A stretch of 64,000 nucleotides of DNA from Phanerodontia chrysosporium (lineage: Eukaryota > Basidiomycota > Agaricomycetes > Polyporales > Phanerochaetaceae): positions 1 through 64,000 of the forward strand of contig MJGA01000004.1 in assembly GCA_001910725.1 (NCBI GenBank). The letters are read 5' to 3'. Below the pieces are notes generated by a model. The model worked only from the letters and a program-made list of their open reading frames with translations. It was not told where the DNA came from and made no database searches. Positions within the stretch are counted from its first letter, which is position 1, and each line of letters opens with the position of its first letter. This document shows positions 1 through 64,000 of the stretch, one piece after another. The translations under genes and the position numbers were made by a program.

Positions 1-1238
1 TGGCTAGTCGGCGGGCGTGCCCGTTTTCTGAACAAGGTGGCATACGAACAGAGATTGGCGTGTTCGTCTGACACTGCGCACCGGGCAGAACACCAGTGTG
101 CGCGCGCCGAGCTTATCGAAGAAGCATCGCTCGCGACGCTCTGCCGTTTTAGGAAGGTGGTCAATGGCGCACCTTAACGGTGGGCGACTCACAAATAGCC
201 GTTGAACTCGGGCACCCGCAAGAGGAGATAAGGCAACGCCCGGCAAGCAAAGAGGCTTGGTGGCGAGTCGGCAGGGAGAGGCGTGCTTGCCAGGAACGCG
301 TCGCGTCTGGACTCGCGGTGCATGCGCGAGAGGGTGGTCAACGTGACGACGAGAGATAGACGTTCGACATGTCGAGGGTGCTTCTAGTCGGCGGAGGGAA
401 ATCAGGTCTTGATGGAGCAGGCCCAAGTCACCTTGGAATCAGAATTTAGGGAGGCCGGCGAAGGAGGCAGCGGGAAGAGGATCAATGGGCGTGGACGAGG
501 AGGATCTTCGCACGGCTAGTGCGACTATGGTGGATGTTTAGAGTCGGTTCAAAGATGGCCGCGATGCCGCGATGCCGGACGTGACTAGTGACAGGGCCGT
601 TACTTGATCGTCACCCGAGTGACTGAACACGACGAGGCGTGTATGGAGGACACCGGACACCGCAGACCAGCACTATGGGTGTGTGCCTGCACGGCGCGCC
701 TACATAGGCTTGAGAGTTAAGAGTGGGTGTGTTTGTAAGCAGTGCGATATGTAGCTCAACTGAGGCAATGGAATGCTACAAAAGTGTCGTATATCCTTCG
801 CAATAGTCTTGCAGAGAAAAGGAGAGCAAAAGACGGCGAAGACGAACCGAGAGAGAAAAAAAATGACACGACGAAGAGTCGAACCTTAGTACTTCAGTGC
901 CCCAAATGGCTAGCTACAACCGCTGCACCATCAGTCTACATAACACGCTTTTTACGTAGCTCCATAGTGCGTACTGCCCTCTTCGTACCTCAGCGTTCGT
1001 CGCGGCGAAGAAGTACAGCGTCGGAAGCTGCCGACCATCCGATCAGCCTTGTGGCGCATCGGCCGCAAAGCTTCGCATGTACACTAGCACTGTATATTAA
1101 ACGATATGATCCGGGATGCCCGTTAAGAATCGGGGACTGTGACAAGGCGAGAACAAAGCGGGGAGCATAGACTGAAATCGTAGACAAAGCCTGCAAGTGA
1201 TTTGAAGTGTACAAATGAAGAAATACCGTGAGCATGAC
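1..1238. other. gene-free left flank
   Basis: I see no supported protein gene here. The open frames are short, overlap on both strands and resemble no family I know. The only structured item is a tRNA-like relic at 865-936, listed separately. The right boundary is the stop codon of the interrupted host gene that reads leftward from 1576. Confidence 0.5.
865..936 (-). pseudogene. tRNA-like relic with B box and T run
   Basis: On the minus strand a B-box-like GGTTCGACTC is followed about 18 nt later by a run of eight T (plus-strand A run at 856-863), as at the end of a Pol III unit. A D-arm-like stretch lies upstream. The acceptor and T stems pair poorly, so this is at best a decayed tRNA gene or a tRNA-derived repeat. 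Confidence 0.25.
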
Positions 1239-1576
1239 CTAGGCGACAGACTCTGGGGCTATCGCAATGTGATGGACGTCGTCGCGACCGTAGTACCGCC
1301 CAGCGCGATAGCAGGTGCAGACTTCAACGTGCCAGCCTTTGTCGATCTGTGGCGCGCCCGGACGGCTGCCGCGGTGCAGCGTAGACCTACAAAAGGCTCA
1401 GCGTGTGCGTACTGACACGTCCCAGTTATACGCACATCATGACAACGCAAAATCTGCCTTGCATTTGCGCCCGAGCCGTGATACCCAAGTTCTGTACAGC
1501 GTCGCGTATGTTCTCGCGAACTTGCGGCTTTTTGCTGTACCACTGGCTATCTAGAAATAGACCATACCCTTCGCTT
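1239..1576 (-). pseudogene. 3' exons of a host gene split by two retrotransposons
   Basis: Two exons read on the minus strand, 1576-1436 and 1386-1239, joined by a 49-nt intron with a GTGCGT donor and a TGTAG acceptor. The frame ends in TAG at 1241-1239. The first exon follows a 54-nt intron whose donor (GTGAGT) now lies at 9334 on the far side of element A; its acceptor GCAG is at 1577-1580. With the 5' parts at 9444-9335 and 17572-17549 the frame totals 423 nt (140 codons plus stop) without interruption. I recognise no domain. Codon use is less GC-rich than in the other host genes, so a chance ORF or orphan gene is possible. Exon joins are inference. Confidence 0.35.
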
Positions 1577-1620
1577 CTGCAGGGAGTGTCAAAGCGGCGC
1601 ACGGAACGACAGTTAATAAG

Positions 1621-1625
1621 AAGAA
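1621..1625. repeat. target-site duplication, element A, left
   Basis: AAGAA directly before the 5' LTR; the same five bases follow the 3' LTR at 9325-9329. Confidence 0.95.
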
Positions 1626-2095
1626 TGTCACGGATGTGACGATGCTGCCCTATTTTTCGCCGATTTTTGGCTGTTTTCCTCGATTAATCCAACGGGCGAG
1701 CAGCCCTCGCGCCGTCTGGAGTCCTAGCCGCCCACGCTCAGCGCCTGGCCACGCAGCGCCAGCGCCCTGATGGCGCATCACCCCTAGACGCCAGCGCAAT
1801 CCCGCCGCGCGCTCAGACACTGCCCGGATCACCGGTCTGCCTTGCAACCGGTTCCCCAGATCGCCGAGGAGGCACCGTCATCCCTGATGACTCCCCTCGC
1901 CGAGACACGCCGAGCTGATCAGCCTGATGACACAGCCTCGGCCCGACGCAGCCTCGAGACACTGCCAGCTGACACAGCCTTGTGACATAGCCCCCGCACA
2001 GCCTCGCCGCGCAGCCCGCGTCACAGCCTCGCTGGCTATGCCAAGCACTGCCCATCAGCTTAGGTAATCGTACAGCCTGCCCTAGAGTACTGTAG

Positions 2096-2130
2096 TATAT
2101 AAGGGTAGCTCCCCTCGCTCCTGTCCGTCA
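2096..2130 (+). promoter_or_regulatory. TATA box and predicted RNA start, element A
   Basis: TATATAAG starts at 2096. The A at 2130, 34 nt downstream, begins ATCTCGACCT, which is exactly complementary to the PBS at 2323-2332. The spacing from the TATA box supports 2130 as the RNA 5' end, and the complementarity supports it independently. Confidence 0.65.
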
Positions 2131-2157
2131 TCTCGACCTCTTGGTCAATACGGACAG

Positions 2158-2216
2158 GTAAGCCTCAGTTTGTATAGTAGCATAGCATACTAATGTATCT
2201 TGGTCAATACGGACAG
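2158..2216 (+). other. intron-like segment inside the LTR
   Basis: GTAAGC donor at 2158, TACTAAT branch motif at 2190-2196 and ACAG acceptor ending at 2216, 59 nt in all. The last 18 nt of the segment repeat the 18 nt immediately before it (CTTGGTCAATACGGACAG). It contains the only ATG between the predicted RNA start and gag. Splicing is inferred from the sites alone. Confidence 0.5.
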
Positions 2217-2322
2217 CTGCACAAGTTGCTCGTCGCTGCGTGATTCGCTCCGCCGCGCCATCTCGTCGACCTCCCCATCTGTGCTCCCTCGTGTAGCGTT
2301 GAGCCCCTTGCTCCGCGACATT

Positions 2323-2332
2323 AGGTCGAGAT
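2323..2332 (+). other. primer-binding site, self-priming type, element A
   Basis: AGGTCGAGAT lies 2 nt inside the 5' LTR edge and is perfectly complementary to RNA positions 1-10 if transcription starts at 2130. The match stops on both sides. Tf1 of fission yeast and related chromoviruses prime reverse transcription from the 5' end of their own RNA in this way. I see no convincing tRNA 3'-end complement here. Confidence 0.65.
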
Positions 2333-2414
2333 CTCTTGGGTGCCCTAGGCAATTCCTTCCCTACCGCTCCCCCAAAACCCGTTTAAAAAAGTTTATCCCC
2401 TCCGTTTAAAGCGA

Positions 2415-2475
2415 GTACGTCGTAGTCGAGCAGCCTGCTCACTCCGTGCACGTTGCTAAGGTCCTTACCTCACAG
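2415..2475 (+). other. predicted leader intron that creates the ORF0 start codon
   Basis: Donor GTACGT at 2415, acceptor CACAG ending at 2475, 61 nt. The exon before it ends in GCGA and the exon after it starts TGCCGAAA, so joining gives ATG-CCG-AAA in the ORF0 frame. A CTAAG at 2456-2460 is an imperfect branch motif. Element B shows the same design. Confidence 0.55.
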
Positions 2476-3164
2476 TGCCGAAAGACGTCCGGCTCAAGGA
2501 CCACATCCCCCAACGCATCTTCGACCGCCTCCAACGTCGTCGCGAGGCCGGTAACCCCGTCAAGTGGACGGACCGCAAAGTCAAGGCGGTCGTCAAGTAC
2601 GTGTCCACGCTCCCCCAGCCTCCACCCTCCGTCCCCTCCATCAACTGGACCGCCGTTCGCGAGGCTCGTGAGGCCGAACAACGCGTAGGCAACCGCATCC
2701 GCGAGCAGCGCCAACGAGAGGCACAAGAAGCCCAGGCCGCCGTAGCCGCCTCCTCCTCGAAGCTCAGTTTGGCAGAGCGCCTCAGCGCCGCCCCGACGTA
2801 CGAGCCCATCGCCCGCAAGCCCATCGGTATCGACATCCCGAAGTACTCCCCCACCGACCTCGTCGGCATCTTCACGCCCAAGCTCGACGCAACCATCAAG
2901 CGTCTCAAGGCCGTCGAGGAAGTCGACTTATTCCACCTCGTCGACAGCGATCGTGCGCGCGGGGTTTGCCAGCTGCTCGAACGTCTTCAGCAGATCCGCA
3001 ACGAGCTCAGCCGCCTCGCCCCCACAACCACGTTTAAGGAGTGGCACCAGTACGAGCTAGGACTTGCTCAGATCGGTGACATTTCGTTTATCGGTTTAAG
3101 GCGCAACTTCCGCCGCATCGTGGGAGAATTAGACATTGTGTACCGGGCTGGGTATTTCGATTAA
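2476..3164 (+). CDS. ORF0 of element A (protein of unknown function)
   Basis: An open frame of 229 codons between the PBS and gag, with no internal methionine and no upstream ATG. It becomes translatable as Met-Pro-Lys if the intron 2415-2475 is removed. The protein is basic and glutamine/arginine-rich in its first half (an alpha-helical stretch around residues 60-90), with a proline-rich linker around residues 47-55. The C-terminal 100 residues share a pattern with ORF0 of element B: ER-[FL]-x2-IR-x2-L, then T-x2-EW, then G-x2-SF-x2-L-x3-F. No enzyme motif is visible. Position and the lack of ATG suggest an accessory protein made only from spliced RNA. I do not recognise a family; the function is unknown. 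Confidence 0.65.
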
Positions 3165-3589
3165 ATAAATATATCTTCTGTCGCTCTGGATTTCGACTGT
3201 TCGAACTGTCCGCACTTCTTCGGGCGAACCACAGAAAACGGCGTCACTCTTCCCGCCGATCTCCACGTCGAGGAAAACAACGGGTCTCGAGAAGCCAGGG
3301 AGTGCAGTCAGCAGCCCTGCCCCTATCGAGAGACTGCCCCTCCGCTACTCCCGGTTGCGCCTAGCGACCGAGAAACACAGTTCGAACGCCCTCATTTCAC
3401 GCAACGGCTAGAATTCGCCCGCGCCTCTGCCACTACTCCGAATACTCCCGATCACAGTCCCCGGACAGCAGCCACCACTCGTCTCCCGAGACATCGCTCG
3501 GCTCCGTCCTCTCCGACCACGAACCCGCCCCCTCGCCGTTTAATCTCTCCCGCGCTCAATCAGGAGCCAACACTCCCCGTCCCCCCAAT
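3165..3589 (+). other. ATG-free spacer between ORF0 and gag
   Basis: 425 nt with no ATG in any sense frame. The gag frame is open back to 3365 without an ATG, and its translation is Ser/Pro-rich, so Gag could have an N-terminal extension by non-AUG initiation or another splice. I see no direct evidence for that. Confidence 0.5.
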
Positions 3590-4840
3590 ATGTCGAGCAC
3601 TCCCGGTGGAGCGCCGCCCGGTCCGGCGCCTCCCGACCCCGTTTCTGCTGCCCTCCTGCAAATGGCCCAGGCGATGACGCAGCTTACAAACACGGTTAAC
3701 ACTCTGGCCCAGACTATTGGCGCCAATCGGACAACGGTCAACGCAACGGTCAATGCCAACAAGGAGCTCCCCTTCGTCGAGAAGCCCATGCCGTTCAAAG
3801 GAAAGGGTTCAGACACGGCCCGACTCTTCCGCGCCGCCTATCGCATCTACGCCGACGGACAGCCAGAGAAATTCGGCAAACGCGACGTCAACGGTAATCT
3901 CGAGCGGGACGCAAACACCGGCAAGATCTTGGTAGACGGCCAGAAGTGGATCGTCGGCGCTCTCTCCTTCATGCAGGATGAAGCGGCGGAATGGGCGCGT
4001 CAGTACATCGAACAGGCAGCAGACGGCACTCAGTTGTTCGGAGGTTCCCGCACCCAATTCTGGGAGGCCTTCAAGAACCGGTTCGAGCCCGTCGACGAGA
4101 AGGCCGAGGCCCTCAGCAAGCTACAGGCGTGCACGCAAGGCAATCGTCGGTTCGCGGAGTTCTTTGCGGAGTTCCAAGCCCTCGCCGGCCGCACGAAGCT
4201 CACCCCGGAAGACCTGGCAACCCGGCTACGGACGAAGTTTAATAAGGACTACCTCGAACGGATATCGTACATGGTCAACCCCGCCACCGGCAAAGGCCCC
4301 GAGACGTACGACGAGCTCAAGAACGCGGGTTTCGCCGTCGACCGGTCGAAGGACAAGCTCTCGCAAGACCTCCTGGCACAACAAGGCAAGACGTCCTCGA
4401 CTCCGGCTAGCTCGTCGACGCGCGCCTTCCGCGACCCGAACGCGATGGACATCGACGCCGCCAACATCGACGAGCTGTTTAAGGGTCTCACCGGCGCGGA
4501 TCTCAAGCGCCAGTTCGACGCCGTCATGAAGGACCGCTGCAAGGTCTGCGGCTCGAAGTCCCACAAGTCCACGGACCCCGTGCACCGTGACTCGGTTTGC
4601 AACCACTGCGGCAAGAAGGGTCACTGGTCCCGCGTCTGTCGTGCCCGCCTCGAGGGCAAGCCGAGAACCGCCCCCGCTACCGCCGCTGTCCGCGCCTCGT
4701 CTTCGGATACCTCGTCACAGGACTCCTCGTCTCCGGCCTCCTCGTCTTCTGGCAGCTCGTCTGACGACCAAGCTGCTGCGATCGCCGCCCTCCGTGATCA
4801 GCTGGCTCTGATACAAAAGCAGCTCGGGGGTTTTGCTTAA
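3590..4840 (+). CDS. gag: Gag (capsid-nucleocapsid) of element A
   Basis: 416 residues; the ATG at 3590 is the first ATG of the spliced leader. Residues 1-60 are Pro/Thr-rich, followed by a retrotransposon-Gag capsid-type region (about 65-260, with the conserved stretch around FWEAFKNRFEP). The short motif DPNAMDID follows, then a Cys/His region: a partial knuckle CKVCGSKSH and a full CCHC knuckle CNHCGKKGHWSRVC near residues 324-357. The C-terminus is Ser-rich. Gag packages the RNA and builds the particle. The stop TAA at 4838-4840 is preceded by the slippery heptamer GGGTTTT, which would send some ribosomes into pol. Confidence 0.9.
   Translation: MSSTPGGAPPGPAPPDPVSAALLQMAQAMTQLTNTVNTLAQTIGANRTTVNATVNANKELPFVEKPMPFKGKGSDTARLFRAAYRIYADGQPEKFGKRDVNGNLERDANTGKILVDGQKWIVGALSFMQDEAAEWARQYIEQAADGTQLFGGSRTQFWEAFKNRFEPVDEKAEALSKLQACTQGNRRFAEFFAEFQALAGRTKLTPEDLATRLRTKFNKDYLERISYMVNPATGKGPETYDELKNAGFAVDRSKDKLSQDLLAQQGKTSSTPASSSTRAFRDPNAMDIDAANIDELFKGLTGADLKRQFDAVMKDRCKVCGSKSHKSTDPVHRDSVCNHCGKKGHWSRVCRARLEGKPRTAPATAAVRASSSDTSSQDSSSPASSSSGSSSDDQAAAIAALRDQLALIQKQLGGFA
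4828..4834 (+). promoter_or_regulatory. candidate -1 frameshift site, gag-pol of element A
   Basis: G-GGT-TTT in the gag frame fits the X-XXY-YYZ rule and is followed one codon later by the gag stop. The pol frame is exactly -1 and is open from 4798. GGGTTTA, one base different, is the shift site of the yeast L-A virus. Confidence 0.65.
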
Positions 4841-7006
4841 GGGGCCGGAGTGACGCCGCATCGTCGGTCCCCGTCTCGTCAAGCCCGGATTCAACTCCGG
4901 CGCCTTCGTTAGAACCACAGGACATTTCGGACTCTATCCGCTCGTGTACAATATCCGTACTAGACCCTTTCTCGAATCACTATCGTGTACCAGTAAAGCT
5001 CACCGGGATCAATAAAACTATTCGCACGCCTGCAATGATTGACTCCGGTGCGACTTCACTGTTCATCCACGAGGACTTCTGCAAGCAGCATAAGATTCTC
5101 ACGATACCACTCAAAAGGGAAATTACGCTATACAACATCGACGGAACCAAGAACGAAGCAGGGTCTATCACGCGCCGTGCCAGACTCCAGCTCACTGTGG
5201 GTTCTTACACGTTTAAGGAGGAGTTTCTTGTCACGAACATCGGTCCAGAGGACGTCATCCTCGGACTTCCGTGGCTCAAGAAATGGAATCCGAACATCAA
5301 CTGGGAAACGGGAGATGTCCAGTTTCAGCTCCGCGGCGGAGCTGAGGACACCCCGGTTTTTGGTATCCATCAGATTGACGCCAATCGCTCCGAACGCCGA
5401 GAATGGCTTCGAGCAGGCATTGTTGAGGACGCCAAGGACGAAGTCTGGATCCTCGCCGGCTACACTTACTCGCAAGCGATCGCTGTCGAAGCCAATCGCG
5501 AGAAGTACGCCAAGACGTTCGAAGAGCTGGTTCCCAAAGAGTACCACCGACACAAGAAGGTGTTCTCTGAAGAGGAATCACACCGCCTTCCGAAGCATCA
5601 GCCCTGGGATCACGCGATAGATCTCGTCCCGGACGCCCCGGCCTCGATCAAATCGAAGGTTTATCCCATGTCCCCGATCGAGAATGAAGAACTACAGCGG
5701 TTCATCGACGACGCACTCGCCAAGGGCTATATCGTCCCCAGCAAGTCTCCGATCGCTTCCCCTGTCTTCTTTATCAAGAAAAAGGACGGCAAGCTCCGGT
5801 TCATTCAGGATTACCGCAAGCTCAACGACATCACTGTGAAGAATCGCTATCCCCTTCCGCTCGCCTCCGACATCATCGGGAAGCTCCAGGGCGCTAAGAT
5901 CTTCACCAAGTTCGACGTCCGTTGGGGCTACAACAACGTCCGGATTAAGGAAGGTGACGAGTGGAAAGCCGCCTTCGTCACCAACCGCGGTCTCTTCGAG
6001 CCCAGAGTCATGTACTTCGGTCTGTGCAACAGCCCTGCCACGTTCCAGGCCCTCATGAACCACATCTTCGCCGACCTCATCGCTGAGAGCAAGGTCGCAG
6101 TTTACCTCGACGACATTCTCATCTGGTCGAACGATCTCGCTTCGCATCGGAAGATAGTTCACGAGGTACTGGCACGCCTCGCCAAATACGATCTGTACCT
6201 TCGGCCCGAGAAGTGCGAGTTCGAGCGCTCAGAGATCGAGTATCTCGGGCTCCTCATCAGCGAGGGACAAGTCGGCATGGACCCCGGCAAGGTTAAGGCA
6301 GTAGCCGAGTGGCCGACCCCGAAGAACCTCAAAGATGTACGAGGCTTTGTCGGGTTCGCCAACTTCTATCGCCGTTTCATCAAGGACTTCTCAAAGATCT
6401 GCCGCCCGCTGCACGATCTGACGAAGAAGGATACTCCGTTTAATTGGGGTCCCGCACAGGCGGAAGCCTTCGAGACGCTCAAGCGCGCTTTCACAACTCA
6501 GCCCGTGCTCGCCATGTGGAGCATTGATCGGCCGACTCGCGTCGAGACCGATGCTTCTGGCTACGCCACCGGAGGAGTCATAGCCCAACGCAACCCTGAA
6601 GATGGTCTCTGGCATCCGATCGCGTATCGCTCGCAAACCATGAGCCCCGCCGAGCGGAACTACGAGATCTGGGACCGTGAGATGCTTGCAATCATCGAAG
6701 CTCTCAAGGACTGGCGCCAGTTCCTCGAAGGTCTCCCGGAGCCTTTCGAGATCTGGACCGATCATCAGAATCTCCAGTATTGGAAGACTGCGCAGAATCT
6801 CACGCGGCGACAAGCCCGGTGGGCCTCCTACCTCGCCGAGTACGACTTCCGCATCATTCACCGCCCCGGCAAGACCCATCTCCTCGCCGACCCGCTCTCC
6901 CGGCCCTCCTCGCTGCACGTCTCGGACGAAGAAGACAACCGCTCACAAGTGGTGCTGAAGCCTGAGCTGTTTAAGATAGCCGCCACGGCAGCCTTCGCAA
7001 ACCCCT
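4834..7006 (+). CDS. pol: Pol part 1: protease, reverse transcriptase, RNase H (element A)
   Basis: Read by -1 frameshift from gag, in the frame that contains the first in-frame ATG at 5035. Aspartic protease: IDSGATS near 5038. Reverse transcriptase: KKKDGKLRFIQDYRKLN near 5785, and the catalytic YLDD at 6103-6114 (residue 357 counted from the 5035 ATG). RNase H: VETDASGYATGG near 6541 and TDHQNLQYW near 6758. The reading is typical Ty3/gypsy up to about 7000, where a C-rich run (7001-7012) breaks the frame. The integrase continues in frame 3, as if one base were missing. The frame-1 continuation to 7479 is not homologous sequence. The break may be a real inactivating mutation or a homopolymer base-call error. 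Confidence 0.9.
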
Positions 7007-8591
7007 CCCCCTCGAGAAGCGCATTCGCGACTGCTCCGAAAAGGAAAAGGAAGTCGCAGACGCCCTGCAGACTCTCCGGACCAAGGGGCCTCGCAAGCTG
7101 CGCAACGGCGTCCTCGAATGGGAAGAGGACAACGGCCTCCTGTACTACCATGGGAAGGTTTATGTCCCGAACAGTGCCGCGCTGCGCAACGACGTCATCA
7201 AGTCTTGCCACGACGCGCCGACTGCCGGACACCCTGGGAAACACACCACCCTCGAATTGGTCTCCCGGTACTATTGGTGGCCGCGCATCTCTGCCGATGT
7301 TAGCCGCTACGTGCTCGGCTGTGATCAATGTCAACGGTACAAGTCCGCCCCGCATCCGAAAGCCACTCTACAGCCCCACGATGTCCCTTCAGGGCCCTGG
7401 GAACACGTCGGCGTGGATCTCATCACACAGCTCCCGCGTGACGCCAAGACTAAGAAGGACTCGATCGCGGTCTACGTAGACCACTACTCGGATCAGTGCC
7501 ACCTTGTCCCGGTCGACTCGACGATCACCGCGGCCGGCATGGGCGACGTCCACTACACGGACATCTTCCGCCTCCACGGCCTCCCGCGCAAGATCTTCTC
7601 CGATCGCGGACCCCAGTTTGCAGCACAGTACATGCGAGCGCTGTACAAGCGCCTCGGCATCGCTACTGGTCTCACCACGGCATATCATCCAGAAGGCAAC
7701 GGCAAGGTCGAGCGCAAGAACCAGGAAGTTGAGAAGTTTCTGCGTCTCTTCGTCTCCCAGCGCCAAGACGACTGGGTCGATTGGCTCCCGATGGCTGAGT
7801 TTACCCTGAACTCACACGTGTCCAGTGCTACCGAGCGCACGCCCTTCGAGATTGTTTACGGCTACACACCGGACTTCACGATCCCGGCCGGCAAACACAC
7901 CAACGTTCCCGCTCTCGACGAGCGCCTAGACCGCATGGCTCACGTCCGCAAAGAGGCCGAAGCTGCCCTGCGCCTAACCAAAGCCCGCATGAAAGAAGAG
8001 TACGAGGCCGCGAAGAAACGCGCCCACTCCTTCAAGGTCGGCGATCAGGTTTGGCTCAGCACGAAGGACCTCAGCATCGACCAGCCCTCGCCCAAGCTCG
8101 GCCCCCGCCAGCTGGGTCCGTTTAAGGTTCTGGAAAAGATCGGCGATCTGGACTATCGGCTCGAGCTCCCGAGCTGGCTGAAAATCCACCCGGTTTTCCA
8201 TGTCAACCGCCTCAGCCCGTGGCACGATCAGGGCGTTGAGAAGCCCCTGCCGCCCAAACCTGTCAAGGTTGCCGGCGAAGAGGAATACGTCGTCGAGAAA
8301 GTCCTCGACAGCCGCATATACCGCCGACAACTGCAATACAAGGTCCGCTGGAAAGGCTACGGTCAAGCCGGCGACACGTGGGAAAAGGCAGACAACCTCA
8401 AACACGCCAAAGCTCTGGTCAACAAATTCCATCGCGAAAATCCGGAAGCGCCCCGCAAGCTCGCTGCCACCGCCTTCGAAGCCCTCGCTGCCTCTTTTCG
8501 CCCGTTCGTCACCGAAGTCGACGTCTCCCACCTTTCTGCCTCTGATCGCGCCAAGGCCGATCTCGATTGGGAGGAGGGGCGTCACCTCTAA
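7007..8591 (+). CDS. pol: Pol part 2: integrase and chromodomain (element A)
   Basis: Continues part 1 in frame 3. HHCC zinc domain: HDAPTAGHPG near 7210 and CDQCQ near 7322. Catalytic DDE core: D in VDLITQ (about 7415), SDRGPQF (about 7600) and E in GNGKVERKNQ (about 7700). The integrase tail (GPFKVLEKIG, HPVFHVNRLSP) follows. A chromodomain EEYVVEKVLDSR to RWKGYGQAGDTWE lies at about 8280-8460 and would direct integration to marked chromatin, which defines the element as a chromovirus. The stop codon at 8589-8591 precedes the polypurine tract by 25 nt. Without repair of the break at about 7001-7012 this part cannot be made as a fusion with reverse transcriptase. Confidence 0.9.
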
Positions 8592-8616
8592 CGACCTCGC
8601 GAGGACGCTCGGTTTT

Positions 8617-8629
8617 AGGAGGGGGGTAA
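8617..8629 (+). other. polypurine tract, element A
   Basis: AGGAGGGGGGTAA abuts the 3' LTR and would prime plus-strand DNA synthesis. Confidence 0.85.
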
Positions 8630-9324
8630 TGTCACGGATGTGACGATGCTGCCCTATTTTTCGCCGATTTTTGGCTGTTTTCCTCGATTAATCCAACGGG
8701 CGAGCAGCCCTCGCGCCGTCTGGAGTCCTAGCCGCCCACGCTCAGCGCCTGGCCACGCAGCGCCAGCGCCCTGATGGCGCATCACCCCTAGACGCCAGCG
8801 CAATCCCGCCGCGCGCTCAGACACTGCCCGGATCACCGGTCTGCCTTGCAACCGGTTCCCCAGATCGCCGAGGAGGCACCGTCATCCCTGATGACTCCCC
8901 TCGCCGAGACACGCCGAGCTGATCAGCCTGATGACACAGCCTCGGCCCGACGCAGCCTCGAGACACTGCCAGCTGACACAGCCTTGTGACATAGCCCCCG
9001 CACAGCCTCGCCGCGCAGCCCGCGTCACAGCCTCGCTGGCTATGCCAAGCACTGCCCATCAGCTTAGGTAATCGTACAGCCTGCCCTAGAGTACTGTAGT
9101 ATATAAGGGTAGCTCCCCTCGCTCCTGTCCGTCATCTCGACCTCTTGGTCAATACGGACAGGTAAGCCTCAGTTTGTATAGTAGCATAGCATACTAATGT
9201 ATCTTGGTCAATACGGACAGCTGCACAAGTTGCTCGTCGCTGCGTGATTCGCTCCGCCGCGCCATCTCGTCGACCTCCCCATCTGTGCTCCCTCGTGTAG
9301 CGTTGAGCCCCTTGCTCCGCGACA
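8630..9324 (+). repeat. 3' LTR of element A
   Basis: 695 bp, identical by eye to 1626-2320 at a constant offset of 7,004. Confidence 0.95.
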
Positions 9325-9329
9325 AAGAA
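9325..9329. repeat. target-site duplication, element A, right
   Basis: AAGAA, matching 1621-1625. Confidence 0.95.
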
Positions 9330-9334
9330 CTCAC

Positions 9335-9444
9335 GGTACTGCGCGGTGGGCCTCAGGCCGTAAGCGCTGGGCAATCACGGCCCTTCGTTTCCTGTTGTTG
9401 AGCTTGCCGTTGTAGGGCAGATGCATTGATTGACGAGCCATGCT
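9335..9444 (-). pseudogene. middle piece of the interrupted host gene
   Basis: The 110 nt between the two retrotransposons are open on the minus strand in the frame that runs from the ATG at 17572 to the stop at 1239. The piece ends at 9335 before a GTGAGT donor at 9334, inside whose intron element A inserted. The residues around it (short basic stretch NRKRRAV) match no family I know. Confidence 0.35.
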
Positions 9445-9449
9445 TGCGG
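9445..9449. repeat. target-site duplication, element B, left
   Basis: TGCGG, repeated at 17549-17553 beyond the other LTR. Confidence 0.95.
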
Positions 9450-9710
9450 TATCACAAAAATGCGCTGCCCTAGCGCCTATACACCAAACCAACCAGCAAT
9501 ACTCACTGGCAAAGGTTTACTTGGACTACAAAGGGTGTAGCCAGGCTTGAAGACGAGGTATAGAGGCTAGAGAGGTGAGATGCGATGAGATTGAAGCTGG
9601 GGAGGCACCCCCAGCCCTCAGGGTTTATATACATGTGTACCAGGTCCCCAGGGACCGGTGTTCAGGGTCCTAGCTATCTAATACCTACTACGCTATTGGC
9701 TAGTGCCCTA

Positions 9711-9850
9711 CAGGCATTCCTACATTCTCCTACACGTTCCTAAATGTTCCTACGATGTCCCAGAAACCTCCAGAACGTTCCAGCACTGTCCGGACCTGTT
9801 CAGAGACCTCCAGGACTTTCTAGTCCATTCCGGAGTGTCTCGGCGCTTCC
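9711..9850 (-). repeat. 10-bp periodic degenerate array in U3 of element B
   Basis: About 14 successive decamers with a TTCC/CTCC/GTCC core recurring every 10 bases on the plus strand, e.g. ACGTTCCTAA, ATGTTCCTAC, AACGTTCCAG. The same array is at 17210-17349 in the other LTR. It lies upstream of the TATA box on the element's strand. One unit pair forms GAACGTTC, which matches a minimal heat-shock-element core. Confidence 0.7.
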
Positions 9851-9910
9851 AGACCCTTGCCTGCTTCTAGACCTTCGACCATGTGACCCTGGGATACCGC
9901 ACGTGTGCGC

Positions 9911-9936
9911 ATCACGTGACCGCCGTATCACGTGAC
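9911..9936 (-). promoter_or_regulatory. paired TCACGTGA E-boxes in U3 of element B
   Basis: ATCACGTGAC occurs at 9911-9920 and again at 9927-9936, and in the other LTR at 17410-17419 and 17426-17435. The palindrome TCACGTGA is the usual site of Cbf1-type bHLH factors. Binding is inference. Confidence 0.5.
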
Positions 9937-10013
9937 CAGCCCCGAGCCTAGGGCTGTCACTCCAGCGCTTCTGCATGTCACAGTTCGGAGTAATCGCTTC
10001 TGTCACCTGCTGC

Positions 10014-10025
10014 CCCTAACCCTAA
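10014..10025 (-). repeat. two telomere-type repeats in the LTR
   Basis: CCCTAACCCTAA on the plus strand, TTAGGG twice on the element's strand, 25 bp inside the LTR end. The other LTR has it at 17513-17524. Confidence 0.6.
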
Positions 10026-10049
10026 GGGTTAAGACGAAAAACTGTGACA

Positions 10050-10062
10050 TTACCCCCAATTC
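10050..10062 (-). other. polypurine tract, element B
   Basis: AATTGGGGGTAA on the minus strand directly before the 3' LTR; the last eight bases plus TGTCAC equal those of element A. Confidence 0.8.
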
Positions 10063-10084
10063 TGGCTGAACCTCCTGGTGAAGC

Positions 10085-13000
10085 CTAAATACCAGTGGAG
10101 CCAAAACCATCGCTGCTGCGAATGGTTGAGTCGAGGCGAGAAACCGGAGTTGGTTCGGCGTAGGAGATTCTTTCGAGCACGAGTTGAGCAACACGATCAC
10201 CCTTGTGGAATGTAAAGGTGTCGGGCGAGTTGTTGATGAGTAGAATTTTGAGCTCTCCTCGATAATCTCGGTCAATAACGCCTGCTCCTATGTCGATGCC
10301 TCTGAGGCTAAGGCCGCTCCGTGGTGCGACTCGAGCGTAGGTACCTGGTGGAGTACACATTCGAAGGCCAGTTGGCGCTAGCTTGCGATCATGGGGCTTG
10401 AGCGTAAGGTCTTCCGTGATGAAAAGATCCAACCCTGCGCTTTCTGGCGAGCCACGTGAGGGAAGTTTTGCATCCTTGTTCATGAGCTCGACTTCGAACT
10501 GGTCGTCTGCTCCCCAAGATTGGAGTAGCGCGAGTTCGCGCACGAAAAACTCATCCTCCTCGTCGTGGTGGCGTTGCAGAAGGGAAATTGCCTTTGGCGC
10601 ATCTGGGTATTTCTTGTGGAATTGTTTGACCTTCGCCATAGCGTGCTTGAGATTGGGCAAGTATTCCCATGTGTCGCTATGCTCATCGTAGCCTCTCCAC
10701 CGTACTCGGTACATAACACGGCCTTTAGAGTCTGGCTGTGCATCTACGATCTGCTCGACCTCGTACTCCTCGTCATCACCCACACGAATGGGTGGTAGGG
10801 GTTTGCGCGTGCGATTGGCAACCTCATCCTCGACGTGCTTCGTGAGCTTGCTTGCGTGGAAGACCGGGTGAACCTTCACATGGGCTGGTAACTTCAGCTT
10901 GAAGGTGACCGGTCCCAGCTGCTCTACGATCTCGTAAGGGCCTACTCGCTTTGGTGCCAGTTTCTTGGAGGGAACCCGAAGGTTCAGATCCTTTGCGTCA
11001 AGCCAAACACGGTCTCCGACCTTGAACAAGGGTTCTGATTTACCCTGGTCGTAGTACCACTTCATTCGCTCTGCAGCCAGCATGAGCGCGGCTTTCGCCT
11101 GATCTTGGGCCTCCTGTCTAAGCTTCGTCCAGTCGTCCAGTTCTGACAACCTTGTAACACGGTCCTGCTCTGGGAACATGCGTGGATGACGGCCATATTC
11201 GACGAAGAATGGCGAGTTCTTGGTGCTTTCATGCGCCTGGTTGTTGTACGCAAACTCGGCAGAGGGCAAAAGGTACGCCCAGTCGTCCTGCCTGAAGCTT
11301 GTGTAGCAGCGCAGATATTGCTCCAATGACTGATTAACTCGCTCAGTCTGACCGTCTGCCTGAGGGTGAAACGCTGTAGTCATTGCTGACTTGATCCCCA
11401 GGAGTCTGCACCATTCCTGGAAGAGTTTCGCGGCGAACTGCGTTCCTCTATCCGAAATGATCTGTCTGGGTAGGCCGTGCAAAGGCCAAACACGCTCATA
11501 GAGCAAATTTCCCAGATCCTTGGCTGAAAACTCCTTGGTGATGGGGAGGAAATGTGCTCGCTTGGTTAAGCGGCAAACGACTACGAAGATAGCGTTGTAA
11601 CCGTCCGACTCAGGCAAGTCCGTGATCATATCGCATGAGATTATCTCCCAGGGTTCCGACGGAACCTCGTTCGGTTGTAGCAGGCCAGCAGGCTTCTGGT
11701 TGACGTTTTTATGCGACTGGCAGACTTCGCAGCCTGCGACGTACTTCTTGACGTAAACCGACATTCCTGGCCACCAGTAGTTGCGCGACAGCAACTCCAA
11801 CGTCTTCCATCGTCCAGGGTGTCCAGCCCCAGGGAAGTCGTGGTGTAACTTGAGTAGATCCGCCCTAATCTTGTCGTCCTTGGGCACATACACCTTGCCT
11901 CGGTGCAGTAGTAGCCCGTCCTCGAGGTGCCATTCCGCTAAGTCCTTCCCGAACTCTCTTGGTCCTTTCAACATCAGGTCTTTGTACGACTTGGTGACTT
12001 CGTCGTCCAGCAGGGCTTTTCTGATCCTTTCTAGCAGTTTGCTATCGTCCACTATCGATGAATGGGTTGGTTGCATGGCTCGAATCGCGAAATATTCTGG
12101 CTTCAAAAGGACTTTTTCACGATTGTCGCAATCCACCCCCAATTCATGATCTGGCCTCCTGGACATTGGATCAGCCCGCTTCATCGTCTTTCCAGGCTTG
12201 TGCTCCAACTTGAAGTGGAAACGTGTGAGGAAAAGACTCCAACGTGCTTGGCGTCGCGTCAAGTCTTGCGCCTTGCGGAAATAGGTCAAATTCTGGTGAT
12301 CTGACCATATGTCGAATGGTAGAGGGTGTCCCTCCAAGTGGTGGCGCCATTCCTTCAATGCGCGGATGATGGCTAGCATCTCCTTGTCGTATATCTCGTA
12401 GTTGCGCTCATGTACGCCTAGCGCCTTGGAGTAAAACGCGACAGGGTGCCAAAGGCCATCCTCGCCCAGTTGCTCAAGTACAGCCCCCGTAGCAAAGTCT
12501 GACGAATCGCATTCGAGCCTAAAAGGGTGCTCGTCGTCTGGAATCTTGAGAATAGGCGCAGTAGTGAACGCTCTTTTGAGTGTATCGAAGGCATCCTGCT
12601 GCTCAGGCCCCCATTCCCACTCTTTGCCTTTGCGGGTAAGCTCTGACAATGGGCGAACAATCTTGCCAAAGTCTCGAATAAACCGTCGGTAGAAGTTAGC
12701 AAAACCCAGGAAAGCCTGGACATCTTTGACCCTTTTGGGTATGGGCCAAGATAAAACGCCATCTACCTTCGATGGATCCATCTGAACCGACCCCTTGCTG
12801 ATGATCATTCCGAGGTATTCAATGCTATCCGTCTCGAAGAAGCATTTTTCTGGCTTAGCGAACAGGTCATTGTCGCGTAGCCGCTGCAATACCTCGCGAA
12901 CTAATCGCCGATGGTGGTCCAAGTCATTCGTGAAGATGAGAATGTCGTCTAGGTAGACCATGACATGCCCTTCTCGAATCAGATCGTCGAGAATATGGTT

Positions 13001-14236
13001 CATCATGCGCTGAAAGGTTGCTGGTGCATTGCTGAGGCCGAAGAACATCACTGTAGGTTCGTATAAACCGAAAGGTGTGATGAAGGCCAGCTTCCACTCG
13101 TCTCCTTCCTTGATTCTGACGTTGTTATACCCCCATCTAAGGTCAATCTTGGTGTATATACTAGCCTTAGATAGTCGATCTATAAGGTCTGAGATCTTGG
13201 GTATCGGGAAGCGGTCTTTCTTAACGACTTCGTTCAGCTTTCTGTAGTCCTGCACCAAGCGCAATGAACCGTCCTTCTTCTTCACGAAAAAGACTGGTGC
13301 TGCCAGCGGGGATTTACTCGGTCTGATGTATCCCTTGGCGAGATTCTCCTGAATCCACTCGTCCAGAGAATTCCTCTCTTCTGGCGACAGCGAGTAATTA
13401 CGAGCTGGTCGAGGTAGGGTAGCTCCGTCGATAAACTCGACAGCGTGGTCGTAAGGCTTTCGTACGGGTAACCGTTCGCTTGCACGCTTCGAAAATACGT
13501 CCCCATAGTCTTGATACTGTGCAGGGACAAGCTGCTCCCAGCCCTCGATTCCCTCCAGCGAACGAATACTGCACATCGCTGCGATCTTCCGGCAAGTTAA
13601 TGCCAAAACGCGGCCATCTGGGGTGGAAGGGTCGACCCACTGGAGCCAAGGCTCCTCTTCTTCCTCCTCGAAGTCCTCATCCATAGGTTCTTCGAGCTCT
13701 GCTTGCGCTACTTGAGCCTTGTGGCTGGTAAAGCGACAAGAATCTGGGCATCTGGAGTACTTCCACTCGCCCTTATCCCAATCTATCTCGGGATTATGCT
13801 TCTTCAAGTAGCTAAAGCCGAGGAACATGTCCTTTCCACCCAGATCTGTAATGAGGCATGCTTGTCTGGAGACATGGTCCCCTACGGCTACGTCGAGCCA
13901 AGCGTACTCCTCAATACTGCCACACTTGTTCCTGGAGCCATCTGCGTTGTAAACGCGTATCTCCCTGGCCAGCTGGTTCGTCTTCAGCTTATGCTTCTTG
14001 ACGAAGCGATGGCTAATGAACACAGCATAGGCCCCTGAATCAACCAGCGCGGTAGTCTGCACTCTGATTTCCTTACCCTGACTCAAAGTTACTGGAACGA
14101 TAAAGCTCGATTTAGAGGGTAAACTAGAGACTTTTCTCGATTCCAAAACTGATCTAATACATTCTACTGAGTCGGGAGGGTAAAGGAAATCTAAAAACGG
14201 ACCAGATGTCGCAGACTCTACATCGGTCCCTGCAGA
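10085..14236 (-). CDS. pol: Pol of element B: protease, RT, RNase H, integrase, chromodomain, dUTPase
   Basis: One uninterrupted frame, entered by -1 shift near 14236 (no ATG is needed; a TTG at 14146 is the first start-like codon). Protease: ALVDSGAYAVF near 14040. RT: FVKKKDGSLRLVQDYRKLN near 13290 and the catalytic YLDD at 12955-12944. RNase H: ECDSSDFATG near 12515 and SDHQNLTYF near 12300. Integrase: HHCC (GAGHPG, CEVCQ), then D, SDRGTQF and E of ADGQTERVNQ (about 11360). Chromodomain: EEYEVEQIVDA to RWRGYDEHSDTWE at about 10770-10640. The last 150 residues form a dUTPase with all five motifs: SAGLDLF, APRSGLS, GVIDRDYRGE, GDRVAQLVLE and the Gly-rich SSDGFGSTG near the end. dUTPase hydrolyses dUTP and would limit uracil in the cDNA. 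Everything appears intact. Confidence 0.95.
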   Translation of the reverse strand, partial: SAGTDVESATSGPFLDFLYPPDSVECIRSVLESRKVSSLPSKSSFIVPVTLSQGKEIRVQTTALVDSGAYAVFISHRFVKKHKLKTNQLAREIRVYNADGSRNKCGSIEEYAWLDVAVGDHVSRQACLITDLGGKDMFLGFSYLKKHNPEIDWDKGEWKYSRCPDSCRFTSHKAQVAQAELEEPMDEDFEEEEEEPWLQWVDPSTPDGRVLALTCRKIAAMCSIRSLEGIEGWEQLVPAQYQDYGDVFSKRASERLPVRKPYDHAVEFIDGATLPRPARNYSLSPEERNSLDEWIQENLAKGYIRPSKSPLAAPVFFVKKKDGSLRLVQDYRKLNEVVKKDRFPIPKISDLIDRLSKASIYTKIDLRWGYNNVRIKEGDEWKLAFITPFGLYEPTVMFFGLSNAPATFQRMMNHILDDLIREGHVMVYLDDILIFTNDLDHHRRLVREVLQRLRDNDLFAKPEKCFFETDSIEYLGMIISKGSVQMDPSKVDGVLSWPIPKRVKDVQAFLGFANFYRRFIRDFGKIVRPLSELTRKGKEWEWGPEQQDAFDTLKRAFTTAPILKIPDDEHPFRLECDSSDFATGAVLEQLGEDGLWHPVAFYSKALGVHERNYEIYDKEMLAIIRALKEWRHHLEGHPLPFDIWSDHQNLTYFRKAQDLTRRQARWSLFLTRFHFKLEHKPGKTMKRADPMSRRPDHELGVDCDNREKVLLKPEYFAIRAMQPTHSSIVDDSKLLERIRKALLDDEVTKSYKDLMLKGPREFGKDLAEWHLEDGLLLHRGKVYVPKDDKIRADLLKLHHDFPGAGHPGRWKTLELLSRNYWWPGMSVYVKKYVAGCEVCQSHKNVNQKPAGLLQPNEVPSEPWEIISCDMITDLPESDGYNAIFVVVCRLTKRAHFLPITKEFSAKDLGNLLYERVWPLHGLPRQIISDRGTQFAAKLFQEWCRLLGIKSAMTTAFHPQADGQTERVNQSLEQYLRCYTSFRQDDWAYLLPSAEFAYNNQAHESTKNSPFFVEYGRHPRMFPEQDRVTRLSELDDWTKLRQEAQDQAKAALMLAAERMKWYYDQGKSEPLFKVGDRVWLDAKDLNLRVPSKKLAPKRVGPYEIVEQLGPVTFKLKLPAHVKVHPVFHASKLTKHVEDEVANRTRKPLPPIRVGDDEEYEVEQIVDAQPDSKGRVMYRVRWRGYDEHSDTWEYLPNLKHAMAKVKQFHKKYPDAPKAISLLQRHHDEEDEFFVRELALLQSWGADDQFEVELMNKDAKLPSRGSPESAGLDLFITEDLTLKPHDRKLAPTGLRMCTPPGTYARVAPRSGLSLRGIDIGAGVIDRDYRGELKILLINNSPDTFTFHKGDRVAQLVLERISYAEPTPVSRLDSTIRSSDGFGSTGI

Positions 14237-15797
14237 AAATCCTCATCGTCTGAGAATACCACGCGGTTAATCTTCTGCGCCTTCTCCTTCGAAGACGACT
14301 TCTTCTTGTGCTTGGTCTTGGGGTATCTTCTTCTTCTGAGCTATCTGAGCTCGATTCCTCGTCAGAGGCTACCTCCTGGAATCTCTCCGAGTCACTGGCG
14401 TACACCTCGCGCACGCTGTTCTTCGTGTGGCGAGAGCCCTTATCCTTCTCCTTTCCCTTTGAAGGCGAAGCCTTTGACGAACTGGCCACCGGTGCATTGG
14501 TGGTTTTACTCGACGACGTCGAAGAACCTGAGTTGTTCTTCTTCGATGGACACTCCTTGGCGATGTGGCCTTTGCCTCCACACTGAGCGCAGCAGCCTTT
14601 CTTCTTCGCCTCCTCGAACGACATGGCAACCTTCTGAACTTTGGCTGTCTTGCCTTTACCCTGGGCTGAGCCCTTCTTCAAGGCGTCGACATCCATAGCG
14701 TCAGGGTCTTTCGACGACTGAGGCTGTCCAGAGAGTACGGTGCCCGTCAAGAGACGTTGATCCTGCAGAATCTCCTGAACATCCTTCAACCAACCATCCC
14801 AGGTCGTAGCCCACTGAGCACGACCACGGGCTGCCAGTACATCGGCGGCGGCACGAGGGGTATGGGCATAGGCTTTGACCAACAGTTCCTCGTTGGAGAA
14901 GCCAGTTTGGCGAGCCAGCGAACGGAAACGAGCAGCAAACTCATTGAAAGTCTTCTCGTTCGTTCCTTTCTTGCTGACAAGCTGCTCAAACTCTGCCCTT
15001 GCCCTGTCCTTCTTGTCGGTCTGTTGGAATCCTTTCTGGAGTTCGTTCACAAAGTTGGTCCAAGTACCAAGGGGCTTTGAGTCTGCCACCTTGTCGAAGT
15101 ACTCTTGCATGACCTTCTTTGCTGAACCTCGCAGGTAAGTCATCGCCGTCTCTATCTTCTTTTCGTCGTCCATTACGCCACGGTGGCGCAACCAGAGTGC
15201 CATCGACTCGAGCCAGTCATCCAGCTTGCTAGCCTTATCACCATTAAAGGTGTCAGGCTCCTTCATGGTAGGGAACAAAGACTGAGACAACCCAATGTTG
15301 CCTCCACTAGTGCCTTGCTGAACCAACACTTTCAAGCTCTCGTTCTCCTGCTTCAGCACCTGCATAGCGTTCTGCAAAACGCGATTTTGGTTCTGAGCCT
15401 CTGCTATCTGCGCAGACAAGTGCTGTCTAGTCTGCTCAAGAGTGTCTATCTGCTCCTGAAGTGTCTTGGCCTCGGTTTTGCGTTTGCGAAGGGCTTCCTT
15501 CAAGCGAAGGACTTCTGAACCCATTTCCGACCTTACTTGAGCTATCTCAGCCTTTACCCAGTTACCCAGGCTGTCAACGAGGGCCTTGAAGTCGCCAGGA
15601 GTCAGTCCTTCCTGAGCGGCTTGTACCCATGACTGGCTGTACTCTTCGTAAGAGGTCGAAAGCGGCGCAGCGGCCAAAACTGGGGTAGGGCCTCCCTCAG
15701 CCATAGAGCCGAGTTCTAACGCTCCCCAAGGGTCCGTACCACTTGAACTCGCAGCAGAACGCAAACCAAAGTCAACAGGATTTGGATTGAGCGACAT
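14154..15797 (-). CDS. gag: Gag of element B
   Basis: 547 residues as read; the ATG at 15797 is the first ATG after the predicted RNA start. A long coiled coil (about residues 85-160, heptads rich in L, Q, E) precedes the capsid region (about 175-340). The motif KDPDAMDVD follows, then one CCHC knuckle, CAQCGGKGHIAKEC, near residue 407. From a CCCC run at 14320-14323 the frame becomes Arg-rich and unlike a Gag tail, while the -1 frame reads a Lys/Ser-rich tail with VVFSDDEDF and stops at TAG. I think one base is missing in that run, by mutation or base-calling. Gag builds the particle and binds RNA. Confidence 0.85.
   Translation of the reverse strand: MSLNPNPVDFGLRSAASSSGTDPWGALELGSMAEGGPTPVLAAAPLSTSYEEYSQSWVQAAQEGLTPGDFKALVDSLGNWVKAEIAQVRSEMGSEVLRLKEALRKRKTEAKTLQEQIDTLEQTRQHLSAQIAEAQNQNRVLQNAMQVLKQENESLKVLVQQGTSGGNIGLSQSLFPTMKEPDTFNGDKASKLDDWLESMALWLRHRGVMDDEKKIETAMTYLRGSAKKVMQEYFDKVADSKPLGTWTNFVNELQKGFQQTDKKDRARAEFEQLVSKKGTNEKTFNEFAARFRSLARQTGFSNEELLVKAYAHTPRAAADVLAARGRAQWATTWDGWLKDVQEILQDQRLLTGTVLSGQPQSSKDPDAMDVDALKKGSAQGKGKTAKVQKVAMSFEEAKKKGCCAQCGGKGHIAKECPSKKNNSGSSTSSSKTTNAPVASSSKASPSKGKEKDKGSRHTKNSVREVYASDSERFQEVASDEESSSDSSEEEDTPRPSTRRSRLRRRRRRRLTAWYSQTMRIFCRDRCRVCDIWSVFRFPLPSRLSRMY
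14236..14242 (-). promoter_or_regulatory. candidate -1 frameshift site, gag-pol of element B
   Basis: GGATTTT on the minus strand, in phase G-GAT-TTT if the suspected missing base at 14320-14323 is allowed for. The pol frame is then exactly -1. GGATTTA, one base different, is the pro-pol shift site of mouse mammary tumour virus. Confidence 0.45.
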
Positions 15798-15826
15798 CTT
15801 GATTCAAAAACGCGCAGATACAAAAA

Positions 15827-16557
15827 CTAATCGAGGTTCTTCTCCAAAAACAACCAATCTTCACCCAACTCCTGAATCAGCTCCCTGCAATGCTCAGCGA
15901 AGCGTGGCTTAAGCTCAGCGAAGCTATGTGCGCCTGCCTTCTTCAAATCCCTCGAAATCTTCTTCCACTCCCTCGTGGTGTACTCCTTCGTCTCGACGAT
16001 GGTCTGAAGGTGTTTGCGAATGTTGTCGAACCTCTCCTTGAACAAGCCCAAGGTGTAGAGCTCGTGTTCAGTCAACCCAACTCGAAAACGCTGCTCGTCT
16101 AGCTTCTGAAAGAACGGACCCAAGTGGTTAAGGGCGCCGTTGAACTTTCGTCCGTAGTCGCGCAGCTGATGGACCTGAGTGTTGGTGTGAAAGCGAAGGT
16201 CTTTGGGAATGGGTTTGACTTCGATAGGGGGAGTAGGGGGAGGTTCAATACGTTCGATGAGGGGTAGAGGGGGAGGGGCGTTCGCGATGCGATCGAGTAG
16301 GCGGCGCTTGCGCTGTTCGTTGCGATAGTCTTCGAGCTGAAGCTGGTGCTTGAAGTCGTTCAAGTCTGCTTCACGAGCAAGCCTTTCACGACGACCAGGG
16401 ACAGGGGTGTAGGGTGTAGTGCGAGGTTTGTACGCAGGGCGCGGCTTCCCAACGTCTTTGAAGCGGTGAAGGTTCGAGATCTTGATGCGCTCAAGCAAGG
16501 GTTTGCCAGAGCTCTCGTCCTTAGCAAGGACAAAACGGTTCCTAGCAGCTTTAGGCA
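15827..16557 (-). CDS. ORF0 of element B (protein of unknown function)
   Basis: Open for 270 codons from 16639 with no ATG anywhere. The only in-frame AG|TG acceptor near its start is at 16558, after which the frame reads TG-CCT-AAA. Joined to an exon ending in A it gives Met-Pro-Lys, as in element A, and a 243-residue product. Residues are basic and Arg/Lys-rich, with a proline-rich linker (PPPLPLIE, PPPTPP) in the middle and a helical C-terminal half. That half holds ER-F-x2-IR-x2-L, T-x2-EW and G-x2-SF-x2-L-x3-F, the same pattern as ORF0 of element A. It ends 29 nt before gag. The function is unknown; the shared design in two families argues for a selected accessory role. Confidence 0.65.
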
Positions 16558-16745
16558 CTAGTAAACACAGGTCAGCCTGTGTACACAAGCCAGAAAACTT
16601 CTCCACACAGGCAAAGCGCAAGGCTTTCCTGCCAGCCAACCCTCAACGAAGAGAAAGGGGTATTACTGCGGGTTTCCACGCCACGCAGCTAAAACTGGTT
16701 GGACAGGGTATTACACCCTTAGTCCAGCACTACAACAGGGGTTAC
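16558..16745 (-). other. predicted leader intron creating the ORF0 start, element B
   Basis: Acceptor TTTACTAG ends at 16558, with a CTGAC branch motif 14 nt before it. The donor is less certain. GTAACC at 16745 follows CGA, as the donor of element A does, and gives CG-ATG-CC. Weaker A|GT donors at 16812 and 16666 would also create the ATG. The strongest donor in the leader, GTAAGT at 16828, follows C and would not. Confidence 0.45.
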
Positions 16746-16935
16746 TCGTCCGCAGGCAAAGCCCTCTGAGGTGGGTTACACCACGTTCCCCTGTCTGTAC
16801 CTAAAAAGGTACTATAGTGCCCACTTACGCCTGTGGATCGGCAGAAAACTGAACAAAGCGCAAAAGCACTTGTTCAAACAAGCCCCCAGAACCCAAAGCA
16901 ATAACCTAGGCCACCAAAGGTGGAGTAGGTTGGCT

Positions 16936-16946
16936 AGCTTCAATCT
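16936..16946 (-). other. primer-binding site, self-priming type, element B
   Basis: AGATTGAAGCT on the minus strand, 2 nt inside the 5' LTR, is the perfect complement of AGCTTCAATCT at 17097-17087, the predicted first 11 nt of the RNA. Tf1 also uses 11 nt. Confidence 0.7.
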
Positions 16947-16948
16947 TC

Positions 16949-17548
16949 TATCACAAAAATGCGCTGCCCTAGCGCCTATACACCAAACCAACCAGCAATA
17001 CTCACTGGCAAAGGTTTACTTGGACTACAAAGGGTGTAGCCAGGCTTGAAGACGAGGTATAGAGGCTAGAGAGGTGAGATGCGATGAGATTGAAGCTGGG
17101 GAGGCACCCCCAGCCCTCAGGGTTTATATACATGTGTACCAGGTCCCCAGGGACCGGTGTTCAGGGTCCTAGCTATCTAATACCTACTACGCTATTGGCT
17201 AGTGCCCTACAGGCATTCCTACATTCTCCTACACGTTCCTAAATGTTCCTACGATGTCCCAGAAACCTCCAGAACGTTCCAGCACTGTCCGGACCTGTTC
17301 AGAGACCTCCAGGACTTTCTAGTCCATTCCGGAGTGTCTCGGCGCTTCCAGACCCTTGCCTGCTTCTAGACCTTCGACCATGTGACCCTGGGATACCGCA
17401 CGTGTGCGCATCACGTGACCGCCGTATCACGTGACCAGCCCCGAGCCTAGGGCTGTCACTCCAGCGCTTCTGCATGTCACAGTTCGGAGTAATCGCTTCT
17501 GTCACCTGCTGCCCCTAACCCTAAGGGTTAAGACGAAAAACTGTGACA
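16949..17548 (-). repeat. 5' LTR of element B
   Basis: 600 bp, same sequence by eye as 9450-10049. Holds the promoter, the decamer array, the E-box pair and the telomere-type repeats. Confidence 0.95.
17097..17130 (-). promoter_or_regulatory. TATA box and predicted RNA start, element B
   Basis: TATATAAA reads leftward from 17130. The A at 17097 is 33 nt downstream and begins the 11-nt sequence complementary to the PBS. Confidence 0.65.
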
Positions 17549-17553
17549 TGCGG
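17549..17553. repeat. target-site duplication, element B, right
   Basis: TGCGG, matching 9445-9449. Confidence 0.95.
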
Positions 17554-17572
17554 CCGCCGAACGAGAGGGCAT
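17549..17572 (-). pseudogene. 5' end of the interrupted host gene
   Basis: ATG at 17572 starts eight codons that continue in frame at 9444 if element B and one copy of TGCGG are removed. An in-frame TGA lies 15 nt upstream, so either this ATG is the start or an upstream exon is spliced in. The 350 nt to the right contain other long minus-strand frames that I cannot join with confidence. Confidence 0.3.
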
Positions 17573-20569
17573 GTAAGCAATTCAGTAGGACGAGACGACG
17601 TTGATCCGGGCGTGGGCATTCGACCTGCTTATGTGGATGTCGTCGAAAGCGAGGCAGAGTGCGAGCAGGACCTTGGGCGTGGTCCGAGTCATGGGCGGCG
17701 AGCTGGCGGCGGTATGGGCGTGGTCGAAGTCGCAGACGTTCAACAGCGCGGCGCGGAGCAACCGCGTGCGCGAAATTGGGTAGGGAATAGCCCAATATTC
17801 TTGATCTTCCCCTGGTATTGATGTCGAGCAAGCAGTGGGAAGGTTGTATGGGGCGTAGCAGCGCACGGGAGACGTGTCGCGCGAGCGGGTAGTCGAGGAC
17901 GTTGAGTACGAAAAAGCAGGGGGCTGTAGCAGCACTCACCGCAACTCAGAATGCTCAGGCGGTGCTCTGGCTCGATAGAGACGAGAGCGCCAATTTTCTA
18001 CTAGATCGCGATGCCAGCGCCGCCTCGCGAGTCGCGAGATGGAACGCCGGACGTGCTTACCGTCCTATAATTGAACGTTGTGCTCTGCATGCCCGATGCC
18101 CGCGCCCGTGACTTTTCGCGCCTGTGCTGTCATCCTGCCATTCACGCGCACACGCTTTGACACTCGCTCACCACGGGTTTACCCACGCGCGTGCCCAATG
18201 TCACGCTGTCTCAGGCAACACATCTTTGCGGCGACGAAGCCGTCACGTTGTTGTGAACAACAATAGTGTATTGTGATTGTAGGAACTCAAATGCTCACCG
18301 CGTCGAGCGAGTATCTATTGCAGTGACATGCTTCTCGTCAGCTTTCGCGCTTGTAAACAAGTAATAAACGCGTTCTGCACCGTCAGAACCCTTGCTACAG
18401 ACTCCCAGCTTCGTATTCTAACGTCTTCCCGCGCAGTGCAATATCTTGAACAACGAGGCATCTATGCAGAAACGCGATATTGCACCTTTCCTACCTTAGA
18501 GTATAGTACAGGGGAGGCTACTAGGTTTGCGTTGGAAAACGGTGAGAAGGGGCTCCCATAGTGTCTATCCATTATCTGTATGTGTCCAACCGTAATACGG
18601 CTCTGTGGCTGAGTTGGTTGAGTACTTGTAAGATTGTTCTATGTGTCGAGTTCGATTCTTGCTTGTTGTAATTTTTTCTCCTTTTTTTCACAAATTTTCA
18701 GCGCAGCTCAAAGTATGATTTGTGAAGTATGTCGCTATCAATATGTCACCGGTGGTAGGTAGACCAACATTTCTTTGACCTTATTACCAGAATGCCAACC
18801 GTTATCGCATTGTATGCTGGTCAAACTCAGCCATCGCACTCAGAATAATATACATAGCAGGGCCGGCAGTCACGGTGTCTGGAGTCCCGCATGAGTGGTT
18901 GTCACACCCAGTGACCTGCCATCACCGGCTAACCGCCTTCCGGACTGCCGTGCCGAGAATTTGAACCGACGCTAAACATCCACCATATGCGACGACCTGC
19001 GCATTCACATGTCGGGCTCGCGACGAGGCGCAAGAGGGGCACGGCGGGCCAGCGCATGTCGGGGTACAGGAGCGAGATACCGAATGATGGGACGGGAGCT
19101 GTGCAGGCTGCAAATCAGGTGAGGCGCAATACAAGGGCGTCGCGGATCAACTGACGCTTTGACACCGACTTTTCCGGGATGCAAAGCGTCGTCGACTCGC
19201 CCGTCGGCGGCGGTCGTCCCCAGGACCCTGGAGAAGAGACAGCGCAGAGAAAAAAATGGCTGTGCGTCAGCTGGAGACAAATTGCGCGCTTTGGGTGTAT
19301 TCGGACGTGGACGTGATGCAGACCTGGGAAACCTCGGGGAGCAGTTTTTCGCCCCGGCGCCTTGGGCAGGGCGCCGTGACGGTATCGCCAGGCATGGGCC
19401 GGAGTTGAGGTCAGGTGAGCATGTTCGCTTTGGAATACGGTGTCGAAGGGGCGAAGCGTCGGGGGCGACAGGGAGAAGGGGGAGATGAGATTAGGATGGA
19501 TGATGGGGGCACTGAAACAGTTTGATTAGGGAAGAGGATTCTATATGAGTGTTGTACTCTATCGAGGGCTGTGCGGTGAATTCGGAGGTGGAGGCTGCTG
19601 GATGTCTCAGAGCGGGCCTGGGCAGGGAGGGTGTCCGAGGGAGCAGGAATGATGGGTCGAGTGATGGTGTCCCTCTCGAAGTCGAGCAACATCAGAAGTG
19701 GCCAAGTCGTTATCGCACCCCTGGGCTGACGCGAGGCGGATGACGAGAGCGACGCTGGGCTGGGGGTGGTCGTCCTCGCCGTGTCCGCTGCGGAAACGAC
19801 ATGTCAAGAGATGTATATTTTCTGGCTGCACGTCGGCCCCTCTCGAGTCACCCGCGGTGGGCTGGCAGCGGCGGGCAGACGCAGCGGGCAAGAGTGACGG
19901 TGTGATCGCGTGTGACGGTTACGTGACGGGCTGAGTCCCGTTTTGGGAGGTGTTGCGGGTAGTGCCGAGGGGATATATGAGATTAGGAGTCTGGGATTGT
20001 TGGCCTCCGGAGTCGAGTCTTTCCCCCCACCCGTTCATGGTCCTGAGCCTCTGACGGAGCGTCCTTCCTGTTCCCCTCCCCTTCTTGCATTCCCTTAACC
20101 TCCACTTTGCCCTGTCGTAACAAGGATAACGCCTGGTGTATGCTCTCTCGCCTTTTCCGCGCATCTATAGCTCACCCCGACGTCGTTATGCAGATCTCGC
20201 GACCCTTGTCGACACTCACCCTTCCCGTCAAATCCCCAAGTGCAAGCAAGCTACGAAGACCTCCACCCTCTCCTCAGAGAACCTGCTACTGCCACACGCT
20301 TGAGTTTTACTCGCGATAGGCAACGCATTCCTCAGTGACCCACCGCACCGAACTTTGCCCACCCCGTCACCTCTTGCCCATACGAACTGCCAGAATCCCG
20401 CTGAACACTTCGGTGATCGCGATTCAACAGTTCTCAGAGCCCCGCACCTGTTTCTCGACTCGACCGACCGACCGGACTAAAAGCATCTCTGCTCAACCCT
20501 CGGTTCTGTACCCATCCGCATACTCAGCTATAGATCAACCGTATCTGCTCTCCGTAAACCGCTATATCC
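17573..20569. other. gene-poor stretch between element B and the bHLH gene
   Basis: No supported gene. Minus-strand frames at 17582-17939 look partly coding but carry no known motif and may belong to the gene hit by element B. A tRNA-like relic is at 18599-18671. The last 500 nt are pyrimidine-rich and probably hold the promoter and 5' UTR of the bHLH gene. Confidence 0.4.
18599..18671 (+). pseudogene. tRNA-like relic with A and B boxes and T runs
   Basis: TGGCTGAGTTGG (A box) at 18606, GAGTTCGATTC (B box) at 18648, then TTTTTT within 15 nt and TTTTTTT shortly after. The acceptor ends do not pair (GGCTCTG against GTTGTAA), so it is not a functional tRNA gene. Confidence 0.4.
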
Positions 20570-22038
20570 ATGGCCATGACGCTTCCCGCCGCTTCCCCCG
20601 CTCCTCAGTCTCCTCAGTCCTCTGACGGCTCGAACGGCCCGTCCACCCCCGTCTCTCCGTCCACCGTTCAGACGCTCGCTCTTCCCCCGCCCGTTGACGC
20701 TACTCCAAAGGTCGAATCCGACGGTGCTGCCTCCGCCCCGGCTCCTGCTCAGCCCAAGCGCAAGCCCAGCCGTCGCGCCAACACCGCCGAGCGCAGGGCT
20801 ACCCACAATGCCGTCGAGCGCGCTCGCAGGGAGACTTTGAACGGCCGGTTCTTGGTATGTCCGCGGCTTATCATTTACGCCGGTGTTGTCTAATCCCGTT
20901 CCAGGACCTCGCTGCTCTGCTCCCGAACCTCTCGCAGATTCGTCGCCCTTCAAAGTCGTCCATCGTCAACAGCTCCATCGCGCACATCCACGCCTCGCGT
21001 CGCCACCGCCTCCTCGCTGCCCGCGAGCTTCGCATGCTCAAGCTCGAGTGCGATGCTCTCCGCCGCGAGCTCAACGAGTGGCGCGACCGCTCTGGTCTTC
21101 CCCGCGTCGAGGAGCCCATCCGCGGCGAGGGCTTCCAGATGATCCTCTCTGGAGAGGTCGAGATCCTGTCTGCTGGTCCCATCGAAGAGGAGGACGGCGA
21201 TGAGTACGGTGACGACGGCTACGGCGACGACTTTGGTGCGCGCCCTTCTGGCCCCGTCCCTGTGGCTGACGACCGCCACCGCGAGGGCAACCCGTTCGCG
21301 CACAGCGCTCCTGCCCACGCGCACCCGGGCCTTCACCTCCAGACGATCCTCCCGCGCCCGGCCCACGGCGCTGCCTCCAGCCCGATGATCGTTCAGTCTC
21401 CTACCAACGTGTCTTTCGAGAACCCCGCGATGGCGAACGTCTACGACGCTCCGTACAACATGCAGCCGTTCCACATGAACGCAAACGTCCTCGGCCGTCA
21501 CCCCGAGCCTGAGGGCAAGTGGGGAATGTTCAACGGTCAGCAGTTCACGCCTCCTGCGTCGTCGCACGGTATGCAGGCGTCCTCGTACATGATGGGTCAG
21601 CACCATCATGCACATCATGTTCAGCGCCAGGCGATGTACGCCGCCAGTCAGCCCAGCGGCGGCCACATGTACGGCAGCCCGATTGACAACGACGACGCAT
21701 CCTCGGTCGGCAGCGCGGGCCAGTCGCCCGTCCCCGGGGCTGGCAGCAACGTCGCCATCGTCGCGAAGAGAGAGAGGAGCGGCAGCATGGGCAGCGTCGG
21801 CTCTGCCGGGGGCGCCAACACCTCTGGCGGCGGCTACGAGATGCCTGCGGCTGCAGGGATGTCGCGCAGGATGGGCCCTGGCGCGACGGGGTCGTGGGAC
21901 GAGGGCATGACCATGAACGGAGCGATGGGGCCGATCGGGGGCCTTGGTGTCGGCGGGATGGGCATGGGTGGCCGTGGTGCGCAGGCGGCGATGACCGTGG
22001 GTGGCGGCGGCAACGCGTTCGCGGCGATGATGCTCTGA
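20570..22038 (+). CDS. bHLH transcription factor
   Basis: Two exons, 20570-20854 and 20905-22038, with a 50-nt intron (GTATGT...TTCCAG) inside the bHLH; 472 residues. The ATG at 20570 is the first of the frame. Residues 1-60 are Ser/Pro-rich. The basic region RRATHNAVERARRE with the class-B-type H-E-R contacts is followed by helix 1 (LNGRFLDLAALLPNL), a loop, helix 2 (KSSIVNSSIAHIHASRRH) and an extended leucine-containing helix, roughly residues 75-150. An acidic stretch (EEEDGDEYGDD) follows, and the C-terminal half is rich in Gly, Met, His and Ser and is probably disordered. Such factors bind CANNTG sites as dimers in the nucleus. The target genes are unknown; the helix 1 to helix 2 match to fungal Myc/Max-like proteins is by recognition only. 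Confidence 0.85.
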
Positions 22039-25000
22039 AGATCTGTCGCCCGCAGACGACTTCGGCGCGCGCTGGTGTCCAGCGCGTTTGTCTCCCTCCG
22101 CCTTCGACTCGCTTCCTATCTATTGTTCATCGTGCGCGCGCTATTTGGACCTCGCCCTGTTCTTGAGCCCTCATCCTGTCTGTTCTTCTGCCTCCCCCCC
22201 TCGGTCTCGTTCTGGATTTCTCTGTTGGTTCGTGTCTGCCCTATCTATCCTACGTTACAGCGCCCTATCGTGTACTACCTCCTGCCCGTCACCGCCAATG
22301 ACATTCGTTGGCCCCCTGCACTCCTTCGGCGTTTGCACGTAGCATCCGTTTTCTTGTTCTCTTCTTCTTCACCGATGCTTTTTCCATCCCACAGGCCGTC
22401 CCTGTCCGCCTTCGTCTGTACTGGTACCGATGACCCTATACCTTGTTCTCCACCCTCGTTACCGACCCCACTCGCACCACCATCACCGCCGCCGTCCTCT
22501 TCGCCACCACGTCTTTTACGCTGCTCGCCCGCCGAGCAGGCTGTTGTACTAATCGCCGCTGGCTGTCACTCGTTTGGCTCGGTCCACTGTACTGCTTACA
22601 CCTAAAATTATTATCTCCTCTATAGCGCTATATACGATCGATGATTCACGGCCCTCTCAATCGCTCTGCTGCGTGCGTGCGTCTCCATGTCAACAAAGCG
22701 TGCTCGTCGACGAACGGCGACGACGAACGTGAGCTAATGGTGCGCTGCGGACTCGGCTCGAGGTCCGAAGTCACATGAATCGTTGGTCACCGGGAGCCCC
22801 TATGTTTTGTCAGAAGCCGACACGGGGGCGCCGCCACGTCTTGGCTGCGACAGCAAAACATGGCCCGCGTCCAGGGCATTTTTTTCCAAGGCACACACAG
22901 CTTGCACCGTCTGCCGTCTCATCTCCCTTTTCGATCTGCGCTTCGACGGAGATTGGGCATTCGTCTGCAGGGCGCAGACGGCGGCGTGAGGAAGCGGTCG
23001 GTCCCCCCCCCCCTTTCCTGTCTTGCGGGCGGATGCGCCGCCGCCGCCGCTCACGAGACATTTCGAAATACAGGTGGGCCCTTTGCTTTAATATCGCGTC
23101 CCTGGATGACGTGCATGTGTCAGGTACAAACACGCCAGGCCTGTTCGCGCTGGCGGGGGCGGTTTGGGCGCAGTTCGCAGAGGTTCGCAGGGGATCGATC
23201 CACCGCTGGGTCCGCAACGGGCGAGGGCTCCGCGGGCGAAACCGGTGGCGCGGCCCCGCGCCCTTGGGAGTGCGGGCTGGCGAGGGACTCGGATGGCCCT
23301 GTAGTGGCATGCAAGTCGTGGGGGCTCGGTGTGCGAGCATCGCCAGAACGCGCGCTGCCACGCATTCGTCTCCATGTCCGTGAGTGTGTCGCGGGTGCTG
23401 CGCCACAGATCTCTCTCGCAGACATGCGGGCTGGCGTCTGGGCGGGAGAGGGCGGTTCCATGTCCGGGACGTCGATGGTGATCTGCACCGTCCGTCGCGC
23501 TGCTACGCTGATGGGAGAGCGTGCAGCGCGGTGGATGCATGGCAAGAAGCGTCGGCCGTACGGTAGCGCACTGCCGTGGGGTTCCAGTGGCGCACACGAG
23601 CGTGTGCAGCGGCCCCCGTCTGCATTGCCTGCCTGCCTGGGCTAGCTCGCTGCGGCCATGAGCAACGCTGCCACCTCCTGGCGACCGCCATGCGTCGCTG
23701 CTACGAACAGAGTTCGCGAAGGACGTCCCCGCTCTCACCGCGCCCTCTCCAAATAGCCTAGCTCACCTGAGGCCCGCGAGATCTTCACAAGGGCACGGTG
23801 CGCATGTCGAGATGTCGCGCTCGGGTGTAGCCTGACCGCCAGGTTATCACATGCCAGCTCCGGCGTCCGTCGTCTTCGAGGCCTCGTTTTGGTTTCATTA
23901 TGCGCGCCGACTTATCGCGCGCACACCTTCGACGGTGCTCTTTGGGGTTCTCGAGACCTGGCGCGGCATGCTGCTCCTCGCGATAAGCCGGTGAGAAGGA
24001 CCAGTGGTTGTCACCCGTCGCTGCCTTCCACAGGCACTGCGCGGCCGCCGTCGCGGGCAAGCTCGTGGAGTCCATGGCTGCGCCTCATGGTCTCTATCGG
24101 ATGACCCAAGCGAGGGGTGCAGGGTGCCCAGAACTATGCTAGCGGTCAGTCGCCCGCTAGACTCGACTGTGAATACGAGCTGACGGACTGTCCGGTTCCC
24201 AGCGTCGTCCATTCTGTTGTCGTGGAGGATTTGTCTCCGGGTCGTCTCTCGCGGCTTGCACGCTCTGCAATAACGTCAGCCAGGCTGCGCTGACCAGCAC
24301 TTTTCGAGCTCCTGCGTCCCTGCGCATTGGCTTACCGCTGCTACCGGCAGGAAATTCTCTGGATTTTGACGATCGGGCGGGGGATGCTGGTACACACTCG
24401 ATTTGTCCATTGGCGTGCCGTCCACTTCAACCGCTTGACTACGCTCCCGCCATGTCACTCGTCAGCTGTTCCGACGGGCACGTGTGTCTATGGGCGGATT
24501 CTACCTGTGGACGGTATCTGCCGCGTAGCGACCCGCGTCCGTGCCCTTTGCCTGGTGATGGTGCAGCAAAAAAAAATCTGACACCGCTCCTTCCTGGCCG
24601 TTGCTGCGCGCGAACGTGCGTCACCGCTGGTGGACAGCGGAGGCGCTGTATGCCGACGCGGCGGGAGGCCTGCGCGGGCACAGCGCTGCACCGCTCTTCC
24701 GCTCCCCGACATGTATTATCCTCACGCCATGCTCGTCGCTGCGTCACTGAAAGTCCTACCATTCCTTTATCGCTATCGCCAAGCCGCTGCGTACGGCTAT
24801 GCAGTCTCGCTGTGGCTCGAGTCTGCAATCGGTCCTGCCGCCCAACAATGCCTGCCGTCGACCGTGTGGAATAATTCTATAACTTTCTACAGTTGGGCGC
24901 GCCTCCCAGTACTTCAGCAGCTGCTTAATGACTCTTCTGTAGTGGAGTTTGCTGCGGGACATGGCCTCGAAAATGCCTACGCTCCCCGACACCGGATTGA

Positions 25001-27274
25001 TGCATTGCGCACAACATGTCAGTTATCAAAGCTCTGTCCGTTGATCTCTCACTGAAGCTTGAGGTAGGTATTCCGCCGTCCTATCCACATGGCAGCACGT
25101 CAAACCGTATTCACACTGCACACATGGCCGGTTCAGACGAAAGACACCTCTCGGACCCTACAAACACATGCCGGAGCACCTGAGTTAGCCCGCTCCCGCA
25201 TCATAGGTCGCGAGTCTCGCGTTACCCGCGCTCGCGCTCTGGAAGGACGGTAAACAACCCGGCTATGATTCTCGAACTTCACGAGGTGCCCCGCTGTCAG
25301 AAGGCAAGAGTCTGCGGCATCTAGTGCAATCATCTCGACCCTGAGCACGCGGTGCACCAGGCGCGGGGCGTTCAGGTAGGTCAGGCCTACTCCTGCGATT
25401 CTATCTTGCTGAACTCTGTTGCTCCAGAACCTCTCTGCTACCGCGTGCCCAGACATCATCGTGACTTTGCCGACGCTTCGCGAGCCTACGGCAGGCGAAA
25501 CTGCCAGACAGGACGCATCATCGTGACGCTCCCGCCTGTATTTATTCCACCGCTACCGAGGCGATATTACCAATCACGCGGTCGGTGCACACGCGCCGCT
25601 CCTCGTCGGCCATGTGCATACCAAGAGTGAGCAGCCACCTGGGTTTGGTCAATTTCACTGTGCTCGTCATCTGTGCGCACCCGACGGTGGATACGCCATG
25701 AGGTGCGAATAGCTGACAAAATTGAACAGTTTCTGCGACCTGACAGGAACAATCTACCCTGCCAGACTCTATGCCTAGATATCCGACGTATGCGATACTG
25801 CGTATGGCTAAATTTACGGCGAGCGAATCACACGGTCGATTCTCATGCTAACCCTGAAATCGTTCGTCCAGGTAAATACGAAGCAACCAACAGTACGTCC
25901 GCGAACGCTTTCATTGTAATCTGGCGAATCATCTCGTACGCCCTCAGATCCTCCGAGATACTCCGCAGATTACGGCTCCAGGCCTCTCGACTTCTGGTCG
26001 ATGCTGGCACCCGGGTTCCCCTCCCAACCTACACACCCCTCGGAAGCTCTCTCACCGCCACGGTGGCTCCGCCACCCCTGGCTTCGCGCAGATTGCCTGC
26101 ACTGCCCCGGCTCGGGCACATGTGTCGGGCGGTTCTCCCGTTGGCGCGTGGGTGGGTAGGGCTTCGGGGCTTCTTTCAGCTCCCGATTTCCCACATAGGT
26201 CAACATGGACCTCCACCTGCGGTCTCAGAAGGCGGCACCGCACGCACACTGGCGGGCTTCGCTGTCCTCCGTCGCCAGGAATCTCAGCGTTGCGCAAGTT
26301 ACGCCGAGCTGTGCGGTGGGTTCTCCTGGAGGCGCAAGAAACGTTCGTCGAGCCTGTTGTACCACACTGCGACGGTTCCAACTCCACGGCGGGTCATGCG
26401 GGCATTGTGGCAGCGTAGAAGACGCACGTTCTTTGTCTAACGCCGCCTTCGTGGCGGCAGGGTCACCAGTCCATATCGTCGAAGCAGGCGCTCTCCTGAA
26501 TGTCGTGTATTTTCGCAGTACTCGCCAAGATGTTATTACTTTGACGGTCTGACTGATCGCCTTAGTCATTAACGACTGTGGCTGAGCTTAGGAAGACAGA
26601 TTACTAGGCGAATGGTGCACAGCGAGCCAGAACGCTCATCGCCATCATACTGAGTGTCGGAAGCCTTGATAGTATGCTCCTAAATCTTATCGTAGTCAAC
26701 TTGAATGCCGAGCACACTGAATCGCAGCCCAGACTGCGTCGTATATGTCCAGACGCACCCTGGACCTCCGGCACGAGTGTGCGCGGTGGCATCTGCGCAC
26801 ACACTCGGGGCCGCTACGCTCACAGGCAGATCCCTCAACCTGCGTCAGGGGATAGAGGCACCGTGATCTCGGGGCCTAAAGAATAATGAAACGGCGACTA
26901 AACCGTGCCCGCGCAGTAGATGGACATCTCACTGCGCAGGTCAGAGTTGTTGCTGAGCGTGCTCGACCTGACTGCGGCCGGCGAGTACTTGCTTCAGTGA
27001 CCCCCTGCGTCATACTGGGCTCATAGTACGTTCTCTTGAGTACATCTCCATCGTTAGTTGTCGAGCAGAAAAGCTGAACAGCAGATAACGTCGAGGAAGG
27101 GCAATCAAGCCTGTCATGTGCACCTGTAAGGCACGACAATGTCTATTCCATGAGTATAGATTCTAAAGACTAATAGGTGAAAGCACAATACAAATGACAG
27201 CAGTTCAAATCATAACAACGCGACCTTATCTAGGAATGGAATCAACAAGAAAGCGGAGCCTCATCTGAAATAGC
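22039..27274. other. 3' UTR of the bHLH gene, then a gene-free stretch
   Basis: The first 600 nt are pyrimidine-rich and fit a 3' UTR. From 22.6 to 27.3 kb all open frames overlap others on both strands and show no motif. A C11 run is at 23003-23013. I see no transposon ends, tRNA or conserved exon. Confidence 0.4.
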
Positions 27275-27484
27275 TCAGCAGACCCTCACGTCGGTTTCGA
27301 CGGCGAGGGCAACACGTCTCTTGTCCGTCGATGCAAAACCAGACGGACGGACATCTGTATCTTCCTTGTCCGTGATTTCGTCATCTTCGCTGTGGCTATA
27401 CAGCTCGTCTTCTTCGTTGCTGTATTCGACGTCTTCCTCGTCTTCTGATTCCTCTTCGTCCTCGCCATCCGCAAGCTGTGACAA
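27275..27484 (-). CDS. possible acidic C-terminal exon
   Basis: A minus-strand frame with a dense Glu/Asp run (EDEEESEDEEDVE) downstream of the MYND gene and on the same strand. It could be a last exon of that gene, but I found no convincing splice pair and the MYND frame has its own stop at 27615. Kept as a weak candidate. Confidence 0.25.
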   Translation of the reverse strand: MSQLADGEDEEESEDEEDVEYSNEEDELYSHSEDDEITDKEDTDVRPSGFASTDKRRVALAVETDVRVC

Positions 27485-27614
27485 GTGGCAACCTTGGAGG
27501 GCGGAGGCGTGAAGACAGGGAAATCCGGAGGTGCTGGGCTCTCGCCGCGGCGCCAGGCAGGTGTCGGTGGACTAGCCGGCCTATCCTGTGCAAGAGCTAG
27601 CGACGGACGAGCTG

Positions 27615-28378
27615 TCAGCGGACAATACAGTCGCAGATCATACAGCACGCACCGCTCATCATGTCGCTGAACTGCCAGACCAGGTTGCTCATTGGGCCCA
27701 TGACCTCAAGCTCCTCCACCTCGCGCAGCCGGCCTTGCTTAAGGAAAGGGCAGATGCCCTTGTGCCTCATGATCCAATCGTGACGCTGGCACTGTCTGGT
27801 GGTCAGGATGCTGGTTGTCATCTGAACCATAGGAACGCACGTACCAAAGGAGAACAGTACCATCGCGTCTTGCAGCTTCCGCAGCGCTTGAAGCACGGCT
27901 CGCCGACGCGCTCGAACTTGCCGCAGAATGTGCAGCCTTGCACAATGTCAACCGTGTCGAGGAGTATCTCGATCTCGGGAACGTCTTTTGAGAACATGCG
28001 GCCCGTCGGTTTCACGACGGCGCGCATGGGGGCGTCAAGAACCGTAGCCGCGCCCTGTGGCGGGACACGCGCCTGGAGGAGGCCACTGAGGAGGGAAAAG
28101 CCGTCGGTGTCGCGGAGCGCAATGCGCGCATTGCCGCTGGGCGACGGCTCCGGGAAGGGGTCGCTCGGCCACAGGATGTTGATGGGCGCGTAGATGCGCC
28201 TGGTGTTCTGCGCATAGACGAGGAACCACATCGGGCCCTTCGCGCCGAGGATGAGCTCGTCCTTGCACTCATGGTCTGGGCCGAGCGTGAAGCTCATGGC
28301 GCGACAGACCGTCGGTGGCGACGGCGACGACGGGGCCGAGGTCGACGGTGAGGTGGCGGTGGACGAAGGGGCGACCAT
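27615..28378 (-). CDS. MYND-type zinc-finger protein
   Basis: Start ATG at 28378; exons 28378-27845 and 27791-27615 with a 53-nt intron (GTACGT...GACAG) inside the finger; 236 residues. The N-terminus is Ser/Thr/Pro-rich. Residues 30-140 have no known motif (FLVYAQN, INILWPSDPF). The C-terminal finger reads CTFCGK, CGSCKTRWYCS, then across the splice PLCQRHDWIMRHKGIC, which gives the C-x2-C...C-x2-C...YC...C...H-x3-C MYND ligand set. MYND fingers bind proline-rich partners and occur in many basidiomycete proteins of unknown role. A final acidic exon further left is possible. Confidence 0.75.
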
Positions 28379-30272
28379 GGCGAGCTTAGTTGGCAGACGA
28401 GAGGTTGGGTGATGGTTGAAGGCAAAGGCAAGCTCGAAAAAGTGTAGGTTAAAGGCCCGGTATTTATGTTGGTTGGGCCGTTGAGTTGCCTTTGTTGTCA
28501 AGAATTGGTGGCGGTCAATGCACGATCGGGGTGGCTAACGTGACATTACGCATATGGTCACGCCGATCGTGGGGTGTGTGGCGCAGGGGCTCTGAAGTGA
28601 GTGGCATTGCAGTTCATCGACTGCGGTGTGTGTATAGTGTCATAGTTGTACGTGGAATCAGTTCAGGGTGAATACCGAACCGTCCTACGTGTATCGCGAC
28701 ACCAAAAGACAAGCTGTGTGCCCGACAGCCATGGGTCAGACGGAAAGCCTCAGGCTAGAATAGTCAAAAGTTGGATATGCCAACGTTGAGCTCCAGGAGA
28801 TGGCTCACACATCAAGGAGTTTATTTTCGTCATCTAGGGAGACAGCATAAGTGTTTTCGGATCTCAGCATTGAATTCCAGACATACCTGGTGGCGACACA
28901 TGCAGGAGCTGCGGGCCTGCGTGCCAATCGCCCGGATGCCCAATGTGCCTTGTCGTCGTTGTATCAGGCACTTGACTGGCTGTGTTTGTTCTTTGCGAGA
29001 TCGTCGTGATTCGACACCATCGGCGCAGCACGGCGAGAAGGCCGTCACCTCACATGTCTGCAACATGATCATGGATGCGTTCAACCTGAAGCCCTATAAT
29101 ACCAGAGAGCATGCAGCCTTGGTGGGCAGCGAGCAGAAAACCTTGATGTATGCGCCTACATTGGTCGATATATGACGGGCAGTATATGGGAATCCAGATC
29201 TTCACGGGCACCATCAGGATCAGACAGACTTCATTGAGGATAGCAGGTTGTAGATTGGGCGCACCAAGAAACCTTGCCCTGATAGCTCATCCTGTCGCTG
29301 CCGCCAGACTACGGCCTGCCAAACATAGGCATTGCAGAGTTTCGCACACTGTCCATGGTTTGAGAGCTTCCTCGAGCCTGCGCCAGCAGCATGGATGCAA
29401 AGGTGGGGAGTAAAGGACATCTCAGGCTCAGTGTAAGACGTTCGAAGAGACGAGACGAGAGCGCGACAGCAGCCGCGGCTTAGGAGATGGAGGCACAGAC
29501 ACGTCACGATTTCTATAGCGCCCACTGCGAACAGACTTGCGGCTGCTCGTCTATATACGTCTCGATAGCTGCACATCTCCAAACACTTCTGCTCTTCTCT
29601 CTGTACAGTGATTCTTTCCGGCCAGAGCTCTTGAAACTCGCCAGACGATGAAGACAGGCGTATACGACCTCCTGGGTGTCGCCGCCCCCTTCAACCCTTC
29701 TTTCAGCCTCGTCTCCTTCCAGCTCCTCCCGCCGCTTGCCCTCGCGCTTCTACACCTCATCCTTGCGTGATACGACACCTTCTTTGCCATCTTTGTCTTG
29801 TATAGGAGGGTATCAGAGAGCATTCGGACGCCTCGTGAGTGTCCGCAACCTGAACGCAATACCGCTGACCATCGTATTTCATGGACGTTTCCTACATTGG
29901 CCAGCTCGCTTACAACTGGACTGCCGGTATGCAAACCCCTGCCTTTGCACCAGCGATGCGCTTCCCATTGTGTGCACGCGTTATTCACTCCAGCCGTGGC
30001 TGCGTCCACTTCAGTTCGTGCACTTGCTCCAGAAAAGCGCACTCATGACCTTCCCCGTCCTCGTCACAGCCGTCTCTTCTAGAGTCTGCTCAGTAGCCCA
30101 GCACCCTCGCCATGCGCTACAGCACCTGAGTCAACATCTCCAAACACGCTCTTAACACCTTGTTTTGCCGCGGCTCAAGGTTATCCTCACGCACGCCTTG
30201 CATGCGCTGCCCGGCTTTGGGTGTCTCTCTTCCGTGGATTTACCTTGCGTCTTCATAACGATAGTGAAAGTC
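28379..30272. other. intergenic stretch with one short hydrophobic ORF
   Basis: No supported gene apart from the candidate at 29648-29770. Around 29.88 kb a short frame reads like a membrane-protein exon (MDVSYIGQLAYNWT) before a GTATGC donor; with the 29648 ORF it may be the remains of a small membrane-protein gene. Confidence 0.35.
29648..29770 (+). CDS. short hydrophobic ORF, possible first exon of a membrane protein
   Basis: 40 residues from a good ATG. The last 20 residues form one hydrophobic helix (LLPPLALALLHLILA). The frame could instead leave through a GTGATA donor at 29767. No family recognised. Confidence 0.3.
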   Translation: MKTGVYDLLGVAAPFNPSFSLVSFQLLPPLALALLHLILA

Positions 30273-30279
30273 AAAAAAA
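30273..30279 (-). terminator. Pol III T-run terminator of tRNA-Met
   Basis: Seven T on the minus strand, 28 nt beyond the tRNA end. The intervening 25 nt form the perfect hairpin at 30283-30307. Confidence 0.75.
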
Positions 30280-30282
30280 TCT

Positions 30283-30307
30283 TAAGTGGTAATTATTTTA
30301 CCACTTA
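30283..30307 (-). repeat. hairpin in the 3' trailer of tRNA-Met
   Basis: TAAGTGGTAA, 5-nt loop, TTACCACTTA: a perfect 10-bp stem that abuts the tRNA and precedes the terminator. Confidence 0.8.
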
Positions 30308-30408
30308 TGCTCCCTGTGAGGATCGAACTCACGACCTTAGGATTACCCACTCGCAAGTGGTCATACCTTAGTATGAGACCTACGCTCTACCGACTGAGCC
30401 AAGGAAGC
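30308..30408 (-). tRNA. tRNA-Met (CAT), intron-containing
   Basis: The acceptor pairs GCTTCCT with AGGGAGC. The D arm contains GGCTCAGTCGGTAGAGC, the T arm GTTCGATCC. The anticodon CAT is at 30375-30373. About 28 nt of intron follow the anticodon loop. It is an elongator type, since it lacks initiator features in the acceptor. A second copy with the same mature sequence but a different intron is at 48720-48823. Confidence 0.9.
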
Positions 30409-31108
30409 GTCGCGTATTTTGATGTATGAATAATGCACAGTACAGCGCGCTTGAAACCTGTGCCTCGAGTCGCGCTGTCGATGCATGCGCAAGTCCTTTC
30501 GGAGCTGCCTACAGAACAGTCCCGGACGCTGAGCGCAGTAGCAGCGACGACTAGCAATCCAGAGGGAGTTGACTTACCCTTGCTCGCAGCTCGAGTCCGA
30601 CTTTATGACTTTACGACTTGGCTCAGGGCAGAAGCTGCAGTAGCCCACGCTCAGAGGAGGTGCGCTAACGTGTATGCTCTGCGAGCGACGCTAGGACGCT
30701 GGTCGTTCGACTCGGGTGCTTTCTACCGCAACAATTGCGTCCATGACCACTGCCTCCGGCTGTCGTCGACTGGAGCGCCAGCTTGCTCAAGTTGAGTTTC
30801 GCAATCATCATTGCAAGAGAATTATCTGCCTCTCCCATGCTGCTTGCGCTCCACGCGACGTATACTCGGGTGCCTCCCAGGCTTGATGCGGGTGCAAACA
30901 TACACAAGGTTGCCGTCATGCAAAAATCCTGCAGATTCTCGCAAAGGACCGCCGGGCTGTCGAGCAAGACACCACTGCTGTCCAGAGAAACCGATGATAG
31001 ATGTTTCAACGTTGTGTTTATTTCTAAGTATCATTTGTTACAGCCTCCGAGTTTGAATAGCCGGGTCACGGCTGACAAGTGTTCCCCAAGTCTAAGACCG
31101 CTCTGCTA
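30409..31108. other. no gene seen between tRNA-Met and the ABC transporter
   Basis: Short overlapping frames only. It contains the probable 3' UTR of the ABC transporter near 31.1 kb. Confidence 0.4.
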
Positions 31109-34030
31109 TTATCGCTCATCCCCTGATCCGCATGAATCCTCAGTACCATGTCCACTGTCGCTCTCCCGTACGGGATCCCTAAACGCCTGCGCCTGAACCG
31201 CATACAACTTGCTGTACTCGCCACCCTTGGCCATCAGCTCGAGGTGAGTCCCGCTCTCGACGAGTTCGCCCTCCTTCATGCACCTAGCGATTGATGAGCA
31301 CGACACATTGCCAGACCCGACCACATGCACTCACAAGATGACGTCCGCGTACTTCGTGAGGTGCCCGAAGCGGTGCGTGACAAAGACCATCGTCTTGCCG
31401 TCGCGCATCGCACGCAGCCGCTCGAAGAGCTCGAACTCGCCGAGCGGGTCCATCGCCGAGCTCGGCTCGTCGACGACAACGAGGCGCGTGCGCGGGCTCA
31501 TGAGGCGCATGAACGTCCGCGCCCTGCATCCCGTGGTGTCAGCCCAAACACACCTCCATGAGCGGTGAAAGTGGCACGTACGCCGCAAGCCGCTGCTCCT
31601 CGCCGCCCGAGATGTCCTTCCACGCCTCGAGCCCGTCGTAGATGTCCTTGAGCGGGCCAGGCGGCATCGGGTACGCCGAGCCCCAGCAGGTCATGACGGG
31701 GCGGACGACCTCGTCGAAGCCCTTCTCGCGCTTGCTGACGAAGCCGAGCGCGCCGCCGAGGCGTGCGGCCTCGCGGACGCGCGCGCGCAGGCGGGCCTCC
31801 CGTGCGACGCGCTCGGCGGGGTCCGTGCAGTCGCGGCAGGCGAGCGTGAAGTCGGGGTCGCCGATGGCGATGTTTTCTTCGATGGAGAAGGCCTGGAAGA
31901 GCGAGTGGGACTGCGTGAGGAGCGCGGTGGCTTGCTGCAGGTGGTCGACGGCGGCCTTTTGTGTGCGGGGACTGCCGGTGTACGGGTCTGTGCCGTCGAA
32001 GAGGAGCGTGCCGGACGTTGGACGCTGCAGATTGCAGAGCAGGTTCACCAGTGAGGACTTGCCCGAGCCATTTGCGCCAACGATCACCACAAGCGATGAG
32101 GGCGGAAGGGTGAATGAGACGTTGCGGAGTGCGGGTGCGGACGTCGGCTCCTCGTCGGTGGACGGGTATCGGAAGGTCACGTCGCTGCGAGGCTGTTAGA
32201 GACTTTGCTGGGCGGAGGCAGTGATTTACGAGCTCACCGAAGCTCAATTCCTATGCCTTCACCGTCCTGAGCACCTTTCCACTTGAGCTCAACTTCCTGT
32301 TCGGCGGCATCCTCCTCTTGCTGTTCTTGGGTCGCCGCCGCGATGTCGACGTATACCGATCGGATCTGTCGCAAGTTATCCCAGAACGTCCTGCGCTCCA
32401 TCAGAACCCGCTCCAGTGTGCCGCGTGTGATGCCGAGAGTCTGGTGCAGCATCGCTAGCGACGAGATCGATAGGCCGCCGTCACGGTAAACGACCGAGGA
32501 GACGGCGTAGTAAATCTGCGACTTGCGGTCAGCGATCATCATGCATGAATGTCAGCAGCCAAGCTCACCAAAGGCAAGTCATCCAGTACCCCGAGAATGA
32601 TGTCTGCAAACGGGGTAGCTCGTGCACTCAGCGCGTCCATCGGGTAGTCGTCTGAGCAATGATCGATTTGCGACCGCGCCTTTTCGTGCTCTGGACGCCG
32701 AACGATTGACACGATGCCACAATTGCGAGGATCATAGGTACGCACCACGCCGGATGTACTCGCCCATCGTGCCGCTGACGACCTCGCGCTTGTACGAGGT
32801 GCTCGTCGCGAGTTCGTACAGCGCCTTGGCGCGCAAGTACTGCTTGTCATAGATGTGGCCGACGTATTCTGTGGCGCGGGCAGGGTTAGACTCGGAGCGG
32901 CACGCAGGGAACGGAAAGACGCACCAACATCGTCAAAGTCCCGCCGGAGCATCCTACTTACGAGTGGCCAGGTAGCGCACAGGGCGATGATGATCAGCGC
33001 GTTCGCCACACCCGTGGTCGCGGCGCCCGGCTGCTGGGCAGGTGTGGTTGTGCTGGTGGATGTGTTGCCAGTGGTACCACCGGTGAGCCCGGACACTAGC
33101 GAGGCGGACGCGGCACCGCCGACGCCAGGCGTGAGGACGAGGTTGGCGAGGAGCGCGAGCGAGGAGAGCGTGCTGAAGGCGACGTCGAGCGAGCCCATGA
33201 GGCGCTGGAGGGCGTACCAGCCGTTGAGCGGCGAGACGTCGATGCTCGAGGACGCCTCATGCGCGGTCGAGATGTCCTGCGAGAGGTGCGCTGCGGCGTG
33301 TCAGCATGAGGCAAGGGTATGTGCTTCGGGGTGGCGTACCGCGCATGAGACGCTCCTGGAAGTAGAGCTTGGCGCGGCCCTTGAGGATTGGCTCGCGGCT
33401 CGAGCTGTGTCCGGTGTTCATGCTGAGCATACCGACGAGGACCACATGCGGGGCCGTAGACTTACGCGAACCAGCGCCACGCGGCAATCGCTGCTACTGC
33501 ACTAACACGGTACAGAACCGCCCAGACGATGGCTGACCTGTCAGGGTTCGAGGACGCCAGGCCCGTCTCAATCTGCGGTCCAGATATGTCAGAGACGGTT
33601 TTGGCCACAGTGCATGGGCAGGGACTGACCAGAGACATCACCCGATTGTTCAGGTAGAGCAGCAGCGCGTCTTCGGCGCCCGAGAGAGAGTAGTTGAAGA
33701 CCTGAACCCAGAACAACCACGGGCCCAGGAGGTAGATATCCATGATCAGGCGCGGGATGTGCGTCGCCTCGACCCGCGCCTTCACCCGATGGGCAAGCGC
33801 AGTGACCCTCGCGCGGGGATTGTCAGAGAAATTTGACCAGGACCACGAGATCGGCTCGGGGCACCCTCTTCCCCTGCTTTAGACGCGGCTTCCGCGCGGT
33901 GGCGCGCGTCCGGGTCGCGTTCGGTTATGATGCGCCAGACACCGATGCGTTGGGCCTTGAGCGTCGGCGGCAGGCCGGCATTGAGATCGTCCGGGTCGTG
34001 TATCGTCGCGACATTTTGTGTTGTCTTCAT
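31109..34030 (-). CDS. ABC transporter, half-size (membrane domain then ATPase domain)
   Basis: Multi-exon minus-strand gene from the ATG at 34030 to the stop at 31109. The N-terminal exon reads MKTTQNVATIHDPDD. A membrane region with several hydrophobic helices follows (IYLLGPWLFWVQVFNYSL near 33740, ANALIIIALCATWPLV near 33000, SLALLANLVLTPG near 33140). The nucleotide-binding domain has Walker A GANGSGKSSL near 32080, a Q-loop region LLTQSHSLFQ near 31910, signature ISGGEEQR near 31605, Walker B RLVVVDEPSSAMD near 31460 and the H-loop histidine in FVTHRF near 31385. One ATPase domain is present, so the protein should work as a dimer and couple ATP hydrolysis to export of an unknown substrate. 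Exon ends were not all resolved; about nine short introns are likely. Confidence 0.85.
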
Positions 34031-34970
34031 TGAATCGTGGAGGGAGGTGGTATGCAACGAGTGGCTCACCCCGCTTTATGTATGGGCACGAGGAAGGGAA
34101 TCTGATTCAACACGCTGTCCCGGTGCCGATAGTCCTCCGGCAGTGTTGATTGCGGAGTGCTCGGATGCAGTGCAGAGGCAATTGCGCGTCTTCTGCGCGT
34201 GCCGCAGGAGTGTACAGCGCAGCCAGAGACATCGCTTTACGGGACCATTGTATCAAGAGCTCGCTGGACGACGTGCTGGGGGAGCAACTCACGGGGGGAA
34301 CAATGCAGTGTGGGCGGTGTTCACAAGTCACCCGCAATTCTCGGGGCATACCAACATCCGACGACCATCGGTGACGAGCGCTGAACTGATCCGTACCGCT
34401 GGGGGTCTGATGCTGCGTAAGGGAGGCTGATGGTAGGACCTTCGTAGACAGGCATTGGAGGCGGTGCGATGCTGCACGCTGCGCGCAGCCAACGACGTGA
34501 ACATGGACGAGTCTGGCGAAAGCGGTAGGCGGTGCCGTGAGGCGAGGCGGTGCGTGCCACGACCCCTGGCACCCCTTGCTAACAACAGGCTGTGACATGC
34601 ATGTTCTTCCACAGCAACGATGCGATGTGGCCTAATATTCATTACTTCTGGTTTACAGGACTTTCATTCTTCAAACATATGTACAGTGAACAACAATCAA
34701 GACTAGAAGTGACACTGGACGAACGAAAAGAAAACAGGTGAGAAAGTGCGTGGAGGCGGCAGTCAAATGCAGAGTACTATATAATACACGTGGGGTAGGT
34801 GCTTGCTGTTGTGCCGGATACCAATGAGGGTTATAAAACGAATGGGGGATCGATACAATGGGAATGAATATACTCTGTAGTTATGGTTTCTCTGTGTGCG
34901 GTGCCCGAGTCGAGTGCATGCGCGTTCGCGAGACGCCGCCGCCACGGCAGGTGGCGACGTTGCTCCTTCC
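34031..34970. other. no gene seen between the ABC transporter and the copia element
   Basis: Contains the promoter side of the ABC gene. Remaining frames are short and overlapping. Confidence 0.4.
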
Positions 34971-34975
34971 AGTGG
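34971..34975. repeat. target-site duplication, copia element, left
   Basis: AGTGG, matched at 39659-39663. Confidence 0.9.
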
Positions 34976-35243
34976 TCTTGAAGAATCGAGCGGGGGTGAG
35001 ATGCGGGAAACGAACGATAGATATTCGGAGAGATATAACTAGGATTTTATACATTTTCGTGTAACTACTAGAAAGGAAATGAAATGTGGGTTTTGAGTTA
35101 TTACAAAGGCGGAAGACTCAGATAAGATAAAGTGGATCGGAATGAAGATAAGGAAATGGAGATTACTACCGACGGGTGCCTTTTATGGCATGCCGCCCTG
35201 CGTCTGAGGTGGGTCACCTCGGCGGCGCCTCGGGATGACAACA
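34976..35243 (-). repeat. 3' LTR of the copia element
   Basis: 268 bp, identical by eye to 39391-39658. Confidence 0.95.
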
Positions 35244-35252
35244 CTCCCCCTC
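35244..35252 (-). other. polypurine tract, copia element
   Basis: GAGGGGGAG on the minus strand, directly before the 3' LTR and overlapping the pol stop codon TGA. Confidence 0.8.
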
Positions 35253-38200
35253 AGCGAGCGACGAGCTGAGCGAGTTCGAGCTGCTTGAGATGCGTCGGCT
35301 TGGCGAGTGCTTTGGTGAGCATGTCGGCGCAATTGTCGGCGGAGGCGCAATGCGTGATGTCGATGTCGCCGTCCTTGACGCGTTCGCGAATGAAATGATG
35401 GCGAATATCGATGTGCTTGGAGCGCGCGTGAAATTGACTGTCGTGCGCGAAAGTGATGGCGGCTTGATTGTCGGTGAGGATCGTGGTAGCGGTGTCGCCG
35501 AGGATACCGAGTTCGGCGAGGAGGCGGCGTAGCCAGATGGCCTCCTTGGCTGCGTGTGAGAGGGCGATGTACTCCGCTTCCATCGTGGAGAGGGCGACCG
35601 TGGCTTGCTTCTTCGAGGACCAGCTGATGATGCCGCCGGCAAGCTTGAAGGCGTAGCCGGACACGGACCGGCGGTCGACCAGGGACTGTGCCCAGTCTGC
35701 GTCCGAGTATCCGATCAGATCTTGATCGTCGGGACCGTAGGTGATGCCGAGGTCGAGTGTGCCCTTGAGGTAGCGAAAGACGTGCTTGACCGCCGTCCAG
35801 TGAGTGTTGGACGGTCGAGAGGTGAACTGGGAAAGTGCTTGAACAGCGAATGCGATGTCGGGGCGTGTACCGACAGCGGCGTACATGAGGGAACCGATGG
35901 CGGCGGCGTAGGGCGCATCAACGGGCGTCTCGTCTTCGGAGATCGGCCCAAGCTTGATGTTCGGGTCAAGCGGCGTCGAGACCGGATTGCAGTCTTGCAT
36001 GCCGAAACGCTCGAGAATGAGCTTGATGTAGTGCGACTGCTTGATGGTGAGCGTGCGAGCGGTGCGGTCGCGAATGGCCTGAATGCCGACGAAGGTGGTG
36101 AGCGCGCCTGAGGTCGTGATGGCGAAGTGAGCGGCGATATCGGCCTTGAAGTCGTTTAAGGCAGCGCGCTTCCCAAAAAGGGTAGTGTCGTCGACATGAA
36201 GGAGTGCGAGCGTTAGAGCGTCGGAGCGTTTGAAGTAAACGCACGGATCGGCCTCGGAGCGAGTAAATCCCATCAGATTGACGAGAACGTGGTTGAGGAG
36301 GTTGTTCCAGGCGCGTCCGGCCTGCTTGAGACCGTATAGGGCCTTGCGCAGGACGTAGACTTGGCCAGAGTTGTCGTCGTAGCCGGGTGCCTGACGCATG
36401 TAGATGGTCTCCTCGAGGGGGCCGTAGAGATACGCGCCGGTGATGTCGAGACCGTCGTCGTCGAGGTCGTAACGGGCGGCGATGGCGCATGCGGCGCGCC
36501 AGGATTCGAGGCGGACGACGGGGGCGAAGGTTTGAAGGTAATCTTGCCCGGGGATCTGGGAGAAACCTTGTGCGACAAGACGTGCCTTGTACTTGTCGAT
36601 CGAGCCGTCGGGGTGGCGTTTGATGGCGAAGACCCAGCGTGAGCCGATGGCCTTCCGGTCGTCCGGAAGGTCGCCCATCTCCCAAGTTCCCCTCCCCCTG
36701 AGCTGTGACATTTCAGCGTCCATGGCAGCCTGCCATTGCGGCCAGTCATCCCGTGCCTTACACTCCTCAATAGAGGACGGGTGGTCCCAATCTCCGCGTA
36801 CTGCGAAGCAGATGTGGGCGTGAGCGCTAGCGTCGTGATCCGTCGACTTCGGAGCGATGGTTCCGGTCTGGTGAAGACGTTTGTAGTCGACGCGAGGCGT
36901 GTTGCGCTCGGACTTGCGCGTAGACTCGGGGGGAACGCTAGAGGATGTCGAGCGAGGAAAGGCGACTGAGGGGGAACGCGATTTGGTCGTCGTAGCAGAC
37001 GGTTCAGCCTTGGATGCCTTCGAAGAGTCGGGCGCTTGAGGCGCTGATGCCGGTGGTGGCGTCGTGGTATCTGAAGGCGGCGATTTGGCTCGAGAAGGTG
37101 TCGGACTCTCCCCCTCAAGGGTGAAGGGGATGCTACGAGGTGGTTCAGCCTTACGCTCGAAGATGACATCGCGAGAAACTAGGATCTGGCGCATGCCAGG
37201 GACGAAGTACCTCCAGCCGGCACTGTTGTCCGAGATCCCGGTGAAGATGTAGCGCTCGGACTTCGGCTCGAGCTTCGAGCGACGATTCTCGGGCACGAGG
37301 ACCCAGCAGGGTGTGCCGAACTCTTGCGCGTCCTTGATATCAGGGCGGCGGCCCCAGAATAATTCGTAGGGCGTGAGATCGCGAGTGCGCGTCGGCGTGC
37401 GGTTTTTGAGATAGGTGGCGTATGCCCAGGCCTCCTGCCAAAGAAATTTCGGCAAGTCGCGCGCGATCAGCATGGCGCGCGCGCGCTCCGCGAGAGTGCG
37501 GTTGAGGCGTTCAGCGATGCCGTTCTGCGAAGGGGAATATGGTGCCGTGGTGCGGACGAGAATGCCGCGAGAAGCGGCGTAGTCGCGAAACTGGCCCTGA
37601 GTGTATTCCTTCGCGTTGTCGACGTGTACCGTCTTGATCTTCGCGTTGAGATGACGCTCGAGGAGCGCTTCATACTTCTTGAAGCGGTCGAGGGCGGCGT
37701 CGCGTGATTTCATGAAGAAAATAACGACGTAGCGCGAAGCGGCATCGGTGAATGTGATGACGTACGTATTGCCCTGCAGAGAGGCGATGCGCGCCGGGCC
37801 CCAGATGTCTGAAAAGACGAGATCGCCGACGGCTAGAGCGCGATCGGCGGCGGTATCGGGGAATGGCGCTCGAGAGTGCTTGGCCTGGATGCAGGCGTCG
37901 CAGTCGAAGTCGATGTCCGACGAGGTGTCGACTTCCATGCCTTCTACGAGGTCTTTGCGATGGATTTCCTGCAGCTGCTGGCGATTAATGTGTCCCAGAG
38001 CGCAGTGCCATTCATACCAAGTGCGCGCAGTGCGCACGGCGAGCGCTCGGGATCGCGCCGGGTACCGAAGTCTCATATCCATGTGATAGAGATGTCCGAC
38101 GCGACGACCGTGGCAGATCGTACGATCGCGGTCCTTGATGAATAAGTCCGGACCAGTGCCGACGAAGGTCATGCCTGCGCTAGCGAGGCGACCGAGGGAC

Positions 38201-39249
38201 AGGAGATTGAACTCCATGTCCGGCGCGTGTAGAACGTCGGTGAGCTTGACTGAGACTTCCCCCTGCTTCGTATTGAAGGTAACTTGCACGTCACCGCGGC
38301 CTAAGGCCTTGCAGACACCTGCGCCGGTGACCGTGTGGTTGGGGGTCTCGATGTAGTTGCTGAACGCGTTGCGGTCGCGTACAATGTGGCGCTCGGTGGC
38401 GGAATCGCCGAGCCATACTTCCCCCTTGACCAGGAGGGCGCGCACGTCTTGGGGGACTTCTTCTATTGTGGCGAACATGTAGGAGTCGCCGTCGGTCTCC
38501 GCGGCTACAGCGACGTGCGCGCGCGAAGATTTGCCTCCGGAGCCAGACTTCTGGTTGCCGCCGGATCGGCATTCGGGTTTGATGTGACCTTCCTTTCCGC
38601 ATCCGTGGCAGTAGACGCCCTTGCGGAATTTGGACTTCTTTGGGCGCTGGCGAGCAACGAGTGCCGTGGAGGACGTGTCGCGCTCCTTGCGGCGGCGTTC
38701 TTCGGTCAGAATTCGACCGGTGAGGTCTGATGAGGTTGTGATGCTCTGACAAGACGTAATGAACGCGTCCCAGGAAGGGGGAAGAGCAGAAAGGATTTGA
38801 TAGGTGAAATCTGAATCGGTAATCGTACCGCCAGAAAGGGTAATCTCTTCCATCAACTGCCTCATCTTCTTTAATTCCCCTTCCATGTCTGCTCCCTCCT
38901 CCATCTGGTACTTCTGGAGCTTTCTGCTCGCTGTGACCTTAGCCATGGTGCCTTGCGCGGCGTAGATAGACTTGAGCGTGTCCCACGCTGACTTGGACGA
39001 AGTGCTTGACGCGATGTGCGTGACTACTGAGGGCGCGCAGCGGAGGCGGATCGCGCTAAGCGCTTTCCGGTCTGCGCGGTCGAATGTCGCTTGCTCTGCG
39101 GCGTCGGTCGCATGGCGCGTCTTGTTGCCAAGGACGTAGTCGATATAACCGAGGTCGGTCAAGATATCTTGTTCTTGCACCTGCCACGAGAAGTAATTCT
39201 CGGGCCCCTTCAAAGGTTCGATGCGTACACTGGACGTGTCTGATGTCAT
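35251..39249 (-). CDS. pol: Gag-Pol polyprotein of the copia element
   Basis: One frame of 1,332 residues from the ATG at 39249. N-terminal copia-type gag (ENYFSWQVQEQDI) with the knuckle CHGCGKEGHIKPEC near residue 214. Protease: WLGDSATERH, with DSA where most copia proteases have DSG. Integrase: HHCC (H-x3-H in WHCALGH, C-x2-C in CDACIQAKH) and a DDE core with VHVDNAKEY and SQNGIAERLNRT. Reverse transcriptase: DGSIDKYKARLVAQGF, DITGAYLYG and LHVDDT. RNase H: YSDADWA, STMEAEYIAL and SKHIDIRHHF. The order integrase before RT defines Ty1/copia. No stop or frameshift, so the copy may be active. Confidence 0.95.
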   Translation of the reverse strand: MTSDTSSVRIEPLKGPENYFSWQVQEQDILTDLGYIDYVLGNKTRHATDAAEQATFDRADRKALSAIRLRCAPSVVTHIASSTSSKSAWDTLKSIYAAQGTMAKVTASRKLQKYQMEEGADMEGELKKMRQLMEEITLSGGTITDSDFTYQILSALPPSWDAFITSCQSITTSSDLTGRILTEERRRKERDTSSTALVARQRPKKSKFRKGVYCHGCGKEGHIKPECRSGGNQKSGSGGKSSRAHVAVAAETDGDSYMFATIEEVPQDVRALLVKGEVWLGDSATERHIVRDRNAFSNYIETPNHTVTGAGVCKALGRGDVQVTFNTKQGEVSVKLTDVLHAPDMEFNLLSLGRLASAGMTFVGTGPDLFIKDRDRTICHGRRVGHLYHMDMRLRYPARSRALAVRTARTWYEWHCALGHINRQQLQEIHRKDLVEGMEVDTSSDIDFDCDACIQAKHSRAPFPDTAADRALAVGDLVFSDIWGPARIASLQGNTYVITFTDAASRYVVIFFMKSRDAALDRFKKYEALLERHLNAKIKTVHVDNAKEYTQGQFRDYAASRGILVRTTAPYSPSQNGIAERLNRTLAERARAMLIARDLPKFLWQEAWAYATYLKNRTPTRTRDLTPYELFWGRRPDIKDAQEFGTPCWVLVPENRRSKLEPKSERYIFTGISDNSAGWRYFVPGMRQILVSRDVIFERKAEPPRSIPFTLEGESPTPSRAKSPPSDTTTPPPASAPQAPDSSKASKAEPSATTTKSRSPSVAFPRSTSSSVPPESTRKSERNTPRVDYKRLHQTGTIAPKSTDHDASAHAHICFAVRGDWDHPSSIEECKARDDWPQWQAAMDAEMSQLRGRGTWEMGDLPDDRKAIGSRWVFAIKRHPDGSIDKYKARLVAQGFSQIPGQDYLQTFAPVVRLESWRAACAIAARYDLDDDGLDITGAYLYGPLEETIYMRQAPGYDDNSGQVYVLRKALYGLKQAGRAWNNLLNHVLVNLMGFTRSEADPCVYFKRSDALTLALLHVDDTTLFGKRAALNDFKADIAAHFAITTSGALTTFVGIQAIRDRTARTLTIKQSHYIKLILERFGMQDCNPVSTPLDPNIKLGPISEDETPVDAPYAAAIGSLMYAAVGTRPDIAFAVQALSQFTSRPSNTHWTAVKHVFRYLKGTLDLGITYGPDDQDLIGYSDADWAQSLVDRRSVSGYAFKLAGGIISWSSKKQATVALSTMEAEYIALSHAAKEAIWLRRLLAELGILGDTATTILTDNQAAITFAHDSQFHARSKHIDIRHHFIRERVKDGDIDITHCASADNCADMLTKALAKPTHLKQLELAQLVAR

Positions 39250-39374
39250 ACTGACAGGGCGATAATCGCGAGATGTGGGCGCCTAGATTTGATCCGCAAT
39301 GGATCGACAGGGACGAGAGTTTGATCCGCACTGGATCTGCAGAGAGTGGTGATCGTCGTGTGCGCTCTTTACAG

Positions 39375-39390
39375 CGCGGGGCTCATAACC
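39375..39390 (-). other. primer-binding site like a half initiator-tRNA-Met
   Basis: On the minus strand GGTTATGAGCCCCGCG directly follows the 5' LTR. Its complement contains GGGGCTCATAACC, which reads like the anticodon arm (CAT) of initiator tRNA. Drosophila copia is primed by such an internally cleaved tRNA fragment. Tested by eye only. Confidence 0.6.
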
Positions 39391-39658
39391 TCTTGAAGAA
39401 TCGAGCGGGGGTGAGATGCGGGAAACGAACGATAGATATTCGGAGAGATATAACTAGGATTTTATACATTTTCGTGTAACTACTAGAAAGGAAATGAAAT
39501 GTGGGTTTTGAGTTATTACAAAGGCGGAAGACTCAGATAAGATAAAGTGGATCGGAATGAAGATAAGGAAATGGAGATTACTACCGACGGGTGCCTTTTA
39601 TGGCATGCCGCCCTGCGTCTGAGGTGGGTCACCTCGGCGGCGCCTCGGGATGACAACA
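39391..39658 (-). repeat. 5' LTR of the copia element
   Basis: 268 bp, identical by eye to 34976-35243. Confidence 0.95.
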
Positions 39659-39663
39659 AGTGG
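39659..39663. repeat. target-site duplication, copia element, right
   Basis: AGTGG, matching 34971-34975. Confidence 0.9.
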
Positions 39664-39757
39664 TGTATATATGCATGTGTGTGTGTCCGTAGATGCGGTA
39701 CGTGCCGGTGAGGGGGTATCCAACCGTGGTATCGCGCCGTGCCGCAAGGTGTCAGCC

Positions 39758-42700
39758 CTACTCGATAACCTCGAAGCGGCCCTTCTTGCCGTCGCGGCCG
39801 TCCTCGGGGTCCTCGAGCCCGCGCTTGCCGCTGTCCATGGCCATGCCCATCATCGTCATGCCCATGCCCATGCCGGGGATGCCCATAAAGCTCTCGCCGT
39901 TGACCATGTTCTGCAGGATCATCGTGTACTGCTCGTCCGTGAGGCCCATGCCCGCGAGCGGGTTGATCTTGCCGTCGTCGTCGCCGAGCGAGAAACCATT
40001 GGCGGTCGAGGGGCCGACGACAGTGGCAGCTGATGGGCCTGCGGTGGAGGAAGACGCAAGGGCGTTCGCTTGCACGGCCAAGGCCTGGTCGAAGGAGCTG
40101 TCGGAGAGGGGCGGAATGCCAATCGAGCGCGGGATCTTTTGCATGGTCTGGATGACCTTGAGATGCATGAGGTGACGCTACAACCGGTCTTTAGCAGGTG
40201 TAAGGGCGAAGGTACAAACGAGTGACGCTCACCTCAAGCATCTCCAAAAGACCGTCCTTGGTGAACGGCTTCGGCAGCACATCGTTCATGCCCGACGAGT
40301 AGTACTTGGTGATATCATCGGGCTTCGAGTTGCTCGTCATCGAGATAATCGGTGTCATGTGGTCGAATTGACGAATGAGGGAGGTGGCAGAGACGCCATC
40401 AAGGCGAGGCATGACAATGTCCTGGAAAAGCTCGTGAGCACCGAGCGCACCATGGTGACACCGGAAGAGAAAACGCACCATGAGCACCAAGTCGTACTTC
40501 TCGAGGTTCATCTTGTTCACCGCGACGTCGCCATCGACGGCGACATCGATCGTGCACCCGAACACCTGCAGGAACTTGCTGCTCAGCTTCCGGCTGATCG
40601 CGTCGTCGTCGACGAGCAGCACGCGCGGCGGGACCGCCCAGCCGGGGACGTACGTGCTCCGGCGCACGCGCAGCTTCTGGCTCGTGGTGACGCTCGGGCC
40701 CGGCGGGGGCGTCGGCTCGGGGTCGGGCACGACGACGATCGGCTGTTGGCGCACCGCCTCGCCCTCCTGCTCGGGGTCGCCGCCCATGCCCTGCGGCGTC
40801 GGCATCACGACCGCGCTGTCGAGCGCGGCGACGGCGCTGCTGCTCGCGACGGCGGGCGCAGCGGGGGCCGGCGGGGGCGCGGCGCCGCCCATGGCGAGCG
40901 CGTTCGGGTCGAAGCTCCAGTTCCCGTTCTCGTCCTCGAGGCTGCTCTTCGGCATGAGGTGTCCGACGGTGAAGACCTGCAGGCCCTCGTGGTTGAGCGT
41001 CGCGGGGTTGAGCTGCACGCCGTACCGCTCGTCGGGCGCGCCGCCCTGCGCGAGCATCGCGCCGTAGGGGTCCTGGGCGTCGGTGTAGATGCCGGGGCTT
41101 CCATTCGAGGCACCTGCGGCGCCGAGCGCGTCGATGCTGCCGCCGGGCCCGGGGCCCGCGATGAGCCCGCCTTGCGCGGAGGTCGGCCGCGCGCGGGACA
41201 GTTCCTCGATGCGCGCGAGCGCGTCCTGGCGCGACAGCGGCCGCTCGAGCTCGGGCATGAGGTTTGTCGCGGCGGCGAAGATCTTGCTCATGCTCGGGGC
41301 CTCGCCGGGGCGCGCGCCCGCGGCGTCGGCGGGGCCAGCCTGGTTGAAGGAGAAGCCCGCGGCGCCCGCACGTCTTGAAATTTCGCTCATCTGCGCGAGA
41401 CTGGCGCGCGCGATATCCATGTCGTTGTACGCGCCGCCCATCATGCGCTGTGCCTCGGTGACGGGGAGGAAGGGGTTGCCGTCGGGCAGGCCGGGGGCGG
41501 CAGGCCCTTGACTGGAGCCCGAGTCGCTGCTGCCTGGCCGCGCCCCACGAGATGGCGACGCAGCCGCAGGAGAGGTGGCGGCGGTGCCTGGGAGCGCGGC
41601 CAGCGCGTTCGCGGCGTCTTCCGCCTTGAGCTTGCCTGGAGGGACATCCGATGCCGGAGAGAAAGCATCCGCCAAGGCCCCGGATAGGAGTCGTGCAGAA
41701 CCCGCGTCGGCGACGGGCGAATCGAACAGAGGTCGAGACGGGTCCAGAATTTGTAATGGCGGGCAGATACCCACGTGGAACGGTCCAGAGCGTCGTGGCG
41801 GGCGCGAGGACGAGCGACGCGTCCCAGGAGGCGAGGGCCACGAATATTCCGGACAGCGTCGAGACCGCGCGTGTGCATCATCGCCATCGTGGCGTCGTCG
41901 TGTCGAGGCCGGTTCCAGGTCGTTCAAAGTTCGCGTTTTCGTGCACGGGGAACCCAAGAAAAAAGAAAGAAAGACCATCAATTAGCATTCGTTCCTTCCA
42001 TTCGAGATAGCAGGGGAGCGGGGGGCAGGCAGACAGTCGGGGGGCAGCGAAGAGCGACGAAACGGCGAAGGCGAGGCTATTATTACAGAATAAAATATTT
42101 CTCCCATAGGATGGGATTTGCGCTTCTCTTGCGCTTTCCTCGAAAACAGCGAGAAGGAGGAGAAGAGTGGGAAAATCGTAGTGTCCATCATAATACAAAA
42201 CTCAGAGCAGCGGAGGCGACGGCAGCGCGAGCCCCAAGCCCGAATCGGGCGTCGCGAGCCCGTTCGCACCGCGCACCGCGCCCAGCGCCATCTTCTCGTC
42301 TGCCGCCCCGCCGCCGCCGACACCGCCCGCCGTGCTGGGGGCAGAAGTAGAAGGGGCGAACCCACCGTTCTCGACCTGCAAAAAGTACTGGATGAGGTTC
42401 TGCATGAGGCCGTCCTGCTGCGCCATGTTCCGCTGGAAGAGCACCATCTCGTTCAGCACGTTCTGGTAGTTGTTCTCGAGGTTCCGGATGTGGCTCGCCA
42501 TCTCCTCCTGCGCGCGGACGAACTCGTCCTGCATGCGCGAGAGGCGCTCCTCGTGCATGCGCGAGATCTGCGCGACCTGCGTCGTCAGCGACGAGACGGT
42601 GCTGCTCAGCGTCGAGACGGTCGACTGCAGGCCGTTGAGCGTGCTCGTCGTGTTCTGCAGCTGGTTCGTCGTCGTGCTCAGCGAACTCGATGTGTTGCTG

Positions 42701-44293
42701 AGCTGCTGCTGGAGCATCTGCACTTGGTTCTGCGTGTTGAGCAGCGACGAGGAGAGGGCATTGAGGTCGGCGGAGGCGCCTGGCGAGGGCGATGCACGGG
42801 CTGCGCCTGCGCCGGCACCCGACTTGCGAGTGGTCGGAACCTTGCGCTTGATGTTCTCTAGCGCATCCCGGCGATCCGCGTGGAAGTCTGGATGCCGGAA
42901 CGTCCAACTCTGCGCACGAGCATTAGCATCTGCGTGGTTTCGGGGCGCATATAGCGACTTACGTGCTCGCCGAAAGCGTTATCGTCGGTATTCTTGACCT
43001 ACGAGAAGCGTGATTAGCTGAGTTCCAAGGACAGGGACGGGCAAGGGTGGCCATTACGACATCCGGTCCGAGGACTGCTGCCGATCAAGGTATAGAGGCA
43101 CTTGCAGGGCGCACGAGAAAACGGAACGGAAGTGGAGAACCTCTTGCACATGCCGTAAAATCGCGCTTGCGAGAGACCGCATGCGAGTTCCGGCAGGGAA
43201 GGGGGTATCAGAGTCCTGCCAGACGGGCCGATACGAGAACGTGGCAAGCGGAAGCACGCTCGGGGAACCCCTTGGAATCATGGAAAAGCAGTCAGGGGAC
43301 CCAAGACGCCCGATACCGTGGCAGCGGTTTCGGCGCAGGCTGTCCGCGCCAGAAGAGGGGAGACACGATATGGGGAAGAAAGAAGAGGAGGGATACGGCG
43401 AGACGGAAGTAGAGCGCGGAGAGTGAGGGGTAGTACACACCTTGTGGAAATCGTACTTGTTGAGCTGCCGGACGAAGGACGCAAAGTTGCTGTGCTTGAA
43501 CATGCGAGGGAGGATGGACTTTGTGAACTCGTTCATGTCCTTGACGACGAAGCAGTCGCCATGCGGGCCCCACGAGACGACGGGCTGGAATGTCGGGTCC
43601 TCGAGCATTCTGCGCGTGGGGGAAAAGAGAGTGCAGATCGTCAGCGATCGGCGTGGACAGTCGAACAGCGAAGATACACACTTGTACAGCTTCTTCACAA
43701 AGTCGCTCGTGCTCGGCATCCCGTCCTCGCCCTCGTGCTTGACGGCGTCGCGCGCGCTGGTGCTCGCATCGGTGCTGTTCTGCCGCTCGCGCTGGTCCCG
43801 CCGCTCGCGCTCCTGCTGGACCTGGGCATCGCGCTCGCGCTCACGATCTCGTTCGCGTTCTCGCTGATGCTGGTGCTGGTCCCGTTCAGCAGCGCGCTCG
43901 CGCTCGATGCGGTCGTAGGCCTCTTCCTTGAGGCTGCCGCGGCTCTCTACGCGGCGGAGCGGGGGTGTGAGGCCGGTGTAGTCGTCGCGGGAGCTGCTGG
44001 TGCGGTGGCTCCAGCTGATGCTGCGCCGAGGCCCATGGGGCTGCTGAGCGGCGGAGGAAGCTGTGCTGCGGTGCTCAGACTGGGATGGCTGTATGTGGGT
44101 GGCGGGTACCGCGGGGAGAGGGCGACGAGGTCGAGGGGAGGGATGGCTGGGCAATCGAGGACTGCGAGACATTGAGAGGAGGAAGAGTGTTGGTGCGGAA
44201 GTTGGAGGAGGAGCCGAGAGAAGAAGGAGGCGGAAGTGGGTCGTACTGGTTTTGAGGCTGCTGGCGGAGAGACCGGTAGTTGGATTGGTCCAT
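39758..44293 (-). CDS. skn7: Skn7/Prr1-type regulator: HSF DNA-binding domain, coiled coil, receiver
   Basis: Eight exons by my reading: 44293-44247, 44161-43682, 43609-43441, 42998-42963, 42909-42366, 41635-40479, 40421-40233, 40177-39758. They total 3,042 nt (1,013 residues) with all phases consistent. The first exon is the least certain; an ATG at 44172 would also work. HSF-type domain: DFVKKLYK, then across an intron MLEDPTFQPVVSW, HSNFASFVRQLNKYDFHKV, VKNTDDNAFGEH and SWTFRHPDF. A Ser/Thr/Gln-rich coiled coil follows (MLQQQLSN to YFLQVENG), then a linker and the receiver RVLLVDDDAISRKL with phospho-acceptor Asp in DLVLM|DIVMP, conserved Thr/Ser in ISMTSN and Lys in LPKPFTK. Skn7 takes phosphate from the Ypd1 relay and acts in oxidative, osmotic and cell-wall stress. 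The 730-nt intron 42365-41636 is unusual: 357 nt before its acceptor contain no AG. Confidence 0.85.
41636..42365 (-). other. 730-nt skn7 intron with a long AG-exclusion zone
   Basis: Donor GTGGGT at 42365, branch motif GCTAAT at 41986-41981, acceptor TCCAG ending at 41636. No AG occurs on the minus strand between 41994 and 41638. Phase 1 on both sides joins the coiled coil to the receiver exon in frame as ...VENG-KLK.... Confidence 0.7.
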
Positions 44294-46434
44294 GGGAGTC
44301 GGTGATGCGCCCAGAGTCGACGACTTGAGCGGCGGTCTGGAATCGGAGGGTCTTTGGGGGTGGAGTCGTGGAGAGGCAGTCCAGGAGCAAGAGATTTTAT
44401 CGTGGCCTCGCTTTTGATGGACCTCTAATACAAATTCGTCCCCGTCGCTGAACTCAATCCGGATGTCCTTCCGACCTCTCGCGCTCGGCCCTCCATTTTC
44501 GCCCCTCGTCGTTGTTTCCAACGCGAGACTCTTATAGCAACCACACCGTGCAGTGCTGCGACCGCCGTTGGGCAGCAAAAGATGGCAGATGTTTACACTC
44601 GGCTCCACTACGCTACGAAGGATGATCCCGGGATGTTCAGGACCGTCGCGGTTCCTGTTCTCTCCCTTATAAGGATCCGCACACCGACAGGCTCAAACAA
44701 CTTGGTCTGGATCCCGCCCTGGGCCTCCCCCAGACGCCACCACGCTATGCCTCGACGGTCGAGAGAGGTCGAGACCGAAGCAAGTGCTGGCTTGTCGCGC
44801 AAAATATCCCTTTCGCGAAACGCCTTTTCTGGTGTTGTCGAGCCGCATTTCCGACAACACCCGAGAACGGGTTATCTGGCGTCGAGCGCCGCGCAGCTTC
44901 ACACTCCCCGCGCAGCTGCCCACTCGTCGTCCACCTCTCGCACCCGTCTCTGGCGTCGTACACACCTCCTATATCGTCCCGGACGCGCTCCCGACTCTAC
45001 AAATCCCTGCGGCTCGCGACAGGAGACACGTACACGGCCGCCGTGGACGGAGCGATCCAGACTGCACCTGAATTTGTAGTGGCCTCCGGTACGCCCGCTC
45101 GGCCCTCCCACGCAGTCCGCGCTGTGATTTCCGCGCGGTCGAGCTGGGAGCTGCGGTAGCCTCTTCTGTCGAATGACAGGGCCTGGGCGCACCCCTGGAT
45201 CTCCTCTCCGACGCTCTCGTGCGCGGTCTCCTGTTTCGTGCGTTTGGAGCTAACTAAAGGTGCGGCTATCACTGCTCGCTCCTGCAGAGGAAACGCAACG
45301 TGCGATCTTTGCCGGTGCGTGTGGAGCTGGACGCAGCGCGCTCGCCCACGCCGACGACGGCACACCTGTCAGGTGTGTTCGCTGCGACGCTTCTGCACCT
45401 CCTGAGGCCACCAGCAGGTGGCCAGCCTGTTTCGCCCTGTCAGCACGAACGCACGCTAGGCAGGTGCGTCTACACACCTCGCATGCACAAGCACCAGCTC
45501 ACCTCACACTAGCTTCCGGCTGCGACCGACGGCGGAGAGCAAAGTTCAAGGCGGGGACGGCGACACGCGACATCCCTCGCGCTGCGCCTCGTTTACATAC
45601 GCACGCGCAGGCGCCCCCGACGCCCCCTCTGTTGCGCTCTCGCCCGCGCGGCGCAGCAGTGTACCTGGGACAGGCCGGGGCTCGCGTGCCTGCGGCGCCG
45701 CCCGATCAGGACCGCTCGCTCGCCTTCGTGGCGCAAGGAGCGTCGCGTGCCTGCACGCACGGGCCCGCCTTTGCCCAGCGCGGCGCGGCCGCTCTCGGTC
45801 CCGCGTGATCCGTCCGCATGGGGGCACGCCGACGTCGCGGCTGACGTCCGTGCTTGCGTCGTCGCCAGCGCCATCCGGGCGAGATCTGCCTCCTGCGAAG
45901 CGGGCCACGTCGATCAGGGCGCGCGTTTGGCAGCCCGTGCACAAGCTTCCGTGGCCCGCAAACTTGGCAGGGATTTGCGCGAGCCTTCGTGGCCCGCCAG
46001 GGTGCCGTCATGCCCTTCGTCATCGCCCTGGCCCCGACGCGCGGTGTCCTGGGTCCGTTCCCGCCTGGACCCGAGACACCGCATCCGCAGCGTCGCGGGC
46101 TCTTGCAGGGCCGATATTCAACAGAACATCTTGGAACAAGCTTGAGTTTATAACGACGTTGCATAGTTAGGAATTCCATCATGTACGATACATCGTATGT
46201 ACGCTCGCCTACAGAGAATGGCCATTCCCATCTTTGCTTCGACAATCCGAGGGTAATGGCATGGTGCGGCATTGTGCGCGACTGTTTGTCCGCAACGGAT
46301 GCTCTCATATTATGCTGTCCTGGTCCCAATGTTTGAACAACTCGTGTGCCTGACGTATCATGTGTGATTTTCATATGCGGAGGGTTGGAAAATGAATTTA
46401 AGATTATATATATGTTTTCCACGGCTCCCTCAAC
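44294..46434. other. no gene seen between skn7 and tRNA-Thr
   Basis: The first few hundred nt are the skn7 promoter and 5' UTR. The 45.2-46.1 kb part is very GC-rich and has long frames on both strands in several phases, none with a motif. Confidence 0.4.
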
Positions 46435-46507
46435 TCCCGTTTAGCTCAGTTGGTAGAGCGCGTCACTAGTAATGACGAGGTCAGTCGTTCGAGTCGGCTA
46501 ATGGGAA
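46435..46507 (+). tRNA. tRNA-Thr (AGT)
   Basis: Full cloverleaf: acceptor TCCCGTT with AATGGGA, D arm AGCTCAGTTGGTAGAGC, anticodon stem CGTCA/TGACG with loop CTAGTAA (anticodon AGT), T arm AGTCG-TTCGAGT-CGGCT. Intronless. Confidence 0.9.
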
Positions 46508-46527
46508 GTATCAAGTTTATGCGTGTC

Positions 46528-46538
46528 TTTTTATTTTT
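46528..46538 (+). terminator. Pol III terminator of tRNA-Thr
   Basis: TTTTTATTTTT, 20 nt beyond the tRNA. Confidence 0.7.
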
Positions 46539-48719
46539 CTCCTTTTCGCGTTACCGGAAGAGTTGCTCTTCCAAGTCCCAATTTCGAAAGATCCAGCCTT
46601 GGGTGGCTCTGGATGCTCACTTGCCTCGTATAGATCTTCTAATGGCTTAAAACTCTGTAGCAGCACCTCATGATGGGGTCGTCATGTCATCCTCACATTC
46701 TTGCCGAAGCTTTGAATCCACAAGTCTGCGAAACCAACTAGGTTGCTTGTGGGTAACGCAGACTGCAACACCAATCTCCAGCAAACGGCACGCTCATAGA
46801 GCCACAAGAGGGTACAGCAGACTTCAAGCCCTCGACATCACATTCCTGAGAATGGACGCTCTTGAGGCCTAAGCGTGTCTGATGCTACGTGTCTGATGCT
46901 ACGACTGGTCACGCGGGGGAACTCAAGAGCCTTGACACAGTAAACCGGGTCGGTCTCATTGATGACAGACGGAGCGAACTAGGGATACAAAGCGTTGGAG
47001 CACAAGCAGTAGAATCGCTACATGAGGACCTGGGCTAGCGCAGCTAGCCGTCATGACCGGTACCGTTGATGCACGAATCCGAACGTCTAGCGCGAGGACT
47101 CCCATCTTGGCAGAGGCGGAGAGCATGAGACCAACTCCATCTACGAGAAAAACCGGAGACTGTACCTCAATGCGCCTGCACTTTCGGCCACGTCCCTGCG
47201 CGGCTGGCCTGTGCACGTGCGATGGGCTTCGCGAGCACCGGTGGGTTGAATGCGCCGTCCCAGGACGCGCCAGAGCCTGCGGCGGCGCGTACGAGGGCCA
47301 TGCATGCCCGCACGGCAGCCCTGAAGGCATGCCCGGTCTCAGACTCGCGCAGCAGCGCGTCCGGGCTGGTGTGGCGGCGGGCGACCTGGCGGGCGACGCG
47401 CTTCGCATGGCAAGGGGCGACCATCGTGGATGACGGGGGCAGGGCTGGAGGGTCTCAGTCGTTCAGCAGCTGCGTGGGCGTGAGTGGCAGTGTGTGGGGG
47501 AGAAGGCGAACGGTCAGCTGTGCCGTGCGCGGTATCAGTGTCCTGAGCACCAGATATCCAGGAGGACACTCACAGAAAGAAGGGCTGGACAAGGACAGGC
47601 GGGGGGCTCCACTGTCAGAGCGTAGGGTCTTCCTGTACAAAGTGCTCAGAGCATCCTTTATTTACCTTCGGACTGCGCCGCCTCACGGTGCGAAGGTTGA
47701 GCGGAGTGGCTTGTCGGCGTCAGGGCTCGCGCGCCAGCTAGGGTCCTACGCAATAAGGGCCGTGGATCGGGCACGCACCGTTCGGGTGCTGCACGGATGC
47801 GACAACGTGGGCTTCTGTGAGCAGCCACTCGACTGCGCCTTCCCCGGCGAGTACGGGATTCCATCAGAGTGGCGGAACGTCCGTGCCTTGGCGAGATGAC
47901 ATGCGAAAGAAGACTTGCAAGGTTTGTTTCATAAAGTGCTTACCCGCTGTGAGAGTCGGTGCGCCCCGCAGTATTGCGTGGGACTGGAGAGTTCGTAGAA
48001 AGTAGCGCAATCTGTGTCATCGTAAAAGACACAACGCTCGTCAGATATACGAGCCTCCTTCGTACGACGTTGCACGCCTGTTCAAGTCCAATGCCATGTT
48101 GGTGACGAGGGGAAGCAAGCGGTTCTGTCACTCCGCTAGAGACGGAGCTGAGGTACTTAGGATACGGACCCGTGAATGCTCTGCCCAGGAATTTCGCAGA
48201 ATCGCACTGCACGCCCCCTTCGGGAGGCTGATGCCCCTGTTGCAGATAAGCCGTTCTAGGTTCGTTGTTCCCAGCCTGAGCCCGGCGACGGGGAGCGTTT
48301 TACGAGCCTTCCGAGAACCTAAAGTAACTTGGGGAATGGAGAGGGGCAATGCTCTGTCGCCATAACTCGGCATTACTGGCAGGAGAGCGCAGACAGGGTA
48401 CGAAAGCCCGCAGACAGGGTGTAATAAGAGCTCACCAATCCTTGCAAGTATGCAGTCAGTGAACGCTGTCAGAAAGAGTATGATACTCGAACGCTGTCAG
48501 AAAGGGTATGATACTCACTTCTCACTTCCGTGACCGACATGCGTGACTTGGTAACGGGAATCGGCACCCGGTATTAAGTCGCGAACCTAGCTGTCGCTGT
48601 TGTGCCAAACCATATGATAGACGTAATAAAGAAAAAACAAAACAAAACCCCGTCGTATACAGGTGAACTGCGACAGTAGGCCGTTCATGGATTTCGCGGA
48701 CCTGTTCAACCAAAAAGCT
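46539..48719. other. no intact gene; left copy of a diverged duplication
   Basis: No supported gene. 47170-47860 is a diverged copy of 49250-49830. Confidence 0.4.
47170..47860. repeat. diverged duplication, copy 1
   Basis: Shares short blocks in the same order with 49250-49830: GAGCACCAGATATC / GCGCACCAGATATC, TTGAGCGGAGTGGCT / TTGAGCAGAGTGGCT, and CAGCTAGGGTCCT / TAGCTAGGGTCCT. On the minus strand both read AKR...ALLR[ED]SE in one frame, so both may be decayed copies of one gene. Confidence 0.45.
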
Positions 48720-48823
48720 TGCTCCCTGTGAGGATCGAACTCACGACCTTAGGATTACTCACTCGATGTGAGTGATCATACTGCAGTATGAGACCTACGC
48801 TCTACCGACTGAGCCAAGGAAGC
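48720..48823 (-). tRNA. tRNA-Met (CAT), intron-containing, second copy
   Basis: Same mature sequence as 30308-30408, with an intron of about 31 nt that differs in sequence. Here the T run (TTTTT) follows the tRNA after about five bases, without the hairpin seen at the first copy. Confidence 0.9.
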
Positions 48824-50886
48824 TTGAGAGAGCTTACTAACAAAATATAATGACGTACAACCTCCCTATCGTTGCAATGACCAGAGGTGACGATCCTGCC
48901 TCGCAATGTTAGTCTTACCACCGCTTGCTGTGTGCTTTTCATTAATTAACTGGCACTCAAGGCTGGGGCAAGCTCAACACATAACGTTAGAGACAGAGCC
49001 GAGGGTTGTGACAGGTATGAGAACATGAGCTTCGGGCGTTGGGATAATCATGTTTGTCAGTTGAACCAGCACAGCTAGCTGTTGCAAGTGGCTAGCACAT
49101 CGCGAGGCTTGTTACCTGGACACCTGGCCAGCAGGACTATTTGCAATGATGTGCTCAGTGAGTTACAGACGGACAGTGATTGCCTGAAGGCGGAAACCTA
49201 CCTAGTTGTGGGAGATATTATGACGATGGCCACGCGTGGACGCGTGTACACGTGCATTGTGAGACGCAAACACTGGAGCCGTGGACTTGCGCATAGCACA
49301 CGGCTTTCGTGGTGAATTCTCTGCAGGCGCAGTGGCGATGTAGAAGCGCACGAACGCCCACAGGCTCGGAAGGCCACGCTCGGAGTCGCGGAGGAGAGCA
49401 TGGGCCTGGCGCTTGGCATTTACGGGAGAGCACATGATGCGGATGTCGTGAACGGAGAGTGGGTACGTCGTGAAGAACTACGTGGAGGTATAAGTACAGC
49501 GCACCAGATATCGGAGTGCAGACGTACAGATACCCAGAAAGCAACGCAAAAGCCAACAATATGCGCAAAGGGTGAACAGAGAGCACCACCCCGGGTGCGG
49601 AACGGATTTTTCTGCCCGCCTGCAGAGTGTTATATCGTACTTCGGCGACATGCTATGCCACCTCGAGGCGAACGAAAGTTGAGCAGAGTGGCTGCCCGCG
49701 GGCGATCCGGTGTCCAAAATCACACATGCTAGCTAGGGTCCTGGACGATAACGGTCACGGCACCGTACACGCCGTCTGGGCGTTGTGGGCATATGGCGAT
49801 GTGGACCTCGGGGTGTAGCCCGCTAGCCCGATGAAAGGTTCGTGTGCCTTGAGACAACTGCGAGCGGGTGCAGTACTACGTGAAGGTTTTGCGAGGAAGG
49901 TTGTGGGTTCTGTAGGAAGGCCGACTGACGACCGGTTTGACCGGCTCTTGGTCCGCTCAGAGCCTTGTTTCGCGTCCAGCCACTCCATGCTAAGTTACAT
50001 ACGTCTGCGCGACCAATTCCTTGCTGTCCGTGGATGCATATGCAATGCAGGTGACGCACGAGGAAATCATGAGTTCGTTCACTGAGTTTGGGCGTGTCAA
50101 GGAGGGAGCTGTGACGCACGAGAGCACGAACCGTGAGCTTGACCGTGAGCTTGAGTCGCAGGCTGTTCAGGAGACGTTCCGCATCGCCATGCTGCAGACC
50201 CTTTCCAGAATTGCACTAACCCATGAGATAAGGATCTGCAGGAATGCACGGTGCGCGAACACCACGAAGGTCACATCTAGGTGACGGAAAGTGACCGGTT
50301 GTGACGCGGCCATGGCCTACGCTGGCCCTGGCGGCGCGTCACCGTTTGCGTCTCCACCTTTCTACGTCTATCTACTACTCCCACCATATCATACAGACCG
50401 TGTTGATGGCATCAGCGGTACTCGCAACCTGACCTTGACAGGGCTACCTGTGCTTATTACCGTCTTCAAACGCCGTTGAGGCGTCAGAGTACAGAAGTTG
50501 GAAGACAGGGACAGCCCGCTGTAGGACGAGATCGGAGGAGAGGCACTCGGCATAAGAGGCGTATATTAGGTGTGTAGCTATGCCTCTCCTGCCCTTATTT
50601 ACTCATGCTACCTGTAGGTCTTCGATTGTCTGGGCACTCTTCTGCTTTGTGTGCCACAGCGTGTTCCTGCCGATAGGGTTTGGGCACAGGGCTGTGCATG
50701 CACGCCGAGGGTTTGCATTATAGATGTTGCCCCTAAGGCGCACTAGCAGGCCTTCCCTCTATTCCCAGTAGACTCAGTTTGTATGCTGAGAGACGCGAGG
50801 GCGAAGTAAACTGTACGGTACGTTGCCAAAATATATATCACACATTTCTCCCGCCAAAACTATAGCAAAGCATTGCGAGCTACTGA
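48824..50886. other. no intact gene; right copy of a diverged duplication
   Basis: No supported gene. 49250-49830 is the partner of 47170-47860. On the minus strand around 49.5 kb one frame has a hydrophobic stretch (LLAFALLSGYLYV). Confidence 0.4.
49250..49830. repeat. diverged duplication, copy 2
   Basis: Partner of 47170-47860; see there. Confidence 0.45.
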
Positions 50887-51447
50887 CCACTACATCTCTC
50901 TGAACTACAATGCGGCCTGGACATCGAGATCTTTGAACGTTTCCACTGGAATTCTGGTGTCCTCAAATCCTTCGGGCTGGGTCCGCTCGTGCAGAACGTC
51001 CTTGAACGAGGCAGCGCGCGACGTCTCACCAACGTTCTCACCGTGCACTGTTACCTCCACCACCTGTTTGACCAGATGTCTCTGTGGCTGGAGAGCACCG
51101 GCAAGCCAACGAGGTGCGCCGTCTGTTCTGGCTTCCTCAGGCCGTTTTCCACGCTCCTCTCCAAGTACAAGGTTTGCGTCTGCGACGAAGCACTGCTGTG
51201 GTCGTTTCGCATAGAGGCGCGCACCGTCCGCTTCCGCGTGCATGCTGGGGACGAGGGTACGCTCCCGCTGCCCGACACTGCGGCATTCCACGCGGCTTGC
51301 GCACGAGCACTGGGTCTGTCGGGGGCAGCTGATTATATGGACCTGTGTGACGACGAAGCGGAGGATCTGCGGGTCCTCGCGGCGGACGGGTCCTCAGGCG
51401 GGCTCCTCCTAGACAAGCTCAACAACAGTATCGTGCCTTCCCCATAG
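50887..51447 (+). pseudogene. C-terminal part of an HNH-endonuclease-like protein
   Basis: Open from 50887 to the TAG at 51447 without a convincing start. It contains NVLTVHCYLHHLFDQMSLWLE, then YKVC, then LPLPDTAAFHAACARALGLSGAADYMD and a Ser-rich end. This order recalls the C-terminal part of the HNH-nuclease-domain proteins that are numerous in agaricomycete genomes (NVLTL...LH..FD..., then YKV, then LPLPDP...HAACA...LSGAAE). The N-terminal half is absent, so this is likely a gene fragment. The assignment is by recognition, not search. Confidence 0.45.
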
Positions 51448-52120
51448 CGACTCCCTGATTTGATCGCAGCCTGCGGCATACCATTCCAGGGTACGGCTGC
51501 AAATGTCTGTGTCGCACGCATCGTTAGCTGACACCAGTAAGTTGAGGCAGTGGGCAATCTCTGCTTCGCCGAAGCGCATTTGCACCCGTGTTCGTGTCCG
51601 CAGGCTCCCTGGTGGCGCTAGGCAGAAGCTCAAATCTCGACTCGTCGCTTCGTTCGCGTATGGAAAGCCATCTGCCGATGAACATTGTCCGGTCCAAGAA
51701 GCGATATCCGTCCCCCACCTATTGACAATTGAAGAGGCGGTCCACTCTTAGGGAACTACTCCACCCAACCCTCACCGAAGGTAGCCCTGGCGTGGAGACC
51801 CGGCCACGGCTACACAGCTGTAAACAGGACAGCATCGCTCCGTGGAGGCAGAACGAGCTAGCCTCGTTCTCCGGTTGGATAGCATAATGGTTGCAACTGT
51901 GTGCTTGCACGAGGATGTCGCTTTGGGCTTTGAGTTTGTGCTTTTGTGCCCATGAGCTGCTTTGGCTGCACTTTGTTGACGGTCAACGTCCGTCGTTCAC
52001 ACAGAGCTGTGTAAATGCTAAAACAACCACCGATTCTCGTCAGCTATCTTACATGTTCGCTTCGCACACGCTACTAGTCTATCGATCCTCTTTCCCGTTC
52101 TGCGCTCAAAGGGGCCTCGT
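51448..52120. other. no gene seen
   Basis: Short overlapping frames only; the right end should be the 3' UTR of the oxidoreductase gene. Confidence 0.4.
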
Positions 52121-54212
52121 TCAAGCCGGGAGTTGCCCGGCAAAGCCCTTGGGCACAATCGGGAACCACTTGTGGAACACCATCTGCGGGTCGTACTTGG
52201 CCTTGATCTCGCTCAGGCGGTCGTAATGCTCGCCAAAGACGTCGTGCACGCGCTCGTCGCCGAGGCCGAAGTTCGCGTACTGCCATGTCCGTGTTTCAGT
52301 GACAAGTGAGCAGGGGAGGCAGAGGAAAGGGGCGCACGCTGCGGGTCCCTGCGAGGTTCTTGCCCGACCGTTTGGCCTCTTCGTCGCGGATGGCTTTGGC
52401 GCGCGCGGACGTCCACTGACGGAACTGAGGTCCTAGTTAGGGGTCTGTCACGGTGAGAGTAGGAAGGAATGCCTACCGTAGAGTCGAGCTCGGGGCTCTT
52501 CCAGCGCATGACGAAGGTGATGTTGTACCCGGGCAGGCGGTTCGCGAAGGCCGCAGCATCGAAGGGGACCTCCATCAGTTTCTTGTAGTCGTGCAGTTCG
52601 ACGATGAGTGCGCTCCTACATCAATCAATGTTAGAGACGATCCCTGCCGCACATCGCGGAGGCAGACGTACGACTTCGCTTCGGGATGCTCTTTCACAAG
52701 CGCGACATAGGCGTTGAAGAGGTCGGTGAGGATATCCGCGTCGATGCGCTCGAGGGGCGCGCTCTTGAGGGCCTTACGGCCGCCATGCGTAGCCATCGGG
52801 TTCTGGATCGAGTTCTGCTCGTCGTAAGGGCGCGTGCGCGTCATGTCCGCGACGGGCCCGACGTCGAAGAACGCCTTGAAGCGCCTCCGACCCTCTTCCT
52901 CTGGGCCGTTGAAGAACGGCGCGAGGACGACCGTGGGCTGGAAGGCTGGCGGCGGGCATGCGAAGACGATCATGCAGCTCTTGTCCTCCGACGATGTCTG
53001 CACCCAGGATTGCGCTGCGTCGAGGATCGCGGGGAGTTGTGTGGGCAGAAAGGCCACCTGTGTTATGTCAGGACAGTTGAATACAGAATGATGAAGGATA
53101 ATCGTACCAGGCCAGACCAGACAGGGTTCGCCTGCGGGTAGGCCTTGAACACAAACGACGTGACGACACCAAAGTTCGAACCGCCCCCTGATCGCGCGGG
53201 CTCAGCTTCAGATAAATGTATGCGGGTATATGCGATATGACATACCACGGATGGCCCAGAACAAGTCGGCATTTTGGGTCTCGCTGCAGGTAAGCACGTC
53301 GCCACTAGCGGTGACGACCTCTGCCTGGAGGAGGTTGTCAATGGCCAGTCCGTACTTGGGTGTGAGCCAGCCGTATCCGCCGCCGACTGTGAGCCCGCCG
53401 ACACCTATCTCCATGGTAAGTATGGGCTTTTGCGCGTACTGAACACCAATACAGACCGGTATGGTTCACAGTGCCTCCGACGGTCGCGAGACCGTATTTC
53501 GCGGCCTCCTTGTCGACAGCCTCCCAGATGGCGCCACCACCGACGGTGAGGCGGCGCGTCTCGGTGTCGGCAGATACAGTGCTGAGGTAGCGCAGGTCGA
53601 TGACGAGGCCCTCGGACGAGGACGCACCCGATGTAGAGTGTCCGCCGCCCTTGACTGCGATCTCGAGCCCGTTCGCGACCGCGAACAAGATCTGCAAAGC
53701 ACGGGTAAGCGAGAGCACCGCGGTCGAAGCGGATGAAGGCGACGAACAGCCTGGGCGACGTCCTGGGCAGACTTGGGCAGGACAACGAACTGAGCACGCC
53801 GTTCCGCGTTCTCTGCCCAACGGTGGAGCGACTCTTCATAGGCGGCGCCGTCGGCAGGGGTGAGGACCTGGTCCTTGGGGAATACGGTGTAGATGTCGGC
53901 GACCATGGTTTGTACGGATGCGATTTCTGTGCTGTCCAGCTTGTGAGAACCGTGGGCTGCAAGACCAACACTGCCCACCGACGCTTCATATACGACAGCG
54001 GCTTGGTCCAGGGAGCCTGCGTATGGCCATAGCGCGCCGGGCAGTTACGCGTGCGTCAGGAGGTGGCGCATCCCAACCGCCAAGAATCATGCGCGAGATT
54101 CGTGCAGCCGCAGGGTGCGCGCGGTTTCGGCATCGTTTTCTGTGCAATCGCTGCAGTCCAGGGCGGCCCCTGCGAGCAGTCCGCAGCTGATGAGGAGCGC
54201 CGCAGTGTCCAT
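52121..54212 (-). CDS. FAD-linked oxidoreductase with berberine-bridge C-terminus, probably secreted
   Basis: Multi-exon minus-strand gene ending at the TGA at 52121. The first part is probably [20 protein letters not shown] at 54212, a signal-peptide-like helix, but its splice to the next exon (acceptor CGCAG near 54018) was not resolved. PCMH-type FAD-binding domain: [35 protein letters not shown] with the histidine that usually carries 8-alpha-histidyl FAD (near 53650), [17 protein letters not shown], and [20 protein letters not shown] (near 53390). The C-terminus [19 protein letters not shown]...[14 protein letters not shown] is a BBE domain. Such enzymes oxidise alcohols, sugars or secondary metabolites using O2. 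The substrate cannot be told from sequence. Confidence 0.8.
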
Positions 54213-55252
54213 CGAGGGAGAGCGCTGATCAAACGGCGGCCTGGTGCTCGTTGAGGCGGTGGTAGACGACGGTTGATAAATGAGTGGAGTGCGGAAAACT
54301 ACGCAAACCACCACTAGACGTGCACACATCGCGACAGGTGGAGGGCGACGTGTGCGGCCGGCTGCGCAAGTACGATGCTCTTGAGTTGGACGCTCCCAGG
54401 AGGGGTGATTCGGATGCGGACGCGTCCCAAGGAGAACGAACGTGCAGATACACCGACAACGCTTCCAGCTGCCCTGAGATGCCGATGTGAAGTGGACATC
54501 CAATGGGCGGCTCCTACGACGTATGCCCGATGACGCACTCGCATACGCCGTGCGGCACGTCCGAGCCTCGAGCTGTCGTCTATGTCGATTCGCGATAGGA
54601 TTCAAGGTTGCGTGTACGAGCGTATCAAGCGCGCGACTGCTGTTGTCTTCGTCGTCGACGACGCGGCATGGATCCACCATAGCTGCCTCGGACAGATAGC
54701 ACCTAGAAGCCGGTCTTGGGCTCATATGGCAGCGTACTATCAACTGCCTAAGCCTTCTCTAGGAGTCACCCATGGAGTCACGGAAGCACCAGTGAGCCTA
54801 CGAAACGTGAGTTAAGCCCAGAGGTAGAGGTTCAAGTTGCGTACCAACATAGCAACATTGAAAGATGTGGACATCCATTTGACTATTCTGCATTCCAACA
54901 ATGTTCTAGTTTGTTTGAGATACAGCCCGCAGAGTCAGCCGTGGTAGAGAGCGTAACAAATGACCGAAGAAAGAGTTGAGCTCGACTCGGACGCCACAGG
55001 CGCGGGGTGAGCACCCCTGTCCAGAAAAGGCAACCGTCTACATCCACCTTCCAATGCACGACACTGGCTGGAGGAAGCTTGGAGACATGTTTGCTATTAG
55101 GCAGGGCATCGTCCTGTCGCCATACGCCATTCTCCATCACCGTTTTCTCATTTCGAACTGTGGGACGTGTTCGCCAACCTACCACATGTCGTCTCAACTG
55201 CAGGCTGGGACCAGTTCATTCTTCCGAGACATCATACAACCTGACTGCAATA
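54213..55252. other. no gene seen between the oxidoreductase and SDR genes
   Basis: Promoter side of the oxidoreductase gene; no supported frames. Confidence 0.4.
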
Positions 55253-56503
55253 TCAGATACACGTCGACCGTTTGCAATCATGCATGTCATCTTCCCGTAA
55301 GATTGCAGTCCGAGCCGGACAGAGGGTGGAGCACAACCTATAGGGTTCTCGCTGCTGTAATTCGTTTGTATACAAATACAAATATGCTACACTTTGACTT
55401 CCTGGGGTTGCTAAAAACTCAGACAACGCTCGGCGACGTGAGCAAGCTCCACCATCCGTGATGAGGACATGTCCGTTCACGAAATTCCCGCCCGGGGACG
55501 CGAGGAACAGCACGGCGGCACCCATGTCCGTCTCGCCGCCGGGACGACCAGCGGGGCGCGACTTGGCCATGGACGGGTCGAGGTCGGACGGGTCTGGCGC
55601 AAGACAAATCAGTATACGCTGCCGACTAGGCTAGCAGACGTTGCTCACCAGTCTTCTGGTCGGGCCCTGACTTGCCCGCGGTCATCTCGCTGGGGTAGAG
55701 GCCCGGCGCGATGGCGTTCACGCGGATCTTGGTCGGGAGGAGCTGCTGCGCGAGCATCTTTGTGAGGTGGTTCGCGGCTTCGTCACAGAGTTAGCATGGT
55801 CTCTCTGCCGTGGGCCACGCGCGACTCACCGGCCTTGCTCGTCGCGTACGCAAACTGCCCGCCACTGCTCTTCTTGTTGAGCCCGGAGATGCTCGTGATG
55901 TTGATGATGCTGCTGCTGGCGCCGGGGCGCGACAGGCCTTTCGCGAGGAGCGGCGCGAACGCCCAGCTGACAAAAAAGTGTGCGGTCGTGTTCGTCGCGA
56001 GGGTGTCGGCCCACGCCTGGGGGTCGCCCTCGCCGAAGAAGAACGAGGACAGTTGGTCGGCGCTGGTGTCGTCGCCGTTGAACTCCTTCAGCTTGGTCTT
56101 GTCGTCGCGTGCGATGCCGGCGTTGTTCACGAGCAGCTGGATGCCCTCCGGACACGCTCTGGAGACTTGCGCGACGAGCTGCTGGATCGACTCCTTGGAC
56201 GTCACGTCCGTGACGATGCTGCGCACGGATTCAGGCGCATATATACATAAGAAAGATAGCAACGCACGGTGTGATGGACCCCGCCTTGTCGCTTCCGACG
56301 CCGCTGTACGTCTTGGCGACAGTCTCGAGCTTGTCCTCGGACCTGCCGGTGATGAAGACGTCCGCACCGTTCGCGACGAGGGCCTGTGTGACCATGAGGC
56401 CAATGCCGGAGCCGCCGCCAGTGACGACAGCCTTGAAGCCGTGCACCTTGAAGACCTCGGACACGGTGAGGTTCTGGTTCGGTTGTCCGCTGTGTTGAGA
56501 CAT
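55253..56503 (-). CDS. short-chain dehydrogenase/reductase
   Basis: Start ATG at 56503. Rossmann nucleotide site TGGGSGIG (near 56425), then across a 50-60-nt intron SIVTDVTSKESIQQLV. Structural NNAG near 56125, the catalytic serine region NITSISGL near 55895, and catalytic Tyr and Lys in YATSKA near 55835. A short intron (GTGAGT, branch CTAAC, acceptor GAAG) and another (GTGAGC...GCCAG near 55610) precede the tail GAAVLFLASPGGNFVNGHVLITDGG. This is a classical SDR using NAD(P)H on an unknown carbonyl or alcohol. The last residues after ITDGG are uncertain; the frame stops at 55253. Confidence 0.85.
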
Positions 56504-57578
56504 GGTATGACGGGAGGAGATGAACGGAGCATCGAGGTCTTTATACTCTGCATGTCGCAGACTGCGCGGCCTGACGCTGCTGGCAGCCGACGTCGGCGAG
56601 AGTGCTCGAGCTCATGGCTGACGTTGGGATGGAGCGATTCAGAGACGTGCGGAGCGACCACGACTGTCCGCACGCGCGTCGATTCTGTCTCACGATCACG
56701 TGCTCCTGGTCCCAATATTATTCGCTTTTTCATGTCTCCCGAGTCCCGCGTCGATTGACCGACATCTCGCCCCTGAGTGACACGCACTGAATGAGCAGAC
56801 TTGCATAAGATATGGCCCTAGATAACCAAGATGGCACAGCGAAGCCCATTTTGACATTTCGGAGTGTTGGGACGATTGCGACAGGATCCTGGGCGAGCAT
56901 CACGAAGCTCAAGGTGGGCTTTGTTGTTGCATGCTCTACGCAACTGGCTGATTGCGGATATAGCACCCTGTTGGCGTCCATGGCTAGCTTCAAGTCGTGG
57001 ACTGTCTCAGCACCGTTTGGCTAAATACGGACAGCCTGGTCGCACAGCAGAGCCAGTAGGGCCTTTCGACGTACGCGCTGGCATACGCAGCACCTGCCTT
57101 GGTCATGCTGGCTGCTGCTCCCTGGCCGCCCATGAACGTTCTTCCACAGCACGATCCTCGATGGACGGGTATAGCATAGCACATTCTGCATCAATCCGCG
57201 GCGCTGATGCAGACACGCGCGGAGCAAGGAAGGGCTTTGCCTATCACTGATGGGAAAGCCAGCGCAACGCTCGCGTCTGTGCCGCCTGGCGAGCTTGCCT
57301 TGTTCATTGCCGGGTGCTTGCTGTCAACGTCGACTTACCTTGGGATTCAGCACCGTTTTTGAACCTAACCTGCTAACTGTTGAGAGGAAAACACGAATCA
57401 CGGTCGGTAAGGTTCACGTGTTGTTGGCAAGGTGACACATGTGGCTGATAGCAGATGAATCAAGGTTCATTATCTGAATGGCCAGGTCGCTCATATAGCT
57501 GTAAGTAGACGAGCAGCAGTCTCATGTATAAAGCTGACAACCATTGGAACATCAGGACACTTTCTGTTTGTACCCCCT
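56504..57578. other. no gene seen between the SDR and membrane-protein genes
   Basis: Divergent intergenic space holding both promoters; no supported frame. Confidence 0.4.
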
Positions 57579-60231
57579 ATGGATGACCCGCGGCATCGCG
57601 CTCCTGCCAACCCTGGATACTCTCGTGTTCCTGCCCTCGCTGCCGAAGAGGCATCCGAGGGAACAGCACATCACATGAAAGGCGTCGCACGAAACCATGA
57701 CGGCAATCATCACTGGCGAGAGTCACTGTTCTGTGTCGTGCTTCACATCTTACTCCTGCTCATCCATGTCGCGCTCTTTGTCGTCATCTCACACCACTAT
57801 GAACATGGATTCACGATGGACATCACGAAGGCAACCACGACGTGGGCTCCGCTAGTCGTCGGCACGATTCAACAAACGTTCGGAACGGTGCACATACCTC
57901 GAACCCTCCCCTGTCATAGCATAGTGCTTACAGCGCCTGTCCAGGTCTACACCGCAGTGCTCGTGCTGCTAACCCAGCGTGTCGCTCTGCGTAACGACTT
58001 GCACCGGCGGCAAACCCTTACGGCTGTGCATGACAAGAGCACGGCGTGGCTAGGACTCGGGGCTGCGCTGGGCGCGATGTGGCACCAGACCAAGCTCCGC
58101 GCCGCGCCGTGGGCCGTGTGCGCAATTGCGTTGTACCTCGCGTGCGTGTTCGTGCTGCACATCAGCGTAGCGGGCCTGTTCCACGTCGTCCCATACAACG
58201 CGACGGTGCCGCAGCACGTGCAGACGAAGCTTGCAAATGCGAACTACACCGCCAAGTACGTGTATCAGGCGTACATGCAGGCTCCTCTCTGATACATTCC
58301 ATCTGGGCAGCATGGTGTCGGCCTACGATGTGCTGCTCACGTATAACCAGATCCAGAAGGTCGGCCTACTGGACACCATGGTGTACGACATCATCCCCGC
58401 GCTTACCAGTGCAACCGGAAACACGACGGTCAATGCATCCGTGTACGACGTGCAATGCATGGCGATGCCAGACCTCGGCAAAAATCCAGCTTTTGGCGGC
58501 CCTACCGGTAGCACCAGCCCTGTGTCATACTTCACAATCGGCGAGACAGGCGCATATATGCAGCTTGGTCTCCCATGTAAGGGTGTCCATCACTGAAGTG
58601 GAAGGGGGTTCTGATGTCCAACGCCCTGCAGACTATCAAGCAATATACGGTGGGATCGTCTTCAACGTCTCGAAGACACCGAACGGCGCAGAAAGATGCG
58701 ATCAAACCAACTGCTGGGCGCCGCTTGTGTTTGGTTCGACTGTCTCCATCGTCGATGCATCTGGGTCAGAAGGCCCGACGGCGACAGGAAATCCGTGGAT
58801 GGACTGGGGCGCGGGGACAATACAGTCCATCACCGACCCGGCTGACTACAGCCTCGCACTCAGTAAGAGATGCGCTGTCGTGCACGCACATCCTCGCGGG
58901 TGCTGACGCTTGGGTTGCAGCTTACATGATGACGGCGGTGCAGACGGTCGGCTGCTCGGTAGACATCAAGGACATCCAGATCAACGTCTCCACAACGACC
59001 CTGCAGCCCTTCGAGGGCCCACAGCCAGTCCGTGGGGCAACCTGGAAGAACCTTTCGTGGCCGGACGATCGCACCCGGAACGACCCACGCCTTCTCGCGG
59101 TGCGTATTCCCAGTGCTGGCATTGCTCAGTTGTCTGACGGACGACGTACAGGCGCAGAACGCACCTGCGCTCTCGCCCGCGAGCGGGCACCAGAACACAC
59201 TGCGGCTGACGTGGGACATCATCCCGAACCTGAATGCGTCGCAGGTCACCGGGCCCGTCCAGGTCGCGAACCCAGATGGCTCCTTCTTCCCGACGCCTGC
59301 GGACCAACTCGAGGAGCAAATCGTGTACAGCAACACCTCGCAGATCGTGTCGCGCGCGCCGACGGCCTTTGACAGGTGTGCATCGTCGTGCACAGGCGAC
59401 GCCCACGAGCTTGACTATCGTTCCCCAGCTTCGTGACAGCTGAACTCGGCATTGCTGCGATGAACCGCACCAGTGTCACGCTCGACGACCTGAACTGGAG
59501 CATCGCGCGCGCACTCGCAGCGGTACACTGGTACGGTGCGTGTCGCTGGTGTCACTGAAGGCGTGCAGCCACCGATCTTGCTCGTACTACAGGCCAGAAC
59601 ATCGCGTACTCGAACTCTCAAGTCATCGATAACGGCCTCCTGCAGTCGCCTCTCACAAAACCCAACCCGCTCATCATTAACACGCAGCAGAACCCGATCA
59701 CCGAGTTCGGCGACGCGGTGATCATGATCGCCGAGACGCGGTACCAGTTGAGCGTACGTATGTCCGTCTCCTTAGTGTTGTCTGGACTGACTTTATGTGC
59801 CTCCCCAGCTGAGTCTGGCTCCGGTGAGCGGACCCCCTCTCCTGGTGCTCTAGACTGTGCGCTGACATGCCGTGGGGGTGCAGCTTATCGTCGGCACCGT
59901 AGCGTCCGCGATCCTCCTCATTATCGCTGTGCTGCTTATCCGCCCTCCGGCGAGGTCTACTAGGCCGTCTACCGCAGCCCGCGCTGCGGCGATCGACAGT
60001 GCAGGGATCCTGCAAATCACCTGGCTGCTCGGCAACGAGGAGCATCTCGCGACGGTCCAAGTCCCGGAGGTGGAGACGCTCCGCGCCGCAGGCATGTTCG
60101 AGGTCGAGATGAGCAGAGGCGAGCGCGGCGCGGCGTATGCCCTCAAGAACGAAACCTCAGACACCGTCGACCCTTACACTCCTGAAGAGGTGGCGTACTG
60201 GTGCGTCTTTTTGTGTATCCGCGCGTCTTGA
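57579..60231 (+). CDS. large multi-exon membrane glycoprotein of unknown function
   Basis: The ATG at 57579 starts a hydrophilic N-terminus followed by helix 1 (VLHILLLLIHVALFVVISHHY). Exon 1 ends at 57887; a 57-nt intron (GTGCAC...GTCCAG) leads to exon 2 at 57945, with helices around LVLLTQ and AVCAIALYLACVFVLHISVAG. Further exons carry a long extracellular-type region with many N-x-S/T sites (SATGNTTVNASVYDVQC, NLSWPDDR, NASQVTG) and paired cysteines (CDQTNCWAPL). The C-terminal exon has helix LIVGTVASAILLIIAVLLI near 59900 and a hydrophil tail to a stop near 60231. Exon ends after the second are approximate. I recognise the general layout of an agaricomycete-specific membrane protein but no named family. 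Confidence 0.65.
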
Positions 60232-61251
60232 TTGCTCATGCGCTCATCACACTGTCAGAACGATCGCCAGACTATTGTGTAATTATAGGACGTCTACCTC
60301 GCGAGATTAGGGCTATGACACTTTTGATACTTATGTGGTGCCATGGACACCTTTATGAATTAGCATACAAGTGACATACATTGCACGACGTCGATGTACA
60401 GCTGCGGGCGATGGAATGGTTACTACGATGCCGATTCGCGATCTCGTTCTCCGTGGGCTCGTCAATACCATCGTCTGATACTAGAAGCGAAGCCAATGCT
60501 ATAGATCCCTGGCGTGTAAGATCCGTTCTGCTCTATTCATCTGTCTCGCGCACCGTCCGTGGCCTCTTGGATACCCATCGACAGAGGCGACTGGGTGTCA
60601 TGTACAGTTGTCTTCTATCTGCTACAGGTGCGTCGTCCGAAACACAGCACTCCCGTGGAGGATGTACTAGAGAGAGGATGCGGGGAGGATTTCGGTGACA
60701 GGTGGAAAACGGACCAAGCAGCTGAACGCCTCCGACGAAGACAAATGCCCGTAGGAGGTTTGAACCGCCCTTAAGCTGTTAAGTACGGTGATGGGGAGTT
60801 GGGAGCGCGAACAGCGCGGCTACAGGAGGGCAAACGGAACGAGCATCAGGATAATGCTCATGACAACGAGTTGCATGTTGCCAAACGAATGGAGGGTAGA
60901 ACGCGGGATGCACGACGTACTAGGTCTGTCATACGATTTTCCACGAGTGTGCTCAAAGGTGGGCCTCTTGGCCTTAGGCATGACGGGGGCAAAGCTCTAG
61001 ACTTGCCACCACCAGGGGTCATGGCCTGACATGGGAAGCGCGACCACAGCAGTAGGGCACTCCCGGGCCTCGTTCGATCCATACGGCACGATGGTTGGCT
61101 GCCGCGACACGGATGGACTGCGATACAGAACAGCATCTGAATCTGCAAGAGCGGTTGAGTAGCATACAATAGAATGAATATGGTGTATGACAATACAATA
61201 GTGGATATAACGTCCCCGAAACCCTTCAAACGCTGCGAGCTATACATATTG
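60232..61251. other. no gene seen
   Basis: 3' UTR regions of the converging neighbours; no supported frame. Confidence 0.4.
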
Positions 61252-62438
61252 TCACGACCTCTCGAGCTGCTTCGCCACGCCGACTGCCTCGTCTCTCGCT
61301 TGCCCTAGCTGCGGGTCCAGGTTACTGTTTGGGTCGATTTGCTCTGCACCTTGTGACGGTCCTGCTGCAGCGGCAGCTGCCGCGGCCGCGGCTGCAGCAG
61401 CGAGCGTCGCGGCGCTGGCGGAGTTGGTCATGGCCTGTTGTTGGTCGGCGCCCATGCGGAACGGAGACGGGGCGACTAATGGGCGGTGGAAGCGGGCACG
61501 AAAGTCATTGGGGGATCCCTGTGCGGGAGGGGGAGGCTCATGGACATATTGCTGGTGGTTGACGGCGTTGATGGCCTGGTTAACGGCGTGCGCGGTCATA
61601 GTATACTGGGGGACCGACCCGTCTGGTACGTGCCCGCCGTCGGGCTTGCCCGCGTTCGCTGCCGCGGCGGCAGCGGCGTTCTGCTGCGCGTAGTGCATCC
61701 GCCGCTGGGGGCGCGTTAGTGCGGGGCGCGCGTGCGGAGCAACGGGACACGTACCTGCTGGTCCCAGTGGTCCCACGCCTGCGCGATGATGGGCTCGAGC
61801 GAGGCAAGTTCTTCGTTGCTCATATTGAGCGTGCGGAGGAGGTGGGCCTTGAGGAGGGGCGCGCAGGAAAAGGACAGGAGTAATGTCGACGCGAAGGTCT
61901 GCCCGCCGAGCGGCTGACCCTGGGGGAACGGCGGCTCGTGCATGTGCGGATGTTGTGGGTGCGGGTGCTGCTGCAGGTCGTGCATGATGGGCTGGTACTG
62001 GCCGTCTGCGTTGAGGCGGTACTGGACCTCGTCCATGCCGGGGATGAGTTCGTTGCCCATGTCGAGGCCGAGCTCGCGGAGTTTCTTCTGCTTCACCAGG
62101 GCACGGTGCTTGCGTTGCCTCTCCCTCGCGGCCGCACGCACCTTCTCCCGGCGGGCAGCCTCGTCCGGCGAGAGTTCCTCGCCCTTCTCCTGCGGCACGA
62201 ACGGCGGCTGCTCGGGCGCGGGGACGGGCTGCTCTTCGGTCGGTGGCGGGGGCGGCTGCTGCACCTGAGACATCGAGAGCAAGTTGTTCAGTCCTGCCTG
62301 ACGGTCTCTCTCGCGCTTTCGCCGCTGCCTCTCAGCGGCCTTCTCTCGCTTGTTCCTCTGACTCTCGGTCTCGTTCTCGCGCGACCGTTTGCGGGACGAG
62401 GTCGGCGTTGTCGAGATAGGGGCTTGATGTGGGTCCAT
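61252..62438 (-). CDS. basic, probably nuclear protein with poly-Ala tract
   Basis: ATG at 62438; exons 62438-61755 and 61704-61252 with a 50-nt intron (GTACGT, branch CACTAAC, CCCCCAG); 378 residues. Two strongly basic stretches, RKRSRENETESQRNKREK with RQRRKRERDR (residues 17-48) and REKVRAAARERQRKHRALVKQKK (about 95-118), could be nuclear signals or bZIP-like basic regions. No regular leucine heptad follows either. Proline- and histidine-rich linkers lie between, and a tract of about 13 alanines lies near residue 340. It may be a basidiomycete transcription-related protein; no named family recognised. Confidence 0.7.
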
Positions 62439-63082
62439 GAGTCGTCTACAGTGGAGGAAATACGTCTATTCGTCGCCGTCGTCGCTGTGTATGCGCACGA
62501 CGAACGTTACAGGCCCGTGACTGGGCGACGTGACGGCGGGGGGCGGGCGGGAGATATCACTGTGACCGGGGTTGTGACGGTTCGAGGACAAGATGGGACA
62601 AACAGTGTCACACAAAGTTTTATCGCCCGTGGCGTGAGAAATACCTGCCTCCTCCGTGCGCCTCTCACCTCCAATCTCGCCCTGCACTATAGCGACCATC
62701 ATCATTCGCAGGCGGTCATGAGATAGACAGATGTGTGCTGTCATAGGAAGCTGTGACAATTGTTATGCAGTGGAAGGTTCTCGCAAGAGCAGGGTCGTAG
62801 CTCAATGGACCGTGAGACTGAGCCCCGCTGCATCCAGCGATGCGCCTATGCGTACCGTAGCGTGTGCATAGTTAGGCTGGACACAGAGGATTCGCGGTCT
62901 GAACAGGCCTGGCTCTGCATGTGCATCATGCCAGTTGACACCAGGTGCTAGACACTTGTAGCTATTGCTTCCCCACACAGTCAATTGCACTCCTTTTATC
63001 GCTGGTTCGCTCATTGGCGGATAGTATATTGCTTTCCAGAGGTGTGAGATAACGAATGACTTGATAGCCTTCATGGGAAAGG
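62439..63082. other. no gene seen
   Basis: Promoter of the basic protein and 3' UTR of COX16. Confidence 0.4.
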
Positions 63083-63545
63083 CTAAGCCGAAGAGGTCTT
63101 AGGCGGTGGTTCCGTAGGTGGCACACCCCACTCCGGAAGACCAGCTGGTCGCGGGATGCGCTTGTTCTCCCAAGTATCATCCTGAGCAGCACTGAGGCGC
63201 TATAGAAAGAGGCTTAGAATACATTGCATACAGTATGAGGACTATGACACGCACGTAGTACTCCTCCCGGATGTCAAACTTTCTCCTATTCTTCGCGAGC
63301 CCCAACTCCTGCTCTTTCGTGACCTATGCACGCTGTGAGGGAAGATTTAACGGATGACAAGGATACCTGCGCACGTTCTGAACTTTCTGGTCCTGCAAAT
63401 CATAGCGCGTCTGGGTGAAACTTTGCATACCGAACGAAGCACCGACTATGATGAGCACGAACGGAATACCGAATAACGATGGATGTTTCCGTAGGAGGAC
63501 GTGCACGGGGTTCGGGTTCAGGGGGTTGTTTTGAAATGTCGGCAT
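63083..63545 (-). CDS. COX16: cytochrome c oxidase assembly protein COX16
   Basis: Three exons, 63545-63375, 63323-63255 and 63199-63083, with introns of 51 and 55 nt; 118 residues, the usual COX16 length. The N-terminus is short, with a single membrane helix (LFGIPFVLIIVGASFGM, residues 25-41) followed by the family signatures FTQTRYDLQDQKV, TKEQELGL, RRKFDIREEYYRL and WENKRIPRPAGLPEWGVPP. COX16 sits in the inner mitochondrial membrane and helps copper insertion and assembly of the Cox1-Cox2 part of complex IV. The gene is divergent from ADE12 across 342 bp. Confidence 0.93.
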
Positions 63546-63887
63546 CCCATCCGAGGCTGCAGCAACAATTTACAAACAAGAACGTTTGTGTGTTCACTGT
63601 CCAGAGACCGTGGCCGTCAAGCAGAGCGCAAGTATGACGCCAGCGCCCACCCGAGAGGTTAGTGTTGGAGTAAGTAGCTGGATAGATAGCAAGTACAAGC
63701 AAGTAAGTGACGCCAATGAAACAGAATAAAACGCGGTAAGTAACCGGATTTATCGGACCGCGCGATCGCGATGCTAGTATAAATTGCGACTTGATCTGCT
63801 CCGATTCCAAAATGACTCCTCTGTTTTACCCCACCACCTGTCGCGAGTCGCTGGAATCGATTCTCTCGCGAGAGGATCTGAGCCAAC
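63546..63887. promoter_or_regulatory. shared divergent promoter region, COX16 / ADE12
   Basis: 342 bp between the two start codons, with no other supported frame. It must hold both 5' UTRs and promoters. No clear TATA box. Confidence 0.6.
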
Positions 63888-64000
63888 ATGGGCGGTACGT
63901 CTGCCGGGCGTGCTCTGCAGCTCCCGACACTGATGCCGGGCCTTTTCCGCAGTAACCGTCGTGCTCGGCGCCCAGTGGGGTGACGAGGGCAAGGGAAAGC
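63888..64000 (+). CDS. ADE12: adenylosuccinate synthetase, 5' end (cut by window edge)
   Basis: A 7-nt first exon (ATGGGCG, 63888-63894), a 58-nt intron (GTACGT, branch CTGAT, acceptor CCGCAG ending at 63952), then exon 2 reading VTVVLGAQWGDEGKGK to the edge. This is the GTP-binding N-terminus of adenylosuccinate synthetase, with the catalytic Asp of QWGDEGKGK. The enzyme joins IMP and aspartate in AMP synthesis. Only the first 18 residues are inside the window. Confidence 0.9.

Follow-up and report, generated by a model that had tools for sequence, protein, structure and literature searches.

A probable splice-made start codon and an ATG-depleted leader in a Ty3/Gypsy chromovirus of Phanerodontia chrysosporium

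Introduction

The RNA of a retroelement must serve both as messenger and as genome.

Several described systems are close to the arrangement considered here. Self-priming is described for Tf1 and has been proposed for Tcn1 (PMC7175516). In rice tungro bacilliform virus (RTBV, Caulimoviridae), leaky ribosomes cross ~900 nt of ORFs devoid of internal AUGs, one start is non-AUG, and another protein has a spliced RNA of its own (PMC5902531). The glyco-Gag of the gammaretrovirus MLV (gPr80) starts on the unspliced RNA at a CUG that precedes the gag AUG in the same frame (PMC3423011). BARE, in barley, has distinct RNA pools, one of them spliced, for translation vs. packaging (PMC3735527). Finally, for some fungal Gypsy elements the legend of figure 3 of PMC2864245 names an "additional ORF of unknown function".

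The present analysis concerns a stretch of 64,000 nucleotides of P. chrysosporium (contig MJGA01000004.1, positions 1 to 64,000), hereafter the window. Two elements are considered: element A on the plus strand and, in the same window, element B on the minus strand. Each has an ORF ahead of gag (ORF0-A and ORF0-B), and these are homologous.

Materials and methods

Seventy element A loci were first collected. Removal of 4 multi-hit loci (L028, L036, L062 and L067) and of 11 duplicate leaders left 55 unique copies, which, as copies of one family, are non-independent events. It must be noticed that some of the removed duplicates are separate genomic places carrying the same leader. Ten extra loci were considered: L072-L075 belong to element A but are decayed or distant, and L076-L081 are six B copies. 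The control downstream of the gag ATG used the 37 of the 55 copies with sufficient flank. The dN/dS of ORF0 takes in five copies with a broken ORF0, and that of the gag extension was calculated without six out-of-frame copies. The genome searches list about 100 of their matching places individually.

Results

Element A belongs to the Ty3/Gypsy LTR retrotransposons with a chromodomain, i.e., the Ty3/Gypsy chromoviruses. Its 5' LTR (1626..2320, 695 bp, TG..CA ends) is identical to the 3' LTR (8630..9324), and the element is flanked by a 5-bp target duplication, AAGAA (1621-1625 and 9325-9329). Gag, read from its first ATG, extends over 3590..4840 with a capsid domain and a zinc knuckle. Pol (4798..8591) has the domain order of chromoviruses (protease, RT, RNase H, integrase, then chromodomain), with Pfam matches to asp protease/RVP_2, RVT_1, RT_RNaseH, Integrase_H2C2, rve and Chromo (5.1e-14). 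The pol of the window copy shifts frame between about 6975 and 7032. All these features are on the plus strand, and a genome-wide search found the leader of element A at ~130 places.

A TATA-like box, TATATAAGG, lies at 2096..2104 and may act as promoter. The segment ATCTCGACCT (2130..2139) is perfectly complementary over 10 nt to AGGTCGAGAT (2323..2332), just 3' of the 5' LTR. This is the self-priming arrangement of Tf1 and sushi elements, in which the former would be the RNA 5' end and self-primer and the latter the primer binding site. The first arm is invariant in 55/55 copies and the second identical in 54/55. The RNA start predicted at 2130 in a preliminary description of this DNA thus appears reasonable, given the box and the complementarity.

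The same description counted only two sense ATGs in 2130-3592, i.e., 2193 (inside intron 1 of the LTR) and 3590, and none in any frame of ORF0, the complement of which would hold about a dozen. These counts hold, ORF0 having 12 CAT, i.e., 12 ATGs on the complement. Compared with a first-order Markov expectation, 2130-3589 of the window copy contains 1 ATG vs. 7.6 expected and 19 CAT vs. 17.2; for ORF0 the values are 0 vs. 2.9 and 12 vs. 7.9. A single ORF0 is only mildly unusual, and the weight therefore rests on the comparison of the family. Scattered ATGs in related copies had been proposed as contrary evidence; instead, 47 of the 55 copies have no ATG in 2130-3589 outside intron 1, and the other 8 have 13 in that part, every one private to one copy. 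Outside intron 1, the shared columns comprise 0 ATG vs. 45 CAT. Changes creating an ATG occupy 11 of 7347 cells, vs. 223 of 9021 for the mirror-image changes creating a CAT (55 copies); by sites, the ratios are 11/137 and 35/168 (one-sided Fisher p 0.0013). The avoidance also spans 3186-3589 and has a sharp boundary at 3590, where shared ATGs resume (23 columns in 3590-4561, 37 copies). As in RTBV, the first ORF is devoid of internal AUGs in any frame. None of the four multi-hit loci (0/4) has an ATG from the donor of intron 2 to the gag ATG. The gag ATG was likewise identified in just one locus of L072-L075, namely L072, where 2 ATGs lie between the donor and gag.

ORF0 is a protein under strong purifying selection: its median dN/dS is 0.10 (1476 pairs), vs. 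2.1 and 2.6 for the other two frames, and it is intact in 50/55 copies. Its exon 2 (2476..3164, plus strand) would give 229 aa, Met included, once spliced (MPKD...). The predicted intron 2 (2415..2475, plus strand, 61 nt) has the donor A/GTACGT and the acceptor CACAG. Joining 2414 to 2476, as had been proposed, does give AAAGCGA/TGCCGAAAG, i.e., ATG-CCG-AAA in the ORF0 frame (A2414 plus TG of 2476-2477). Since the exon-end A2414, the donor GTACGT and the acceptor CAG/TG are invariant in 55/55 copies, splicing would yield ATG-CCG. In dinucleotide shuffles of 2217-2489, an in-frame splice-made ATG arises in 79 of 20000 when introns of 45-500 nt are allowed, and in 38 of 20000 when these are limited to 45-120 nt. 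Donor and acceptor are both kept in 3 of the 4 multi-hit loci (L036 is without the junction ATG) and in L072, L073 and L074; no pair is recognisable in L075. It is probable that the start codon of ORF0 is made by splicing of intron 2.

Conservation of the intron 2 signals alone was rejected as proof of splicing, since a large part of the intron around them is invariant too (26 of the 40 columns of 2421-2460). The branch site matches the usual fungal consensus imperfectly, which counts against splicing. All homologues of ORF0-A (7/7) start with MPKD; this was not taken as proof of an AUG, because a GTG start is also written as M. In the viral contigs searched, no relative of ORF0-A or ORF0-B was confirmed. 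With regard to a retrovirus-like spliced accessory gene, the product of which would come only from a spliced RNA distinct from the genome, the donor is present at 129 genomic places and the acceptor at 130, and the search of genomic DNA for copies with intron 2 spliced out gave no real spliced junction; this speaks for intron 2 being kept in the RNA that gives new copies.

The gag start had been placed at 3590. This is the first gag ATG, but selected coding begins ~400 nt earlier, at CTG 3186. The extension from this CTG (3186..3589, plus strand) counts 133 or 135 codons in those 49 copies where it is in frame with gag, and has a dN/dS of 0.126 (1171 pairs, no stops). CTG 3186 is kept in 55/55 copies with G at both −3 and +4, is in the gag frame in 49/55, and is the sole near-cognate codon of that frame present in all 55. 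The window copy is not one of the 49: a one-base length difference near 3459 puts its extension in a different frame from the remainder of gag. Among genomic places, 104 have CTG at 3186 (at most 1 mismatch) vs. 0 exact matches with ATG there. These are the traits of a glyco-Gag-type start (near-cognate codon in a favourable context, ahead of the gag AUG and in its frame, selected extension), and Gag, the coat protein, probably starts at this unusual codon as well as at AUG 3590. The leader would therefore serve both a CUG and an AUG start. No homologue of the extension was found at E <= 0.001. Two other origins of the extension were rejected: (i) readthrough or a fixed frameshift from ORF0, because the copies differ in the distance from the ORF0 stop to the CTG, with each of the three frames represented; (ii) a splice acceptor, AG being absent in 23/55 copies from the interval that runs from the first base of the ORF0 stop codon to the CTG. 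In 31/55 the only AG of that interval is that of the TAG stop, and L051 has one extra.

The predicted intron 1 (2158..2216, plus strand, GTAAGC...CTAAT...ACAG) lies within the LTR. It begins with GTAAG in 54/55 copies and has the branch-like CTAAT in 51/55. It is the only part of the leader with ATGs common to several copies (29 ATGs in 27/55 copies, spread over 5 columns, of which 2 are shared). An 18-nt repeat, CTTGGTCAATACGGACAG, ends the preceding exon (2140..2157) and recurs at the 3' end of the intron (2199..2216), where 18/18 columns are invariant. The donor of intron 1 occurs at 361 places, vs. 9 exact LTRs without the intron. In two elements the intron is missing from both LTRs, one pair (C102) being deduced across an insertion; this suggests that the loss preceded or accompanied reverse transcription. 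Intron 1 thus appears to be removed from the RNA that is translated.

Element B presents a parallel case. ORF0-B exon 2 (15827..16557, minus strand) is homologous to ORF0-A (hhalign probability 88, E 2.9e-6). Removal of a predicted intron (16558..17005, minus strand, A/GTGAGT...CTGAC...TAG/TGCC) would create its ATG; the donor differs from that of A, and the logic of an A joined to TG is alike. Such a donor-acceptor pair occurs in 487 of 20000 shuffles. Its leader, from the predicted RNA start to the gag ATG (15797..17097, minus strand, 1300 nt), has 0 ATG vs. 9.2 expected. Among the six B copies the donor is kept in 6/6, and TAG/TG is lost in L079 and L080. Given these losses and the ATGs present in the leader of three of the six (7, 6 and 2), element B is unable to test the conservation of the splice pieces. 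Three relatives of ORF0-B are found, two starting with MP and one with VP.

Discussion

The reading that we consider likely is that one promoter gives at least two kinds of mRNA, intron 2 being kept for Gag (CUG and AUG starts) and removed for ORF0. Intron 1 would be spliced from the RNA that is translated. With intron 2 retained, ribosomes would scan ~1 kb of ATG-free leader, past the unread ORF0, to gag: some would initiate at CUG 3186, giving a Gag lengthened at its N terminus by 133 or 135 residues, and the remaining ones would reach AUG 3590, giving a shorter Gag. Gag-Pol would be made probably by −1 frameshifting. With intron 2 spliced, A would be joined to TG and the AUG would open ORF0; intron 2 removal would therefore act as an RNA switch from Gag to ORF0. 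New copies would come only from RNA still holding intron 2. Splicing of both introns, like packaging, is deduced here from DNA. The two-mRNA switch had been put forward in the preliminary description; the selected ORF0, the invariant junction, the avoidance of ATG and the parallel in B speak for it, whereas its single gag start at 3590 has to be revised and the probable removal of intron 1 from translated RNA has to be added.

The main rival dispenses with the intron 2 switch: a single RNA would be made, ORF0 would start at the in-frame GUG 2475 or another non-AUG codon, and leaky ribosomes would reach gag. It accounts equally well for an ATG-free ORF0. Moreover, the AG/TG acceptor also forms the in-frame GTG, so that this codon exists wherever the acceptor does (purine at −3 in 55/55 copies), and a non-AUG start, CUG, is apparently used by element A for gag. 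RTBV, which starts at an AUU and has ORFs lacking internal AUGs, offers a precedent (PMC5902531). However, the GUG of ORF0 has C at +4 in 55/55 copies, and the invariant A/GTACGT located 61 nt upstream is left unexplained, as is A/GTGAGT of element B, which likewise completes an in-frame ATG. In addition, GUG is a weak start in eukaryotes. We thus regard this rival as unlikely. Termination followed by reinitiation, in which ribosomes would terminate at the ORF0 stop and resume some tens of nt further downstream, at the CUG of A or the AUG of B, agrees with the short distance from the ORF0 stop to the gag start in both elements. Under it, ATGs inside ORF0 would be harmless, yet all frames avoid them, as does the segment 3186-3589, which makes it very improbable. 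Disfavoured most of all, and hardly credible, is a lack of ATG due to composition or codon use, without translational meaning. It is true that the region is C-rich, that the ORF0 of the window copy is expected to hold just 2.9 ATG and that no Met is used in its ORF0 or gag extension. But the mirror-image CAT is frequent, with 45 shared columns, ATGs reappear from 3590 onwards, shared ATGs exist in intron 1, and the decayed B copies L077, L079 and L080 hold 7, 6 and 2 leader ATGs, respectively.

As for intron 1, it could be unspliced, with recombination between the 18-nt repeats, or slippage of the template from one to the other, producing the LTRs without it. The product of a repeat-to-repeat deletion is the spliced product letter for letter, and DNA does not separate the two. 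Nevertheless, the sharing of ATGs confined to intron 1, its donor and branch-like motif, and its absence from both LTRs of two elements argue against this explanation, which we hold to be rather unlikely.

Strong-stop cDNA made on RNA spliced of intron 1 would end in the 18-nt sequence 2140-2157; it could transfer to the second 18-nt copy in the 3' LTR and so copy intron 1 back. If true, this transfer lets a retroelement keep an intron within its own LTR despite spliced RNA, and the repeat provides a testable answer to the persistence of the LTR intron. A wider generalization can be advanced only tentatively, and its parts taken jointly are doubtful: that a whole fungal Ty3 clade would hide its starts, the AUG of ORF0 existing only in spliced RNA, the first Gag start of A being a CUG, and the LTR intron 1 being restored at each round of reverse transcription. 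Element A points to a fungal solution to the double use of retroelement RNA: removal of an intron would make the ORF0 start and its retention would leave a start-free path to Gag. If true, genes of the ORF0 type and N-terminally extended Gags escape ATG-based annotation and ordinary gene finders, and start-codon depletion together with split ATGs could help to find more such elements.

In the accessible part of the open-access literature, no account was found of a splice-made start codon of gag or ORF0 in a fungal retrotransposon, nor of fungal elements with a separate ORF0, two leader introns, an ATG-free leader or a CTG-headed gag. With the sushi-type elements Tf1 (fission yeast) and Tcn1 (Cryptococcus), element A shares the complementarity of the RNA 5' end to the sequence just past the 5' LTR and the Ty3/Gypsy pol; it differs by its separate ORF0 ahead of gag, its two leader introns, its ATG-free leader and its CTG-headed gag. 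According to section 5 of PMC2864245, which leaves splicing unmentioned, most elements have one or two ORFs. The likeness to MLV glyco-Gag (PMC3423011) is one of layout, and the extension has 133 or 135 residues, in a fungal host, vs. 88 in MLV. In RTBV, splicing joins a uORF of the leader to an ORF located distally (PMC5902531), whereas in element A the junction would make the AUG itself and the product would be the first ORF. Lastly, in BARE splicing favours Gag (PMC3735527), whereas in element A it would favour ORF0 over Gag.

Element A and its predicted RNA start

By its domains, element A belongs to the chromodomain-bearing Ty3/Gypsy LTR retrotransposons; the 39.0-Mb genome that contains it is probably fungal, given the introns and elements found there. 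Its LTRs (1626-2320 and 8630-9324, forward strand) are identical, 695 bp each, and a target duplication of 5 bp flanks the element, which together indicate a young insertion. A TATA-like box is recognized by sequence at 2096 (forward strand). Since 2130-2139 is perfectly complementary to 2323-2332, directly 3' of the 5' LTR, we infer that the RNA starts near 2130. The gag/pol overlap (4798-4840, forward strand, pol in the -1 frame) contains an in-frame G-GGT-TTT heptamer at 4828 that looks like a -1 frameshift site; 28 of 37 copies have the same sequence from this heptamer to the end of gag at its stop codon. In the window copy, the pol frame shifts at 6975-7032, between RNase H and integrase. 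A third LTR element (34976-39658, reverse strand) is bounded by two identical repeats of 268 bp and contains an ORF of 1343 codons which, from its motifs, we take to be Ty1/Copia-like.

ORF0 and intron 2

Genome searches gave 70 loci; 4 were set aside and 11 duplicates removed, leaving 55 unique aligned leaders, i.e., the window copy and others with 0.83-0.95 identity to it. The preliminary description proposed that joining 2414 to 2476, by removal of the predicted intron 2 (2415-2475), makes the start of ORF0 (2476-3164), and the joined form indeed reads ATG-CCG-AAA. A2414, the donor GTACGT and the acceptor CAG/TG are invariant in 55/55 copies; the base preceding A2414 differs in three of them, the ATG being unaffected. 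An A/GT...AG/TG pair making an in-frame ATG arose by chance in 79 of 20000 shuffles (introns up to 500 nt).

ORF0 is intact in 50/55 copies, with a median dN/dS of 0.10 (1476 pairs) vs. 2.1 and 2.6 for the other two frames. Searching the whole genome with its protein gave 152 matches; among the matches listed, 111 span at least 200 of the 228 residues, 106 of these without internal stop. ORF0 is 36 nt longer in 5/55 copies (2478 onward), and outside relatives have extra residues near the N-terminus; this longer region perhaps marks a subfamily.

Depletion of ATG in the leader

The leader (2130-3589) has one sense ATG, at 2193, and ORF0 has none in any frame, with 12 on its complement, in agreement with the earlier claim of a single sense ATG before gag and about a dozen on the ORF0 complement. 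The family comparison extends this result: outside intron 1 (2158-2216, in the LTR) only 13 ATGs are found, in 8/55 copies, each private to one copy, and these fit decay after insertion. The CAT columns outside intron 1 number 66, of which 45 are present in at least two copies. Relative to the window letters, ATG-making changes occupy 11 of 7347 cells (11 of 137 sites) and mirror-image CAT-making changes 223 of 9021 cells (35 of 168 sites; one-sided Fisher p 0.0013 by sites). Across the 37 copies whose flank reaches far enough, 3590-4561 holds 23 shared ATG columns and 17 shared CAT columns. Because leader ATGs outside intron 1 are private only, compared with the CAT control, and shared ATGs resume downstream, selection appears to remove ATGs as far as 3590, not beyond.

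Start of gag

In 49/55 copies the gag frame stays open upstream of the first gag ATG (3590) until a stop is reached at 3077-3166; in 6/55, window copy included, the upstream frame is out of phase with gag. Near 3459, 53/55 copies differ by one base in length from the window copy, whose length is matched by L040. CTG 3186, with G at -3 and +4, is present in 55/55 copies, and no other near-cognate codon of its frame is common to all 55. The stretch from this CTG is stop-free (399 or 405 nt), with a dN/dS of 0.126 (49 copies, 1171 pairs). The CTG start is found at 104 genomic places (up to 1 mismatch); its context with ATG instead has no exact match genome-wide. We infer that Gag would exist in two forms, long from CUG and short from AUG; the avoidance of ATGs in 3186-3589 agrees with ribosomes passing the CUG. 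A fixed readthrough or frameshifting from ORF0 to gag was rejected, as the frame from the ORF0 stop to CTG varies among copies.

Intron 1 and its repeat

The predicted intron 1 starts with GTAAG in 54/55 copies, contains CTAAT in 51/55 and ends in ACAG; its donor is found at 361 genomic places (up to 2 mismatches). The 29 ATGs inside it are spread over 27 copies and fall in 5 columns; 23 lie at 2193. An 18-nt direct repeat (2140-2157 and 2199-2216, forward strand), beginning exactly after the self-primer, flanks it, so that splicing and a deletion between the repeats would leave identical sequences. The two repeat copies are identical to each other within 52/55 elements and the second is invariant in 18/18 columns; over the LTR stretch analysed, 2130-2324, variation is highest inside the intron, with a mean minor fraction of 0.26.

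The intron-less LTR form has nine exact genomic matches, plus two with one mismatch, one of which reads as a changed donor. Both LTRs of the element at C2:164172/171114 lack intron 1. The pair at C102:1154595/1168612 is taken as one element with intron-less LTRs and an insertion between them, because there is no 3' LTR at the expected place and an ORF0 of the element B type lies in between. The seven of the nine that were examined fall into five groups by flank sequence. One group is nearest to the intron-bearing LTR of L018, two to that of L005 and two to that of L070, which makes three or more separate losses likely.

Proposed expression of ORF0 and Gag

The best reading of these sequences is that intron 1 would be removed from the translated RNA, and intron 2 retained in the Gag RNA and removed from the ORF0 RNA. 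The leader would be ATG-free because ribosomes heading for Gag must scan it. More speculatively, the 18-nt repeat would restore intron 1 at strong-stop transfer. The main alternative, also compatible with the DNA, is that ORF0 is started at GUG 2475 on the same RNA, without intron 2 splicing. In the genome, the donor pattern of intron 2 is found at 129 places, the acceptor at 130 and the joined form at one, taken as unrelated rather than as a spliced copy (two mismatches, no ATG at the junction). Copies without intron 2 were thus not found in the search for the joined form, while LTRs without intron 1 exist.

Element B

Element B (9450-17549, reverse strand; LTRs of 601 bp) has a self-primer predicted from sequence at 17097 and gag at 15797; the leader before gag spans 1300 nt and contains 12 CAT but no ATG, against 9.2 ATG expected. 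The ORF0s of elements A and B are homologous (hhalign probability 88, E 2.9e-6, from shallow alignments). In element B, A/GTGAGT at 17005 and TAG/TGCC at 16558 would join as GCCATGCC, in frame; such a pair arose in 487 of 20000 shuffles (introns up to 600 nt). Among six copies fetched, too alike or too decayed for a conservation test, the donor is kept in 6/6 and TAG/TG in 4/6. Their leaders contain 7 (L077), 6 (L079), 2 (L080) or, in the other three, no ATGs. The changes in the decayed L077 and L079 are mostly C-to-T and G-to-A, as in repeat-induced mutation. The ORF0 of element B has many near-identical genomic copies, which points to a recent burst. At its C-terminal end, the pol ORF of element B resembles a dUTPase.

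Comparison with known systems

In a limited set of open-access literature, no earlier account was found of a start codon made by splicing in a fungal element. For fungal Gypsy elements, additional ORFs have been named (PMC2864245), and separate RNA pools are described for BARE (PMC3735527). In RTBV, AUG-free ORFs occur together with a non-AUG start and a spliced RNA (PMC5902531). The complementarity between RNA end and post-LTR sequence in element A is like that of self-priming elements (as outlined in PMC7175516). Murine leukaemia virus has a long Gag started at CUG and a short one at AUG (PMC3423011), as proposed here for element A.
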